From Schizochytrium sp. TIO01 (taxonomy: Eukaryota > Sar > Bigyra > Thraustochytrida > Thraustochytriidae), in contig SMSO01000034.1 in assembly GCA_004764695.1 (NCBI GenBank), forward strand, positions 327,501 to 391,500: 64,000 nucleotides of DNA, in the 5' to 3' direction. The translations under genes and the position numbers were made by a program. The notes below the pieces were generated by a model that was given only the letters and a program-made list of their open reading frames with translations, did no database searches and was not told the origin of the DNA. Each line of letters opens with the position of its first letter. The first letter of the stretch is position 1. Below, in pieces: positions 1 to 64,000 of this stretch.

Positions 1-2
1 AA

Positions 3-1970
3 ACTTACCTCAAATATCAATTGTCAGATGACTCCTTCGTCACAGTTAGCATGCCCTACGAGTCAATTGATGTTGAATCCGAACAAGTTTCTCTTCGAGT
101 CGTTACTGATCCGGCACCTCCTGTTGTTGCACACGAGATCACTAGTCAGGAGGACGAAATAGGCTCTGTTCTTCTACTTGTCGTAGCCACAAGTCGGTCA
201 ATGATTGATTTTCAAGAGGGCCTGGCAGAGGAGTCAGAAGACAGCTTCGCCACCCGAGGCGAGGTGGTCTTGGATGCCATTGACTCACTCATTGACGAGT
301 GCCGCGACGAAGACGTGCTCGGTCTCGTCACGTTTGCGAGTCGAAGCAAGGTCGTCTTTCCACTTCAGAACGCAAATGAAGACAAAAAGAAAGAATGGAA
401 ACGAAAGCTTCGGCGTGATATTGCGTTTGGCGGGAGGGAAAATCTTGAAAATGGGATAATCAGTGCCGTGAGCCAACTTGAAGACCTTGATAAGGAAAGA
501 TACGCATCAGCATCAATCATGATTATTTGTGATGGCTTTATCAACGCCGGTAAAGGCTTTATCAATTCTTTGAATGACGACAAGATCAAGGCTGCCCAAA
601 AAGAGCTCGTCGACTTCACAAAAGAGTCATTGCAAGGAATTCAAGGTCTCAAAGTACGAGTTAGTGTCTGTGGTATTGCCGACGACTTTGACCGTGGAAT
701 GCTCCGCGAGATGTGCAAGACAGGGGCGGCAGGAGGACTGCCCTATTCTCTTGCACAGCCGAGCAAGCTCCTCGAGAAGATGAAGACAGCACTTTCGAAA
801 ACCTTGGAACTTGAACGAATTCAACCTGCTGGACGAAGAAAGAAGAAGACCGTAGTCGCAAACGAGATGAAGATTCGAATTGAGCTACACCAAGGCGCTA
901 GCCTGAGCATATTAGAACTTAGAAGACTATTAAGAAAAGGCAACAAGAAATCTGAGGGTATGAAAAAGATCTCATTGGATCCTGTTGACGATGGCGATCA
1001 GAGCATTACGTTCTCTCCTTTACCAGAGAAGGCAATGGTCGACATACCTGTTCTGCTTGGCCCTGCTGATGGTCTTGGAGAGCGTGATGATACAGGTCAG
1101 AATATTATGCCCCTCCTTCCAAATACCAAGAACATGTACAGAATCGCTACAATCTATGCATTATGGCTCAAGGATAATGAGGTAATTGAGAAAGAAGTGA
1201 AAGGGTACATCGATGTAGTCAGAAAGGGGAATCAATCGATACTAGACGAACAGATTCAAAGATTAAACGAGATTCAAGACACGATGGGCGGTCTGATCGC
1301 TACTCTACGTGAGGTTTCAGGCATGGACGAAATGGAGGCCGATCGAGAAGAAACCATTGCCGAAACTGAGAGCGAACTGAATTCTACGCAAGTAGATACA
1401 GTCCAAAATTTAGAGGAGATCTTAGAACTACATAAGTCGCTTACCAAAAAGCTGGACAATGGCAACTTTACGCAAAGGGAAGTTGACGAAGTTCTTCAGA
1501 GCAAGGAGATGCTGTCGAATTTGATAGATATGTTTGTAGCTGGGTGGAAAGCGATAGACTATGTTTTAAAACTGAAGAAAGATCTGGAGAAAGCGGACGC
1601 AGATGAGTATGTCTTAGGGTGTGATTTTGCAGGTTTTTTTGACCTTCTTTGTTCCTCTTTGGAAACAGGGCTGGGTGATACAGGTCTAGATACAGATGGT
1701 ACGGGCGGCAGCGACCAGAAAGATATGAATGAGCTGTTAAAGGAGGCGAAGAAAGCTCTTGATGCTGTTATGGCAGGGCTTGAGAATGCAATTGAAGACG
1801 GCATTGTTCAAAGTCTGGTAGCCGACTTAGAGCGGAAAGGTGCAGGCATTGAAGACCAGGAAGACGAGCAAAAGAGAGGATATCCTGCACCCAAGCGATT
1901 ATCTTCTAGAATTCGAGATTCCTTGAAGAGACTTTCCAGGTCTTCCAAAAGGGGGGACAGCCAACGTTGA
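3..1970 (+). CDS. vWA-domain protein, 5'-partial in this window
   Basis: The frame is open to the left edge of the window. The first in-frame ATG is at 51, so the gene either starts there or, more likely, continues upstream; a TTG at 21 is not a credible start. A short beta-rich segment (SLRVVTDPAPPV) precedes a von Willebrand A domain of about 200 residues, which runs from LLLVVATSRSM through GGRENLENGI and IMIICDGFIN to VRVSVCGIADDF. A long, acidic, largely helical region follows, with QREVDEVLQSKEM and two FDLLCSSLE-like helices, and a basic Ser/Arg tail ends it. vWA domains bind protein ligands through a metal site (MIDAS). Here the first Asp of DxSxS is Ala and the GGxT Thr is lost, so metal-dependent binding is doubtful. 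In other protists and plants this layout can follow a U-box or RING; that part would lie outside the window. Two decayed relatives lie downstream. Confidence 0.75.
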   Translation, partial: TYLKYQLSDDSFVTVSMPYESIDVESEQVSLRVVTDPAPPVVAHEITSQEDEIGSVLLLVVATSRSMIDFQEGLAEESEDSFATRGEVVLDAIDSLIDECRDEDVLGLVTFASRSKVVFPLQNANEDKKKEWKRKLRRDIAFGGRENLENGIISAVSQLEDLDKERYASASIMIICDGFINAGKGFINSLNDDKIKAAQKELVDFTKESLQGIQGLKVRVSVCGIADDFDRGMLREMCKTGAAGGLPYSLAQPSKLLEKMKTALSKTLELERIQPAGRRKKKTVVANEMKIRIELHQGASLSILELRRLLRKGNKKSEGMKKISLDPVDDGDQSITFSPLPEKAMVDIPVLLGPADGLGERDDTGQNIMPLLPNTKNMYRIATIYALWLKDNEVIEKEVKGYIDVVRKGNQSILDEQIQRLNEIQDTMGGLIATLREVSGMDEMEADREETIAETESELNSTQVDTVQNLEEILELHKSLTKKLDNGNFTQREVDEVLQSKEMLSNLIDMFVAGWKAIDYVLKLKKDLEKADADEYVLGCDFAGFFDLLCSSLETGLGDTGLDTDGTGGSDQKDMNELLKEAKKALDAVMAGLENAIEDGIVQSLVADLERKGAGIEDQEDEQKRGYPAPKRLSSRIRDSLKRLSRSSKRGDSQR

Positions 1971-2520
1971 AACTCCTGGGAAGATGAAACGAGGTAAACG
2001 TTAATTTCAGGGTGATCAAGAGAAGGAGAACAGCAGAAATAACAAAGTCCACAATGGAGAGGTCGGCCAACGCGCAAAGCGCGCATTCCGGGAAACAAAT
2101 AAGCAAAGTGAATGTTTTTCTTTAAAAAAAAAATAGTTAAAAATAAACGAAGTAAGCATAATTTCATTTCCCTATTTAAAAGAACAAAACAAAAACAAAA
2201 CGATCCGCGTGGGAGTGATTGATAAAAACAAAAAACACTGGGGAAAACTGGGTTCATCGGGCACATTCCTAAGACCGAAGCTGGCGAGGATGCACATAGT
2301 TTCCAGAGGCTTGAGTGGCATTAAAAAAGGAAGCATGGTTCAAAGGGATATCTTACTTAACTTGACTTTGAAACCAAGGGTTAATAGTAGATATTACAGT
2401 GAAGCTGAAAGCTTTAAAAGAATACTACCTACCTGGTTTTATTTGCTACAAGCCTTAACTACGGAACTGGCGCGCTGATGATGAATGCGTCCAGGCTTTC
2501 GCCGAGCAGAGCTATATGTA
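1971..2520. other. 3' flank of the vWA gene
   Basis: No convincing gene. The stretch 2030-2150 (around GCATTCCGGGAAACAAATAA) is clearly repeated after the third vWA copy near 11380-11460. The duplication of that copy therefore included 3' flanking or untranslated DNA. Confidence 0.5.
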
Positions 2521-3715
2521 ATGAAAGAAGAGCTGATTTTCTCAGCCACGAACGAAGAACAGTCCTCCACTGTGTTGGCAAAGTTTTGCGATGGATTTAT
2601 TACAACAGGGGTTGGATTTTTGCGTGACAAGACATGATATCAAGATGCTAATCAAGAACTCATCCAGATGATCAGGAGTAGTTTGACAGATGAGGGTCTG
2701 AAAGATGTGAGTGTGTCCATTCACTGCTGCGGCATTCGGACTGACTTTTATAGAAGGCTTGTGAGTCAGATTTCCCAAGATTGTGGAAATGGAGAAGGTT
2801 TCGCTACACCCGAAGAACAAGTGAACCAAACGGAAGGATTTTTATCCACCATATTGAAGAATGAAAGGCGCTCGTCCAAAGCAGGGGGGCGGATTAGTGT
2901 CCAATTTTATCGCAGAGGAAGGGTTGATCTTATTCTCCCCTGCAATGTTCGCTTCGACCAAACTTGTATAAAAATTAAAACGATCAGGTAAAATAAAGAG
3001 TATCTAATCACACCTCAAAAGTTGGATTCAGGCCAAGCCATTTCATTCTCAATGCAAGTGCTGCGAGTAGAAAATGTCAAGCTTCTTCGATATTCCTTGG
3101 AAGGTTGCGAGCATGTGGGATCAATTGCCTATGTGAGACGCAGGATATGCAAGCGCGACCACCAAAAGTATATCCGGCGTCAAACTACTAGAGTGCACAG
3201 TGAAATTGCCACAACGATGGAAGATCAGAGTCTGTACCAAGACGAACAGCAAATTCTTAATTCAAAGAAGCCAGCCCTGTCTAAACTAGAATCATTGAAA
3301 AGGGACTTGGGTAAGAGTGTGAAACTTGCAAAAACAATAGATCCCGATTCTGTAAAGCGTCTAGGCGAAACTAAGATTATACTGGAAAAGGCCATAGATG
3401 CTATTAAGGATGCTGCTCAGAAATGTGATAACGCCAATGACTCAGAAGAAAAACTAACGCTAGATTTTCATCTAAGTTCACGATTCCAAACCTTGGCTGA
3501 TGTGCTTCGCGCAGAAACGTCTTCCTTTTTAGTGCTGGTATTTAACAAAAAACAAGATCGGGAAGTTGTCCAAAATGTACCAGTGCGACACCTTACTGTA
3601 AGCTGTTGAACAAGAACTTAAGGATCTGGAAGACATACATCGCGTCGGAAACTTTACCGAAAGAGCAATACAAGAACAACAATTTGACAATCATAAGCAA
3701 ACAGCCTGTGAGTGA
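2521..3715 (+). pseudogene. Decayed vWA-family paralogue (copy 2)
   Basis: Frame-broken remains of a relative of the upstream vWA protein. At 2581-2635 the frame reads KFCDGFITTGVGFLRDK, matching IICDGFINAGKGF of the intact copy, then stops at a TGA. The match resumes in another frame at 2638 (QELIQMIRSSL, then VSVSIHCCGIRTDF), matching QKELVDFTKESL and VRVSVCGIADDF. A 195-codon helical open stretch at 3022-3609 may be the diverged C-terminal half. Near 3650 the reading VGNFTERAIQEQ resembles NGNFTQREVDEV. There are at least two frame changes and no N-terminal half of the vWA domain. Resemblance is at protein level only, so this copy is older than copy 3. A gene with introns is a less likely alternative. 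Confidence 0.6.
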
Positions 3716-4082
3716 CGTGAGGAGCCTCGTAGGGAGCTCAAACAAGAAGGGTTTCTCAACCGGACATCGATGAAGGACAAAATCTCGGGGCGATGGAGTT
3801 AACCGAGACGACGATCCCGACAGCACGGAAACCCGACAAAATCGACGTGGAACGACTAGTTCATATCAAGTTCATCCTCAAATGATCCTCCAAAGTAGCT
3901 CATGTTTGTATTGATGTTCTATACTGTATATTTTTCGCTTTAACCACGATTGCAGATTTGTCAAAGCGCACAACAATTTCCCCCAAAACAAATTATTATT
4001 TGAAGCCTAGAAATAAGTAATCGTACAGCACTAAAATACAATAGGTACTAAAACACTACGTTCAAAAGTTGGAAATTGATTC
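3716..4082. other. Spacer without gene
   Basis: AT-rich spacer between the vWA remnant and the 3' end of the TIR-NACHT-WD40 gene. I see no gene or structured repeat in it. Confidence 0.4.
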
Positions 4083-7000
4083 TTAATAAGAGCTGTTCTT
4101 CACAATCTTTAACATAGATAGAGTACTACTTCCTGCAACAAAACCGTAAAACCTTGTCTCTGATGCTGTCCAGTGACTTATATTGTCATCAAAAGTAAAG
4201 CTTGAAGTCATAGGATGTTGCACGTGCCCGCCCTGGACATGCCAATTTTCAGGCCGATCTCTCTTCCAATCACATTTGGAGACTATCGCTTGATCAACAG
4301 GTTCAATGGATTTCCTATCTTCGAGTATGTGCCAGCCACCACATTTCACCCCATCTTGGTTTTTTGCCAGCAAAATGTCCTCTGACAGACAGAGATCAGT
4401 GGCTATGAAGGTCAGTTTTCGCGAAGCAAGCTCTGCAAGAGAGTTCAAATTCCATATTTTGAGGACTTTGTCACTAGATGCAGTTGCAAACCAGTCGGTC
4501 GCAACAACGATCGAGGTGATCTTGTCTCCATGAGCATCGACGATACACATCTCTGCTTTTTCTTCTCCTTTGGAACGCTCCCAGACTCGTATGCCTCCTT
4601 TGCAATCCCCACTCAAAATATACTCAGGAGCTAGTGCAAGGCACGAGGATGGTGCTACGTGACGACTGATATTGTCATCTCTACCCAAGGGCAACATAGA
4701 AAGCCGTCCTACTCGAAGCTGGCCATTTTCGTATCCAATAACACTTCGCTCCTTTGGACTTAGCGCAACACTCGTTACAGCTAAGTTACTTTCTACGAGT
4801 CCAGTGCACTTGATTGCCTCAAGATCTGTAAGGTCCCAGCTGCAAACAGTTCCATCTTCTGATCCACTTAGTAGGAAAAGTTTCGTTCTAAATTCACGAA
4901 TAGAGAGGGATGAAATACGACCTAAATGTAGAAGCTCGCCTTCCTGCGAAATGCGATGAGCAGAAGCAGTCTGATTCGACGATTTGCTTGAAGTATCATC
5001 ACTCTGGTCCTCGATTTTCCACACAGAAATTTCTCCTTTCTCATTCCCCACAATGATTAAACTTTCACCATACATAACAAATGCAGTACACACCGCAGAT
5101 CCCAAACCTTGCAACACCCTTGTGCAGCATTCCGAATCACTCTGGTGAAGGTCCCAGCTAAGAATCTGAAAATCTTCGGTGGCTACAAATATCGACTTTG
5201 AAGTCATTGCTACACCAACAATAATTTTTTTTGTATCAAATTCTCTTCGGGGCTTGTGGTCCTCACTTGAGTGATCCCATAGAGTTACACAGCCGTCTAA
5301 TGATCCACTCACCAGATATTTTGAATCCATTGCCATACATGTGATATCCATGTCATGCCTGCTAGGAAACTCCTTCTGGTTTAATTCTGTTGGTGTGTAA
5401 ACACGGATTAGCCGACCTTCTTCACCGCTAAACGCACATGCAAATGCGACTTCCCCATTGCTTTCTGAAGAACACATAGCTAAGCATGTTGGTATCATAT
5501 CGATCTCAAGGTGGAAGAGTTTCTCACCAGTGTAGATATTCCACGCATTGACCTGCTCGTCATCTTCCGATAAGGAAATAAAAAGGTTGGCCGCAGCTGC
5601 AAGACCCGTTACACCATCGTGATGCTTTCCGCTTAAAGTGTACAGAAAGGAGCCCTGGGTGGTTGAACTAACTGGCATAAGTTCATCATAGGAAAGGCTG
5701 TGCTGGCCTTCTGCACCTGTGTATAAAGGATGCTCTTTCGACATCCGACAAAGAATTTGGGTCCGAAGTTGACGAGAGTCGAAAATAAGTGCGTCAGTAT
5801 TTTGCACAAGAAAATCAATTGTTGTGATCGCAGCAGAGTGTTCCTTTGGAGCAATAGAGCGATATTGTTCAAGGTCTTTGTTCCACAGTGTGACATCTAC
5901 ACCCTGTTGCACAATCGCCCCATAGATCTTGTCATAATCTACTAGGTATCTGGCGAGATCTTCCAATCGATTTGCCTCAAGCAGATGGTATATTGCATGT
6001 TTAGCGCTAAAGAGACACGTTGATACCCTATCTTGACAAAGCTCAGCTAAAAGCGCATGGCCCTTTGCCAAAATTGGCCTTAGGTCCTCCCGTAAAATAC
6101 TTTTGATTCGCATGAAGTCTCCCAATTTGACCGTCTCAAGGCTTGTGCGTTCCAAAATTCCTTGGGAGGAATCAATAACAACTTGTATGTCTTCTGTATA
6201 TGCCACATGTAGAAGAGTTTTTACAATATCAAATGGAATTGACTCGCGTGCTACACACAAAGCACACAAGAAGTTCTTGCGCTTATTCCCGTCCGCACTG
6301 TTTTCATTTAGAAAATTATCCCTTAAACATGACTCGTAGATTTCCTGAGGTGATCGTGAATGTTCTGGTTCGTTTGGTAGAGATGTCGTATCAAAGTCAT
6401 TCTGAGTAACAAAGTTGCTGGCTTCACCCATGTTCCCCCCACTTTTTCGCAGTGTCAAGGCTATCCATTCGTCAAGGGGCTGGGTATTGGGATATTTCTC
6501 TTCGAGTCTAATTTTTGCGACCTGTTTGACATCTTGGTCATTGTTGGGTAATTGCGGGTCTAGAAGATGAACTAGAGAATTTGACAAGATATCTTGTCTC
6601 TGACTAGACAGAATGAGGCCAACCCATTCGGGCAGCCTTTCGTTCCAATCATTTAAAAGTCGTTGAAGGTCATCTTTTCCTTCAGTGATGAAGTCAAAGC
6701 CATCAATAATGACCACAACATTGTGTTCACTTTTAACGCTTCCTAGTGGCTTAACAATAAATTCAGTGAAGATAACATCTAGTGCGACGCTCTCTAGCTC
6801 GGAAAAGTTTGTGAATGTTTCTGATACCGCTGTTATTTGATTACAGCAAGTTTGCACAGACTTCTGTAGTTGTTTGGCAATGCTTAGCAAAACAAATTTC
6901 GCAGACTTATTTGAGGTGCGCCCATGGGACTCTGCTTCTTCTGGGACAAAAAATGCTGCAGCGACTAGAATTCTTGATTCAGACTTTGAGAATATTTCCT

Positions 7001-7826
7001 TCATTTTCTGGGAGAGGCGACGTAACGATAGACGCCGGGGTGCGTGTTGGGAGTCACGTTCCCAGTTTGAAAATGATTTTGAATCTAGACATTGCGCAAT
7101 TTTGTCTGGATTGAAGAATTCGCCGATGCCGCAGAGGGCAGCCAAGAACACAGATTTCCCCATTCCTTTATCTCCCGAGATGAGTAGAGAGTTTGAAAAA
7201 GGTTTTGAAGCCCATGTTTTAACAGCATGAAAGAGCCACGTTCGAGTATCCTCGATAAATTTGTGATAAAGGTCCTTAATTCTGGCCAAGTTTGTGGATT
7301 CATCCAACCCTATCAGAAGTGAGGCTCCAGCATCACTTTTAATTCCTGCTTCACGTTCTTTCCTAATTGCATCGAAGATATATTGCGCGGCTTTTCTGGC
7401 GTCGTCTTGATTCTCCTGATCTATAGAATAGTGCAACAATGGCGCCAATCGAAGGAGCTTGAGGCCCCAATTTTTTTGATCATTCATTATCGGATCTTGC
7501 ACAATAGGAAAGACTTTTTTTGGCGAGCAATGTGTCAGGATCACATTAAATTCAAATGAACAATTTTGAAAGCTACCTTCGTCATCCAACTTTTGTTGGT
7601 ATTCCGTTGTGATGAAAATTACAATATACTCGCTGCTGTTGATGCCCTTGGCAATTTGTTTATCAAGGCCGCCGCCAACCATTAGGTCGTTCATATCTTG
7701 CCAAACATCAAGGTTTAGCTTGGTAAGTTCTTCATAAACCATGCAGACAAACTTCTGATGTTCGCTGTTTGGTCCCCACGCATAGGATAAGAATATGTCC
7801 TTCGCAAAGGCTTCCGTTCGTGGCAT
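4083..7826 (-). CDS. TIR-NACHT-WD40 receptor-like protein
   Basis: About 1,247 residues in one exon. The longest frame begins at a GTG (7832), but the first ATG is two codons inside at 7826 and is taken as the start (MPRTEAFAKDIFLSYAWG). Residues about 9-155 form a TIR domain: DIFLSYAW strand, VWQDMNDLMVGGG BB-loop region, and NCSFEF with Glu92 at the place of the NADase-type catalytic Glu. Residues about 210-410 are a NACHT-type NTPase with Walker A GDKGMGKS (218-225), Walker B VVVIIDGFDF (Asp375) and a sensor-like LILSSQR. A helical middle region leads to a C-terminal beta-propeller from about residue 715, with WD40-type blades such as SGSLDGCVTLWD, SGSEDGTVCSWD, SGDCKGGIRVWE and ASSDKVLKIWN. 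By family analogy this is a STAND-class sensor: the propeller detects a ligand, NACHT oligomerises, and TIR signals or cleaves NAD+. The ligand and the pathway are unknown. Vestiges of vWA genes lie on both sides. Confidence 0.88.
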   Translation of the reverse strand: MPRTEAFAKDIFLSYAWGPNSEHQKFVCMVYEELTKLNLDVWQDMNDLMVGGGLDKQIAKGINSSEYIVIFITTEYQQKLDDEGSFQNCSFEFNVILTHCSPKKVFPIVQDPIMNDQKNWGLKLLRLAPLLHYSIDQENQDDARKAAQYIFDAIRKEREAGIKSDAGASLLIGLDESTNLARIKDLYHKFIEDTRTWLFHAVKTWASKPFSNSLLISGDKGMGKSVFLAALCGIGEFFNPDKIAQCLDSKSFSNWERDSQHAPRRLSLRRLSQKMKEIFSKSESRILVAAAFFVPEEAESHGRTSNKSAKFVLLSIAKQLQKSVQTCCNQITAVSETFTNFSELESVALDVIFTEFIVKPLGSVKSEHNVVVIIDGFDFITEGKDDLQRLLNDWNERLPEWVGLILSSQRQDILSNSLVHLLDPQLPNNDQDVKQVAKIRLEEKYPNTQPLDEWIALTLRKSGGNMGEASNFVTQNDFDTTSLPNEPEHSRSPQEIYESCLRDNFLNENSADGNKRKNFLCALCVARESIPFDIVKTLLHVAYTEDIQVVIDSSQGILERTSLETVKLGDFMRIKSILREDLRPILAKGHALLAELCQDRVSTCLFSAKHAIYHLLEANRLEDLARYLVDYDKIYGAIVQQGVDVTLWNKDLEQYRSIAPKEHSAAITTIDFLVQNTDALIFDSRQLRTQILCRMSKEHPLYTGAEGQHSLSYDELMPVSSTTQGSFLYTLSGKHHDGVTGLAAAANLFISLSEDDEQVNAWNIYTGEKLFHLEIDMIPTCLAMCSSESNGEVAFACAFSGEEGRLIRVYTPTELNQKEFPSRHDMDITCMAMDSKYLVSGSLDGCVTLWDHSSEDHKPRREFDTKKIIVGVAMTSKSIFVATEDFQILSWDLHQSDSECCTRVLQGLGSAVCTAFVMYGESLIIVGNEKGEISVWKIEDQSDDTSSKSSNQTASAHRISQEGELLHLGRISSLSIREFRTKLFLLSGSEDGTVCSWDLTDLEAIKCTGLVESNLAVTSVALSPKERSVIGYENGQLRVGRLSMLPLGRDDNISRHVAPSSCLALAPEYILSGDCKGGIRVWERSKGEEKAEMCIVDAHGDKITSIVVATDWFATASSDKVLKIWNLNSLAELASRKLTFIATDLCLSEDILLAKNQDGVKCGGWHILEDRKSIEPVDQAIVSKCDWKRDRPENWHVQGGHVQHPMTSSFTFDDNISHWTASETRFYGFVAGSSTLSMLKIVKNSSY

Positions 7827-9917
7827 GTTCACAGCCTTGCTTTATCAGATACGATCTCGTCAATTCCCGGACTGGGCTCGCCCGTCGTCAAGGAGTTCTG
7901 CTGCAGCTTTGCACTTGCGTGAGGTATTTCAACCCAAGTAAAAGTTTTGACAGACTACTAATAGAATAAGTATAGAACTTTTCAAATAGCATTCAAAACT
8001 AATAGTTGGACTACGATATTACTGAGTAATACAGGGTAGAAAGTTTTTCTGATATTAATTAGTGTAAACTTGGTTGGTTGAAAAGTTAAGAACCCCAAAT
8101 AGGAATAATGTCTTTTAATAGACATATTTTCCTTTTCTTAAAAAAACTCTAACTAAAATGACGAGTTTTTAAGAAGGGCCTATGCTAGTTTTAAAAAAGA
8201 AAGTATTAGAATAGAAAGGTAAGAAAACAGATACTTGGCTACCGATAGGTAAACTAAGATACGTGCTTTTATCATATGGTTTTTGACTTAGCACGATTGA
8301 TATTGGTGATTTCTTGAGGTCGACGGCACCAGGTGATAGTAGATCAAACTAATTGATGGTCTTAGTAGTAATTGTTATGGATATCTTCAAATGGTGCGCG
8401 TGGTATTAAAAAAAAATGGTTGCGCACTCTACAGATTCCCAGAATCTATGTCAATTTTGTAAGACAAGTGCTCTTTGTTAGCAACATTCAGGTAAGCGGT
8501 CGAACACGCACATTATATTACTACTAGTCTACTCTAGCACATGTTTTTTTTTGTTTTTTTTTCCTTTTGTTAGAAGCTGTAATCGCTTGCAGACATAAAA
8601 TCAATTAAAGCCAGGTATTCATGACGATCTTTAGTGTTTCAGGATCTAGCTTGATCTTAAAGTTTCAGTTTTGGTCCAGATTTGATCATTCGGTTTTCTA
8701 ATTTGGCTATATTAGACAGTTTGTTGATGGGGTCGATGGTTAGTCAGCATTGTAGTTATGTTGTAGCTCCTACTACCTTTTAAATTATATAATAAATTGT
8801 AAATATAAATATACAAATAGTAATAATAATAGAATTTAAATCGACAGAATTTTCTAAGAGTCTAGCACAAATAAGTTAAGAAAAAGAACAAGAAATGACT
8901 TGACGACTTAAAGCATAAACGTGCGTCTAGGTGCTCGCCTTTTTGCAAAATCTGCAGAAGCTACATTCAACGTAGTTTGAGTTTAAGAAATGGCCAGACA
9001 AGGACACATTGTAAGCTCGTCAATCCCGAGGTGAGGACCCGTGGCGTTTTAAACGAGCCTTAAAGTGGGGAGATGGCACTTCATTCTTTAAATGTTCTAG
9101 GACGTATGATGTATTTCTACCAATTCTATTCCTAACAATTCTATTGCCGGGTTAAACTCGCCTCTACAAATCGTCAATTTAGTATACTCTAATAGTGTAT
9201 TTTCACCCTCTTTTTCCTCACGACTGCACAGAAACAACTCAGTTCCTCTTCAAAAGCTTCATCAGTCTTATCCATGCAGTCCTTGTGCACGCGCTTGCTT
9301 GGTAGTCTGGTGGTTATTTGCGATCATAATATAATCTATTTGTTATAAGAATATGTTTCTACTTTCTGTAAAAAAAGAGTAATCATGAAGGTTTGTTCAG
9401 ACTCCTGCATTTTCAATGCAAAAAGCCTCTTACTCCCGAGTATTTTCTCAAAGTTTAAAATTTAAAACATTTCTTTTTATATTAAGAAGAAAAAGAGAAG
9501 AAACGGAGAAAAACAAAATTACACTTTGGTTAGGACGCGCGCACCCGGAGGTTCTCGAGTCTTGCGGAAACTGCGGTTATATTTTTAAGATCAAGAGCGC
9601 TAAGAGCTCATTACGCTATTCAATAGTTCTAAAAATGAATATTTCAAGGGGCATGAGAAAAGTCAAGATTTTCAAAACCGGGCGCGTTTCGGGGTAATTG
9701 ATTTCGGGCGGAAACGCTAATAAACAGTCGACACAATCAGGCACGCAGCGATGTCGGCTGGAAGTACTGGTTTGGATCGTGTGCACCCCCTGAGCTGGTA
9801 TTAAATCCCTCAAAATTTAGGCAAATGTGTGTAATGGTGTGATAATTGGAAGCATCGGTTTGGCCAAGTTCAATGTTCATTATTTAAGAATAATAATGAT
9901 AATTATTTATTTATTTG

Positions 9918-9963
<46 letters not shown>

Positions 9964-10198
9964 AACAGAATTATCAGTGATTCTGGTTGGGTTTAAATTA
10001 ATTTCCCAATTTTACATATGAATGATCAGATAATCGCAGTTACATCCGAACCAGGTCATTCGCCATATTGGGAATGCCTGTGCTTTAATCAGTACCTCTA
10101 TTCAGACAGAAAGCTCCGAGTCCCGTAGCAGCATTGCTTCCGGTTTGCCGCCAACCAAAAGTGTCACTCGCACATACCTGAAAACAACTACTGCAACG
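7827..10198. other. AT-rich spacer, no gene recognised
   Basis: About 2.4 kb with only short frames, many starting at non-ATG codons. A 93-codon basic frame at 9416-9697 has no recognisable feature. It contains the long poly-A run listed separately. The 5' end presumably holds the promoter of the TIR-NACHT-WD40 gene, but no element can be assigned. Confidence 0.4.
9918..9961 (+). repeat. Homopolymer run of 44 A
   Basis: An uninterrupted run of 44 adenines, preceded by ATTTATTTATTTG. It could be the poly-A end of an inserted retrotransposed sequence on the plus strand or a simple slippage tract. No flanking target-site duplication was recognised. Confidence 0.9.
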
Positions 10199-11480
10199 CG
10201 CCGTGAGTAAACTTAAAAAGCTTGATAAGGAAAAATAGGCACCAGCGTCAATCATGATTCTTCGTTATGGCAATATCAACCCTGGTAAAGGCGTTGTCAA
10301 TTCATTTGTTGTTGCAAGGAGTTGAAGGTCTCAAAGTGCGAGTTAGTATCTATGGTATTGGCGATGACTTTGACCGTAAAATGCTCTGCTGGATGTAGGG
10401 GGCAGCAAGAAGCCAGCCCTATTCTCTTGCGCAGTTGAGCACGAGTATGAAGACGGCACTTTCGAAAACCTTGAGCTTGAACGAACTTACCCTGCTGCAC
10501 CAAGAAAGGAGAAGAGCCTACTCGCAGACGAGACGAAGGTTCGAATTGAGCTACACCAAATCGCTACCCTGAACATAGGAAAATTCCGAAGACTATTGAG
10601 AAGACGCGACAAAAACAAACCTGAGGGTAAGAAAACGATTTCATTGGATGATTTGGGCGATTATGATCAGAGCACTACGTTCTGGCTTTCACCAGAGAAG
10701 TCAATGATAGACATACCTGTTCTGCTTGGCCCTGCTGATGGTCTTGGAGAGCATGATGAAGGTCAGGATTTTATGCCCCGACTTCTAAATGCCGCGAACA
10801 TGTACAGAATTGCTACAATCTATGCGTCATGGCTCGAAGATAATGAGGTAAGTGAGGAAGAAGTGAAAGGGTACATTGATGTAGTCAGAAAGGGGAGTGA
10901 ATCGATACTAGAGAGACAGATTCAAAGATTAAACCAGATACAAGACACGATAGGCGGTCTGATCGGTGTTCTACGTCAAGTTTCGGGTATGGACGAACTG
11001 GAGGCCGTACAAGAAGAACTCGAGCTGAAACTGAGAGCGAGCTGGATTCTACGCAAGCAGAGACAACCCAAAAGTTAGAAAGGATTAGCACTATATAAGT
11101 CGTTCACCAAAAACTTGGACAAAGGCAACTTTACGCAAAGGGAAGTTGAAGAGGTTCTCCAGAGCGAGTAGACGTTGTCGTATTTGATAGATATGTTTGT
11201 AGCTGGAAGCAAAGCGATGGTCTATGTTGATAAACTGAAGAAAGATCTGAAGGGGTCGGATGCAGATGAGTATCTCTTAGGGTGTGATTTGGCAAGTTTC
11301 TTTGACCTTCTTTGTTGCTCTTTGGAAACAGAGCTGGGCAATGCAGTTCGAGATTCAGCAACAGCAGAGATCACGAAGTCCATAACGGAGAGGACGGCCA
11401 ATGTGTAAAGCCCGCATTCCGGGAAATAAATAAGCAAAGTGAATCTTTCCTTTTAATTTCTTTCTTTTAAAAAATACTTT
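10199..11480 (+). pseudogene. Decayed vWA-family paralogue (copy 3)
   Basis: Clear DNA-level copy of the vWA gene at the left edge, with disabling changes. It begins within the vWA domain (GTGAG, then AGCTTGATAAGGAAAAATAG, where the TAG is a stop). A deletion removes DNA between the equivalents of AGKGFINS and the LQGIQG segment, and more stops follow (for example GGATGTAGG near 10395). Open pieces survive at 10596-11078 (DIPVLLGPADGLGEHD, MYRIATIYASW) and 11175-11408 (SYLIDMFVAGSKAM, GCDLASFFDLLC). Near 11345 a deletion joins coding sequence to the region equivalent to the 3' flank of copy 1, so the original C-terminus is lost. Homology continues through the 3' flank to about 11480, which indicates genomic duplication rather than retroposition. 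No intact product is expected. Confidence 0.85.
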
Positions 11481-13816
11481 AAAATGTCAGATGCTTTACT
11501 TTGCTGGTGTTGAATTTCTATCTCGCAGCAATTGCCTTTGATGATGAAAAAATGCGGAAAGGGATTCGCCTGGATCGAATGCACTTACTAATGGCTCGTC
11601 AGAACAAACGACCCACACCCTGAATCAGCCATCTATCACAGCATGCTATGCTACACCCATCGGGTTAAATGCGCAGCCCATTTGACCAACGAAGGGAATG
11701 TTCTCACCTCTCAAATAGAAACCTTTCGAAGTCATCACTGTGGATCGGGGCTTGGATCAAAGCAATGATCGTATACTGCTTTCCTCACCCTCCTGCTTTC
11801 TGCACTACATCTGAGCCGCAGCGCATTTAACGCGATGGGAATGTTCTCACCTCTCAAATAGAAAACTTTCGAAGTCATCACTGTGGATCGGGGCTTAGAT
11901 CAAAGTAATGATCGTATACTGCTTTCCTCACCCTCCTGCTTTCTGCAGTACATCTGAGCCATCGTCTCTGTGCTCAGTGACCCTCTCGGGAGCGCATTCT
12001 TCGAAAGAGCTAATTTCAGGCATAAATTGCATTTCAATCGCGCACACTGAGTCTGATTCAATGTTAAGACGTATGCGAAAGGCAAAATGGAAAGGCTACG
12101 GTAAAAGGGGTAGGTTTCTTATGGACCGGATGAAGAGCTGGTACTTCCCAGGTACGGGTTTTGAGAGCTGGTTTCTCCTTTTTGTAGTTAAAATGTCTGG
12201 GAAAGTACTGGTTGATTGATAAAGTGTGTTCGAAACGTCTCTAAACACCGATGCGAAGTCTCTCAAACAGAGACTGCCTAGTCCATCCATGATCTGCCGT
12301 TGGCGCAATCTGCACATGCGTGGAATGCCTGTGCATATAGAAATGGCTTTCAGGTAGCATTTTTCTTTGTTTGAAATATTTGAGTTCTTTACGTTCAAAT
12401 GAAAAGAAAAGCAAATACAGACAGGTCTCATTCTGACTTAAGGACCAAGGTTAAGCTCGAGGCATTCCAAGCAATTGAGGTTTTTCATATCCTGTGGCAG
12501 TCGAAAGAACAGTAGAAAAGGACTATGCTCTCTTATTGTAACTTTTGCACTACGTTGCGCAAGGGTACCTAACGTTGCTCGAAGAAGGCTTTCCTGTGAG
12601 AACAAAGTAGAGCAATAGTACACCTTTGCTCAAGTGACCCGAGCGCACCGCGCAGTCTTTGAAGAGTTTGAGCACTATGAAAATCAATAAAAGAGGTCAA
12701 GCAAACTTTAACGATGAAGATACCCAAACGTTAAAACGACACTGATGGCATCGTGAATCAGAACATTTCCCCGGTAATGAAGTCTATGTGTAAACTTGTT
12801 TCTAGACCAGTACTCAATTAAACTCAATAACTGTATAGCTTGCCGCAACATCCAGTATAGGAGAAAGGATGCAGCTTCATATAAATTTAGTTTTCAAAGT
12901 AATACTCTCAAGAAGTTCGAAAGCGATAAAATGTCAGCACTTTGCGAGATTTGAAACTACTGAAACAGTGACACATACTGCCACGAAACCCTTTTCACAA
13001 GGAAAGCTACACTTGAGCGAAGTGTTGAAACGGCAATAAAGACAAGGTGTGTATCTCCTGAAGAAAAGTTCTAACAGAGAATGAATAGAATACTCTTTTT
13101 TAATTATTCATTCATATTTTTTCTGGTACAAAACAAAAAAAAAAAGTCACAAGACCCTTCATTTACTTTCGAAATAAACTTGCTCGCAACAATCCTTGTC
13201 AACTATCCGAGGTATCGTCGACATCAACACGCACATTCAACCGAACCAAATTTAATTCGGCCCTCAACGTGACAACAGTTTAGGGGTCAGCGCAACGGAT
13301 CGATTATTCGCTCAAAGTGCAACCATAGAGCAGAAGGGGTATAAAATATTAACAAAATAGTCAAGCTCGTAATACTTGGTTCGCTGTCCTAAGAATATAC
13401 CACTTCCTCGCGCTCGGACATAATCACAGTTTCGGTGGTGGCCCAATACTTGATTTATCCGTTGCATCTAATACCTTTGTGCCCTTACATCAGTAAAAGT
13501 CTCAGTAGCCACTAGTCAAAGCAGCTCGAGATTGGGGCATCGAAATAAGTTTTGTTACAAAATTACTCTAATGACTGCGAGCCATTTTGGTTCTTCAAGT
13601 TGTTCCTCACCATCTATCAAACATGAACGTCATCATAATATCTTTCAAGCCTGACTTAGTGAAGTTCCCTACCAAGAACGACACTCTCAAACTGTATGGA
13701 GTTTATTCCTTGATCCTGATTCTTTTGGTTGCGGCGGAAAAGCAAACACCTAATCCTAAATGCAGCTCTTCATAAAGGATTGGATTGGTGTTTTTGCCTA
13801 TATAGATAATCAATAA
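11481..13816. other. Spacer between vWA copy 3 and the EGF-7TM array
   Basis: About 2.3 kb with no convincing gene; frames are short and of mixed composition. It contains the imperfect 143-bp direct duplication listed separately. Confidence 0.4.
11679..11960 (+). repeat. Imperfect direct duplication, 143-bp period
   Basis: Two adjacent copies, about 11679-11817 and about 11822-11960, share the segment from GGGAATGTTCTCACCTCTC to CATCTGAGCC with only a few differences. The offset between equivalent bases is 143 bp. It has no coding role that I can see. Confidence 0.85.
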
Positions 13817-14956
13817 ATGGCTTGCTCGGAACACTGGCCATTCTCGGCTTGCAGCTATGGTGGCGTTTGCAATGAGACATTGGGCAAATGTGTATGCTCG
13901 CATCAGTATATCTCATCAGGAGATCTTATTATCGACGATGGGCAAGACTGTGCTGTACCTCGAGCGCTTTTAGAAACAATTCTCTTAACTGTTCTCATTT
14001 GCTCAATCACTAACATTATACTGAGAATATTCGAAGTGACCAAAACCTATCGTTTGAAAGCTCGGTTCCAAGGGAAGGCAGTAAATCCCTTTGCGAGGAC
14101 TTTAGTTTATCACAGTTGGGGTCTCGTAGTGAGCTTGGCACTCCTCGTGAACTCAGTGGCATATTGGATCTTAAGAAATGAAGCTGTAGGAAAGAATATT
14201 GCAAAGACTACTTTACATTGTGTTATTGGCTTTATTGTGTGGCGCTATCTTCAATATGTATCAAGTTTCTTCTTGCAAAATATATCCATCATTATGGGGG
14301 TTCGTAGCAAGACACGAAGTCGCTACATGGAGCGTATACGATCATACTTGTTGCCTTTGATGTGGATTGGAGTCTGTTTTGTGCACGGAATTATACCCTG
14401 GGCAATTTATTTTACAAAATCGCAAATATGGCTTTCTGTATTTGCCGCGTTTATGATCTACACGATGCTACTAGTTGCTATTCTGTTGTTTACAGCCGCG
14501 CAGGGTTTCATCGAGGTGATTAACGATGTTCTGGAAAATGGAAATTCTGTTGAGGATGACATGCGTCATAAGCTCGAACATATTCGAAAAAATGCGTGGC
14601 TTGCAAAAGTTGTCCTCTATGTTGTTATTTCGACAAACGTAGGATTCTACATAGCAGTTTTGGCCTGGCCATGGGCAAGAAATTTCATGGTGTTGCAAGT
14701 TGTTATCTTGCATTGCAGTGGCGTTGCAGGAGAAAGCATCGCACGAGAGCTGGGGAAGGTTGTTTCTGCACGGGCAGCTCGGAAATTCCGACTTGTTCGA
14801 GTTTCTGCTATGGGAGGTTATTTTTCGACACCCACATCATCATTTTTCTTTCATAGGCAGAAGAAATCTGCCGAGGGACGCAGTTCCACAACCATCTCGG
14901 TGGCCCCAATCAATACATCAATACAAGAGTCTACACCGCATGATACCAAACATTAA
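13817..14956 (+). CDS. EGF-like seven-helix membrane protein, array copy 1
   Basis: 379 residues. The ATG is preceded two codons upstream by in-frame TAA, so this start is firm unless an exon lies upstream. Residues 3-45 form an EGF-like module with six Cys spaced 8-5-6-1-17 and an N-glycosylation sequon (NET) between Cys3 and Cys4. Seven hydrophobic segments follow, at about 50-72, 100-119, 131-156, 177-199, 204-232, 262-285 and 289-306. The first, second and third loops predicted inside and the C-tail are rich in Lys/Arg (for example VRSKTRSRYMERIRSY), which supports N-outside, C-inside topology. Shared family marks are a Trp-rich end of helix 2, GKNIAKT in the following loop, and WPWAR at helix 6/7. 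The Ser/Thr-rich tail has no recognised domain. No cleavable signal peptide is seen. It is likely a surface receptor, possibly GPCR-like; the ligand is unknown. It is the most diverged of the five. Confidence 0.85.
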   Translation: MACSEHWPFSACSYGGVCNETLGKCVCSHQYISSGDLIIDDGQDCAVPRALLETILLTVLICSITNIILRIFEVTKTYRLKARFQGKAVNPFARTLVYHSWGLVVSLALLVNSVAYWILRNEAVGKNIAKTTLHCVIGFIVWRYLQYVSSFFLQNISIIMGVRSKTRSRYMERIRSYLLPLMWIGVCFVHGIIPWAIYFTKSQIWLSVFAAFMIYTMLLVAILLFTAAQGFIEVINDVLENGNSVEDDMRHKLEHIRKNAWLAKVVLYVVISTNVGFYIAVLAWPWARNFMVLQVVILHCSGVAGESIARELGKVVSARAARKFRLVRVSAMGGYFSTPTSSFFFHRQKKSAEGRSSTTISVAPINTSIQESTPHDTKH

Positions 14957-15768
14957 CACCAGATTGCGTATCGAGTCACGCATTTTGGCGATTCAAAGCT
15001 CCATAGACCTTTGCATTGACTGTTCTGGCTCGCCATTTGTTGAATACTAAAGAATTGAATATTTTGAAAGTAAACAAATTTATTTTAATTTTGGTTGAAG
15101 TTATGTATAGTCATTTTTCTTCCCGGATCCTCAGAAACAGTTGTCGCATGGGGGAAAGCCAGCCACGTTTTTTACTTGTGTTGACTTCAACCAACCAAAC
15201 AATAACAATAGTTGAGTTTTGGTTTTGAATTTTGCGACTTACATTGGAAATATTTATTTCTATATATATTTAAAAAAATAAAGATGTTACCTATTTCCTA
15301 GTCCACATTTACTAAACCACATAATATGATATTGTTATTATTGTGTATTTCTAGCACAATCACCCTTTCGGCCTTTATTTACTTCGCCTCACTTATGTAA
15401 CGTAGAACTATATGAGCTTGTACCATTAACTTATTTTTTCAAGGTCTAACATACAAGTTGTGCAACTTTTCTCTTTCTTGTTATATTTCCACTCAAAAAA
15501 CAGGTATATCGTAAACTTTAGGATATATATATATGTATAAAAAATTTGATTTTAAAAAAAAAGGTACCGTTGAGATACATTTCCCGGTTACCATGTTGGC
15601 AATGAGTGACCTGCCAGTACACAATTTGACTTGATAATTCTAGTTCCTTATTCTTTAATTGTATTTTTCCAACCAACTAAAACCTTAACGTATGTGGGTA
15701 GGCAATTGACATGAGACCAGCTTGTTAACACCGCCGCATTCAATGCTTCAAGTACCCTGGATAGGTCA
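14957..15768. other. Array spacer 1
   Basis: 812 bp, very AT-rich, with runs of A and T and TATATATATATG near 15524. No gene seen. The element GACATGAGACCA at about 15710, upstream of copy 2, recurs upstream of copy 3. Confidence 0.4.
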
Positions 15769-17076
15769 ATGAGCTGCAAGGCAAAATGGCCTTTCGCAGC
15801 ATGTAGCTATGGTGGAACCTGCAACGTGACGCTTAATACGTGTGTCTGTACGGAGTGGTTTATGGACACTGGTGACTTTTGGACAGAACCTGGCCAAGAT
15901 TGTGTTTTACCATGGTTGTTTCGTGATGTCTTGATTGTTCTTTCAATTCTGACCTCTTTGGGCAGCCTCTGGACAAGATTGATAGAGCTATATAAAGCCC
16001 ATCTATCTTTTTCTGAGTTTCGTGGGGGTAGCAAAAATCCATTTCTACGTATTCTTAGGTTTCATCAGCTTGGGTTAGTCACAAGCCTGTCTGGTATTAT
16101 TACGAGCGTTGGGTATTGGACGTGGCGTAATGATTTGATCGGAAGACATATTCCAAAAACTATTTTCTTCGCAATATCTGGCTTCATACTCTGGTTTACA
16201 GCTCACTATACAGCAAAGTTCTGCATTGATAGTGTTGCAATTATTCTCGGGACGCTTCGTCCTGGAAATCAACATAAATTCCTTTTATTCGTGAAAAGAT
16301 ATAGTCCAGCCTTCACATTTCCAGGGCAATTCATAATATCCATAGTATGCCCTATTGGTATATTTCACAGTACAGACGGGTCCTTCGAAAAATGGGATAT
16401 TATCATCACAGCGTTTGCATTGTATCTGTCAATATCATTTGCTATCGTGCTTTTGCTAACATTTCAAGGTCTTATTCAAACGCTTCATGAAGCAGTTTTA
16501 AGAAGTAGATATCAGTCACAAAAGCAGGGTCGTAAGCAAGATCCCTTTGCAGTTAAACTTACCGGTCTTATCGAGAGGGCCAAGAGTGCAAAGTTGTGGA
16601 CGCAGCGATTTGTTGTACTCAATATTTCAATTTGTTTTATTATTTGCGTCTGGCCTTGGGCTCGGCCATTTATTGTTCTTGAACCAACCATGTTTTGTCT
16701 TTCTCTCAGTATATGCGATATTGCCAACTGCAAGCTTGGTCAAGGTATCGCAAACACAACGACCTTAACCAAAATTTCGAGCAAGATTTCGGTGTTCAGA
16801 GATTCCATAAGAACCCTCGTGGTCCGAAACTCACAGGTATCTGAATTCCACAGTTCGACCACACGTCAAACTCATAGTTTCCCATCCCGGAGCACAATTT
16901 CTCAGTCCCCACTGTGCAGAATGAAAACTGCTTTAGTCCGCGTTCAACCAAAGGAACAATATGTTTTGCCAGCGAACCACGCCTTGGAACAGATTAGTTT
17001 GAAGGGAAATCAAGACTCAAAAGAATCTGCAGCTGAATTTTCAACTTGCAATAAAAATACAAATGACTCGTCATAA
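15769..17076 (+). CDS. EGF-like seven-helix membrane protein, array copy 2
   Basis: 435 residues from ATG (MSCKAKWPFAACSYGG). It has the EGF-like module with the same 8-5-6-1-17 Cys spacing and an NVT sequon. Seven hydrophobic segments follow, with the family marks YWTWRNDLIGRHIPKT after helix 2, HYTAKFCIDS at helix 3, CPIGIFHS after helix 4 and VWPWARPF at helix 6/7. The cytosolic tail is about 60 residues longer than in the other copies and rich in Ser, Thr and Gln, so it may carry phosphorylation or adaptor sites. Same strand as its neighbours, each with its own spacer, so they are independent transcription units and not an operon. Role inferred as surface receptor or sensor; it resembles no named family that I can recognise. 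Confidence 0.85.
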   Translation: MSCKAKWPFAACSYGGTCNVTLNTCVCTEWFMDTGDFWTEPGQDCVLPWLFRDVLIVLSILTSLGSLWTRLIELYKAHLSFSEFRGGSKNPFLRILRFHQLGLVTSLSGIITSVGYWTWRNDLIGRHIPKTIFFAISGFILWFTAHYTAKFCIDSVAIILGTLRPGNQHKFLLFVKRYSPAFTFPGQFIISIVCPIGIFHSTDGSFEKWDIIITAFALYLSISFAIVLLLTFQGLIQTLHEAVLRSRYQSQKQGRKQDPFAVKLTGLIERAKSAKLWTQRFVVLNISICFIICVWPWARPFIVLEPTMFCLSLSICDIANCKLGQGIANTTTLTKISSKISVFRDSIRTLVVRNSQVSEFHSSTTRQTHSFPSRSTISQSPLCRMKTALVRVQPKEQYVLPANHALEQISLKGNQDSKESAAEFSTCNKNTNDSS

Positions 17077-18151
17077 TTCAGCCTGCTAGCCACTTCTTCG
17101 CAAAATGGAAAGAAGGTATGAGCCCATGTTCAACAAAATGAACTATACTTGTTACAGACACTTTGATAAAAAGAATAAAAATCTAAAGAAGCTACGAAAC
17201 TTACAAGATTCTAAAACAGAAAGTCCAATATGGCCCGTCGCCTTTCAGATTCACAAAAGTTTGGTCATAAATGAACAGAATTCCTTTGCCTATCTATATT
17301 CCACGATTCTAGGTATACATCTTTCTCTTTCGAAAAGTATTTGCCTATGTATCTAACTACATGTGGGAGGGTTGTCTTGACATCTTTACCTTTATTCTAA
17401 AGTGTAGAATAGATCAACTCTAGCTATAAAGGAACGCATGTATAACTATCCTTATCCACCATTATACCCTAAACCCTGATTTATCCACATTTCAGGATTT
17501 GCTCTATGTGGTTTCAAAAACAGAGCTGTAAATAAAGGGCATTATCAAAAAGTTGGTATACCCAATTTATTTATGTAAAAGTAGTTTATTCTTTAAATTA
17601 AAATTTTATCCTAAAGAAACATTAATACTTGACTATTCCGTACCTAGTCATGGACTTCCTTTGATTAATAAACTGCTGTACTCTACTTAGACTTTTTATG
17701 AGAGTTGCCTTCACTTGCGAGAATGTCAAAGCATGGTTACAGTACTCTGTAGCTAGTGCGATTGTTCCCTCGTATTTAAACTTTGAATCTTTAAGCGACC
17801 GCGACCGTAATATAATCACTTCCTGGAAAGTTAAAACAAAAGGCGCCCTTCAGTAGATGGCGGGATTTCCTCGCACGACTATGAAAAAGTATCAATTAAA
17901 AGCTAAAAATAAAAATATACCCTATAGAAATGAAATAATGATTAAACCGGTTTGAAAGGCAAAGGTTCCGTTAAAAGAATAATGAACAGGTTCCAAGAAA
18001 AACTCACAATTGATTGAACGGCAAAATCTAGTCTTGTGATGTTCTGAGCATTCTAGACATGAGACCATAGACGGATATCAACACCCGTCGAGCATGGTAA
18101 AACATGTACAATTGAGTCTCACGGAAGTGATTCGTGTTTTTTTCTACCTGG
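17077..18151. other. Array spacer 2
   Basis: 1,075 bp, AT-rich, with no gene recognised. It contains GACATGAGACCA at about 18057 and AATTGAGTCTC at about 18112; the second resembles AATTAAGTCTC upstream of copy 4. Confidence 0.4.
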
Positions 18152-19291
18152 ATGGCCTGCGAAGCACGCTGGCCTTTCTCAGCTTGTAGCTATGGAGGTA
18201 TTTGCAACCAAACTCTAAAAAGATGTGTATGTACTGAAGATTTTGTCGATGTAGGTGATTTCTGGCCTACTATAGGTGCGGATTGTGTTGTGCCGATACG
18301 CTTGCGAAATGGATTTATTTTTGCATCCATTGCAGTTTCAGTAATCAATTTTATTCTGAGAATACGAGAGCTGTACCGTGCAAAAAAGGCTAAAGATTGC
18401 TTTCAGGGCAGTCACAAAAATCCACAATCTCGTATTTTCTATTTTCACTGCTCTGGACTTTTGATGTCAATAACCTGTGTCGCAATGAGCCTAGGAAGCT
18501 GGTTCTGGCGGGATCAGATCATTGGTTTGCATTTGCCTAAAACTATTTTGTTTACTATTGCAGTCCATGTGACTTGGTTTGCGATTCATTATGCTGCCAA
18601 CTTCTGCATAGACAGTATTCATCTCATGTTAGGTAATCTATGCCCGACAAGTCAAAACCCCTTGCTTAAGTTTGTGACACATTACAGCATGATTTTTAGT
18701 TACTCTGGAGTAATCATGAGTTCTATCATATGTCCATTTGGGTTGTACTTTAGTGATAGCGATTCGAACTTGGAATTCTGGGCGCTTTTATTTTCCAGTG
18801 TCGCTGTATATGTCACAATTATTAATGGTGTTATACTTTTATTGTCAATTGAAGGCTTTATAGCAACCTTGCGCGAGGTCATTAGTCAGAGCAAATCCAC
18901 TGTGTCGAAAGCACAAGAAAAGACCGAGGAAATAGTTCAAAAATTAGAAGAGCTAATACAACGGTCGCTTAAAGTTAAGGTTGTTCTTCGACGCCTGTTG
19001 TTGTCTACTCTCATGTTCAATCTGGCGTTTTGCATTTGGCCTTGGGCACGCAGCTTCATTAGCCTTGAAGTTGTCATTCTTAACTTCTCAGTAAGTACTA
19101 GTGAGGGAGCGTCTCGGCTACTTGGAAGAGTAGTAGCTCAAAATTCTGTTATGAAAAGAAATACAAATAGAAATGGTGTCCAGTATCGAAAAGCAGGCGT
19201 GAGAAGCTCTCAAACGAATTCTACTTCCGCCACGGTTCACCCTGAAGCAAGTGCGCAATATTCCTCACAAGCAACTCCGGCTCTGTCTTGA
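18152..19291 (+). CDS. EGF-like seven-helix membrane protein, array copy 3
   Basis: 379 residues from the ATG at 18152. The frame is open a little further to a GTG at 18134, but the ATG aligns with the start of the other copies (MACEARWPFSACSYGG). EGF-like module with 8-5-6-1-17 Cys spacing and NQT sequon, then seven hydrophobic segments. Family marks: ELYRAKKAKD in the first inside loop, SWFWRDQIIGLHLPKT, HYAANFCIDS, CPFGLYFS and IWPWARSF. The third inside loop (KAQEKTEEIVQKLEELIQ) looks helical and charged. It is most similar to copy 4, sharing RAKKAKD and long stretches of helices 2-3, so these two are probably the youngest duplicates. The tail is short and Ser/Thr-rich. Confidence 0.86.
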   Translation: MACEARWPFSACSYGGICNQTLKRCVCTEDFVDVGDFWPTIGADCVVPIRLRNGFIFASIAVSVINFILRIRELYRAKKAKDCFQGSHKNPQSRIFYFHCSGLLMSITCVAMSLGSWFWRDQIIGLHLPKTILFTIAVHVTWFAIHYAANFCIDSIHLMLGNLCPTSQNPLLKFVTHYSMIFSYSGVIMSSIICPFGLYFSDSDSNLEFWALLFSSVAVYVTIINGVILLLSIEGFIATLREVISQSKSTVSKAQEKTEEIVQKLEELIQRSLKVKVVLRRLLLSTLMFNLAFCIWPWARSFISLEVVILNFSVSTSEGASRLLGRVVAQNSVMKRNTNRNGVQYRKAGVRSSQTNSTSATVHPEASAQYSSQATPALS

Positions 19292-20316
19292 GAGATATGA
19301 GAAATGGCCGCTTTTAAAATTGTGCTATGACTACAAAGTAAAGCCTTGGAAGGACGCTCCATAGAAAGCGCTTGATGGCATGCCCTGCTATTAAACTTTC
19401 TCAAATACCTACTGCGAATAATGTTAGGAAAACTGCAGCTTTCATTCGAATGTACCAGTGAGCTCCCAGGTAACCAAATTCTAGATTTATATTAAATTCC
19501 TGCTTTATTTATTCTCCTCCTCGTGCATATAATTTGTGAGAATGGATACTTGAGAACTTTGAATCAAATACTTCTTTATGTGTCTTTTCTCCTTTCACTA
19601 CACAATGAAGTTCTGGAGGCCATACCAATTTCATTTTTCGGATTTTGCTTGAGTATCGTACACCAAGGTATCTACCAGCATTCCTTTTTTTGTTTAAGTG
19701 GTTACGCTACGCTCTCGAGATGCTTTCAAAAGAATAAGGAAGCATAAGTCTGAATGTTGTACCTTTCAACGCTTCCTTGGTTCCTCTCGCTTGTGTTACT
19801 TTTACTAAAGGAGTTCAAAAGAGGCAGCAACACCCGAGAGCTTGAGGAAGAAAACATCTTCCACCAGTATTCAAAGGCGCTCCTCTTATCGATCCTTAAC
19901 TTGGGTAAAAAGTCAAGTTTGCACACCGAGCAATAGAAAGGTGTACATTTTCATGTTCTGATGTACAGTAAAATAGAACATGTAGCTGTGATATCGCCCT
20001 TCCATGTATGAAAACACAGTAGATATGTTCAGATAAGTACCCCTGCTCAAGGAAGATTAATCGTTGCTTTCTGCCCAATATGTTAACCTTTCATTATAAA
20101 CTCCTAGACATATTTTTATTAAAGTTTTATATATTATTGTGTTCTATTAATTAATCCGTTTCCATGTTAGTGAAATTTTCATGCATATTATCGCTATTAT
20201 AATTAGCAGTTTACCAAAAGCAGATCCCGATCAGACATATAGTCAAACCGTGGACGACTACTACAGAGTTACCCATGCAAAATTAAGTCTCGACAAGACA
20301 CGACTGACTTGCGGCC
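19292..20316. other. Array spacer 3
   Basis: 1,025 bp with no gene recognised; short frames only, for example 19523-19747, which looks hydrophobic but has no family mark. Confidence 0.4.
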
Positions 20317-21441
20317 ATGGCACCGTGTGAAGCCCGTTGGCCATTCGAAGCTTGCAGCTATGGAGGGTACTGCAATGAAACATCAGGAGAATGTATTTGC
20401 ACATATAAATTCGTCGATAGAGGCGACTTTTGGCCTACGCAAGGCATCAATTGTGTTGTTCCAAGATATCTACGAGACGGTCTTCTCGTAATAACCATTG
20501 CCATTGCTCTGTTCAGTCTAATGTTTCGTATCTGGGAATTGCACAGAGCGAAGAAGGCAAAAGACAACTACCGTGGTAGTGGGAAAAACCCGAATGATCG
20601 AATTTTCCGCTACCACGCAGTGGGGTTCTTTATGTCTTTAACGTGTGTAGCCATGAGCTTGTGGAGTTGGATTTGGCGCGAAGATTCCCTTGGTAAGCAT
20701 TTTCTGAAAACATTGTTATTCACGTTTTCTGTTCATGTAACATGCTTTGAAATTCATTATGTTGCCAACTTTTGTATAGAGAGTGTAGAAATTTTATTGG
20801 GCGCTCTTTCTCCAGAGAAGAAAGACTGGCACTTCGTGTTTGTTACACGCTATAGTGTGTTTTTTACATACATGGGGGTCATATACAGTTCGATTGTGTG
20901 TCCATTCGGAATGTATTTTAGCAAGAGCAGTTCTCAGGATGAGAGATGGGCGCTCTATTTTGCTGTATCATGTGTTTATATGGTTCTTACTGAAGGTTGT
21001 ATTTTGCTTTTCTCTATCGAAGGGTTCATATCTACTGTTCAAAAGGTCATTGAACACAGCAACCAGACAACCTCAGACGACCGAAGCACCATGTCATTGA
21101 TCAACAGGCTTCAAACACTGATGAAGCGCGCACGCACAGTCAAGTTGATCATCGGACAAACGTTGGTTTCTATTTTTAGCATTAGCGTGGCCATCTGCTT
21201 TTGGCCTTGGGCACGGAGCTTTATAATTCTCTCCGTTATAAACATTAATTTCTCCGTCACAGCCAGTGATGCAATATCACAGTTGCTAGCAAGGGTTGTT
21301 GTGCGAAATACTATCAACAAGATGCCGAAAAATAATCCGTACCTTTCAATTAATAGGTTACGTTCAAATCAGTCGCCTGCTACAGTCCTTCCGAGGTCTG
21401 CTTTAGGTTCTAAGTCTTCTGGAGTTTTGCCTGAATCATAG
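20317..21441 (+). CDS. EGF-like seven-helix membrane protein, array copy 4
   Basis: 374 residues from ATG (MAPCEARWPFEACSYGG). EGF-like module with the invariant 8-5-6-1-17 Cys spacing and an NET sequon, followed by seven hydrophobic segments with the marks ELHRAKKAKD, SWIWREDSLGKHFLKT, HYVANFCIES, CPFGMYFS and FWPWARSF. An AATAAA 8 bp after the stop (21449) is a plausible polyadenylation signal. Closest relative is copy 3. The cytosolic tail is short. Function inferred as a surface receptor-like protein by family architecture only. Confidence 0.86.
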   Translation: MAPCEARWPFEACSYGGYCNETSGECICTYKFVDRGDFWPTQGINCVVPRYLRDGLLVITIAIALFSLMFRIWELHRAKKAKDNYRGSGKNPNDRIFRYHAVGFFMSLTCVAMSLWSWIWREDSLGKHFLKTLLFTFSVHVTCFEIHYVANFCIESVEILLGALSPEKKDWHFVFVTRYSVFFTYMGVIYSSIVCPFGMYFSKSSSQDERWALYFAVSCVYMVLTEGCILLFSIEGFISTVQKVIEHSNQTTSDDRSTMSLINRLQTLMKRARTVKLIIGQTLVSIFSISVAICFWPWARSFIILSVININFSVTASDAISQLLARVVVRNTINKMPKNNPYLSINRLRSNQSPATVLPRSALGSKSSGVLPES

Positions 21442-22643
21442 TTCTTTCAATAAAGTGTAATCCTTACGGAGGTCTTCAATTACAATGATATTTCAGTGTC
21501 ATGGTAATAGAACGATAGAACCCAAGATGAAAAGCTTCAAAATCAAGATGATAAGGTACTCTACTTAAATGATACCAGATATTTAGTGGGGTTTGATAGG
21601 AACTCAATACCCATGAACGTGCAGAGTGGTTGTTGCTTTGAAAGCTCACAAAAGTAGTACCGCAAAAAATGATGACTTGAATACTTTTAGCAATCATAAG
21701 TTCTATCATAGTGGCTCAATTTCTACATGCAGGGTAAGATCGAGCGGAATGCAATGAGGTGTAAAACCCTTAAGGTTCACACGGACGGAAGGCCTAAGAA
21801 AGATACTAGGTGTTTAGAATGCGCTGATGGAGTGTAAATTCAGGTGAATTCTCAACTTTTTATTGTTTTTGTTTAGAGGTCAAAATTTTAGTTTTTCCTT
21901 GAAAATAGTGTTTTATTTGCCCAAACTAAAGTTGCATTTACATAAATTGTGTGATTATCCATATCTTAGCATACCTTTATCCACATAACAAAGCGACCTT
22001 TCCCAAAAGCTGGATCGCTAAATTTTATTTCAAGCCTTCGTAAGTATTTTAAACATCCTGAAGTAAGTCATTATTACCGAGGCCAAAAATCACTGAATAT
22101 AGCGGATTTGATGATAAAGTTATGAGGTTTGTCTGGCTACAGCTTGCTTTTGATTAATTTCTGGGGAGATTTTTTTATTAAAGACGATATTATATATCCC
22201 TTTCCTTGTGCGAGACTTTATACTTTTAGATGAGGCTATTTATTGTGGGTATCTGATACTTTATCTCTAAAAATAAAACATAACTATTTTTGTCAGACAT
22301 TAGGGAACACGGGACTAGAACGATTTGCAAAAATTATAGATCCGTTGGACTTCTTGTGTCTTCGACACAACAAATAGACCTAGCAACCACATTACCTCTG
22401 TACCTCAGTTTCATGACCCAACGCATTTAATGGAAACCGCTTCCTCTCTCTTTTTTATTGTTACCTGGGAGCAAGCATGTAGGGTCCGTACTGTTTCTGG
22501 GCACAACCAACATAGACATGCTCATATCTGGCCCGAGTACAGTTTATTCATCCAAAGACCCACTACCGAGTAACTTTGGAAAGTCTCATCTATGTCCAAA
22601 GTGTTTTCGAACAGGTGCCAGGCCTTTGCTTGAGAGCTAACAG
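21442..22643. other. Array spacer 4
   Basis: 1,202 bp, AT-rich; no gene recognised. Confidence 0.4.
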
Positions 22644-23798
22644 ATGCCGTGTGAGGCTCACTGGCCATTTCCAGCTTGCAGCTATGGCGGTATTTGCAAT
22701 GAGACTCTTGGAAAATGTATATGTGCATCGAACTATATTGACACGGGAGATTTATGGCCACTATCTGGGGTCGACTGCGTTGTACCTAGCTTGTTGCGCG
22801 ATGGTATACTCTTCTTAACTATTGTTCATTCTATAATTAACTTTGTTTACCGCGGACTTGAACTGAACAAAGCTCGGCATGAGATGGATGAGTTTCGAAA
22901 GCACAATCATAATCATGGACATAATCCGTTTGTACGCATATATGAATTCCACCGTATGGGGCTCATCCTTAGTACATCGAGTCTCTTTGGGAGCATTGGG
23001 TACTGGATTTGGCGTGACAAGATCATTGGGAAGCACATTCCTAAAACCCTTCTTCTTGCTTTCACCGGGTCAATTACTTGCTGCTTTGTCCACTATGCAT
23101 CTCTGTTTTTTATAAGCAGTATTAGATCAACATTTGGGCAAACGAATTCCGCTCAGGGTAGACTATTCGAACTTGTTCAGAGCACAGGGTTTCCAGTGCT
23201 TTATGTTGGTCAAATTGTTCTTGTGATTGTCTTGCCTTTTGGCCTTTATCGGAGCGATGACTCATCAGCAGCAAATTGGTCTATTGCATTTGCAGCAGTT
23301 TGTGTGCAGGTTCTAGTCTCTTATCTGGCTGTCGTTGTCATGACTCTACAGGGATTCATCATGATGCTGAGAAATGTCATCATTGTTAACAGGTATAGAT
23401 CTCCGCATCAAGCTGTAGTTGAGAAAGGTATTAGCGATATGATTACACGCACTCAGCGTGCGATGTTTTGGATTAGCCTTGTGATTCTTCTAAATATCAT
23501 GTTTAGCATATTGCTATGTGTATGGGAATGGGCGCGCGCCCTAACGCCGTTACAAGTAGTGCTTATCAGCAGTTCAGTAACTCAGGCAGAGGGCGCTACA
23601 CGAAGACTCGGTGAAGTGGTTTCACGGAATACAAATAGACGCACAAAAACTCGTTTAGCGGCGCTTCGAAAATCGATTGAGGGCTTTGCAAACTCTCGAG
23701 GTTCTCTGAGAGCATCGAATGTAATCTATCCAGAAACTAAAGAAGCGAAGACCAACGACACAAAGGGTAGTATAGTTCTATTGACAGAAAACAAGTAA
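22644..23798 (+). CDS. EGF-like seven-helix membrane protein, array copy 5
   Basis: 384 residues from ATG (MPCEAHWPFPACSYGG). EGF-like module with 8-5-6-1-17 Cys spacing and NET sequon; seven hydrophobic segments. Family marks: YWIWRDKIIGKHIPKT, HYASLFFISS, LPFGLYRS, and VWEWARAL, where the usual Pro of WPWAR is Glu. The first inside loop is His-rich (KHNHNHGHN), unlike the other copies, and may bind metal or simply be a low-complexity insertion. It is the last member of the array. A poly-T/poly-G tract follows just downstream. Confidence 0.86.
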   Translation: MPCEAHWPFPACSYGGICNETLGKCICASNYIDTGDLWPLSGVDCVVPSLLRDGILFLTIVHSIINFVYRGLELNKARHEMDEFRKHNHNHGHNPFVRIYEFHRMGLILSTSSLFGSIGYWIWRDKIIGKHIPKTLLLAFTGSITCCFVHYASLFFISSIRSTFGQTNSAQGRLFELVQSTGFPVLYVGQIVLVIVLPFGLYRSDDSSAANWSIAFAAVCVQVLVSYLAVVVMTLQGFIMMLRNVIIVNRYRSPHQAVVEKGISDMITRTQRAMFWISLVILLNIMFSILLCVWEWARALTPLQVVLISSSVTQAEGATRRLGEVVSRNTNRRTKTRLAALRKSIEGFANSRGSLRASNVIYPETKEAKTNDTKGSIVLLTENK

Positions 23799-24950
23799 TA
23801 CCTGCCCAAGGCAGAACGACTATTTTTATTTTTATTGTTTTTTTTTTGGGGGAGGGGGGGGGGGGGCATGGTAATGCTTATTCGGCGCTTTAGTTTTGAT
23901 TCCTTCGGCCTTTTAAGCAGAATACGTATATTTCAATCAAATGGAAACAGGTTTATTTTTGTACAAACGAAAGCATATTTCCAAAGGCAATCACCTAGTT
24001 TTGCAATGACGATCATATGATAACAACCATGCTACATCACTTTATTGCCCACGAACGAAGTTCCAAGGTAGCGCGCGCTTCCAAAATGATTCATTCTACT
24101 GCAACCAATTTATTTATTTTATTAGTATCATTGTGAGCGAAAATAAATTCAAATTTAATCAGTTCCATATTAAATTAGACAAAAGAAGTCAAGAAATTTG
24201 AACGCGAATCTTGGTTTTTAATCAATCTGCAATGACGCCGTTATAATGCCTTTAAAACTTGGATGCTAGATTACCTGTCGTTTAAACGAGGCAGCTACGT
24301 TTCTAAATTTGTGCGATTCCGAGGGTCATAAAAATGTTGGTCATTCTTTGGAATCCTCTGACATCTTTGTCTCAGTTGATAAACAAATGCATCATAGAAT
24401 CACTGCCAGAATCAACGATAGCAAACAAGCCACTAGCTGGACACTAAGAGCCGCGGTGATCTATATTGCGGATGACAATTTTTTCAGTAAACCAGAATTG
24501 TGCATGCTACTCTATTTCAGAATCCACCAAGATATCATAATGACACCAAACACAAAACCAAGGAAACAGGAAAAATAAAAGGTTCACGTATTTGGAAGGT
24601 TGCAATTGGTGCAAGATGTTTCTAAGGAAAGCATTTTCAAATACAAATAACCTTAGGTATAAACAACGCCATCATTTTTATTTTTTTATTTCTGCATCGA
24701 GTCAATTTATAAAAAAGGATGAAACTAGTTAGAACGCAAGTTACGTTGGAAGTTGCATGCCGTACTCAGTGATGCCAAACTGCTTTTTATCAATTCATAT
24801 GTCCTGCATAGCCTAGGGGTTCATTCCATAACATTTGTACATACAGGTCAAACCTTTTAATTTCTAGTTCAAATGCAAATTTCGAAACTTTTCTAAAGTG
24901 GATGAATATTAAACTTGAAGAATGCTTGAATCGCACTACTTTCTTAGTAT
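23799..24950. other. Spacer after the EGF-7TM array
   Basis: No convincing gene. An 89-codon frame at 24309-24578 begins at TTG and has no recognisable domain. It holds the G-tract listed separately. Confidence 0.4.
23848..23866 (+). repeat. Poly-G tract after poly-T
   Basis: Five G, one A, then 13 G, immediately after about ten T. It may form a G-quadruplex or mark slippage; the length may also be affected by sequencing error. Confidence 0.8.
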
Positions 24951-27482
24951 CTAACGATAGTACTGTTCAGAGGAGTTTCCAGACTCAGATGAAGGAACCC
25001 GTCGCATCGATAAGCGCAGCCTTGGGGCTGTGGAGTGGCTTTCAGACGAAGGAGCTCGCCTCATGGATAATCTCGATGCTATGGAAAGAGTTTTGCTCAT
25101 AGAAATACGAGGTCCAACCGAAAGGCGCTGATATGCTCCTTGAGCATTTATCTTTGCACCTGTCCAAAAAGAGCGACGGCGACTTGCTTGTGCATGCCGA
25201 ATAGCTTGCTCATTAAGGTCCTGTTCTGTAATTCGAAGATCATAAAGAAGACTTCCAATTAATGATGGGATTTGAGTTTCTGGCTTGCGTTTCTCTGCAG
25301 AGCCTGCTTTAATCTCATAGGCCCCAAGATCTAGGAGTAGTGTATTTGGTTGTGGTTCATATGCTTGAACTTTACGGTCCCGCAAAGCAGACACTCCAAG
25401 GTCTTCTTGAGAAAGATGAAGTGAAGAAAATTCTCGATCACACTCCTTGTTTATCCACTTCAAAGCCCCAGCCCAAGCCGCATTTCGAGCTTTGGCTGGG
25501 TCGCAATGCACGTGGTAGTCAAGATCAAGGTGGTTTTCCCTAGCTAGAGTTGCAAGTTCAGTGTACAGACGCGATCCCAGTCCCCGGATTTTTGCGCCAC
25601 CACCAACAACTTGTATATTTGCAGCAAGTGAGCTGTGAGTGTCTTCTTCACATAACAGGATGCATTCATGAATACACTCTGCCAGTCCTACACCGCCCAT
25701 TGACCTGCTCATGAATAAAGGCTCGAATACTGATGTTCGTTCGTCCCCTTCCAAACGTACGAAGCGTCCATTTGGCAATGTGAAGTTGGCTGTCTTGCCA
25801 TCATCTGCAGTTTCCACTGACTCAACAAAGCATAAATGCTCCTTGATTTCCTGTACAAGGACCCAATCGCTTGCTGCATCAAGGAAAGCTTGGTCATCAG
25901 AATCAGCGAGAAAATCTTGTAAGTCTTCGTTTGCCTGATGACCGCCCCAAGTTATGATTCGAAAGCCCTCAGGAATAATATGACCATTAACAACCGGAGT
26001 CACCCGAAGTGATGAATGACCGAGGTCAATCACCACAGCATTTGTTCTGCCCTTTTCCAAGGCCACCATCTCAGGCATGCTTACAAGTGTGACTGAGGCC
26101 GCCTGGAAATGCTCGAGAAGAATTCGCGTCACTACAGCATCCATTCGATTTGTTAATGGTGCCTGATGAAGAACAACCATGTTGTGCTCTGTGGGGTCAA
26201 TGTTCAATTCATCGGTAAATATCCAGTCTAATAAGGTTTCCATATCTGGGATCAACATGTCTTCATCCAGTTGACGGAAAATGCTATCAAAAAGCAAAGG
26301 GTTACGCAGGTCCATCAGTGCCCTTGTGTTAGTTAGAACATCACGGAGTCCAGGTTTATACGGTGGGGTGTACCGAGAGTCAACGTTCGCCCAAATCATT
26401 CGTTGCAATGCCGTGGAGGCGTTTGCATCTCCTTGCATGAACTCTTCTCGCGGGATCCACAGCAACTTAGTAAACGCTGCCAAGCTTGCAAGAATTGAGC
26501 CTCCTACCCACGTGGACCATTGGCCGTCGGGAGTTGCGCGAACACAATGTCTTGGAAGCCACGATGTCTCCTTCAGCTCCATGTCAAGGCGATCTACAAA
26601 TCCAGGAATTCTAGATGGGGAACCCATCACATATATTTTCTGCGCGAGGTCAGTTTGGCTGAGCACAGGGCACTTGGACAACGACTCCAAAACTAGCTCT
26701 GCGAGACCTGGAACTTGAATCTCAGCAAGGCCTGGATGAAACACCAATGCACACGCTTGTTCAAGGCTGCTATTGCTTAAAAGAACCTCCTCGCTACTGC
26801 CATCAAGAAGTTCCACGACCCTTGGTGTTGGCGCAATTGCACTCAAAGCAGTGATGTCATCACCCGAGATGCGGCCGTGCTGTAACAATGCCTGGTGTGC
26901 TATCTCTAAACTCGTAACACTCTCCTGGGAAAGAAATGTTAAGTAGCTCGCTGCGTCACGAAAACCAATTTCCGCGCGAACGATACCTTCGGGAAGCGGG
27001 ATACCATCATACACAGGAAAGACCGTTGTATAGCTCTCGTCAATATGCACAGTTAAAACATCATTAGAGTTGAGCTCGTACGTGAGCATTTCAGTAGGGT
27101 AACAAGAAATCGAAGGTACCTCACGTGTCATGAACAGGGTTTGAACAAGCCTGTGTCGTTGCTCCCGAGGGGTCAGAGCGCTCAGCGAAAGTAGAACCGC
27201 ATGTTCTTGACCCAGGATATCAAGTTCTGTGTATACGTGTTCTAGGACTGCATCCATAGCCTGCCAGTCCTCCACAATCCCACGCTTCTGCACCCACTGA
27301 ATAGCTAGACCAGACTTGAGAGCTGCACTGCCTACGAGGCTATCAGCGCCATTTTTCGCTACCACGTTTGCAAAAGAAAGCCTTGGCACATCTTCGCCCG
27401 CAAATCCCGCTTGTACCTCAAAGTCGCCAAGGTGAAGCACTAGTACTGCTTTGTCGTCATCCGCAGGATCTCCTATTGTCAT
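24951..27482 (-). CDS. Tandem actin-fold protein with permuted second domain
   Basis: 843 residues from ATG. Residues about 12-348 are a full actin-like domain: LVLHLGDFEVQAGFAGED, GIVEDWQAMDAVLEHVY, VYDGIPLPEGIVRAEIGFRD, then VWIGGS-like TWVGGSILASL and WIPREEF at its end. Residues about 384-690 are a second actin-like domain starting only at the ME.L..IF segment (DMETLLDWIF, EHNMVVLHQAPL, VVIDLGHSSLRV, NGHIIPEG, VVGGGAKIRGLGSRL, AAWAGALKWI). It lacks the first beta-hairpin with phosphate loop 1. That missing piece appears after it, at 712-745 (TLLLDLGAYEIKAG, then IPSLIG), so domain 2 looks circularly permuted. Domain 1 has lost ATP-site residues (Asp to His, Lys to Gln in loop 1), while the permuted half keeps Asp and Lys. 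The tail is basic and Ser-rich with two SMRR.PSSES repeats. Role unknown; cytoskeletal or nuclear Arp-like. Confidence 0.85.
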   Translation of the reverse strand: MTIGDPADDDKAVLVLHLGDFEVQAGFAGEDVPRLSFANVVAKNGADSLVGSAALKSGLAIQWVQKRGIVEDWQAMDAVLEHVYTELDILGQEHAVLLSLSALTPREQRHRLVQTLFMTREVPSISCYPTEMLTYELNSNDVLTVHIDESYTTVFPVYDGIPLPEGIVRAEIGFRDAASYLTFLSQESVTSLEIAHQALLQHGRISGDDITALSAIAPTPRVVELLDGSSEEVLLSNSSLEQACALVFHPGLAEIQVPGLAELVLESLSKCPVLSQTDLAQKIYVMGSPSRIPGFVDRLDMELKETSWLPRHCVRATPDGQWSTWVGGSILASLAAFTKLLWIPREEFMQGDANASTALQRMIWANVDSRYTPPYKPGLRDVLTNTRALMDLRNPLLFDSIFRQLDEDMLIPDMETLLDWIFTDELNIDPTEHNMVVLHQAPLTNRMDAVVTRILLEHFQAASVTLVSMPEMVALEKGRTNAVVIDLGHSSLRVTPVVNGHIIPEGFRIITWGGHQANEDLQDFLADSDDQAFLDAASDWVLVQEIKEHLCFVESVETADDGKTANFTLPNGRFVRLEGDERTSVFEPLFMSRSMGGVGLAECIHECILLCEEDTHSSLAANIQVVGGGAKIRGLGSRLYTELATLARENHLDLDYHVHCDPAKARNAAWAGALKWINKECDREFSSLHLSQEDLGVSALRDRKVQAYEPQPNTLLLDLGAYEIKAGSAEKRKPETQIPSLIGSLLYDLRITEQDLNEQAIRHAQASRRRSFWTGAKINAQGAYQRLSVGPRISMSKTLSIASRLSMRRAPSSESHSTAPRLRLSMRRVPSSESGNSSEQYYR

Positions 27483-29926
27483 TCTGAACTAGGTTTTGCC
27501 CTTTCCTTGACACCGAAGACCACCCTCCCTGAAAGGCAACCAGGCCTGAACGCCCTGGCGCGCCTTCTTCCTCGTCAGTTGTCTCTAAGGTACGATCTTA
27601 AGCCTTTCCTCACGCCAGCTACGGGTTCGCGGCAAGCGGCCACGCGGGCCAATCCGTGTCACGAGTTCGGGCTTTGCAAGCCTCTCCAATACTTGAACGA
27701 TCATTCTACGCACAAGACGGCGTAAATTGCGTGCTAGCTACCTGAAAGTCATTTCTACCCCAAAACTAGATTAGTCTTGGTTATTCAACATTGCTGTTTT
27801 TTGGAAAGCTTAAAGCGAATGAGCACTTTGGCTTTGCCAATGCATATTGCCGTGGAGGGGGTGGCATCGCCTCCATCAGCCAGATCAATTACGCCGCGCG
27901 ACTGTCATTGGATCGTGGAAAAGCTCTTGATTTGTGCAGCAAGACCATGGATCAGCGCTGTTTAGTGTCAGGGTCTCACTACTACTGTTTTCAATAGCAG
28001 GTTTCTACAAGGTGCACGCGCTGCTTCGCGAGCCCGGAAACTCAGATGTTTGTTTGGGTGGGCTGCGAATACCTGGTGCCTGCTTGCTACATATCTGTCG
28101 GTCAAGGGCCTCGTCGGCAGCGCGGGTTGCTAGAAGCTATTTAGCAGGTCTGGTCCGCCGCCTGCAGAAACAGCCGGACCCGGACAACTCGCCATCCCTT
28201 CTTTTAGGCCTGCAGTGTTCGATTGAGTCAGACGAGTGCACACCCTGCGCGAGTGAAAACCGTGCACAATTCAACGTTGACTATGATTACCATATATTAT
28301 TTAGCTATTTATGTAAATAAAGCGACAGTCCCAGTTGCAGCCTTCTAGGGGTAGGCACAATGATTGAGTTTCGTCTTCAATCTGTATTCTTTATACAAAG
28401 CGAGTGACTGTTTTAGCTTGATTTGTACCTAAGTTTGAAGATTTTAACTCGGTTTCAGAGCGAGTGCTGTTTAAATCATGATAATACACCTAGTTAAAAA
28501 GAATTAACATATGTATATATATATGTGTGGGTAACCAAAACTTTGCATTAATAAAAAGAGTAAAAGTACTTTAATATTAATATTAAAATTAATCTAACAC
28601 AAACCAACAACCAAAAAACGTAAACTAGACAATCAACATCAATCTGTGCAAGAGGCCTGCCATGGTAAGCCCGTTGTCTCAATTCGCCTGCGTGGAGTAC
28701 AATACTCGTCGGCGCCACATGCATTTGCCAGGGTCGCTGATCTCGCTTGTGAGCAAATCTGGAATGAGCGATGCAAATCTATCCATAAATGTGGGTTTGA
28801 GGTACCTACGTAATGCAGAGGTACTGCGAGGACATCGGAAGGGACATCTTGACGATGATTGTTGATCGAATTGCGGAGGGCTCGCGAGCTTCGAATTCCT
28901 GATGTTTCAGTCACTGCTGTGGCATCGCTCGCATTGCAAACCCGCGCTCTTGGCCAACGCAAATAAATATCAACCTGCCAACCAAAGACGAGGAGCCTGG
29001 GGACAAGAAGTCCAGCTCTGTGGCACAAGCCCAGTTTTGGTATCAGAGTTGTGAACTGGCGCTCTTTCGAGCGAGCAACCGGAGAGAGGGAGCAAAGCTT
29101 TCATGGGCACGGCGCCGTACTAGCTGCGACTCTGCTCTTTCATGGAAGCGTCAATCGATCACTTTCCCTGAGAATCCCCAGGCCGTGGGTGCGTCTGCAC
29201 AGAGCTCTAGTCGCCCCTCGAATCAAGGTACAACCTGTTTGGTATAAGTCCTTCGCGAGAGGCTGGACCCAGCCCCGTGCTTCAATGATCTTCTTCATCT
29301 CCTGCTGCCTGGGCACCAGTTCTTCCCTCTGCTCGTGACCTGCTCGTCGCAGCACTATGCATTCCCTCGCTATTATTGCCTCGCGGCTTTTCAGAGTGCC
29401 AATCGGATTGATCGACCTTGCCCCGTGTCTCGCCATTGGAGACTTGGCACACGCAACTCTGAGCATCAACTTATCACGTCTCAAAGCAAAGCCGAGTCAG
29501 GCAAATCAAAGGTTTCGCCACTACGTCAAGGCGAGCTAGAGCAGAGACTTTCATAATGATTTATTCGATGCTGCTGCGACCTTAGATATTTCTTCTTCGC
29601 GAGAACATTGCTGCGTCGAAGCCAAGCCAAGCCCATCTCACCGTGCATGGACTCTGGCCGGTTTTCCCAAGAAGAACAGCCCCTTGCTTCGAAACGCAAG
29701 TATAAAATGATAGAATACTAGATTTAGTTGGTGCCTGCTGTCGTTCTTTGTACAGGTTCGCTGCACCTCGCCTTTTGCACTTGAACAGGGCTTGCTCGAG
29801 CTGAGCAGAATCAGCACCTGTCTCCGAACAAGCGTATCTTTCGTTTGCCTCACAGGGCTAGAGCATGCCATGTCTCTGCGACACTAGAATTTGAGAAAAA
29901 GAATCGCGTGCAGGGAACTGCTCTGA
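27483..29926. other. Spacer, no gene recognised
   Basis: About 2.4 kb. The first part is GC-richer and may be the promoter side of the actin-fold gene. Longer frames (27934-28320 plus, 28639-29028 minus, 29140-29484 minus) begin mostly at non-ATG codons and show no domain. I cannot assign them. Upstream parts of the decayed kinase gene may lie near the right end, but the kinase N-lobe could not be found. Confidence 0.35.
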
Positions 29927-31116
29927 CCTAGCCAAATAGATCACAGACCATCTCATGAAAGCAAAGAGACTCGGGATCGACTTGCTATGGGTCTACTCGT
30001 TGGTATTGCAGATTTACATACTTATAATATCGTGCATTATCACATCAAACCAGAAAACATTTTCCTGACAAGCAACGGAACACCATTGCTTGGCGATTTC
30101 GACGGTATCTAAAATGCATCAAAAATGCAGGTCGAACCACTACCTACACAACTCTCCAAGCAACGCCTCGATACATTGCCCCTAAGCTGAAAAATGGGTG
30201 CACAGGAACATTTCAAACCGCCATGGATATGTACTCCGTGGGCGTTGTGTTGGAGGATTTATACCCGGAGCCAACCACTGCAATGCTAGAACTCATTAAT
30301 TCTCTCAAAGCAGAAGACCCTGGTCAGCGTCTAAGTGCTTGCGAAGCACTTCAGCATGGTGCATTTGGAGTTGATAATACATTCAAAGTATGTCTCATTT
30401 GCATGGAGGAAAAAGAGTATCGCGAAGGAACCAGTTGTGAAAAGGGGCATTTAATTTGCAAATATTGTGCAGCAAGTTCGGTAGGGAAAGCTACAGAACC
30501 TCAAGCCCATGTACTTGTAGATGCCGAAGGAACGATGGCGTGCATGAAGCCTGGATGTGATGGTAGAATTCCGAGTCGAGATATTACTCGCCTTGCGCCA
30601 GATGCTGTAAATCACCTACTCCTCATCGCACGGATAAAGGTAGAAAGCGAGGCAGCAATTCGGGCCGAGCAAGAAGTTCAAAGACGTATCGCGGAGTTTC
30701 TTGGAGCAGAGGGCTCGACGCGTGACACAGTGCTCCATCTACGGTACATTCAAGACAACATTTTGAATGTGTGCTGTCCGAGTTACAACACTTGCTTCGA
30801 TCAGTTCGATGGCTGCTGTGCTGTAAAATGTGGGAACGATGCGTGTGGCCATCATTTTTGTGCTTGGTGTCTTGAATTCAGTTCACACGATAGTAATGCT
30901 TGCCATAATCATGTGAGAACCTGTCCTTAAAAAATTAGACAAGATGCATTCTTGGCTGGCTCATTTGAGCAAGTTCGCGAGGCTTGGCGGCTTATACGTG
31001 CTGAACGTCTACGCATGTACTGGAGCCAGGATAAAGCCCTTCAGAATGCTTTGGTAGTACAACTCGCGCCTCTGCTGACACCAGATATTGTCGGTTCAGA
31101 CTTAAAACTAGAATAA
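29927..31116 (+). pseudogene. Decayed protein kinase / RING-IBR fusion gene
   Basis: Remains of a kinase C-lobe fused to a RING/IBR (RBR-type) ubiquitin ligase. The kinase part reads LAMGLLVGIADLHTYNIVH, then HYHIKPENIF where HRDxKPEN is expected, then LLGDFDG, ATPRYIAPK and MYSVGVVLEDL. Removing 26 bp at 30105-30130 (GT...AG) joins the frame across the activation segment; otherwise there is a frameshift. From 30390 comes CLICMEEKEYREGTSCEKGH with RING-type Cys/His, then MKPGCDGRIP, and a final zinc module (CAVKCGNDACGHHFCAWCL, ACHNHVRTCP). TAA at 30928 interrupts, yet the same frame runs on 61 more codons (RQDAFLAGSFEQVREAWRL) to TAA at 31114, as expected for this family's tail. The N-lobe and its ATP-binding Lys were not found. 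Catalytic HRD is degenerate. Probably non-functional; a live RBR fragment from ATG 30223 to 30930 is possible. Confidence 0.65.
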
Positions 31117-31889
31117 ATAAGAGTAGATATGTTTGAGTAACAAATGCAATTTTTAGAACACGCACGAATTACCATTTTCTTCTTGCTTTACTTTCTTGTG
31201 GACTGTCCTGGGAGCCTCCATAGTGCTTAAAAGGGTTGTACAAGAAGTAGCGAACCCATCTTCAATCCAGTCATTAACTAATCACATTAATTTGTCCGAG
31301 GCCATGCTCACGATGATAAAATGTGCCTTTTATTTCTCATGTATCGAAATCAGGATTGTGTGAAGCCAGTAGTGAACAGATAATTTGCTCGACATTTTGT
31401 CAAACTCGTCTCTTCTTTTTTAATGTTAAAATTTAAAAAAAGAAAAGGAAAAAGTTCATGAAATCAATTTACAGAAGGCGCCATAAAACAGCTTTCGAGC
31501 ACAAACATAAAACACTAGGTCAAATGAAGCATCCCGAAGTAGGTTTGCTACTTTTCGAGTGCATATGTATTACTCTATCTGCCAAGCTTGTATCTAGACA
31601 GCTATTATGAGCTCTGATACGTGTCTTTTTTCAATTATATTAAATAAAATAAATGAAATATATATAGGCCTACATATTTCTAACTTTCTTTCTTTGGCAT
31701 GTTTTAGTAGGTACCTCTCGGCAGTAGCTTTCTACAAGCAATTCACTTCTCTTGAGAGTGACGTTGGGACGGATCCAAACCAATTAACGTTGGTCAGAGC
31801 CACGTCAATTTGCCGCTCGAGACTTTGATCTTGTAGACTGAGACGAACCTTTGTGCTTGGTCAGTGGCCTGCTGCCTTAACGTTTCGCA
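31117..31889. other. Spacer, upstream of reductase gene
   Basis: AT-rich 770 bp with no gene recognised. It presumably contains the promoter of the reductase gene that follows; no element can be assigned. Confidence 0.4.
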
Positions 31890-32996
31890 ATGAGCAGCGG
31901 CGGCCAGGACAAGAACGACAAAGGCCTGGTGCTGGTCTCTGGTGCCAGTGGCTATGTTGCGAGCCATGTCGTGCGCGAGTTTTTGGACAACGGGTACCGA
32001 GTTCGTGGAACTGTGCGAGATCTTGCCTCCAAGGCATCCCACCTGGAATCGTGGGCTTCTGAAGGCGATCCTCTTGAGCTCGTCCAAGCTGATCTTACTG
32101 ACCCCGATTCGTGGAATCGTGCATGCGAAGGCTGCGATTTCGTGGCACACGTTGCGAGCCCTTTTTTTGTGGGATGCAGCGATGCGGACGCTGAGGAGAA
32201 ACTTTATATTCCAGCTCGAACGGGCACGTTGAATGTACTCAAGGCTGCCAAGCACGCCAAGTCTGTGAAACGCGTAGTGCTCACAAGCTCCATGGCAGCC
32301 ATCGGCGGAGGCCACTCCAATGAAGAGCTAGAAAGTGACCCTGAAATCCTCTGGACAGATGAAAACTCTGCGGACCCATATTCCAAGTCCAAGACCATGG
32401 CTGAGAAAGCCGCTTGGGAATTTGTACGCGAGCATCCTTCAGCTTTCGAGCTCGCGGTGGTCAACCCCACACTCGTGGTTGGGCCGCCACTCTCGCCAGG
32501 CGATGCAACCAGCCATGAAATTGTTCGAAGATTAGTCATGCGTCAGATGCCTGGCGTTCCAGACCTCGAGTACACTCTTGTAGACGTCCGCGATGTCGCA
32601 CGAGCTCATCGTCTAGCTATCGAGGTTCCTGAAGCAGCCAATCAACGTTATGCTTTGGTCGGAGGTCTCATCAATTTCTTGGACTGGGCCAAGATCTTGC
32701 ACGACGACCTTAAGCCGCTGGGATATAACCCTCCAACACGAAAACTACCATATGTCTTACTATGGCTAGTCTCGTGGTTTGATGCTGGTGTCAGAACCAT
32801 TTTGCCAAGCGTTGGTAAACCTGCAGCAAGGACAAATTGTGAGAAAGTTGAGCAGCAGCTGGGACTACAGTTTCGTGACCTTAAGAGCACGCTTATCGAT
32901 CATGCTCACGCCTGCATTAGCCAAGGAACTCCTGGATTTAAAATGACTGCCGCCTTTAAAGCTGCCGAGGCCAAGTCAACATCTCATGATCAGTAA
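31890..32996 (+). CDS. Extended SDR reductase, dihydroflavonol/cinnamoyl-CoA reductase-like
   Basis: 368 residues from ATG. NAD(P)-dependent extended short-chain dehydrogenase/reductase. The Rossmann motif GASGYVAS is at 18-25 after a beta strand (GLVLVSG), DLTDPDSW lies near 69-75, the SS of VVLTSSMAA is at 133-134, and the catalytic Tyr-x3-Lys is Tyr164/Lys168 (YSKSK). The following helix AEKAAWEF and VVNPTLVVGPPL fit the dihydroflavonol 4-reductase / cinnamoyl-CoA reductase / methylglyoxal reductase branch. Family members reduce ketones, aldehydes or CoA esters with NADPH; the substrate here cannot be told. Size is close to the family norm. No signal peptide is seen, so it is probably cytosolic. 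It marks the switch to GC-richer coding sequence. Confidence 0.88.
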   Translation: MSSGGQDKNDKGLVLVSGASGYVASHVVREFLDNGYRVRGTVRDLASKASHLESWASEGDPLELVQADLTDPDSWNRACEGCDFVAHVASPFFVGCSDADAEEKLYIPARTGTLNVLKAAKHAKSVKRVVLTSSMAAIGGGHSNEELESDPEILWTDENSADPYSKSKTMAEKAAWEFVREHPSAFELAVVNPTLVVGPPLSPGDATSHEIVRRLVMRQMPGVPDLEYTLVDVRDVARAHRLAIEVPEAANQRYALVGGLINFLDWAKILHDDLKPLGYNPPTRKLPYVLLWLVSWFDAGVRTILPSVGKPAARTNCEKVEQQLGLQFRDLKSTLIDHAHACISQGTPGFKMTAAFKAAEAKSTSHDQ

Positions 32997-35933
32997 ACAT
33001 TGTGTTGCTTTAATACGTGTTTATGTCTCCATCATAGGCTAGTCTACATTTCACTGAGGGGGAATGCCGACTCACAAGATGTCAGCTTGCACACAAAAGT
33101 TACTGTTGTTGACGCATTGAACACTATAGCGTCTCTCGTCGCCATTCTGTATACTCCCTTCGATTTTCGTCGGAACTTTGCTATTTTCATGTATTGCGTT
33201 GCAAAATAAACTGCTTCTGATTTCTACTTGTCCTGGAAATTTACTAACTTTCTCCTGTCACCAAGCGAGGATCAATCCCTTTAACTTAACTTCCTTTTAA
33301 ACTTGGAATATCGATTTTCATTTTCGAGTCTTTTAAAATCAAACAAAACGACTACTAATTAAGAAAGAAAAACTGTTTTGATCCAATTCAATGAGCGAAA
33401 AATCTTCGCTTATCGAGTATCTAGATTTTTACACAACCATCTTCCGGGACTTACACTGAGAAGTTCTGCATGGGCTTTGTAAAGAACGGATGCCAACATT
33501 AAAAACACGTGTTCATCCTGATAGGCTACAATGAAACAGAAAAATTCGATATAATGATGGGGCCTACTTTGCTGCGAATAGTCGCAGTGAGAGCAAATCA
33601 TTTGCCAATCTCGTCTTGCTCAAAGCGAAGGCATCAACATACAATCTGCAGGATGCAACGAAGTACCCACTTGGCTTGGTGGTCACAAGTGACGCTTATG
33701 TAGCACGCGGCGCCGAGGCTCTCGGGACTTGCCTCAAATGCGGTCTCCCGAGCATTCATAGATAAGATCACTACCATATTGTCATTTCGTTGCTATCATT
33801 GCAGTTCCAGCTAAAGTCTTCCGCAGTTCTCATTTTAGAGCTGAGGCACACTCTGTTCTTTTGGCCTTCCTGGAAACCAGAAGCACAGCCTAAAGTAATA
33901 GGTAACTAGGTCTTACTATGATACCCAAACTTTAAGTTGGGGATTGAAGAATCTCTTCATTAAAGTGTCTCGGCTTGGACTTTTGTTTTCCGAGAAGCTC
34001 TTGATGCTTTTAATGTTTTCAATGTAAACAAAGCAATCATCGTAAAGTGGTCATACCTAGGTGGGTTTCAATTGTTCTCATTTCTTCTGCTGTCGATAAC
34101 AAACAAAGCACACCGACGAATCATCGTTATAGATTCTAAATATTCCATTGATTTCATTTAATTTAAAAAAGTAGGAGAAAATAGCAATTTACAATAAAAC
34201 AACAAAGCTACTTTACGAGTAGATTAAAAATCATGAACCAACTAGATTTGATGCTCAAACCCAATGATCTAGATTACTTATGAAGCTAATGTTGAAATAC
34301 GGACTATGCAAAGCCCGCCAGAGAACTGAAGGTACTGCGCTTTTTCAAAGCACGCTTTGTCAAAGCACTGCAAAGAAGGTGCTCAATATGCGTGATGCTT
34401 TTGAAGCTTTCTGAGTCTCGTGCCACCGCTGCTCACTTCTATGGATAATTAATTAATAACTTAATTAAAGAATATCGCAACTATTTTTTAATATTAAAAC
34501 TTTTAATAAGCACTATGAATAAGCGTACAGTATTCCTTTTGTTTGTATTGTGTTAGCGGTAAGTGAGAAAGCACATCCACTTAGAGAAGATTGCAAAGAA
34601 TCGTGGATTGTGTTGCAACTCCGGCGCGGAGAATGCTCTGCAAGGTCAGCTACAGTGGTACACGATGCAGGCATTGATCATCTGGCCGAGGATCTTGAAC
34701 TACAGCTGTGGCTCCACAATTCTGATATATCATTTTCGATGGGTGATGCAAGGAATGTGGTGATTCTGCAAATGGAGATGCAGAAAAGAAGAGAACCGGA
34801 ACAACTTTGACAAGAACCTGAAGCGGAGTCAGGTCAAAAGCTTTCTTAAGGGAAAGAGGGCGCAACAATGCATATATTTATGGATCCACAGCGAGTTCAC
34901 CTTGTGCCAGTCTTATCAACAACGACATCTTGAACCTAAGGCATGGCGAATCAAATTTGAAGAACTTGTCCAGAATACTTGAACAAGAGCTTGCTTCTCA
35001 ACCGCAGTGGCATTGTACAATGCAGTTTTTCACGTCAAAGGGCGAAGTCTACAGCATATAGTTCTTTTCTCCGCACAAGAGATATGTGCAATGGATTGAA
35101 GACACGTAGAACGCTGTGAGGTTTGGAAACCTTACGAAGTCATCAAAACGTAAGGGATCTCGAGCTCTTCCCTCAACGACTCTGGCACGTACTTTTAGTG
35201 TTACCTACTGCAGCTGTAAGTGGAAGCCTCGGAATATGCAGTTCCTGCTGCGAAGCTTTCTTCGTTGAGCAAAGTCTCCTTCGAAGCCGCTCGCATGAAA
35301 GCAGATCGTTATTTGTAAGAGCAATCCAGATACCCTACGCCTCGTCTGGTTGCAATTATTGTTTGGTGCAAGTCCAAGTGCGTATATTTCTGGAGTAAAC
35401 TAAACACAACTCAACTAAAAAACAAGTAAAACCGACTAAAAGTAACTCGACAAAAGAAAAAAGAAGAAACAAAAATAAAAGAAAAGCCTTAGGATAGAGT
35501 TAATTAAATAAGCAAGCGCCTCGACTCTCAGACTCACACAACATACAAGAGCAAGGCCTGGCGCTTCAGCATTAAGCTTCTTTCTGTGCAACGTGCCTGG
35601 AGAGGGGCTTTAAAAAGCGAACAACGCGAACTCGTCGTCCACCAATCCTCTATCGCTGGACTGATCGACTCAATGGACTACGTCTCCAAGTCGTATCTAG
35701 GAGTCTCACGAAATCTTCACAAGGGCAGTATCCCATTCTCTACAGTGGGGTATCGGTTGCGCCTAAAGTAGACTATTTGGGCACGTAAATAGGATATTCG
35801 AAGTACAGTAGAGTATTCCAACTCTGGGAACAAGAGGAAAAAGCGAAGAAGAAGGAAAGAAAGAAAGGGAAAGAGATTTTTAAAAAGATTTTTTTATTTT
35901 ATTTTTTTCTGGGAAGCAGGGAGTAGATTGCGA
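32997..35933. other. Spacer, no gene recognised
   Basis: About 2.9 kb of AT-rich DNA. An 86-codon frame at 34550-34810 starts at GTG and has no domain; short open pieces continue to about 35100 and could be a very old pseudogene. A-rich and T-rich tracts precede the kinase gene. Confidence 0.35.
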
Positions 35934-37805
35934 ATGCCATTGAGCGCCGTCCTCGCCGGAGGGCCGCCCGCTCCTTGCGCCATCGCCGCCCCCGCGTCGA
36001 CGACCATGCGTACGGAATCCTTCGCTTCCTCAGCGTCCTCCTCCTCCGCTGCAACCTCCGCTCTCTCAACCGTCATGTCCGGTCTCGCCATGGGCGCTGC
36101 CAAGCCCTCGGCGTCAACCTCATCCTCAGCAACAACACCATCGTCGCCCTCCTCAGCAGCCTCTGTTAGGCCCCCGCCGCCACCTTCAGCCCAGAATGCC
36201 TCGTCCGCCCACGCCCTGCGTCGCGGAAGTGTTCTCGACGGCCGTCATGCCCTTGAGAACCTGCGCACGGTACGTCGGATCAAAGATCACTATCGCATCA
36301 AAGAGGAGCTCGGAAAGGGCGCATTTTCTGTGGTTTATAGAGCGCAACACATCACTTCTGGCGAAAAGGTTGCCGTGAAGATCATCCAGTTCTCATCTTT
36401 ATCTTCATCGGAACAGCTTCGCCAGGAGCGCATTTTAGAGAATGAGATCAAGATCATGCAGCGTATTCGTGAGAGGTGTGATACAACGAACTTGATTAAG
36501 CTCAAGGATGTTGTCCGCGAGGAGAACCGCATTGCAATTGTCATGGAAGTCTTGGAAGGTAAAGAACTGTTCGACCGCATTGTGGCTAGGCAAAGATACA
36601 CTGAGCAGGACGCAGCTCAGCTGATGATCAAGATCATGAGAGCAGTACAGACGTTGCATAATGCGGGCATTCTCCACAGAGATCTCAAGCCAGAGAATCT
36701 GGTCTTCGCTAGTGATGCTGAAGATGCTGAGGTCAAAATCACCGACTTTGGACTCGCCATGGTTATGGACTGGCCAGACGTCCACAAGACTGTTGTTGGG
36801 ACGCCAAACTACGTAGCACCTGAGGTTGTCTCGATTCAACCTAGAGGCCCTTTTTATGGCCCTCCCTGTGATATCTGGTCCATGGGTGTAATTCTTTACA
36901 TTCTTCTTGTAGGATACCCACCTTTCTATCATGAGAACGTCCGGGAACTCTTTAAGCAGATTCGCCGTGGAGCTTACGAATTCCATGCTGACCAGTGGGC
37001 CAACATCTCCAAAGATGCCAAGGATCTTGTTAGCCGTATGCTTGTCACCGACCCAAACAAGCGCCTCACCTGCGAGGAAGTGCTCAGCCACCGCTGGATG
37101 AAGAACGCCCCAAGCGAGGAGCTTGGATCTACGCTCGACCAGATGAAGAAGCTCCGTGCCAAGCAGCGATTCCGCGCGGCAGCCATGGCTGTCATCTGGG
37201 GTGCTCAACTCGGCATGCGCCGCAAGCTGCAAAACCTTGTCGATTCCTCCGAGGCCAATTGCTTCAACCTCGACGAACTTCAACGTATCCGCGCATCCTT
37301 CCAGCTTCACGCGTACCAGGAGCATCTCGACCGTGCAGCATTCCATTCCACTATGCGTCGCCTTGGCTTCGAGGACGTTCCAATTGATCGCATGTTCGAA
37401 CTTTTTGACCAAAAGGGACAGGGATTAATTGATTATCGGACATTCCTCGCCAACCTTGCCATCCTGCGTAAAAGTGAAGAGGATGCTTTGCTCCTTTGCT
37501 TTAAAATTTATGATGAGCACGACTCAGGCTTCATCTCCAAAGACAGTGTTGCCAGGGTTCTTTCCGTCATCCTCAATAAGGATACAGAAGAAATTGTTGA
37601 TACCCTTGAGCGAATTTTTGACCGCGTTGACGTGAATGGAGATAATCTGATTAGCTTTGACGAATTCAAAGCAGGTATATTCTCCGAACCCGTCCTCGTG
37701 CAAGCCTTCCTCCAGCCGATGGATACTATTGCCAGCTTGCCGGAAGGTAACTTTGCATTTGCAGATATGGAGCGCGGCATTATTGATCAGCGCTACCTCA
37801 CCTAA
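35934..37805 (+). CDS. CaM-kinase-type Ser/Thr kinase with EF-hands (CDPK-like)
   Basis: 623 residues from the first ATG (35934); a TTG two codons upstream is not used. Residues 1-100 are Ala/Ser/Pro low complexity. The kinase domain spans about 120-395: Gly loop GKGAFSVV (127-134), Lys149 in VAVKI, catalytic HRDLKPEN (Asp250), DFG at 271-273, GTPNYVAPE, and the CaMK-style SMGVILYILLVGYPPF. A basic helix follows (MKKLRAKQRFRAAAMAVIWG), fitting an autoinhibitory/calmodulin-like junction. Then come EF-hand-like motifs: FDQKGQGLIDY and YDEHDSGFISK lack the Glu at position 12, while DVNGDNLISFDE is canonical. All catalytic residues are present, so it is an active Ca2+-regulated kinase by prediction. 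Paired-EF logic suggests only one strong Ca2+ site. It lacks an obvious N-myristoylation Gly2. Confidence 0.92.
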   Translation: MPLSAVLAGGPPAPCAIAAPASTTMRTESFASSASSSSAATSALSTVMSGLAMGAAKPSASTSSSATTPSSPSSAASVRPPPPPSAQNASSAHALRRGSVLDGRHALENLRTVRRIKDHYRIKEELGKGAFSVVYRAQHITSGEKVAVKIIQFSSLSSSEQLRQERILENEIKIMQRIRERCDTTNLIKLKDVVREENRIAIVMEVLEGKELFDRIVARQRYTEQDAAQLMIKIMRAVQTLHNAGILHRDLKPENLVFASDAEDAEVKITDFGLAMVMDWPDVHKTVVGTPNYVAPEVVSIQPRGPFYGPPCDIWSMGVILYILLVGYPPFYHENVRELFKQIRRGAYEFHADQWANISKDAKDLVSRMLVTDPNKRLTCEEVLSHRWMKNAPSEELGSTLDQMKKLRAKQRFRAAAMAVIWGAQLGMRRKLQNLVDSSEANCFNLDELQRIRASFQLHAYQEHLDRAAFHSTMRRLGFEDVPIDRMFELFDQKGQGLIDYRTFLANLAILRKSEEDALLLCFKIYDEHDSGFISKDSVARVLSVILNKDTEEIVDTLERIFDRVDVNGDNLISFDEFKAGIFSEPVLVQAFLQPMDTIASLPEGNFAFADMERGIIDQRYLT

Positions 37806-38605
37806 GCCTTGTGGCTTTTTTGTCCCATCGGCAGCCGCTTCCTTCTGTTGGCTCCACCTCTTGTACTACCATTCCCTGTTTTGCACTGCCTACTCTTTGT
37901 TGTCTCTCTGTCATACTTCGTCTGTGCAATACGCTTTTCCCATGACGACACAGCTTTTCTCGACGAAATGCTCCCCTGTCATTTGTTGTTGGGTGAAAAC
38001 ATGAAAATCCGAAAAACAAGATCCGCATTTACGTGCTTATAAATCTAAACTCAAAAGGAAATCCATCGCTCATTTTATTACACTATCTAATAAACAGATT
38101 CAACACCTCACTTTTGTTATGATCTCTTTGATGCCTTCGATCTCTGAAGATATCCCCAACGTAGTCTATTTTTAAATTTCTAAAGATCACAAACAAACAC
38201 AAGTGATATATGGTTGAATACATCATTCTCTTGAAGGTCTAAACAAGTTTATGCGAGCAACACTTTGAAAGGCATGTTCATCTGGTTCGAATTATATCAT
38301 GTAGTTGCCTTGTTTCCTTGTTGTTTGTCACAAACTCAGACTCATTTCGCAGCGTATTTTTTTGGATAAACAAACGCTTAGCGTTTTGCTTTACACAAGA
38401 GAGACAATGCCAATTCAGAGTGACCCTTACGTGTTTTCATTATATAGTCTCTAGTCCTGCTAGCGCCACACAACTCATAAGACAACTCTGAACGATGAGA
38501 TGAAAACCCTCTCAGGTCAATCATATTCCATCCAAAAGTTGCATCCTGGGGATGCATATTTGGTCTCCCGAGTCTTCTGGAGTGGTTCCTCTTTCCTAAG
38601 CTATC
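37806..38605. other. Spacer between kinase and methyltransferase genes
   Basis: 800 bp. It holds the kinase 3' flank, rich in pyrimidines, and the upstream region of the next gene. No gene seen. Confidence 0.4.
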
Positions 38606-40018
38606 ATGCCAAAAGCTCCGCCCCCTCTGACTGCACGAGGTCTCTTGGTGCGGGACTTCATCAAGAGATCGCTGTACGAGCAAGGCCAGGGCTACTTTAG
38701 CCAGGTAAACTGTGTGTATTCACCTCCAGAACCTGTCAACTTTAGAGCATTGAAGGGCCATTATGCGTACGTTGCGGAGCTAGACAAGCTCTACAAATCT
38801 CGTGCAGAAAGCTGGCTCACACCTGCAGAAATCTTTCGCCCGTGGTACTCTCGGGCTCTCGCTAGGTACCTGCTTGAAAGCAGTACGCTCACGCCTTGGC
38901 TCAAGCAAGGCGAAGAGCTCCACATCATCGAAGCAGGAGGTGGTAATGGCACCAATGCGCTGCATGTGCTGGACTACATTAAGGAGTGTGCGCCCAAAAT
39001 CTACGAGCGGACAACATATCGCTTAATCGAAATCAGCGATGCTATGGCAGAACGCCAGACTACGCTTCTCAATGCTGCACATCCAGGAAGATTTGAGGTA
39101 AATAATGAGGATTTCTGCACCTTTTCAGGACGTGGCGAAGATGGACCGTGCGCAGTTATTGCGCTTGAAGTGCTTGATAACTTGCCGCATGACAAACTCG
39201 TACGTAAATTGAGCGCTGAAAAGAAGGCCGAGGTGTCTGGCAAGGACCCTTGGTGGATCTATTCGTCCAATGATATTCTCGAGTGGCACCAAACCCACGT
39301 GCTTCCGCTAGAAGAGGATACGAAAGACAAGTTTGGAGAGCAGTTTCGTCCACTTTCAGACCCCCTCGCCGTGCGTGCTGCAGAACTGTTTCTCGGTCGT
39401 CATCAGCTCCCAGCAAACCCGGATACCAACAGTCAAGGTCATGACCAGAACAACACACTGATGGACCGTGTTGTTGACTGGGCGCGATCTAGTCTCATGA
39501 AAGGTCGCATACTTTCCGAAGAGGCACCTGAAGAAAGCAAGGCTCGAAGCGTCTTTGTGCCTACTGGAGCTGTGCAGATGCTTGACACCCTCGCTACGAA
39601 GTTCCCGCAACACGAAGTCCTTGCTGCAGATTTCAACATGCTTCCACCCCCCGAAATTTCCTCCTGGGAAATGATGCGACGACGAGGCGAACCTGGAAGC
39701 ATCTTTGGTGTACGGAATGCGCCTCTGGTTGCGAGCAAGGATGCCAAAGGTAACACCGTGGACCACTCCACTTATCTTGTGCGTCTGGGCTTGGCAGATA
39801 TCTTCTTTCAGACTGACTTCTTGGCTCTGCAGGGCGCGTACCAAAAGGTCATGGGCAAGGAGTGTGTACATGCTAAGTGCCGCCCGCAGAGCCACTTCAT
39901 GCGAGACTACGCAGACTACGCGTACACAGAGACAAGAACGGGATACAACCCAATGTTAGAGGACTACCACAACATGGACTTTTTTATGGGTTCAACTATT
40001 ATGCCTCCTCAACATTAA
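38606..40018 (+). CDS. NDUFAF7/MidA-family SAM-dependent methyltransferase
   Basis: 470 residues from ATG. It has the layout of the MidA / NDUFAF7 family (DUF185-type protein arginine methyltransferases): an N-terminal LTARGLLVRDFIKRSLYEQG, then YFSQ and EIFRPWYSRALARYLLE. SAM motif I is LHIIEAGGGNGT (about 106-116), YRLIEISDAMAERQ fits motif II, and ALEVLDNLPHDKL (about 186-198) is the family's signature. In animals and fungi NDUFAF7 dimethylates an arginine of the complex I subunit NDUFS2 and is needed for complex I assembly in the mitochondrial matrix. No strong mitochondrial presequence is evident in the first residues, although the start is Pro/Arg-rich. The C-terminal half (LGLADIFFQTDFLALQGAYQ) also fits. 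It converges on the downstream minus-strand gene with a spacer of about 150 bp. Confidence 0.88.
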   Translation: MPKAPPPLTARGLLVRDFIKRSLYEQGQGYFSQVNCVYSPPEPVNFRALKGHYAYVAELDKLYKSRAESWLTPAEIFRPWYSRALARYLLESSTLTPWLKQGEELHIIEAGGGNGTNALHVLDYIKECAPKIYERTTYRLIEISDAMAERQTTLLNAAHPGRFEVNNEDFCTFSGRGEDGPCAVIALEVLDNLPHDKLVRKLSAEKKAEVSGKDPWWIYSSNDILEWHQTHVLPLEEDTKDKFGEQFRPLSDPLAVRAAELFLGRHQLPANPDTNSQGHDQNNTLMDRVVDWARSSLMKGRILSEEAPEESKARSVFVPTGAVQMLDTLATKFPQHEVLAADFNMLPPPEISSWEMMRRRGEPGSIFGVRNAPLVASKDAKGNTVDHSTYLVRLGLADIFFQTDFLALQGAYQKVMGKECVHAKCRPQSHFMRDYADYAYTETRTGYNPMLEDYHNMDFFMGSTIMPPQH

Positions 40019-40167
40019 TGTAGCGTTAGATCTAGAAGAATTTTTATATGCGGTTTTGGGATTTGGTTTTAATTCTCTCCAAATGATTGCACAGATAGAC
40101 CCCAACGAATTTATCTCGTTGATATTGATGTAAATGAAGATGAAGATAGACTTCTTTATTTATAAAG

Positions 40168-41922
40168 TTAGTTACTTGCCTCCTCGACATTGATGTAGAT
40201 GGGCGCAGGGTGGTTGCTCTCGGCAAGAAGCTTCTTGACAAGGTCAGCAGGCACGTCAGCAATCATGTGCTGGCTGTGATCGAGAGGATCCTCACAACCA
40301 GTGCATACGCGGAGCACGGGGCACTCCTCGAAGAGCTTGTCATCGATAACAGGGATAACATCGCCCTTGACGTTGTTGTACAGCGACAAAAGGGTCATGC
40401 AGCCCTTCTCGTGGCAGAAAGCATCCTTGGTGCTGCTCGACATACGGACCTCGCGCGCGCCAAGCATCTTGGCCAAAGCCTTAAGGTTAATATCCACAGA
40501 CTGGCGCAAAGCAATCATGTATTCTTTCTTAGCCTTCTTATCCTTGACAAAGAGGTTGTGCGTGGAGTGACCAATGGGGCGCTTTGCCTCCAAATCCGGG
40601 TTCTCCTCACGGCGGGGCACAATGCCCTCCTGGGCAAGGCGGTCCAAGAGACGCTTGTGGGCATCCTCGTGCGAGAGCTCGAGAGGCTTGACCTCAGCAG
40701 AGCTTGCAGCAGGAGCTCCAGCGGCGTCGCCAGCATCATCAGCTCCCTTGTGGGTAAAGGCCTGGATAATAGGCTTGCGACCAGAAGCAGCAATGAAGGC
40801 CAGGAGGTCCTTGGCCTGCACGCCCATGGTGGCCTCATTGGTGAGCGGGTGGAACCAGGAGATGGTCTCCGGAGAGGCAACCATGGCAGTGTCGAGCACG
40901 ACGTTAACCTTGCACTCGGTGTCATTCATGAGCGCAAGGGGAGTCACAGCTCCGGGCTTCATGCCAAGGACCTCAAGGAGGACCTCGGGCTTGGCCTGGC
41001 GGAGCTCCGCAGAGTAGCCGAGCGACTTGGACAGAGCCTTCATGTTTACTTCAGCCTCCTCAGGCACGGACACGAGCCAAATGCAGGAGTCGTCCTCAAC
41101 ATCCTTACGGGGCTTCTTCGCCTTAAGGAACAAGTTCTTGCAGACAAATCCGGGCTTGGATTTGAGCTCCTCCGGCATCTCTGCCATGGTATGAGCCGCC
41201 GTGTGCTCAATGACCTCAAGCTTGGCGGTATCAGCGCCGACCTTGCCGAGAGCCTCCTTGACAATGCTGATCTTCTCAGCCTTGGCAGCGTCATCATCAA
41301 CGCGAGTGAACCCGTTCGATGCTGCAGCAGCAGGCACGTCTACCTTTGCCTTGCCCTTGGCCTCCTTCTCAAGCTGACGCTGAGTCTTCTTCTTCTTCGT
41401 GTTGGCGTTGATCTGGTTTGTCAGGTCTGCGTTGACACGTACGTGGGCAGAGCTTGCAAAGCAGTCAATCTGGAAACCAACACGCTGCTTGCCAAGCGTG
41501 TGCTTGGAGATAGAGTCCACACTGGCGTGCTCCAAACAGGCATCAAACCATGCGTTCACAGCAGGGTAGGCCGCTCGTTGATCCGGCTTGAGGCAAAGTC
41601 CGAAGAGCACGTAGGCAGAGGTCAAAAGCTCGGCATCAGCGGCGTTGGGAGCGTCTCCGCCGATGAACTTAGAGCTCGAGGCACCGAGAATCGTCTCGGC
41701 AGTCTTGAGGGCCTCCTCGAATTGGCCTTCCTGGCGCACGCGCTCCTGGTACTTGGTATCGCGGGCTCCGAGACGGGCACAGAGCATGAGAACGGCGGCA
41801 TCCTTCTCAGGGATTGCACTCTTAAGCTGGCTCGACACGCTCTGGATATCAGAGCTCACGTCACCACTGTCGCTGCCCAAAAGGCTCGAACGGAGGGCAT
41901 CCATGTCGAAGACGTTGGCCAT
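40168..41922 (-). CDS. GST-like plus double YbaK/ProRS-associated domain protein
   Basis: 584 residues from ATG. Residues about 60-140 look like a GST C-terminal-type helical domain (SAYVLFGLCLKPDQRAAYPA, VNAWFDACLEH), as found on aminoacyl-tRNA synthetases and their complex partners. A Lys-rich linker (about 174-193, KKKKTQRQLEKEAKGKAK) may bind RNA. Residues about 215-390 are a YbaK/INS (PRORSD1-like) domain with CKNLFLKAKK, IWLVSVPEEA, MKPGAVTPLALMND, FHPLTNEATMG and DLLAFI. Residues about 425-580 are a second, degenerate copy (HNLFVKDKKAKKEYMIALR, CMTLLSLYNN) lacking the VTPLALMND and HPLTN marks. Family function is hydrolysis of mischarged tRNA, such as Ala-tRNA(Pro). Domain 1 is predicted active and domain 2 possibly structural. 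A second long frame on the opposite strand is a composition shadow. Confidence 0.87.
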   Translation of the reverse strand: MANVFDMDALRSSLLGSDSGDVSSDIQSVSSQLKSAIPEKDAAVLMLCARLGARDTKYQERVRQEGQFEEALKTAETILGASSSKFIGGDAPNAADAELLTSAYVLFGLCLKPDQRAAYPAVNAWFDACLEHASVDSISKHTLGKQRVGFQIDCFASSAHVRVNADLTNQINANTKKKKTQRQLEKEAKGKAKVDVPAAAASNGFTRVDDDAAKAEKISIVKEALGKVGADTAKLEVIEHTAAHTMAEMPEELKSKPGFVCKNLFLKAKKPRKDVEDDSCIWLVSVPEEAEVNMKALSKSLGYSAELRQAKPEVLLEVLGMKPGAVTPLALMNDTECKVNVVLDTAMVASPETISWFHPLTNEATMGVQAKDLLAFIAASGRKPIIQAFTHKGADDAGDAAGAPAASSAEVKPLELSHEDAHKRLLDRLAQEGIVPRREENPDLEAKRPIGHSTHNLFVKDKKAKKEYMIALRQSVDINLKALAKMLGAREVRMSSSTKDAFCHEKGCMTLLSLYNNVKGDVIPVIDDKLFEECPVLRVCTGCEDPLDHSQHMIADVPADLVKKLLAESNHPAPIYINVEEASN

Positions 41923-44587
41923 TTTGCGACACAGAGGATCCTGAAAAGCTCAAAGGCGGCAGAGAAACTAGACAAAATTTAAGGCGGAAGTTTGCGCTAG
42001 GGTCGCACGCAGAGGCGACGCGAGGGCGTAACGCGAGAGTAGCAGATTGCACGCCGTCGTTGCGCGCAGTCAGCCTGGCTGCCATGAAATCAAATCCAGT
42101 GATATCCTCGGATACGGTTCTGCGCCGGTTCTGCGCCGGTTCTTCTCAAGCTGCGGCTCTTTTGTTTTACACGGACAGAGTGCTGCGAGAAGCATTTTGC
42201 GAACAGAAGCGGGCTTAATGATGTGATTGGGATGGACATTCGATAAGTCAGGGAAGGGTGCATTGAGTTGACTCACCTCGTTTTATTCAGGAGAAACCAA
42301 TTGGCTTTTGCGATGCGTAAGTTGATATGACCTGTAAGAAGGAAAGGATTTACAGTTTACTCTTGATCAGAGCTGTCGCTTTCTTAGTCTGAAAATAGTT
42401 GTACCTGGTTAAAATCGAAGAACTAGATAGTTTTACTTTGTTTCTCAGTTCTTTCTTGTCCTGGATACTAGGTATCAACCTAATGGTATGATCTAAACTC
42501 GATCTTATAGTCACATGAAAAAATTCCAGCGCCTGGCAAGTGAGAATGCTCAGTTCCAGTTCCATTTTTCTTCAAATCACTTCACCCATTATGTATGCAG
42601 CGAGATGAGCATGGCATCTTTCTGTTTGTCTCTTTTGTAGCATCTTGCATACATATATATCGAGAGACAGGAAGCTAAAATGTAATCTACGATGCGTAGA
42701 CGTTTATCTAAACGTGTCCAAGCGACTTGGTCTAACGGAGATAAGAAAAGGGAGCCATGGAAGTGTATAAAACGAGCTTTGCTGCTAAAACATACATGTC
42801 AGAGTCGGGCTCGGATGCACTACTAGAGGCAAGCATGCGCGGTATGGCTACACTTTGACATATTTCAAAGGTATTCACCGACACAAAGCTGCAAGTCAAA
42901 ACCTGTGTTTGGGCTTCCGTCAGTGACGCATCACGAAGCAGTCTCGGCAAATCCTCGTTGTACTTTCCAGCATCCTAAAATGGACGACAATAGTTGAACT
43001 TGGGCTCTCCAAGCTGCTCTGTTCTTCAAGGATGTTTACGATGATTTTCTCTCGAGTTCCAGTCATAGCCTCTGCAGACTTAGTTTTAAACGTCTTTCAT
43101 TTGTACCGCAGAAGTTAACATAAGGAATCTTCAGTTTAATGGTCGAGTTCAGAAGGAGAATGCAAGGGTTTTATCAAGTGACCGAGTCAGTCCCTTGATT
43201 CTGATGATTTAATTATTTTTTGACATCACTCCTGCTGAAAGAAAAAAAACAGCTTTCGAAACCTCTGAAACCCTTTACTTTGTTGCATGAAATGTCAATC
43301 CTTCTCCTTTCGAGAAGTCTAAACTACTTTTATGTCGATGCTTTGCCGCGAGGTTCAAGATTACCGGTGTTTCTTTTAGCTTTTGCCGTATCGCAGTCCG
43401 CCCTTTTCCCTTCGGTCTGCCCCGCCATCGACACCGTGCAGAGTGAGCGTCCCAGGACCTCTTGCACAATTGTCGTTCTTGCGTTCCGCCGTATATTTCA
43501 TCTTCGTGAACTCTTCTTCATTCTTTGAGCTGCCAGAGCGAAAACGTGCGTCTCAGTCAGGTACAAACAAGCTCGAAACACACTTCAAGTTCGAGTCCCA
43601 TTCCAAGGCCTCAAGCCAACCCATTCACGGCACGCATCGTCGTCATCGTCATCATCGCCGGCATCTTGGAGAGTCTAATTCGAGTGGGCACAGAGACACT
43701 TTCAATTATCGCGCCGTGTGAGCAGCCCTGCCAGCTTATCGACTCTGGAGGTTGATCTTGATGACATTGAATGGGTGCCTCGAGTTCGCTCGGGCGGGGC
43801 GCCGTGGTCGGGAGGTCTTGGCGCTTCGAAGCAGCGGACTATCTTGACAGGCTGCTCAGGCTTGAAGCTTGAAATGCTGATTTCTTCACGACCTCTCGAA
43901 CAGGTACCAAGTTCCGAGTTTCAGCGTGCCAGCACCGTCTGTGAGTTTTGCTGTGTTACCTTTCGCTGCCTTTCTCGAACCCGTTCTACTGATGCCTCAG
44001 CCTTTGTTTGATGGCAATCTCTGCGGCGAGAAGGTCGCAGAGTCCTCGAGTTGAGCTCGAAGCACGGAGCTGCAGCTAGCTGCCAGGCCTCCCTCTGCTT
44101 GCATCCCGAACGGCCTGGTTCGAGCCATGTATGTGCCTGGTGTCGAAGGAGCTGCGATCTCGAGACGCGCACAAGTCGTCGGCGATTGTGGTGGAATTCT
44201 GCGAGCTGAGGGCATTTCAGGGGTATGCCCACTTCGTTGGTAATTCGTTCAACGATTTATGCTTTGGGTTATTCATCGATGTATCCATCCTTGGATTTAT
44301 CCATTCAAGTTTAACAGCCAAGTAAGTAAGTATGTAAGTAAGTAGGTAAGCGACAAATTTGATTGATCCTTCGATTCATCCATCCATCCATCGATTCATG
44401 CATCCATTGAAGGGTGTAAGTTGGCGATAATGGATTTATTCATCGATTTACGATTGATTCATTTCGTTAGTTTGGCTTTCTTGGTGGTCGTCTGACTCGC
44501 GAGAAGCGCAGAACAAGCAACACTCAAGTTTACGCTGACTCTGCGGTTGAAGAGCTCTGTCGTGCATTCATTCGAGCTGTGGGGCGA
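41923..44587. other. Spacer with simple repeats
   Basis: No convincing gene. The first 200 bp are GC-rich and probably the promoter side of the YbaK gene; they include TGCGCCGGTTC repeated at 42121-42142. Around 44260-44470 degenerate AAGT and ATCC tetranucleotide tracts occur. Confidence 0.4.
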
Positions 44588-44878
44588 ATGACAATGCAAT
44601 TTCTTGGATTTTGTCTGTTCTTGTGGATTCTCTTGCTTGCGACGGGCGAGGCCTTGGAAACCTTGCAATGCTTACGCCTCATTGAGCGTAGCAGCAGTGG
44701 CAGTCTGTGCGGGGATAAGCATGAGCTCCTGCGGGTTGGAAACAAAGTCCAAGGTCGCTGCTGTTTTCATAGCGCGCTGTTTGGAATGGATCATAACTTC
44801 AAAGCGATACCTGAACTTCGCGTTCTTTGCTTTTTCGAAAGAAACACCACGAAACTGAAAGTGGTTAGTACACAGTAG
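44588..44878 (+). CDS. Possible small secreted protein
   Basis: 96 residues from ATG 44588 (a GTG lies three codons upstream). The first about 22 residues (MQFLGFCLFLWILLLATGEA) look like a cleavable signal peptide, with a predicted cut after an Ala. The rest is short with several Cys (TLQC, SLC, RCC, VLC) and one NTT sequon. No family is recognised and the surrounding DNA is repeat-rich spacer, so chance is quite possible. Confidence 0.25.
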   Translation: MTMQFLGFCLFLWILLLATGEALETLQCLRLIERSSSGSLCGDKHELLRVGNKVQGRCCFHSALFGMDHNFKAIPELRVLCFFERNTTKLKVVSTQ

Positions 44879-45659
44879 GTACTTTCAGTTCCTTTTTTTT
44901 TTTTTTTTTCCTTTTTAATTTAAAACAAACTACAGTTAGTAGAATAATTTTAAAATTTAATTTAAGAATCATTCCATCAATTTTTTCCAACTCAGCTGCA
45001 TCTTCATGACCAGCTGCAGCTTCATTCTAGCACTGCTCACGCAAAGACCACCGCCAAGCATCAGCCAGATCATCGCATCGTCCGCGCCCGCCACGATAAG
45101 CTCGAGCTCAGCCAGGCAAACCGAGCTCGGCTCGTGTGGCATACGTCGGAAACCTTAGCTGGTGTGAGCTGACCATAGGAGGGAGGAGGGAGATTCATAT
45201 TTCCAGTCCCGTGAGAACTCGCCGCCAAAAGCCTCAGGAAAGACCGCAGCCAGGCTATCTATTCACTCCTCGCCGCGCTGCCCTGGGGCTTCAGCTCCTC
45301 CTGCTCTGAGTCGAGGAATTCGTCGCCGAGCGGGTGGGCGGGCGGCCCTCGGTCCAAGCCCGACCTCCTCAAGTCTCAATCTCAAAATCTCAATCTCAAA
45401 AAAAAAAATCAAAGCTGCTCGAGCTATGACACGATATATCATATGATGGGAAGAAAGGCGGCGTCTGTTGGTTTTGCGATTCTGCGATTCTGTCTCTCAC
45501 TCAATTGGTTTCCGGAAGAGTGGGAACGCAATCGTCGCGAGCTTTGGCCAAAAGTTCGAGCAAGGCTTTGCGAAGTCTGCCGCCATCGCGAACCCTTCGC
45601 CTTGGAGCGAATCGGCGTCAGTGGCCAGCTCGCTCCGCTCCACTCTCCTCGTCGACGCT

Positions 45660-45719
45660 GTTTCATTTTCATTTTCATTCTCATTTTCATTCTCATTCGC
45701 ATTCTCATTCTCATTCTCA
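45660..45719 (+). repeat. Hexanucleotide tract (ATTTTC/ATTCTC)
   Basis: About ten imperfect six-base units over 60 bp. Confidence 0.85.
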
Positions 45720-46040
45720 AGAACTTGGTTGGTGGCTTTCTTGGACTTTGCGACAGGAATTGTTGCCGCTGCTGCCGCTGCTTTGGTCAGTCAGGTTGAT
45801 GGAGAGAAGCGGCACAAGAACGACCTGGAGAACGGCAGGAAGGAGCTCGAAGCGAGCGAGCACCTGTGCCAAAGACGTTCGCCACCTGTCGATAACGAGG
45901 GCGAAAGGCTGGCACTGAAGATGGATGGTCTCGCGCGGCGTCGTCTACAACGGCAACAGCGACGCGGCAGCGATGACTCTAGAGTTATAAGAGCAGCAGA
46001 AGATGAGAAGCGCTTTGAGCAGCGCAGGTTCGGAGGCTCT

Positions 46041-46275
46041 TGTCTTGTCTTGTCTTGTCTTGTCTTGTCTTGTCTTGTCTTGTCTTGTCTTGTCTTGTCT
46101 TGTCTTGTCTTGTCTTGTCTTGTCTTGTCTTGTCTTGTCTTGTCTTGTCTTGTCTTGTCTTGTCTTGTCTTGTCTTGTCTTGTCTTGTCTTGTCTTGTCT
46201 TGTCTTGTCTTGCCTTGTCTTGTCTTGTCTTGTCTTGTCTTGTCTTGTCTTGTCTTGTCTTGTCTTGTCTTGTCT
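46041..46275 (+). repeat. TGTCT pentanucleotide array, 47 units
   Basis: Exactly 235 bp of TGTCT units with a single variant unit (TGCCT at 46211-46215). The purity suggests recent expansion. No frame through it contains a stop on either strand, which creates artefactual Cys-Leu-Val-Leu-Ser and Asp-Lys-Thr-Arg-Gln repeat proteins. Confidence 0.95.
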
Positions 46276-46613
46276 TCTGTTCGTTCGCTGCGACGGGGAA
46301 TTCGCAGGGATTTGCGGCGACTCCTTGGGAAAGATTACGATGACTTCCTTCGGGAAGCCTCGCGGTGGAAGCCGCGAAGCGTCATAGGTGGTCTTGTAAA
46401 ATGGAACTCGAAGAGCGGAGTAGGAGTGGACTAGGCGGCGCCTAGGCGCTCGGGGATTTGGGAGCAAAGCAAAGCTGAGGCATCAGCAAACCCCAAACCT
46501 GCGATAGAAGCACAGCACAAGAGCAAGCAAGCAAGCAAGCAAGCGAGCGAAGCGTGACTGAGAGAAAGAAAGCGTCTGTTTTTGAGAAGCGAGAAGAAAG
46601 TCAACCAGTGAAA

Positions 46614-47687
46614 ATGCCCGGCCGTACCGAGAAAGGTCTCTTCGTTGAGGGCCCCGAGTCCAAGTTCAAGCTCAAGGAGTTTGAGCGCCGTGAACTCGGA
46701 CCCAAGGATGTTGATATTGAAATTAAGTACGCCGGTATCTGCGCCTCTGACCTTCACCAAGCCCGCGGCGACTGGGGCAACAGTGACTACAGTGGCCCCG
46801 GTATGTGCCCTGGCCACGAGATTGTAGGCTACGTTCGTGCCGTTGGCCCTGAGGTGACCAAATTCAAGGTCGGCGACAAGGCCGGCATTGGCTGCATGGT
46901 CGACTCTTGCCGCGAGTGCGACGAGTGCAAGGGCGGTGACGAGCAGCTCTGTGACTCTGGCTTTGTCAGCACCTACAACGACAAGTACCGCTACAAGCAC
47001 CACCCCGAAATTGGTGGCCAGACCTTCGGTGGCTACTCCACCGGTATCGTCTGTGACGAGGACTTCTGCCTCCACATCCCTGACAACCTTGACTTTGCCG
47101 CTGCTGCGCCCCTCCTCTGCGCTGGTGTCACCACCTACTCCCCGCTTAAGTACTTCGGCCTTAAATCTGGTCAGACTCTTGGTGTCGCAGGTCTCGGTGG
47201 ACTTGGCCACATGGCCGTCAAGTTTGGTATTGCTATGGGCGCCAAGGTTGTTGTGCTTTCCCGTGGCACCAGCAAGAAGGAGGACGCCCTTAAGCTCGGT
47301 GCTCACGAGTACCTTGATGTTAAGGACGAGGAGGCTTGCAAGAAGGCCTCCAAGTCTATTGACATGATTATTGACACCATCAGCGCCGACCACGATATGA
47401 ACCAGTATCTCAGCTTCACTAAGAGCAACGGCAAACTCATTCTCGTTGGTCTTCCCGGGAAGGCTCTCCCCGTGCACCCGTTCTCCATTGTGGCTGGCCG
47501 CCGTACGCTTGCTGGCAGCATCATTGGCTCTATTAAGGAGACTGCCGAGATGCTCGAGTTCTGTGCTGAGCACAACGTTCTCCCCGAGGTTGAGATGGTC
47601 AAGGCCGACTACGTCGACCAGGCCTACGAGCGCATGCACGCTGCTGATGTGCGTTACCGCTTTGTGATCGATGTGGAGAGCATCTAA
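46614..47687 (+). CDS. Zinc-dependent alcohol dehydrogenase, CAD/ADH6-like
   Basis: 357 residues from the ATG at 46614 (MPGRTEKGLF). The frame extends upstream to a GTG at 46554, but that part lies in a repeat-rich leader. Medium-chain dehydrogenase: catalytic zinc ligands Cys43 (GICASDLH), His68-Glu69 (CPGHEIVG) and a Cys in LLCAGVTTYSPLK. Structural zinc Cys are at 99, 102, 105 and 113 (SCRECDECKGGDEQLC). NADP-binding Rossmann loop is GLGGLGH. It fits the cinnamyl-alcohol-dehydrogenase / YahK / yeast Adh6 branch, which reduces a broad range of aldehydes with NADPH in the cytosol. All key residues are present. Codons are strongly C-ending (for example GGC, CTC, AAG), more so than its neighbours, suggesting high expression. 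Confidence 0.92.
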   Translation: MPGRTEKGLFVEGPESKFKLKEFERRELGPKDVDIEIKYAGICASDLHQARGDWGNSDYSGPGMCPGHEIVGYVRAVGPEVTKFKVGDKAGIGCMVDSCRECDECKGGDEQLCDSGFVSTYNDKYRYKHHPEIGGQTFGGYSTGIVCDEDFCLHIPDNLDFAAAAPLLCAGVTTYSPLKYFGLKSGQTLGVAGLGGLGHMAVKFGIAMGAKVVVLSRGTSKKEDALKLGAHEYLDVKDEEACKKASKSIDMIIDTISADHDMNQYLSFTKSNGKLILVGLPGKALPVHPFSIVAGRRTLAGSIIGSIKETAEMLEFCAEHNVLPEVEMVKADYVDQAYERMHAADVRYRFVIDVESI

Positions 47688-49756
47688 ATCTGATATTGTT
47701 TATCAATCAATCAGTGATAGTCCTCGCCACGTATCTTCTCTTTGCCATGTAGTCTTTCCAATTTGCAACCAGGCAAGCATGTCTGTAAATGAACGATATT
47801 AAATCTTCTCTCCAGATACTAGATTTCCTTTCTCCTTGCATGTTATCTGCTCTTCTCTTATTTCTTGTTTTGTCCAACATATCTGTCAGAGGCTCTTTAC
47901 CTCCAGGTAAGATGCGAAAAGGTAAATCTGCTTCATGTACCATTTACAGTCTCAACTCTGCGGTCGGGTGAACGATTCACTTTGAAAGTCTGCAATCAAG
48001 ATTTAGCGGACAGTACCTACTGAGCTCAACGCAATGGACAATCCAACCAGCAGCAACAAACCTAACGCTATTCTATGGTCAAGACGCGCTCCGCCTCTTG
48101 TTCGTATTCGTATTCGTATTCGTATTCACCCCATTCCATCTTAGCCCGAGGCTTTGGCACTCGTCACATTGGCTACGCATCTTCACTTAGAATGAGTTTT
48201 ACAGATTGATCCACCGTCCACAGGTCCGTCCTGGTACTCGTCTCTGCTTTCCCCACGCGTCGCCAATTTACTGCTGCTGCTAGGCACAGTAGGAACCTCA
48301 ATCGCAATGAACCTTCATGCTCCACGTCCTCCGCATTTGGAGAACCGATATTGGTCGCACAGAAGAACGAACCTTACGAGTTAGGCGTTCCTCTTAGCTG
48401 CCAGCGTTTTGCTTCCTGCAAGCCGCTTGCAGACCGTGCTGGCACGCTCTTGGAATCCTCAGGGCCCCTCTCCTGCCATCAACGTTGTCCAAACCTGCCT
48501 GCACGCGTGCCTCCTCTGCCCAAGACCACCCACAGAATCGCCACTCGCACCAGACCCGTGTTCAATATTCACAAGAATGCCGAGCGAATCGGTCGCCAGA
48601 GTTGTACATAACAGCGTCGATCCCACCCCAACTAAAGCCCCAGAGTTAAGAATACACCCGCATACACAAGCGAAGGCAATCTCGTTTATCGCATCCCATT
48701 CGCCGCGATGCCAATGCGATGCAATGCAAGGTCTTCGCAGCACAAGGCCTCGTTGGACGGGCTCTCGTGTCGCTGCTGAGGCGTAGTGATTCAATCTCAC
48801 GCAACCATTGAGAACCACATCGAAGCAAACCACATCGAAGCAAAGCAAAGCAAAGCAAAGCAAAGCAAAGCAAAATGAAAGAAAGCAAAATGAAAGAAAG
48901 GCAAACACAATCGTTAAGTACAGAACATGGATATGAAATCATTCACGAGGCGCCCTAGGAAAGTAGAGGATACCCGGTCGAAGACTATCTAAGCGGCCCA
49001 AACCTTCTTCACCATAACCTAGATTCACAAGCTCAAGCCCCTCCATAAACTCACTCATCACGAATTCTTGTGAATTCTGTTTCCTTTTCAATTATCAATC
49101 AATCGCGCGATAATTACTATGATCAGCGTAGCACCGCTTGCACACCGCGGCGAGGGTGCGCAAGAGATCCTGCTCAATCCGACGAGATAAATAACAAAAA
49201 GCAAAGCATGGAAAATGGTAAAACACTGCCAAAGCTGGCCCGATTTTAGAAGACCGCACTCTAACTCGTTTGGGTCAATTTAATGTCACCGAGTCGCGGG
49301 TAGAAACTGTGCAAGAAGCTCGAAGAAGCCCTGAATGCGTGTGCTTGGTAGCAAAGATGAAGGCGATCGATTTGATACTAAGTAGGCTGTATATTTTTTT
49401 AATTATAAAAGTTATTGTTAGTTTCTTGTTAAGAAGAATAGAGAAAAAAAAATGAAATAAAGAATATCGATCGCTGTATTTTGATGAATTCATACTTTCT
49501 CACATACCTCGATTGAGAATTGGTCGGGTGACTGAGCGACGAAGGGGATCCGGTCGAGTATAGATCGAATGCCAGGCCCTGCGTCCTGTCTGACTGACTG
49601 ACCGACTCGTTCCGCTGCCTTCTACGGTCTTGTCCTGGCGGGTTGAGGATCCAAGTCATCCATCTTTCAAGAATTTCTGACATTCGAGCTCAAGCTTCGT
49701 CACTCCTACTCCTACTCCTCCAGACACGGGCTCAGCTCAAATAACATCCGTCAAAC
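47688..49756. other. Spacer with simple repeats
   Basis: About 2 kb; no convincing gene. It contains TTCGTA repeats (48101-48127), a duplicated AACCACATCGAAGC next to an AAAGC pentamer tract (48841-48870), and two 15-bp AAAATGAAAGAAAGC-type units. Confidence 0.45.
48841..48900 (+). repeat. AAAGC pentamer tract and 15-bp doublet
   Basis: Six AAAGC units (48841-48870) followed by AAAATGAAAGAAAG twice. Confidence 0.85.
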
Positions 49757-51868
49757 ATGAGCAAAGTTGATGATGTCGTACTGGATGCGTCAGCATCGCC
49801 TTCATGGTCTCCGACAACCTTGGCTCCAACGAGCCTGGCACCGACAGCGTCAACGAGCACTCATGAATTTGGCGCTATCAACACCCTTATGCTAGTCATT
49901 CTACTAGCACTATGCGTGCTTGCAGGTTACGTCCTGCAGGAACGGCACTTTAAATACTTGCCTGAGAGTGGCGCATCGCTGCTGCTCGGAGCCGTCGCTG
50001 GTGGAATTATTCGACTTGCGGTCGGCGACGACAACAGTGAGCTGGACCTTCTGCAATTTAGTCCGCTCATTTTCTTTTTTGTTTTACTACCGCCCATTAT
50101 TTTTGAGGCAGGATATACGCTCAAGAAGAAAAGGTTCTTCGCAAACGTCGTGGCCATCGGGCTATACGCCATCGTAGGCACGTTTATCAGTACCTTTACT
50201 GTTGGCTTCTTAACCTACATTGCGGCGCTGATTGGCATTGTAGGTGTGGATAGTTCTTCGCCTTTGCAATCCCTGCTGTTTGGAAGCCTTATTTCGAGTG
50301 TGGACCCTGTGGCCACACTCGCCATTCTTGGCAGCTCAGAGGTAAACTGTGATCCTCTACTTTACTCACTTGTCTTTGGTGAGAGTGTGCTTAACGATGC
50401 AGTGGCAATTGTTCTGTTTCATGTTATGAACTCGTATGCTGTGGAAAGTAAGAGCTTTGCTGGACATGATATCATTGTAGTGATTCTGCGATTCTTTGGC
50501 ATGACTATTGCGTCTGTGCTGATTGGTGTAGGGTGCGGCCTGTTGTGCTCTTTTGTCTTCAAATTTTCCTCGCTTCATAAGTACCATGCGTACGAGATTC
50601 AAATGCTCTTTCTCTTCTCATTTGGCTGCTTCGCACTCTCTGAGCTTTTGGGTATGTCAGGCGTGGTGGCACTCTTTTTTTGCGCACTCACTCTCTCGCA
50701 CTATAACTACTACAACCTTTCGGTGCAGACTAAGATATCTAGTCGTTACGTGTTCGAATCGCTTGCAAAAACATCCGAAACCGTTGTTTTTGTGTATATG
50801 GGTCTCAGTATTTTCATCACCAAGTCAACTTGGGACCCATTCTTCATTCTCTTTGGCACATTTTTCTGCGTCGTGGGCCGTGCTGCAAACATCTTTCCAA
50901 TGACATACCTTGCGAACTTGTGCCGTGCCGAGAAGATCTCACACCGAATGCAGATTTTCATGTTCTTTAGTGGATTGCGAGGAGCTGTGTCTTATGCGCT
51001 TTCGCAGCAGCTCACCACGGACACCGGCTCAGAGCGCTCCATTGAAATTATCCAAACTACAACTTTAGGAATCACCATCATCACTACCTTTATGCTAGGC
51101 GGTACCACATCGCACATGCTCGAGCGACTTGATCTCAAAAGGGACGCTAATGCATCTACTGGCGATGAACTACGAGAAGACTTTACAAACTACCACGAAC
51201 TTCCCGAACACCGTTTATCTGTTTCAAGCGCTGATGAAGATCTCAGCCACCTTGGCCCACGCGCGTTGCGTGTTCGTCGTGTCCGCTCCAAGATTGAAGG
51301 AATGTGGCGTTATTTTGATGAGCAATACATGAAGCGCCTCTTCGGCGGCAAGCGACACCAAAAGAGCCGCATTTCTCCAGAACTTTTTAATGCAATCCAG
51401 GACGGAGACATCAGCCATTTTGTAGTGAATGAGAATGGTTCAATTCATTCTAACGGCAACAATGGCAACAGTACCAGCAGCGCAAGCAACAACAATAACA
51501 ACAGTGCGAACTCCTCTGGCCCTTCTCGAAGGTTTCAGCGGCGACTCAGTACACAGGGCTCGCGTGGCGATGATGCAGGAGCGAGTCTCCTTCTCAATGG
51601 AGCAATGCACGATAACATTCCCACAGAAATGGATGACGACGATAACGACCATCCATTTGTTTCATCGGCTCCATCTGCTTCACGAAATGTTGTACCTATG
51701 CAAATTGGCATGGAAGAGGATGGCTATGATACTGATGTCCTCGGGGGTCGCAGCGTAAATGTCGGTGATGATGATGATGATGATGATGTTGTACGCGTTG
51801 GACACTATGCGGATGAGGACGAGGAACATCTTGAGCGCTTTGGGATGAATGCCCACCACAACCAATAA
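49757..51868 (+). CDS. Na+/H+ exchanger, NHE/SLC9 family
   Basis: 703 residues from ATG. After a Ser/Thr/Pro-rich N-terminus (1-37), about 12 membrane helices span about 40-460. Diagnostic motifs: FFFVLLPPIIFEAGY (about 106-120, inhibitor-binding helix), GSLISSVDPVATLAILG, FGESVLNDAVAIVLF with Asn213-Asp214 as the transport pair, and SGLRGAVSYAL. The set fits eukaryotic endosomal/vacuolar NHEs (NHE6/7/9, Nhx1 type) that swap Na+ or K+ for H+ to set organelle pH. The about 240-residue cytosolic tail is hydrophilic, with an Asn/Ser-rich tract (SASNNNNNSANSS) and Asp runs (GDDDDDDD-like, encoded by GAT repeats near 51767-51789). The tail has no known regulatory domain and may be a trafficking or phosphorylation platform. 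Confidence 0.93.
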   Translation: MSKVDDVVLDASASPSWSPTTLAPTSLAPTASTSTHEFGAINTLMLVILLALCVLAGYVLQERHFKYLPESGASLLLGAVAGGIIRLAVGDDNSELDLLQFSPLIFFFVLLPPIIFEAGYTLKKKRFFANVVAIGLYAIVGTFISTFTVGFLTYIAALIGIVGVDSSSPLQSLLFGSLISSVDPVATLAILGSSEVNCDPLLYSLVFGESVLNDAVAIVLFHVMNSYAVESKSFAGHDIIVVILRFFGMTIASVLIGVGCGLLCSFVFKFSSLHKYHAYEIQMLFLFSFGCFALSELLGMSGVVALFFCALTLSHYNYYNLSVQTKISSRYVFESLAKTSETVVFVYMGLSIFITKSTWDPFFILFGTFFCVVGRAANIFPMTYLANLCRAEKISHRMQIFMFFSGLRGAVSYALSQQLTTDTGSERSIEIIQTTTLGITIITTFMLGGTTSHMLERLDLKRDANASTGDELREDFTNYHELPEHRLSVSSADEDLSHLGPRALRVRRVRSKIEGMWRYFDEQYMKRLFGGKRHQKSRISPELFNAIQDGDISHFVVNENGSIHSNGNNGNSTSSASNNNNNSANSSGPSRRFQRRLSTQGSRGDDAGASLLLNGAMHDNIPTEMDDDDNDHPFVSSAPSASRNVVPMQIGMEEDGYDTDVLGGRSVNVGDDDDDDDVVRVGHYADEDEEHLERFGMNAHHNQ

Positions 51869-53186
51869 ATATGCGCCAATGTTAAGATAATGTGTTTGAA
51901 ATGTTAGTAGTATTCCTCCGTCTCATCGCATAAGCATCTGACTGAATGGGATATTGGAGAATGCCCATCATGAGATTATTTTGTGACACGCATTTACAAG
52001 GTTTTCATCTCCTCCAAGAAATGTGCTATGGCGGCCACGAAAGGCTCATTCGCACGCGAAAGATTCAGAAAAAATAATATTTATCATATCGGTTTAAAAT
52101 GCGAAAAGCATGGTGCTTTTATTAGTCTTGTCTTCTCTCTTTTCATGCGTCCTCCTCAGGAATGGAAAAACCGACCTCCATAAAGTTAGAACTATTTTAA
52201 AAAGTAAGCTAATGCATTAACACTCTTCTAAAATATTATTAGAAAACCTTGTCTTTCTGATTTTGCAAGAGTTTAGTCTTTGAATTCCGTAATGAAAATG
52301 AAGTCGTATCTTTCTATTCCCGACCGTGAACACGGTTAGAATCAGTATTCGCTGACGAAAAAAAATCGATAATTTTCTCCCCTTTATTTAAGAAAAGAAG
52401 AAACAAAAATTGTCTTATAAATTAAAAGACATGAATTGGCGTACTAATGAATTCACTTGCGAGCCACACATCGACATATAGCAACAGTAGGATCCAAGGG
52501 AGATCGCTGCATTTTTCCTTCAATGATACCATCCCCCCAAAAAAATCCTTGCATTTTGTTTTGGGGAACAGTAAGCAAATTGGCCTTGCAGAAACAACTG
52601 AAATATTGTTTCAAATGACATAATTATGAATTAAATTTTATCGCCAAATACAGCGTACACAAATCAGGAGCTTGACTAATATTTCAGAACATGTACACAT
52701 AAACAGAACAAATTGTCTTGTGGTCAGGATTGCACATATCGTAAAATTGGTAGTCGTGTCGATTATATATTCTTTAAACAGTGCTCGGTGTTTGCATTGT
52801 TTGTCTTTGTTCATTGAATGAGTTTTCATCATTGCCACCAAAATCATAAGCAGCAGCAAGGACATCACGATAGGTCCTCAAAGCAGCCTGAAAATAGAAC
52901 ACAATGAGGCCTTGTTAGGAGAAGAAAATATGACTGAATCTACTTTCCTACATCCCTGATAGAACAGAAAGAAGAAGCAAAAGGCGAAGAATGAGTGAGG
53001 TTGCAAAAAGACGAGTTCGCTTGCTTTTCTTTATTATCTAAGGGAATCCCACCTGCAAAGTACAAACAGGCGAGCTTTATATACGTATTATATGCCACAA
53101 TGCCCTTAGATTTATGCGATGTTATTCCTTCCATTACATGCGATCAGAGGAAAGGAACAAATAGGATTCAGGGTAAAGCTAAAATA
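51869..53186. other. Spacer between convergent genes
   Basis: 1.3 kb, AT-rich; 3' flanks of the NHE gene and of the PH/J gene. No gene recognised. Confidence 0.4.
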
Positions 53187-56100
53187 TCACGGTGCACGAG
53201 GAGATGGAGGTGGTACGCTAACATCACGGGCTTCTTGCACCAGAATGCGGAGACCGCGAATAATTTTATCGCGCTCAACTTGCGAATCAACCTCAATGTT
53301 CACTATGAGGGACTGGGCAGAGGAGACAAGCGTGAAGCAGCAAGTCTGCCGCGGGTGGGGCATACGCAAAAGAGTGCCTTCAACAGCGTCTTCACCAAGA
53401 CGAACAACGTCAATGTCGACAAGGGAGATTGCACCACATCCGGAGTCGTCTGTGTTAAAGTTGCCAGTCGGGGAACCCCAAGTGATGTTTTGAAAGCCTT
53501 GATCTGAAAGGAAACGCCTCCACATTGGTTTACGCGATCTAAAGCTGCCACTTTCGTAAAATACAGCCTCAGGGTGCAACATGGCAACAAATCCGCCCTC
53601 AAACAGCCGGCGAATATCCAAACTTGTGTTATAGTCTGTGCGCAAGCTCGGTGTAGCGAGAACGTTATATGCCTTTTCTAGGAGATTGAAGGCCTCCATG
53701 TCAGGATCCGGGTTGACATCGGGGTGAAATTTTGCTGCTTTGGCCTCGTAAGCGGCTGTAATATCTGCAAGCGGGGCACGCTTAGGAACCCCAAGGACGC
53801 GGTAGAGCGTCATATTTCCTGAAGCAAGCTGGGATGCAGTGCGCCCTTGCCCCTTATTCATCAGAGGAGCCTCAGAAATAGCATCTTCAAGACAGTCAAT
53901 CCACGTGCTCATGACCTGAGGACTCTCAGCGCAGAGCTGGTAAATGCGATCCGGAGTGCGAAGAACAAACTTGCATCCGCGTTGGTCAAGATCATTTTGC
54001 GGTGCATAGACCTGGATGTATCGGAGATCCAGTACTGCACGAGGCGCACGGCTCGAAGACGAGCGAAAGTAGAGGAGTTTGGTCGTTGTCAGAACGAACC
54101 AGCGACGAGACCAGCGCGCCCAGTATGGTTTGTTAGCGATATTTTTGGGTGCCTTTTGTAGAAACCCGTTAAGAATCACACGTGCTTTCGGCATGTTATC
54201 CTCTACTTCATCCTCGTTTCCCTCGCCATTGACAGCGCTTACAGCACCTTCAACATCCTGACCACCCTTGCGACGTTGCTCTTGCGCAAAGTCTTCATCA
54301 TCGTCCTCCTCTTCGATCATGCCAGGGGTCGTGGGCAATTCTGCTTCACGAGCATTTTCGGCTTCGATTTGCGAAAGACGCGATGCGGCAGAGTCTCTGC
54401 GAGATCCACTGTAGGGAGATTTATGGTTACCGCGAACAAACTCAAAGGCGTCTTCCTTGGTATAGATGCCTGGGCTATCATCCCTCAGGTCAGCTTCTGT
54501 TGCTGCATGCACATCAATCTCCTCCATCTCATCTTCGTCTTCTTCTTCATACGAGTACGACCGAGCATTGTAACTCTTTGGGATGGAACGCCGGGGTTTG
54601 GTGTCTCGCATAGCCGACCGCCGGTACTCCGCCTCTTCTTCGGGTTGGAATTGGCGTTGAGCCTCCTTTTCTAGAGCGAGTTTTTGCTGCAGTTGCAGCG
54701 CCTGGCGTTGTTCCTGCATTTGCTTTTGTTGCTCCGTGTACATGCGTTTGAGCTCCATGGTTTGTTTCAAAACCTTCTGCGTGGCACCGGCAACGCGAGC
54801 AACCTCGCTGTGGATCTGAAGTGCCTCATCACGAAGCGCCGCAGCTTCAACTTCCGAGAGACTTTTGTTGTTGCTTGCGTTTACAGCAGGATTCTCTTGG
54901 TCAGACGATTTGACTTCCCCTTCTTCTTCTTCTTCTTCTGTCCGGTTTTTGCGTTCGCTTTCTTCATACAGTTGCTTAAAGGTTTCTAAGAGCTCACGGA
55001 GATGTTTGACTTCGTCAGCCTGGCCTAGGCTCTCGTCACGAAGGAATCGGCATTCCTCGGCAAGCGCGAGAGTGCCCTGCTCGTACTGTTCGCGAAGGTC
55101 TGCTGCCTCAGAGGAAAGGGCCTGACAGCGTTTTGCAAGAGCCCGCATTTCCTCCATGGTACCAGGGTCGATGGTGGCTGGTGCTGCCTGCCGCTGCTCC
55201 ATTGCACGTGAAAGCTCTTCGCTAGAGACGCCGCCCTTGCGGGCAAGTAGGGCTTGGTATTTGTCTTCTGATTCTTGTGCCAAGTTACGAGCCTGGATCT
55301 CGTCACTTTGAGCTTTGGTAAGCGCAGTTTGAAGACGTGCGATCTCAAGAATACGAGTATCCATGTCGGCTTGGAGTTCGTTGAGTTCATAACGTGCCAT
55401 TTGTAATTCCCTAGCATCGCGATCTTCACGCTCGCGCATTGCATCCTGCAGCTCGCGCTCCCTGCGCAAGAGACGCTCATTAAGCGAGACTATTTCTTTC
55501 TGTGAGTCTAGGTCTAGTTGTCCTCTATTGGCCAGGTCTTGCCTCAGTTTTGACGCTTCTGCTCGTGCAAGATGCAGTTCATCTGTTAGCGCAGTGATTC
55601 GCTCAGCTTGCTGCATGATCGTCTGTGCTTGTGCCTCTTCGATTGCGCTGGTGGTTTCATTTTCATTTTCGTCATCGTTATCATTGGCATCAGCACTGCT
55701 TGTGCGTTGAGATTTGGCCTTGCTGCTCCTGTGGCCCTCATTGCTCTCACTTTCGCCGTCCCCGTCTAATGAGTGTGCGTTCTCGTCGGCATTTTCGTCT
55801 CCAGTCTTGGATGTCGCTGAGGATGTCGTGGAACCAATCGACCTCACAGACATTGCTCTTGCTATTTGTTGCTGCATCGTCGGCGACGGGGGTGTGGCTA
55901 GAGCCCTCGCTGCTTCCTCTTCTGCAGCCTTTTGCTTGAACTCCAAAATAGATCTTTCCCTGAGCGTGACCTCTGTCTGAAGTCTGATAATTTCCAACAT
56001 CTGCTCCTCCACCTTCTGCTGGAGCACATCTTCAACCTCACGTGCTTGATCTTTTGCCTGAGCTTGCGCTTGATGTGCCTGTTGCATTTGTTGAATTTCC

Positions 56101-56843
56101 TGCGCATGAAGTCGATCCCTAGTTTTACTCTCGCGTCCCAATTTCTCTTGAACTTCATTTTCAAGTTCTCGAATCCTCGCCTCTGCTTCTCTGAGCGCTC
56201 TCATGCTTCGCGCAGCTCCATTCTTAGCTTCTGCGACTTCTCGAGCACGCTCTAAGAGTTCCTCTTCTTTAGCAATTTTGAGTTCTCTGGTCTCTTTGCG
56301 GGCACTTTCCAGCTGAGCTTGAAACTCAAGCGCTTGGGAGGCTTCACTTCTATCAGCTTCGGACCTCCTTTGCAAGTTTTGCACTATCTCACGCAGCTGT
56401 CGTTGTTGCAGAGCGCGTCGATTCACTTCTGCTGTAAGCTCTGATTCTCTACGACGAAGCGTCCCGTTTTCATTCCGCAGCGATTTGAGAGAATTTGAGA
56501 GTTTGGAGGCGCTTTCGCGTTCTCGCTCCAAAGCGGCTCTGGCATCCTTCTCACGTGCCATGGCGGCTGCTCCACGGGCGGCTTGCTCGTCAAGGAGCTC
56601 CGCAAGCACTGCCTGCTCTGCATTGGCCTTGGCGACGGCTCGCTCTAGCTCGAGTTCGCGAGCGGCACGGGACTTCAAGGCCTTGACCACCTCTGCGACA
56701 GCTGCATCTGCGTCAGACCGGGCCTGACGCCTGACGCCAGCCTGCGAAAGGAGCAGAGCACGTGCCGCGGCAACCTGCGAACGGGCTTCTGCCTCTGCCA
56801 CGCCACTTAGGGGGCTGCCGGCGGAGTTCATGCTGCCGTTCAT
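53187..56843 (-). CDS. Coiled-coil protein with PH and DnaJ domains
   Basis: 1,218 residues from ATG. Residues about 15-780 are predominantly alpha-helical coiled coil rich in Ala, Glu, Arg and Gln, interrupted by acidic and Ser-rich linkers. A PH domain lies at about 890-985 (GFLQKAPKN, RWSRRWFVLTTTKLLYF, IYQLCAESPQVMSTWIDCLE). A J domain follows at about 1010-1073 (TLYRVLGVPKRAPLADI, with His-Pro-Asp at 1040-1042 in FHPDVNPDP). A second PH-like domain is likely at about 1077-1210 (VAMLHPEAVFYESGSF, CCFTLVSSAQSLIVNIEVDS). J domains stimulate Hsp70 ATPase, and PH domains bind phosphoinositides or proteins. The combination suggests recruitment of Hsp70 to a membrane or cytoskeletal site, for example in vesicle uncoating as with auxilin, though the order differs. 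No clathrin-binding motif was seen. Confidence 0.88.
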   Translation of the reverse strand: MNGSMNSAGSPLSGVAEAEARSQVAAARALLLSQAGVRRQARSDADAAVAEVVKALKSRAARELELERAVAKANAEQAVLAELLDEQAARGAAAMAREKDARAALERERESASKLSNSLKSLRNENGTLRRRESELTAEVNRRALQQRQLREIVQNLQRRSEADRSEASQALEFQAQLESARKETRELKIAKEEELLERAREVAEAKNGAARSMRALREAEARIRELENEVQEKLGRESKTRDRLHAQEIQQMQQAHQAQAQAKDQAREVEDVLQQKVEEQMLEIIRLQTEVTLRERSILEFKQKAAEEEAARALATPPSPTMQQQIARAMSVRSIGSTTSSATSKTGDENADENAHSLDGDGESESNEGHRSSKAKSQRTSSADANDNDDENENETTSAIEEAQAQTIMQQAERITALTDELHLARAEASKLRQDLANRGQLDLDSQKEIVSLNERLLRRERELQDAMREREDRDARELQMARYELNELQADMDTRILEIARLQTALTKAQSDEIQARNLAQESEDKYQALLARKGGVSSEELSRAMEQRQAAPATIDPGTMEEMRALAKRCQALSSEAADLREQYEQGTLALAEECRFLRDESLGQADEVKHLRELLETFKQLYEESERKNRTEEEEEEGEVKSSDQENPAVNASNNKSLSEVEAAALRDEALQIHSEVARVAGATQKVLKQTMELKRMYTEQQKQMQEQRQALQLQQKLALEKEAQRQFQPEEEAEYRRSAMRDTKPRRSIPKSYNARSYSYEEEDEDEMEEIDVHAATEADLRDDSPGIYTKEDAFEFVRGNHKSPYSGSRRDSAASRLSQIEAENAREAELPTTPGMIEEEDDDEDFAQEQRRKGGQDVEGAVSAVNGEGNEDEVEDNMPKARVILNGFLQKAPKNIANKPYWARWSRRWFVLTTTKLLYFRSSSSRAPRAVLDLRYIQVYAPQNDLDQRGCKFVLRTPDRIYQLCAESPQVMSTWIDCLEDAISEAPLMNKGQGRTASQLASGNMTLYRVLGVPKRAPLADITAAYEAKAAKFHPDVNPDPDMEAFNLLEKAYNVLATPSLRTDYNTSLDIRRLFEGGFVAMLHPEAVFYESGSFRSRKPMWRRFLSDQGFQNITWGSPTGNFNTDDSGCGAISLVDIDVVRLGEDAVEGTLLRMPHPRQTCCFTLVSSAQSLIVNIEVDSQVERDKIIRGLRILVQEARDVSVPPPSPRAP

Positions 56844-57116
56844 GGCGAAGACGAGTTGTGAACGAGGTTGTTGTAAAACAAGCTAGCTTAGAGGCCGCCA
56901 GCGCAGCAGCCAGCGCTGAGAACGGCCAACAGGGGGTTTCCCGGCGCTGCAGAGACTGCAGATGCTGCAGAGGCAGCTGCAGGAGCTTCGATGAAGTCTG
57001 GCCCTGCTTGTTTTGGTTTGGGTTTGATCGATTTGATCGATTTGATCGATTTCCGACTTTGACTTTCATTTATTGTTGACGTTTCCAATTCCAATTTCCA
57101 ATTTCCACTTTTATGT

Positions 57117-57118
57117 TT

Positions 57119-57156
<38 letters not shown>
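57117..57156 (+). repeat. TTTC tetranucleotide microsatellite
   Basis: Ten perfect TTTC units. Confidence 0.95.
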
Positions 57157-57158
<2 letters not shown>

Positions 57159-57406
57159 TTAAAAATAAACAAAATAGATCAGTACTGCATATTTAATATT
57201 ATTGATGTACTTTGTAGTTTTAAACATAGTAGAAGGCCAGGTACTGCTTTGCGTCATAGAACTCAGGTTGTGCGACTCGAGGCAATGGGGCCAGGCATTG
57301 ACTCTGCACGATGCTTCGGAGTCTGCTTACGCAGTATTCATTGGTTATCGTTCAACGATGATCGTTTTCACGCGCGCGCACACTCACTCCTTTTATCACT
57401 CATTCC

Positions 57407-57446
57407 CTCACTCACTCACTCACTCACTCACTCACTCACTCACTCA
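57407..57446 (+). repeat. CTCA tetranucleotide microsatellite
   Basis: Ten perfect CTCA units. Confidence 0.95.
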
Positions 57447-60400
57447 GTGGCGGCACTTTTTAAGAGGAGGTAAGTAGAAAGAAGCATTACTTCTCTTACA
57501 AATTGCATCGATACAACTTTACGAAGTAATGATCATCTTGCAGTTCAGGTTCTGCCTAGCTCTGGTGGAGGGCGATATAGTTGACATCGTTTCCGAGCTA
57601 GCTGCCATTTTTGAAGACTTGAAGATCTCGATCTCTAGCTCGCCGTTGATGGTTTTGCTCAAGTTTGCGATGTGTGCATGCACGCATGAATATGAAGGAG
57701 AATGAGCATGCACAACTTGAGCAGGTAGAGTTTCTTGTGTGCAGGGATGCGATTGATGATGATACTATGCTCGATACTTTGCGATTGTGCCATGTCACAA
57801 GATGAAATGATCCAGACACGAAGCATCGCGCTTTCGAACGTAGTAGCTATGTTAGACTTCTTGAGGTTACATGCACAATAATCGCGTGTATGACTTCGGG
57901 TGTCATCTACCGCTGCACTACTCAGCAGCTGACTAGATAATCGTGCAAGCAGCGCCCGGACTCAAGTCCTTTTCGGTGCAGACATAGCGCTCGATAGACT
58001 TGACAACCCGGCAAGGTGATGTATTGTATGGGGGCTCAGGGATCTCGTTAATATTTCAGAAATTGGACCAAATCTCCAGAGATCTCCAGGTCTGGGAAAC
58101 CAAACCAACGAGTATCTGCACCACCGCCTCCGTATCCCATGATCAAAATATGCAATAACTTGAGTTATTCACTGCCGAAATGAATTCCTGGAGAGCAGCA
58201 TTCGACCCTCGGCATCGTGAACCTGCTAAGGTTTGGGCCCAAATGACAAACCTCCTCGCTGTCTTCATTTCGTAGCCGCAAGTTTTTTCTGTTGACTGCT
58301 TTTTATTTTGTATTCTTCGAAAGCACCCGAGCACGTGTACACAACTAACTAAAGAGGCTGAACTAACCAAAGCAAACTCAAGTTCACTTCCCTTCGCGTT
58401 CCTCATTTTCTCAAGCCCCTTATTTGCAGCTCTACTTGCGACCACAGAAGGGGATCCCGCCTCTTCGAGGGTGCAGGCAGCCTTAGGCAGCTCTGATTGA
58501 AACTCTCCTTTCGGCCATGGTCAATTACTTATCCATCTCACGGATGGTGCACAAACCAAAAGGTCTTTCTTTCTTTCATCTTCTTTTAATTCTAATTTGG
58601 ACTACATATTAAAACCAAAAATTAAAATTAAAAACTATCATAAGAATTCTTTCTCTCATTTGCAAAATTGATTCATTTTCTTTTTTCTTTTCTTTTCTTT
58701 TTATAAACACTTGTGCAGGCGGCAATATATTATAAGACACCACGTCGATAGTATTTATTAGTATTGATTTATACTAGGTCTGCTGGCGTGAATAAGATGT
58801 GCATGGTGAAGAGTGCTCTGAGCTTGTCTGAGCTATTACTATGCCGAGAGCATGAGAAGCAGAGCAACGGCAAGCCGACATTGTTTACGATGTTTGGTCA
58901 AAAGCAGCGGCATCCATGGCTGAGCACGCTGTGAATATCTTCTACGAGGCGGGCGAGGTCAGGGCTGTGCTGACTCGCTAGCTATAACGTAACAAGCGGC
59001 TGTTTCACGCTATGGGGAATTACATCCTCGCCGTTTCGTTGTCTCTTATTTTCATTCTTTTCAGAAACTCTTCGAGGGTGCACCTGCTCCACGAGGCGGA
59101 GACAACTTGAACAGATGGCGCAAAACATGAACTCAGCAGAAATAAACAGCAAGCAAAGTCGATCTTCGTACGAAACTAATAAATAGCCTGAGGAATTCAA
59201 CAGCGGTGGTCCGGGAGAACCCTAGTACGAAGTCACATAGCGAGGGGAATGAATAAAAATTTTCTTTCAATTGACCAAAGCCCTTCACCGTTGAAGATCA
59301 AAGTTATGGAGCACTGTGATGGAGATAAATCCTGGAGAGCAGTCGAGTAAGCCGAGCTTCTCGTGCTCACCTCTGGAGCTATGCCACGCCACAACTTCAA
59401 TAATATCGTGTCGAAAGTGCTCCATTTCCATAAATAGCATCAAAAGCAAAGCAACATAAAGTAAAACGCATTAAGCTTTGACCTCAGACCAGCTTTGAGC
59501 TTGAACAATCTTCACTGACGTTAAATACCTTTTGCAAATAGATTGCGAGCTAGCAAGGAGCTGACGGTCGAGTGATTCCACAGCCTGTAGTCAGGATGAC
59601 TATCGCCTGCTGGAAACTGCGACATGAAATTTAAGTATTAATTTCAATTTGCAAAAAATGAAAATAGATAGTCCTGGTATTACAAAAGGGCGCATGCGCA
59701 GGTGTGTGTAAGTTATTTTATTTACTATTGCCCGTGCACCAACAGCGCCATGTTCTCTCTAAAAGCCACAGGGGATTTGTTGAGCTTTATGTTCTCTGGG
59801 CAGAGCGGGTGGAGCAGAATTCTTCGTTGACTGCACAATCTTCAAGAGATAGGTAGGATAATGGGTATTCATCCAAAGTTTACCTCGAGATGTGTTGATC
59901 ATAGTCCAGAACATTAGGCAATATGTTTTGTTCTTATCCTTAGATTTTTATTACTTTAATTCTTAATTTTACATTAGAAAAGTGTTTTTACTTTTTTTAA
60001 GAGGTTCGATGAGAGAAAAGGATCACGAAATAATGGATAACCATGTTCTTCTTTGTCTCGTTCAAGCTCAGCGCAGATCAAACCGCACCTGGACAGTGTG
60101 GCCGGCTTCGAGGATTCACATCTAGTGGTCGAACCTAGCTTTTCATCACGGTTCAGAGCTTTATTTCATCTAATTTCGTTTAGCTGTTGTTTTGACCACG
60201 ATAAGCTACGAGTAGGTTGGTACTAGTCAGCGCTAGAGTCCAATCTCTTTCTTAACATACAAAGGTGGAAAACCATTCATGTCGCGTGGACCTTCTGTAA
60301 CGAGATCCTTTTGCAACCAACTTCTTTCCCCAAAAACTGATAGGCACTATTACCTAGGTACTGAGTTATCTTGCCTTTCCTGCTGTACATTTGCCGAATG

Positions 60401-60561
60401 TCTTTGGAGCTACTATCGCCAGCAATATGAGCATTAGGAGTACTGACAGGGATGCTTTTGGAGTATCAGCAACCAACCAGACATTCGCAGTGTAAAATCG
60501 TGTGCTTTTATCACCTTCAGCCATCGACTTACGTTCTTGTCAAATTGATCATCATGAATCT

Positions 60562-60786
60562 ATGGTGATCTACTATGGACGCACGGCATATTCCACCAGG
60601 AAGTCATACCAACAGCAGCAGCAGGAGGAGAAGATCCTTGAGCCGCGAGCTTACGTCTTAGGGCCGGGACCTGGAGAGTCTTTTAGAGATGTACACCGTG
60701 ACCATAAAATTCGACTCGCTCAGATGATCATGGAGGACAGTAATGCTGACTCCACTGTTGTGCCATCTACCATATTGGTGCAGTGA
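60562..60786 (+). CDS. Small unassigned open frame
   Basis: 74 residues from ATG with a Gln run (YQQQQQEEK) and a segment LGPGPGESFRDVHRDHKIRL. The latter faintly recalls the LGRG...H...Y start of the DUF6824 domain common in stramenopiles, but the match is too weak to assign. It may be a fragment of a decayed gene; short open pieces continue to 61189. Confidence 0.15.
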   Translation: MVIYYGRTAYSTRKSYQQQQQEEKILEPRAYVLGPGPGESFRDVHRDHKIRLAQMIMEDSNADSTVVPSTILVQ

Positions 60787-61658
60787 GTCTGTGAAAGTCG
60801 TTCTTGCGATGCAGTTCCGACTTTGCGATAGCCACAATTTTCATTTTCAGCTTATTGCTTGGAAATTTCGGGATTGAAGAGGTTCAATATTCATCGGACA
60901 GTCGTAGCACGACCCAAAGAAAAATCACTGGAGTACCATGGTGCGCAGTGCTATTTTCTTTGTTTTTTGTAAGCATTGGGATCATGGGCGGCCGAGCACG
61001 GCCGCAAAGAAGCAGATGACTATCTTCCATGACTCCATCATGGCTATTGTAATTAGGAAGTACCTACCTACAATGGAGGAACGGTTTAAGGTTCATGATG
61101 CTTTCTTTCGCATTGCGCCAGCATGGTTATATCGATTGTTTGAATTTATAAAACTAGATCCATTTGTTATTTTGAGATGCAAATCATAAGTGAAAATGTT
61201 TGACGAATAGCTGACAGGAACTCAGTACTTTATTCCTTCTGCCAAATTACAGAATTGCGGAGGTATTGTTCTTTCCCAAATATATGCTTAAATGGAGTTT
61301 CGAGTTAATGCTCTTATTCTGGTAGATGGTTAGACACAGATAAAAGTAGAAACAGTAATTATATTTCAACGTAATCATATATCTTTCAGTTTTTAAAACG
61401 GGAGGGATAACTCTTCAGATGCAATGGGTGCGATGTTGTATTTAGCTCTTTAAAAGATACTATATTGTAAATCGGCAAATCAAACTGCATACCATGTTCT
61501 CTACAATTTTGCCACTTTCAATCTTTAAAAACAAAACAAAAAGAAACACATGTTGTTTTCTTTCTGAAATCAGAAGGTTTAACTTGAGCTGCAGGCTAGA
61601 CAATTGAAGATCTTTTAATGAAGCTAATGCCTTATTTAAAAGTAGATAAAAAGAGGAT
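60787..61658. other. Spacer, no gene recognised
   Basis: Short overlapping frames only (60804-61019, 60938-61189), no domain. 3' flank of the acyl-CoA dehydrogenase gene at the right end. Confidence 0.35.
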
Positions 61659-63800
61659 TTACAAGACAGAACGAATGTTGCCATTTTCGTCGAGCTTAGC
61701 ACCGTTGATTTTAGTAGAGAGTGTCTTGCGGTACATCTCGTGCACTGAGGGGTCAGTCATAGGCTCGTAATGCCTTACAACGCGATCTAACCAGTATTCG
61801 TAGAGCGCAAAGTCTTCGGCGTGCTTGGTACTTGCAGCAGTCCGGGCAGCAAGACCGCAGATATAAAGGCGAGAGATGTTCATAGTGAGACGACGCGCAT
61901 TCCATTCAAAGTGTTCAAGGTTCATAGCATTTGACTTGATGTAGCCAAAGACCTTATCCACTTCACCCCGCATTGCGTTTCCAGCGTCGCCCTCTGGCGC
62001 CAAGCCTCGCAATTCATTATACATAGCCTCTAATGCCTCTGGTTCACGAGCAGCCACACGCAAGAGATCAAGACTCAAGGTATTCGTGGTACCTTCCCAG
62101 ATGGGCATAACACTTGCATCACGAAATATCGTAGACATGTGGTTATTCATCACACCTACAGCACCGAAAAGTTCCACGCCTTCGCTCATCAGGCGAACAA
62201 GCTCGCGAGTTGTGAAAACCTTGACCAACGAAGTAGATGCGCGCAAAAGGGCATCCTCGTGAGAGCTGGCTTTGCCAGTTTCAACAAGACCCAGCAAGCG
62301 AGCAACTTCAAAGACAAACAATGTACTCCCACGCACGTCCATGTCATACTCATAAAGGCTCTGCAAATGCAAAGGCTTATCAACAATTGCCTTTCCAAAT
62401 GCATGTCTGTTATGTGCAAAGTCGATGGCTAGATTTCTCATGCGAATGCAGTACCCAACAGAGCTGAGTGCAGTGTGAAGACGCGTGATAGTGAGCATTG
62501 GTGTTACAGCCTTCACGCCTGCTCCCTCTTTTGAGACCAGATGCGCATGGGCCCCCTCGAGAACCAGTTCGGCTGTGGGAAGTTGCTTGGTGGCCATTTT
62601 ATCTTTAAGACGCTGCACCTTGATGTTATTCAGAGGAAGCTCCGTTGAGCCACCCTCAGCTGCCTCCTCAGATGTCAAGTGTCTCGGATCCTTGTGCGTG
62701 CGCAAGAAGAACAAGGAAAGAGGCTTTCGGTCACGATCGAGATCAGGCGAAGCCTGATCTGTAATAGAAGCAAATGTCATCGTCATCTCGCTATCTACAG
62801 CGGACGTAAACCATTTGTATCCATAAAGCGCATGTGTAGACGTCGCCGACGGGCGTTCTAAGGCAAAGGTTTGCGTCGCGCGTGCCAGATCTGAACCTCC
62901 ATTCTTCTCCGTCATCCATTGGCCCGAGGTCCAAAACTTGGACGGGTCGCGCGAGGTTAGGTTCTGATACGCGTTGCGAAGCTCTTTGATAGTCTTCTCC
63001 TCGAGCTGGCGAGTTGGGGATTTAGGACTTAAAGAGCTCTGTTCGGAGAGCATCCCTCCAATTGCCAATGCGGCGCCATCAGTCATCGCAAGCGGGCAGC
63101 CAAACATGCCACTACTCGGGTTGAACATCATAAGCTTGATGACTTGATAAATGCGAGCATCTGGGGTGCGTCGTTCGTACGGAATTGCAACTAGGCCTTC
63201 GATCGCTGACTCTCGCTTAAAATAGCGCCATCCTTCAGACAAGTGCAAGCGATCAATGCGTTGGCCCCACTGGTTGTACTGCTCCAGTTGAGGCGGGAAC
63301 CGCTCCGCATTATCGGCCATCTTGAGGTACTCTGCACCACATTTCGCACCAAAATTGACCAGATCTGCTTCAATGTCCGCGAAGTCGCTCGCGTCTTTGA
63401 GCCAAACTTTCACAAAGCGCTGCAAGCTCTCGTCCTCCAAGTAAGTATTCCCGATGCGAGGTCCGCCTTGGAAGTCTTGCACGCGTTGATCCATGGCTGC
63501 TCTGTTCTTCAAGACCTCCTCGGTGAGGACTTCGTGTGTTGTTTTCGAGTGCTCTTCGACCGTGGTTTTCGTCGAAGAAGAAGTAGTAGACGAAAGTCGA
63601 GACGAGACCTGCTCTGTAAAGGCTGACTTGTTGTTGCCAGTTTCAACTCCAAGACACGCTCTAGGTCGCGCCCCTACAAGCGCAGGGACTCTTCCACCGC
63701 CAAAGTTTCTTACTAATTGCCGCGCAGCCAGAATCGGGTTCTGTTTCAACTCGTCTCGGAGCAGGACCTTTGCAGCTCGGGGGAGACCGTCCTGCAGCAT
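61659..63800 (-). CDS. Acyl-CoA dehydrogenase family protein, AidB/ACDH-11-like
   Basis: 713 residues from ATG. The N-terminal about 100 residues are Arg/Ala-rich then Ser/Thr-rich and may include a mitochondrial presequence. From about 105 on it is an acyl-CoA dehydrogenase-type flavoprotein. MFNPSSGMFGCPLAMTDGAA and QWMTEKNGGSDLARA (about 294-308) fit the FAD/substrate region of the AidB branch. ITRLHTALSSVGYCIRMRNLA and HRHAFGKAIVDKPLH lead into the C-terminal helical domain, with GVMNNHMSTIFRDASVMPIWEGTTNTLSLDLLR (read as two parts, about 545-580). The WEGT.N...LDLLR pattern matches AidB and nematode ACDH-11. Members dehydrogenate acyl-CoAs or bind acyl chains; the AidB branch is also linked to alkylation response. 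Longer than typical 400-600 residue family members because of the N-terminal extension. Substrate unknown. Confidence 0.88.
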   Translation of the reverse strand: MLQDGLPRAAKVLLRDELKQNPILAARQLVRNFGGGRVPALVGARPRACLGVETGNNKSAFTEQVSSRLSSTTSSSTKTTVEEHSKTTHEVLTEEVLKNRAAMDQRVQDFQGGPRIGNTYLEDESLQRFVKVWLKDASDFADIEADLVNFGAKCGAEYLKMADNAERFPPQLEQYNQWGQRIDRLHLSEGWRYFKRESAIEGLVAIPYERRTPDARIYQVIKLMMFNPSSGMFGCPLAMTDGAALAIGGMLSEQSSLSPKSPTRQLEEKTIKELRNAYQNLTSRDPSKFWTSGQWMTEKNGGSDLARATQTFALERPSATSTHALYGYKWFTSAVDSEMTMTFASITDQASPDLDRDRKPLSLFFLRTHKDPRHLTSEEAAEGGSTELPLNNIKVQRLKDKMATKQLPTAELVLEGAHAHLVSKEGAGVKAVTPMLTITRLHTALSSVGYCIRMRNLAIDFAHNRHAFGKAIVDKPLHLQSLYEYDMDVRGSTLFVFEVARLLGLVETGKASSHEDALLRASTSLVKVFTTRELVRLMSEGVELFGAVGVMNNHMSTIFRDASVMPIWEGTTNTLSLDLLRVAAREPEALEAMYNELRGLAPEGDAGNAMRGEVDKVFGYIKSNAMNLEHFEWNARRLTMNISRLYICGLAARTAASTKHAEDFALYEYWLDRVVRHYEPMTDPSVHEMYRKTLSTKINGAKLDENGNIRSVL

Positions 63801-64000
63801 GCCTCGCTGCCAGTCCGACAGGTGGGTCGAGAAGTGGGTTCTCAGACCTTTAAAAGCTCGGGGTCCTTGTTACTTTCGCAAAGACAACTCGTTCCTAAGC
63901 GTGCCCTTTTCAGAAGGTCCTTGCTCCAAAGCTTAAAGCTGCGATTGGGATTTGATTCGCACTGAAGAATCGAAGTCGAAATTACGTAATCATAGGAACT
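63801..64000. other. Upstream flank of the acyl-CoA dehydrogenase gene
   Basis: Short right-edge segment, probably the promoter of the minus-strand gene. No element can be assigned. Confidence 0.3.

Follow-up and report, generated by a model that had tools for sequence, protein, structure and literature searches.

A tandem actin-like protein whose second actin unit is probably circularly permuted

The gene described here encodes two actin-like domains in tandem, and the second domain is probably circularly permuted, with its N-terminal hairpin displaced to the C-terminal side. This is the best reading of one sequence and of structural models of low confidence, and it suggests a natural circularly permuted actin, provided that the displaced hairpin folds back into place. 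The gene lies in a 64,000-nucleotide stretch of DNA (the window; contig C33:327501–391500) from a genome assembly of 64 Mb in 37 contigs. Introns occur in some genes of the host genome, which also encodes a complete set of actin-type proteins of eukaryotes. An open reading frame of 843 codons plus stop runs on the minus strand from window position 27482 down to 24951 without an internal stop, and its parts are listed in Table 1. Stops abound on the plus strand of 24951–27482. The initial annotation had placed the protein at the right location but had left out the strand. Codon use is coding-like across domain 1, the linker, domain 2 and the hairpin. For the hairpin, the codon-usage score is 0.155 bits per codon in frame and negative in the other five frames, indicating that this segment is coding. 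GC3 of the hairpin codons 704–760 (window 25203–25373) is 0.21, compared with 0.42–0.46 in both actin domains, and codon use there is still coding-like.

Table 1. Parts of the tandem actin-like protein, in residues of the protein and positions of the window
Feature	Residues	Window positions	Strand	Remarks
Actin-like domain 1	10–350	26433..27455	-	Complete and normally ordered; degenerate nucleotide site and D-loop deletion
Interdomain linker	352–383 (~30 residues)	26334..26429	-	Without actin hairpin
Actin-like domain 2, body	~384–704	25371..26333	-	Firm for 413–676; both ends only suggestive
Short linker	705–712	25347..25370	-	VQAYEPQP; joins old C-terminus of domain 2 and displaced hairpin
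Displaced actin N-terminal hairpin (phosphate loop 1)	713–745	25248..25346	-	NTLLLDLGAYEIKAG...IPSLIGSL
C-terminal tail	761–843 (83 residues)	24954..25202	-	Basic, serine-rich
Stop codon of the open reading frame		24951..24953	-	

Against Pfam Actin (PF00022; curated cut-off 27 bits), domain 1 scores 151.9 bits and domain 2 alone 115.9 bits, the latter over profile positions 75–381. Our own actin HMM matches domain 1 end to end and in the usual order (positions 3–365, 123.6 bits), confirming the earlier description of one complete actin-like domain at the start of the protein. Domain 2 is matched at positions 82–345 only (102.6 bits), and the N-terminal hairpin is absent. The claim that the second domain starts without the first β-hairpin was therefore correct, the match beginning at HMM position 82 (Pfam 75). 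The NCBIfam MamK model begins in domain 2 at residue 385, at model position 52, with the N-terminus again missing. Within the domain 2 body, the match is statistically firm for residues 413–676, equivalent to actin ~80–345, and only suggestive at both ends. Identity to actin is ~25–28% for both domains, and conventional actins outscore any single class of actin-related proteins (Arps). In the tree that compared the domains with the named Arp classes (Arp1–11), the branches were long and no fork was firm. A recent tandem duplication is unlikely, given that the two domains share 24% identity and show no marked closeness to one another.

An actin N-terminal hairpin was recognised at the C-terminal side of domain 2, as had been noted initially. 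Our HMM finds a third match in the protein, in which residues 713–755 correspond to positions 5–47, the actin N-terminus. The hairpin sequence, NTLLLDLGAYEIKAGSAEKRKPETQIPSLIG, parallels the actin N-terminus. The C-terminal piece alone scores 17.3 bits against Pfam Actin (profile 5–54), and residues 705–760 likewise reach 17.3 bits when compared with a profile of the actin N-terminus, the best of 20,000 shuffles scoring 10.7. The same N-terminal profile found no match in the linker region, residues 351–412. Compared with phosphate hairpin 1, the segment scores 14.7 bits, whereas the structurally related phosphate hairpin 2 gives −2.4 bits. Seven other actin-type proteins of this genome were scanned, and beyond the N-terminus none of them showed a second phosphate-hairpin-1 match scoring more than 0 bits. 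A recent copy from domain 1 is an unlikely source, as D11, K18 and the IPSLIG motif are kept in the hairpin and missing from domain 1. Elsewhere in the genome, the C-terminal piece weakly matches a leucine-rich-repeat-like protein (C36:4772999, E 0.25), which was attributed to chance.

When domain 2 and the hairpin were re-ordered as in actin, Pfam Actin gave a single alignment over positions 5–381 with 137.4 bits, a gain of 21.5 bits over 115.9. With our own HMM, re-ordering raised the score from 106.2 to 114.5 bits, a value that none of 2,000 shuffled hairpins reached (maximum 107.3). In chain order, the protein presents profile positions 75–381 and then 5–54, that is, homologous segments swapped on one chain. 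The two segments are complementary, with no overlap and no part present twice, and their junction falls in the D-loop region. At the outer ends of domain 2, the comparisons of residues 373–425 with actin 52–90 and of residues 663–712 with actin 334–375 are equalled by 6–7% of shuffles. Because neither end is significant alone, completeness of the permuted domain is not supported statistically. A gap-free reading by eye, which looks good but is weaker than a statistical match, equates D381 with actin D56, W670 with W340 and G696 with G366.

Alignment with actin revealed that domain 1 has lost D11 (replaced by H), K18 (by Q), D154 (by H), G156, G182, K213, E214 and G302. In the hairpin, D718, G720 and K725 correspond to actin D11, G13 and K18, and the body of domain 2 keeps D154, G156, G182, K213, E214, G301 and G302. 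Thus, from the site set D11, K18, Q137, D154, K213/E214 and G301/G302, nearly all residues are lost in domain 1, and domain 2 together with the hairpin holds all but Q137, the catalytic glutamine of actin. Neither domain carries the full nucleotide site of a conventional polymerising actin. The site residues of the hairpin match those that the body retains, which argues that hairpin and body act as one site. Domain 2 may bind nucleotide yet hydrolyse it poorly, since the catalytic glutamine is missing.

Two AlphaFold models were generated for residues 345–770. In model 1, actin rows were supplied over the body only and the hairpin was deliberately left unguided, and in model 2 actin N-terminal rows were added (MAFFT), with ~12 residues of most C-fragments staying misplaced over the hairpin. 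Mean pLDDT was 55.5 in model 1 and 60.7 in model 2, where the body improved (many blocks at 80–97). Both models contain a strand at residues 714–718, like strand 1 of actin. The remaining hairpin had values below 50 in model 1, and in model 2 the hairpin was mostly below 50. A DSSP strand requires a partner strand; strand 1 of actin pairs with strand 4, the counterpart of residues 435–439 here. The modelled domain 2 body matches actin 77–344 (Z ~19, rmsd 5–6 Å, TM ~0.41 on the query). Matches in the fold search include the D-loop-cleaved actins PDB 2q31 (subtilisin) and 3ue5 (ECP), whose chains are interrupted in the same loop; as these protease-cut actins have solved structures, a break in the D-loop is compatible with the actin fold. 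They differ from the present protein in being laboratory products with the old termini unjoined. Taken against the circular permutation put forward in the initial annotation, the sequence part of the proposal stood, with swapped order, complementary coverage, the 21.5-bit gain and matching site residues. These low-confidence models neither support nor contradict a packing of the hairpin into domain 2: the strand at 714–718 forms in both, the other hairpin strands are absent, and pLDDT is mostly below 50.

The hairpin might instead be the relic of a truncated third actin, structurally idle, with domain 2 having lost its own N-terminal hairpin. Order alone cannot discriminate here, as permutation by duplication and truncation passes through an identical state, and the low model confidence of the hairpin also fits a relic. 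However, phosphate-loop residues that are gone even from the intact domain 1 are retained in the hairpin, and it ends at the point where domain 2 takes over (profile 54 versus 75). Nothing left of a third unit occurs in any frame nearby, a six-frame search of window positions 19000–34000 having found no actin outside the open reading frame. This alternative, raised when the sequence was initially annotated, is weakened by the absence of such a remainder in six frames within several kb. From what is known of the actin fold, subdomain 1 of domain 2 without its first strands would also miss part of the central sheet. The main argument is that the state of the hairpin fits service to the domain 2 nucleotide site, which disfavours a functionless relic, and we consider a truncated third actin unlikely.

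Strand exchange is a known way of filling a missing edge, and the hairpin, with a short linker before it and a long tail after it, could be imagined to insert into domain 2 of another copy, giving dimers or chains. The N- and C-termini of actin both lie in subdomain 1, though, so it is geometrically simpler for the hairpin to close its own domain, and a swapped hairpin appears very unlikely. An apparent order produced by introns or by an assembly join was also considered. Some genes of this genome look exon-split, such as the Arp3-like gene with its separate matches at C31:7355431, 7356094 and 7356696. In the present gene, however, 843 codons are stop-free through all parts, with coding-like codon use, and no other actin exon is found nearby; a genome-wide Pfam search likewise returned no other actin match near the gene on its contig. 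An artefact of the gene model is therefore highly improbable. Circular permutation of the second actin unit is the reading that we prefer.

No second copy of the permuted tandem architecture was found in the same genome, and viral contigs yielded no homologue with either the protein or an actin alignment as query. A scan of genome contigs with the actin alignment, a query not aimed at permuted actins, returned Asgard actins and contaminating eukaryotic actins. Loci L031, L032, L042 and L051, filed under cyanobacteria, Alcaligenaceae and Verrucomicrobiaceae, hold actins 78–94% identical to this eukaryotic actin and most likely represent eukaryotic contamination of those assemblies. In the host genome, five actin gene copies have equal score and frame length (G000 C36:63614, C31:7107315, C30:5328134, C8:31573 and C30:1633472) and apparently encode identical proteins. 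Elsewhere in the window, positions 13817–23798 of the plus strand carry five tandem paralogues of 374–435 residues, at 13817, 15769, 18152, 20317 and 22644. All five begin with a common Cys-rich segment (C.A.WPF.ACSYGG.CN.T...C.C) and have hydrophobic stretches in common, and the last of them, at 22644, has no Pfam match. In the literature searched, we found nothing relevant on circular permutation with the actin fold, ARP, FtsA or bacterial actins, nor any description of a eukaryotic actin permuted in nature.

The protein resembles conventional actin and the Arps (PF00022) in the scores of its two domains, which exceed the family cut-off by a wide margin, and in the model of domain 2, which matches actin 77–344. 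It differs in having two units per chain, each at ~25–28% identity to actin, and no recognisable D-loop. The N-terminal hairpin is in place in conventional actin and Arps, whereas that of the second unit here is displaced to the C-terminal side. Filactin of Dictyostelium likewise contains an actin domain within a larger polypeptide, but this is a single compact domain with high similarity to actin that follows a long N-terminal extension, and neither tandem nor permutation is reported there (PMC2441452). The host genome itself encodes a second unusual actin fusion, a 1491-residue open frame with CH, SAM and divergent actin domains (L019; G000:C30:501145–502419). In a tree without support (86/45, long branches), this multi-domain protein comes closest to domain 2, and it differs in having one actin domain in normal order (Pfam 6–406).

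On the preferred reading of a permuted second unit, domain 1 would be a degenerate pseudo-actin in normal order. The chain of domain 2 would start in the D-loop region, run through the actin body to the old C-terminus and pass by way of the short linker into the old N-terminal hairpin. The hairpin is expected to refold into the vacant edge of domain 2 subdomain 1 and to complete the nucleotide site, and nucleotide would be bound in domain 2 only. In the D-loop (actin ~40–51), ~12 residues are deleted in domain 1, and no such loop is recognisable in domain 2, in both cases a departure from polymerising actins. Because neither unit can form the usual D-loop contact, polymerisation in the manner of actin is most likely beyond this protein. 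It would form a fixed pair of actin folds and probably acts as a non-polymerising, D-loop-less scaffold or filament-end binder. The basic, serine-rich tail could provide regulation. This tail contains the sequence (R)LSMRRxPSSES twice, and the two LSMRRxPSSES copies resemble basophilic kinase sites.

Within an actin filament, each subunit rests with its barbed-end face on the pointed-end face of the next subunit. The new ends of domain 2 would be at the D-loop, on the pointed-end face, and so the linker that leaves the domain 1 C-terminus would lie near the longitudinal interface. Geometry makes it attractive to picture a covalent longitudinal pair that would cap pointed ends or seed growth at barbed ends, and such a pair of actin folds would correspond, in one chain, to the two Arps of Arp2/3. 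We give only an outside chance to the full scheme, in which the permuted domain 2 and a linker crossing the longitudinal interface from the domain 1 C-terminus, on the barbed-end side, make a covalent D-loop-less pair that caps pointed ends or seeds filaments.

Few protein folds are as constrained as that of actin. If the displaced hairpin packs home, the protein would represent a natural experiment in which an actin chain was opened at the D-loop and closed at the old termini. It would then bear on how the actin fold assembles and could offer a template for permuted, non-polymerising actins.
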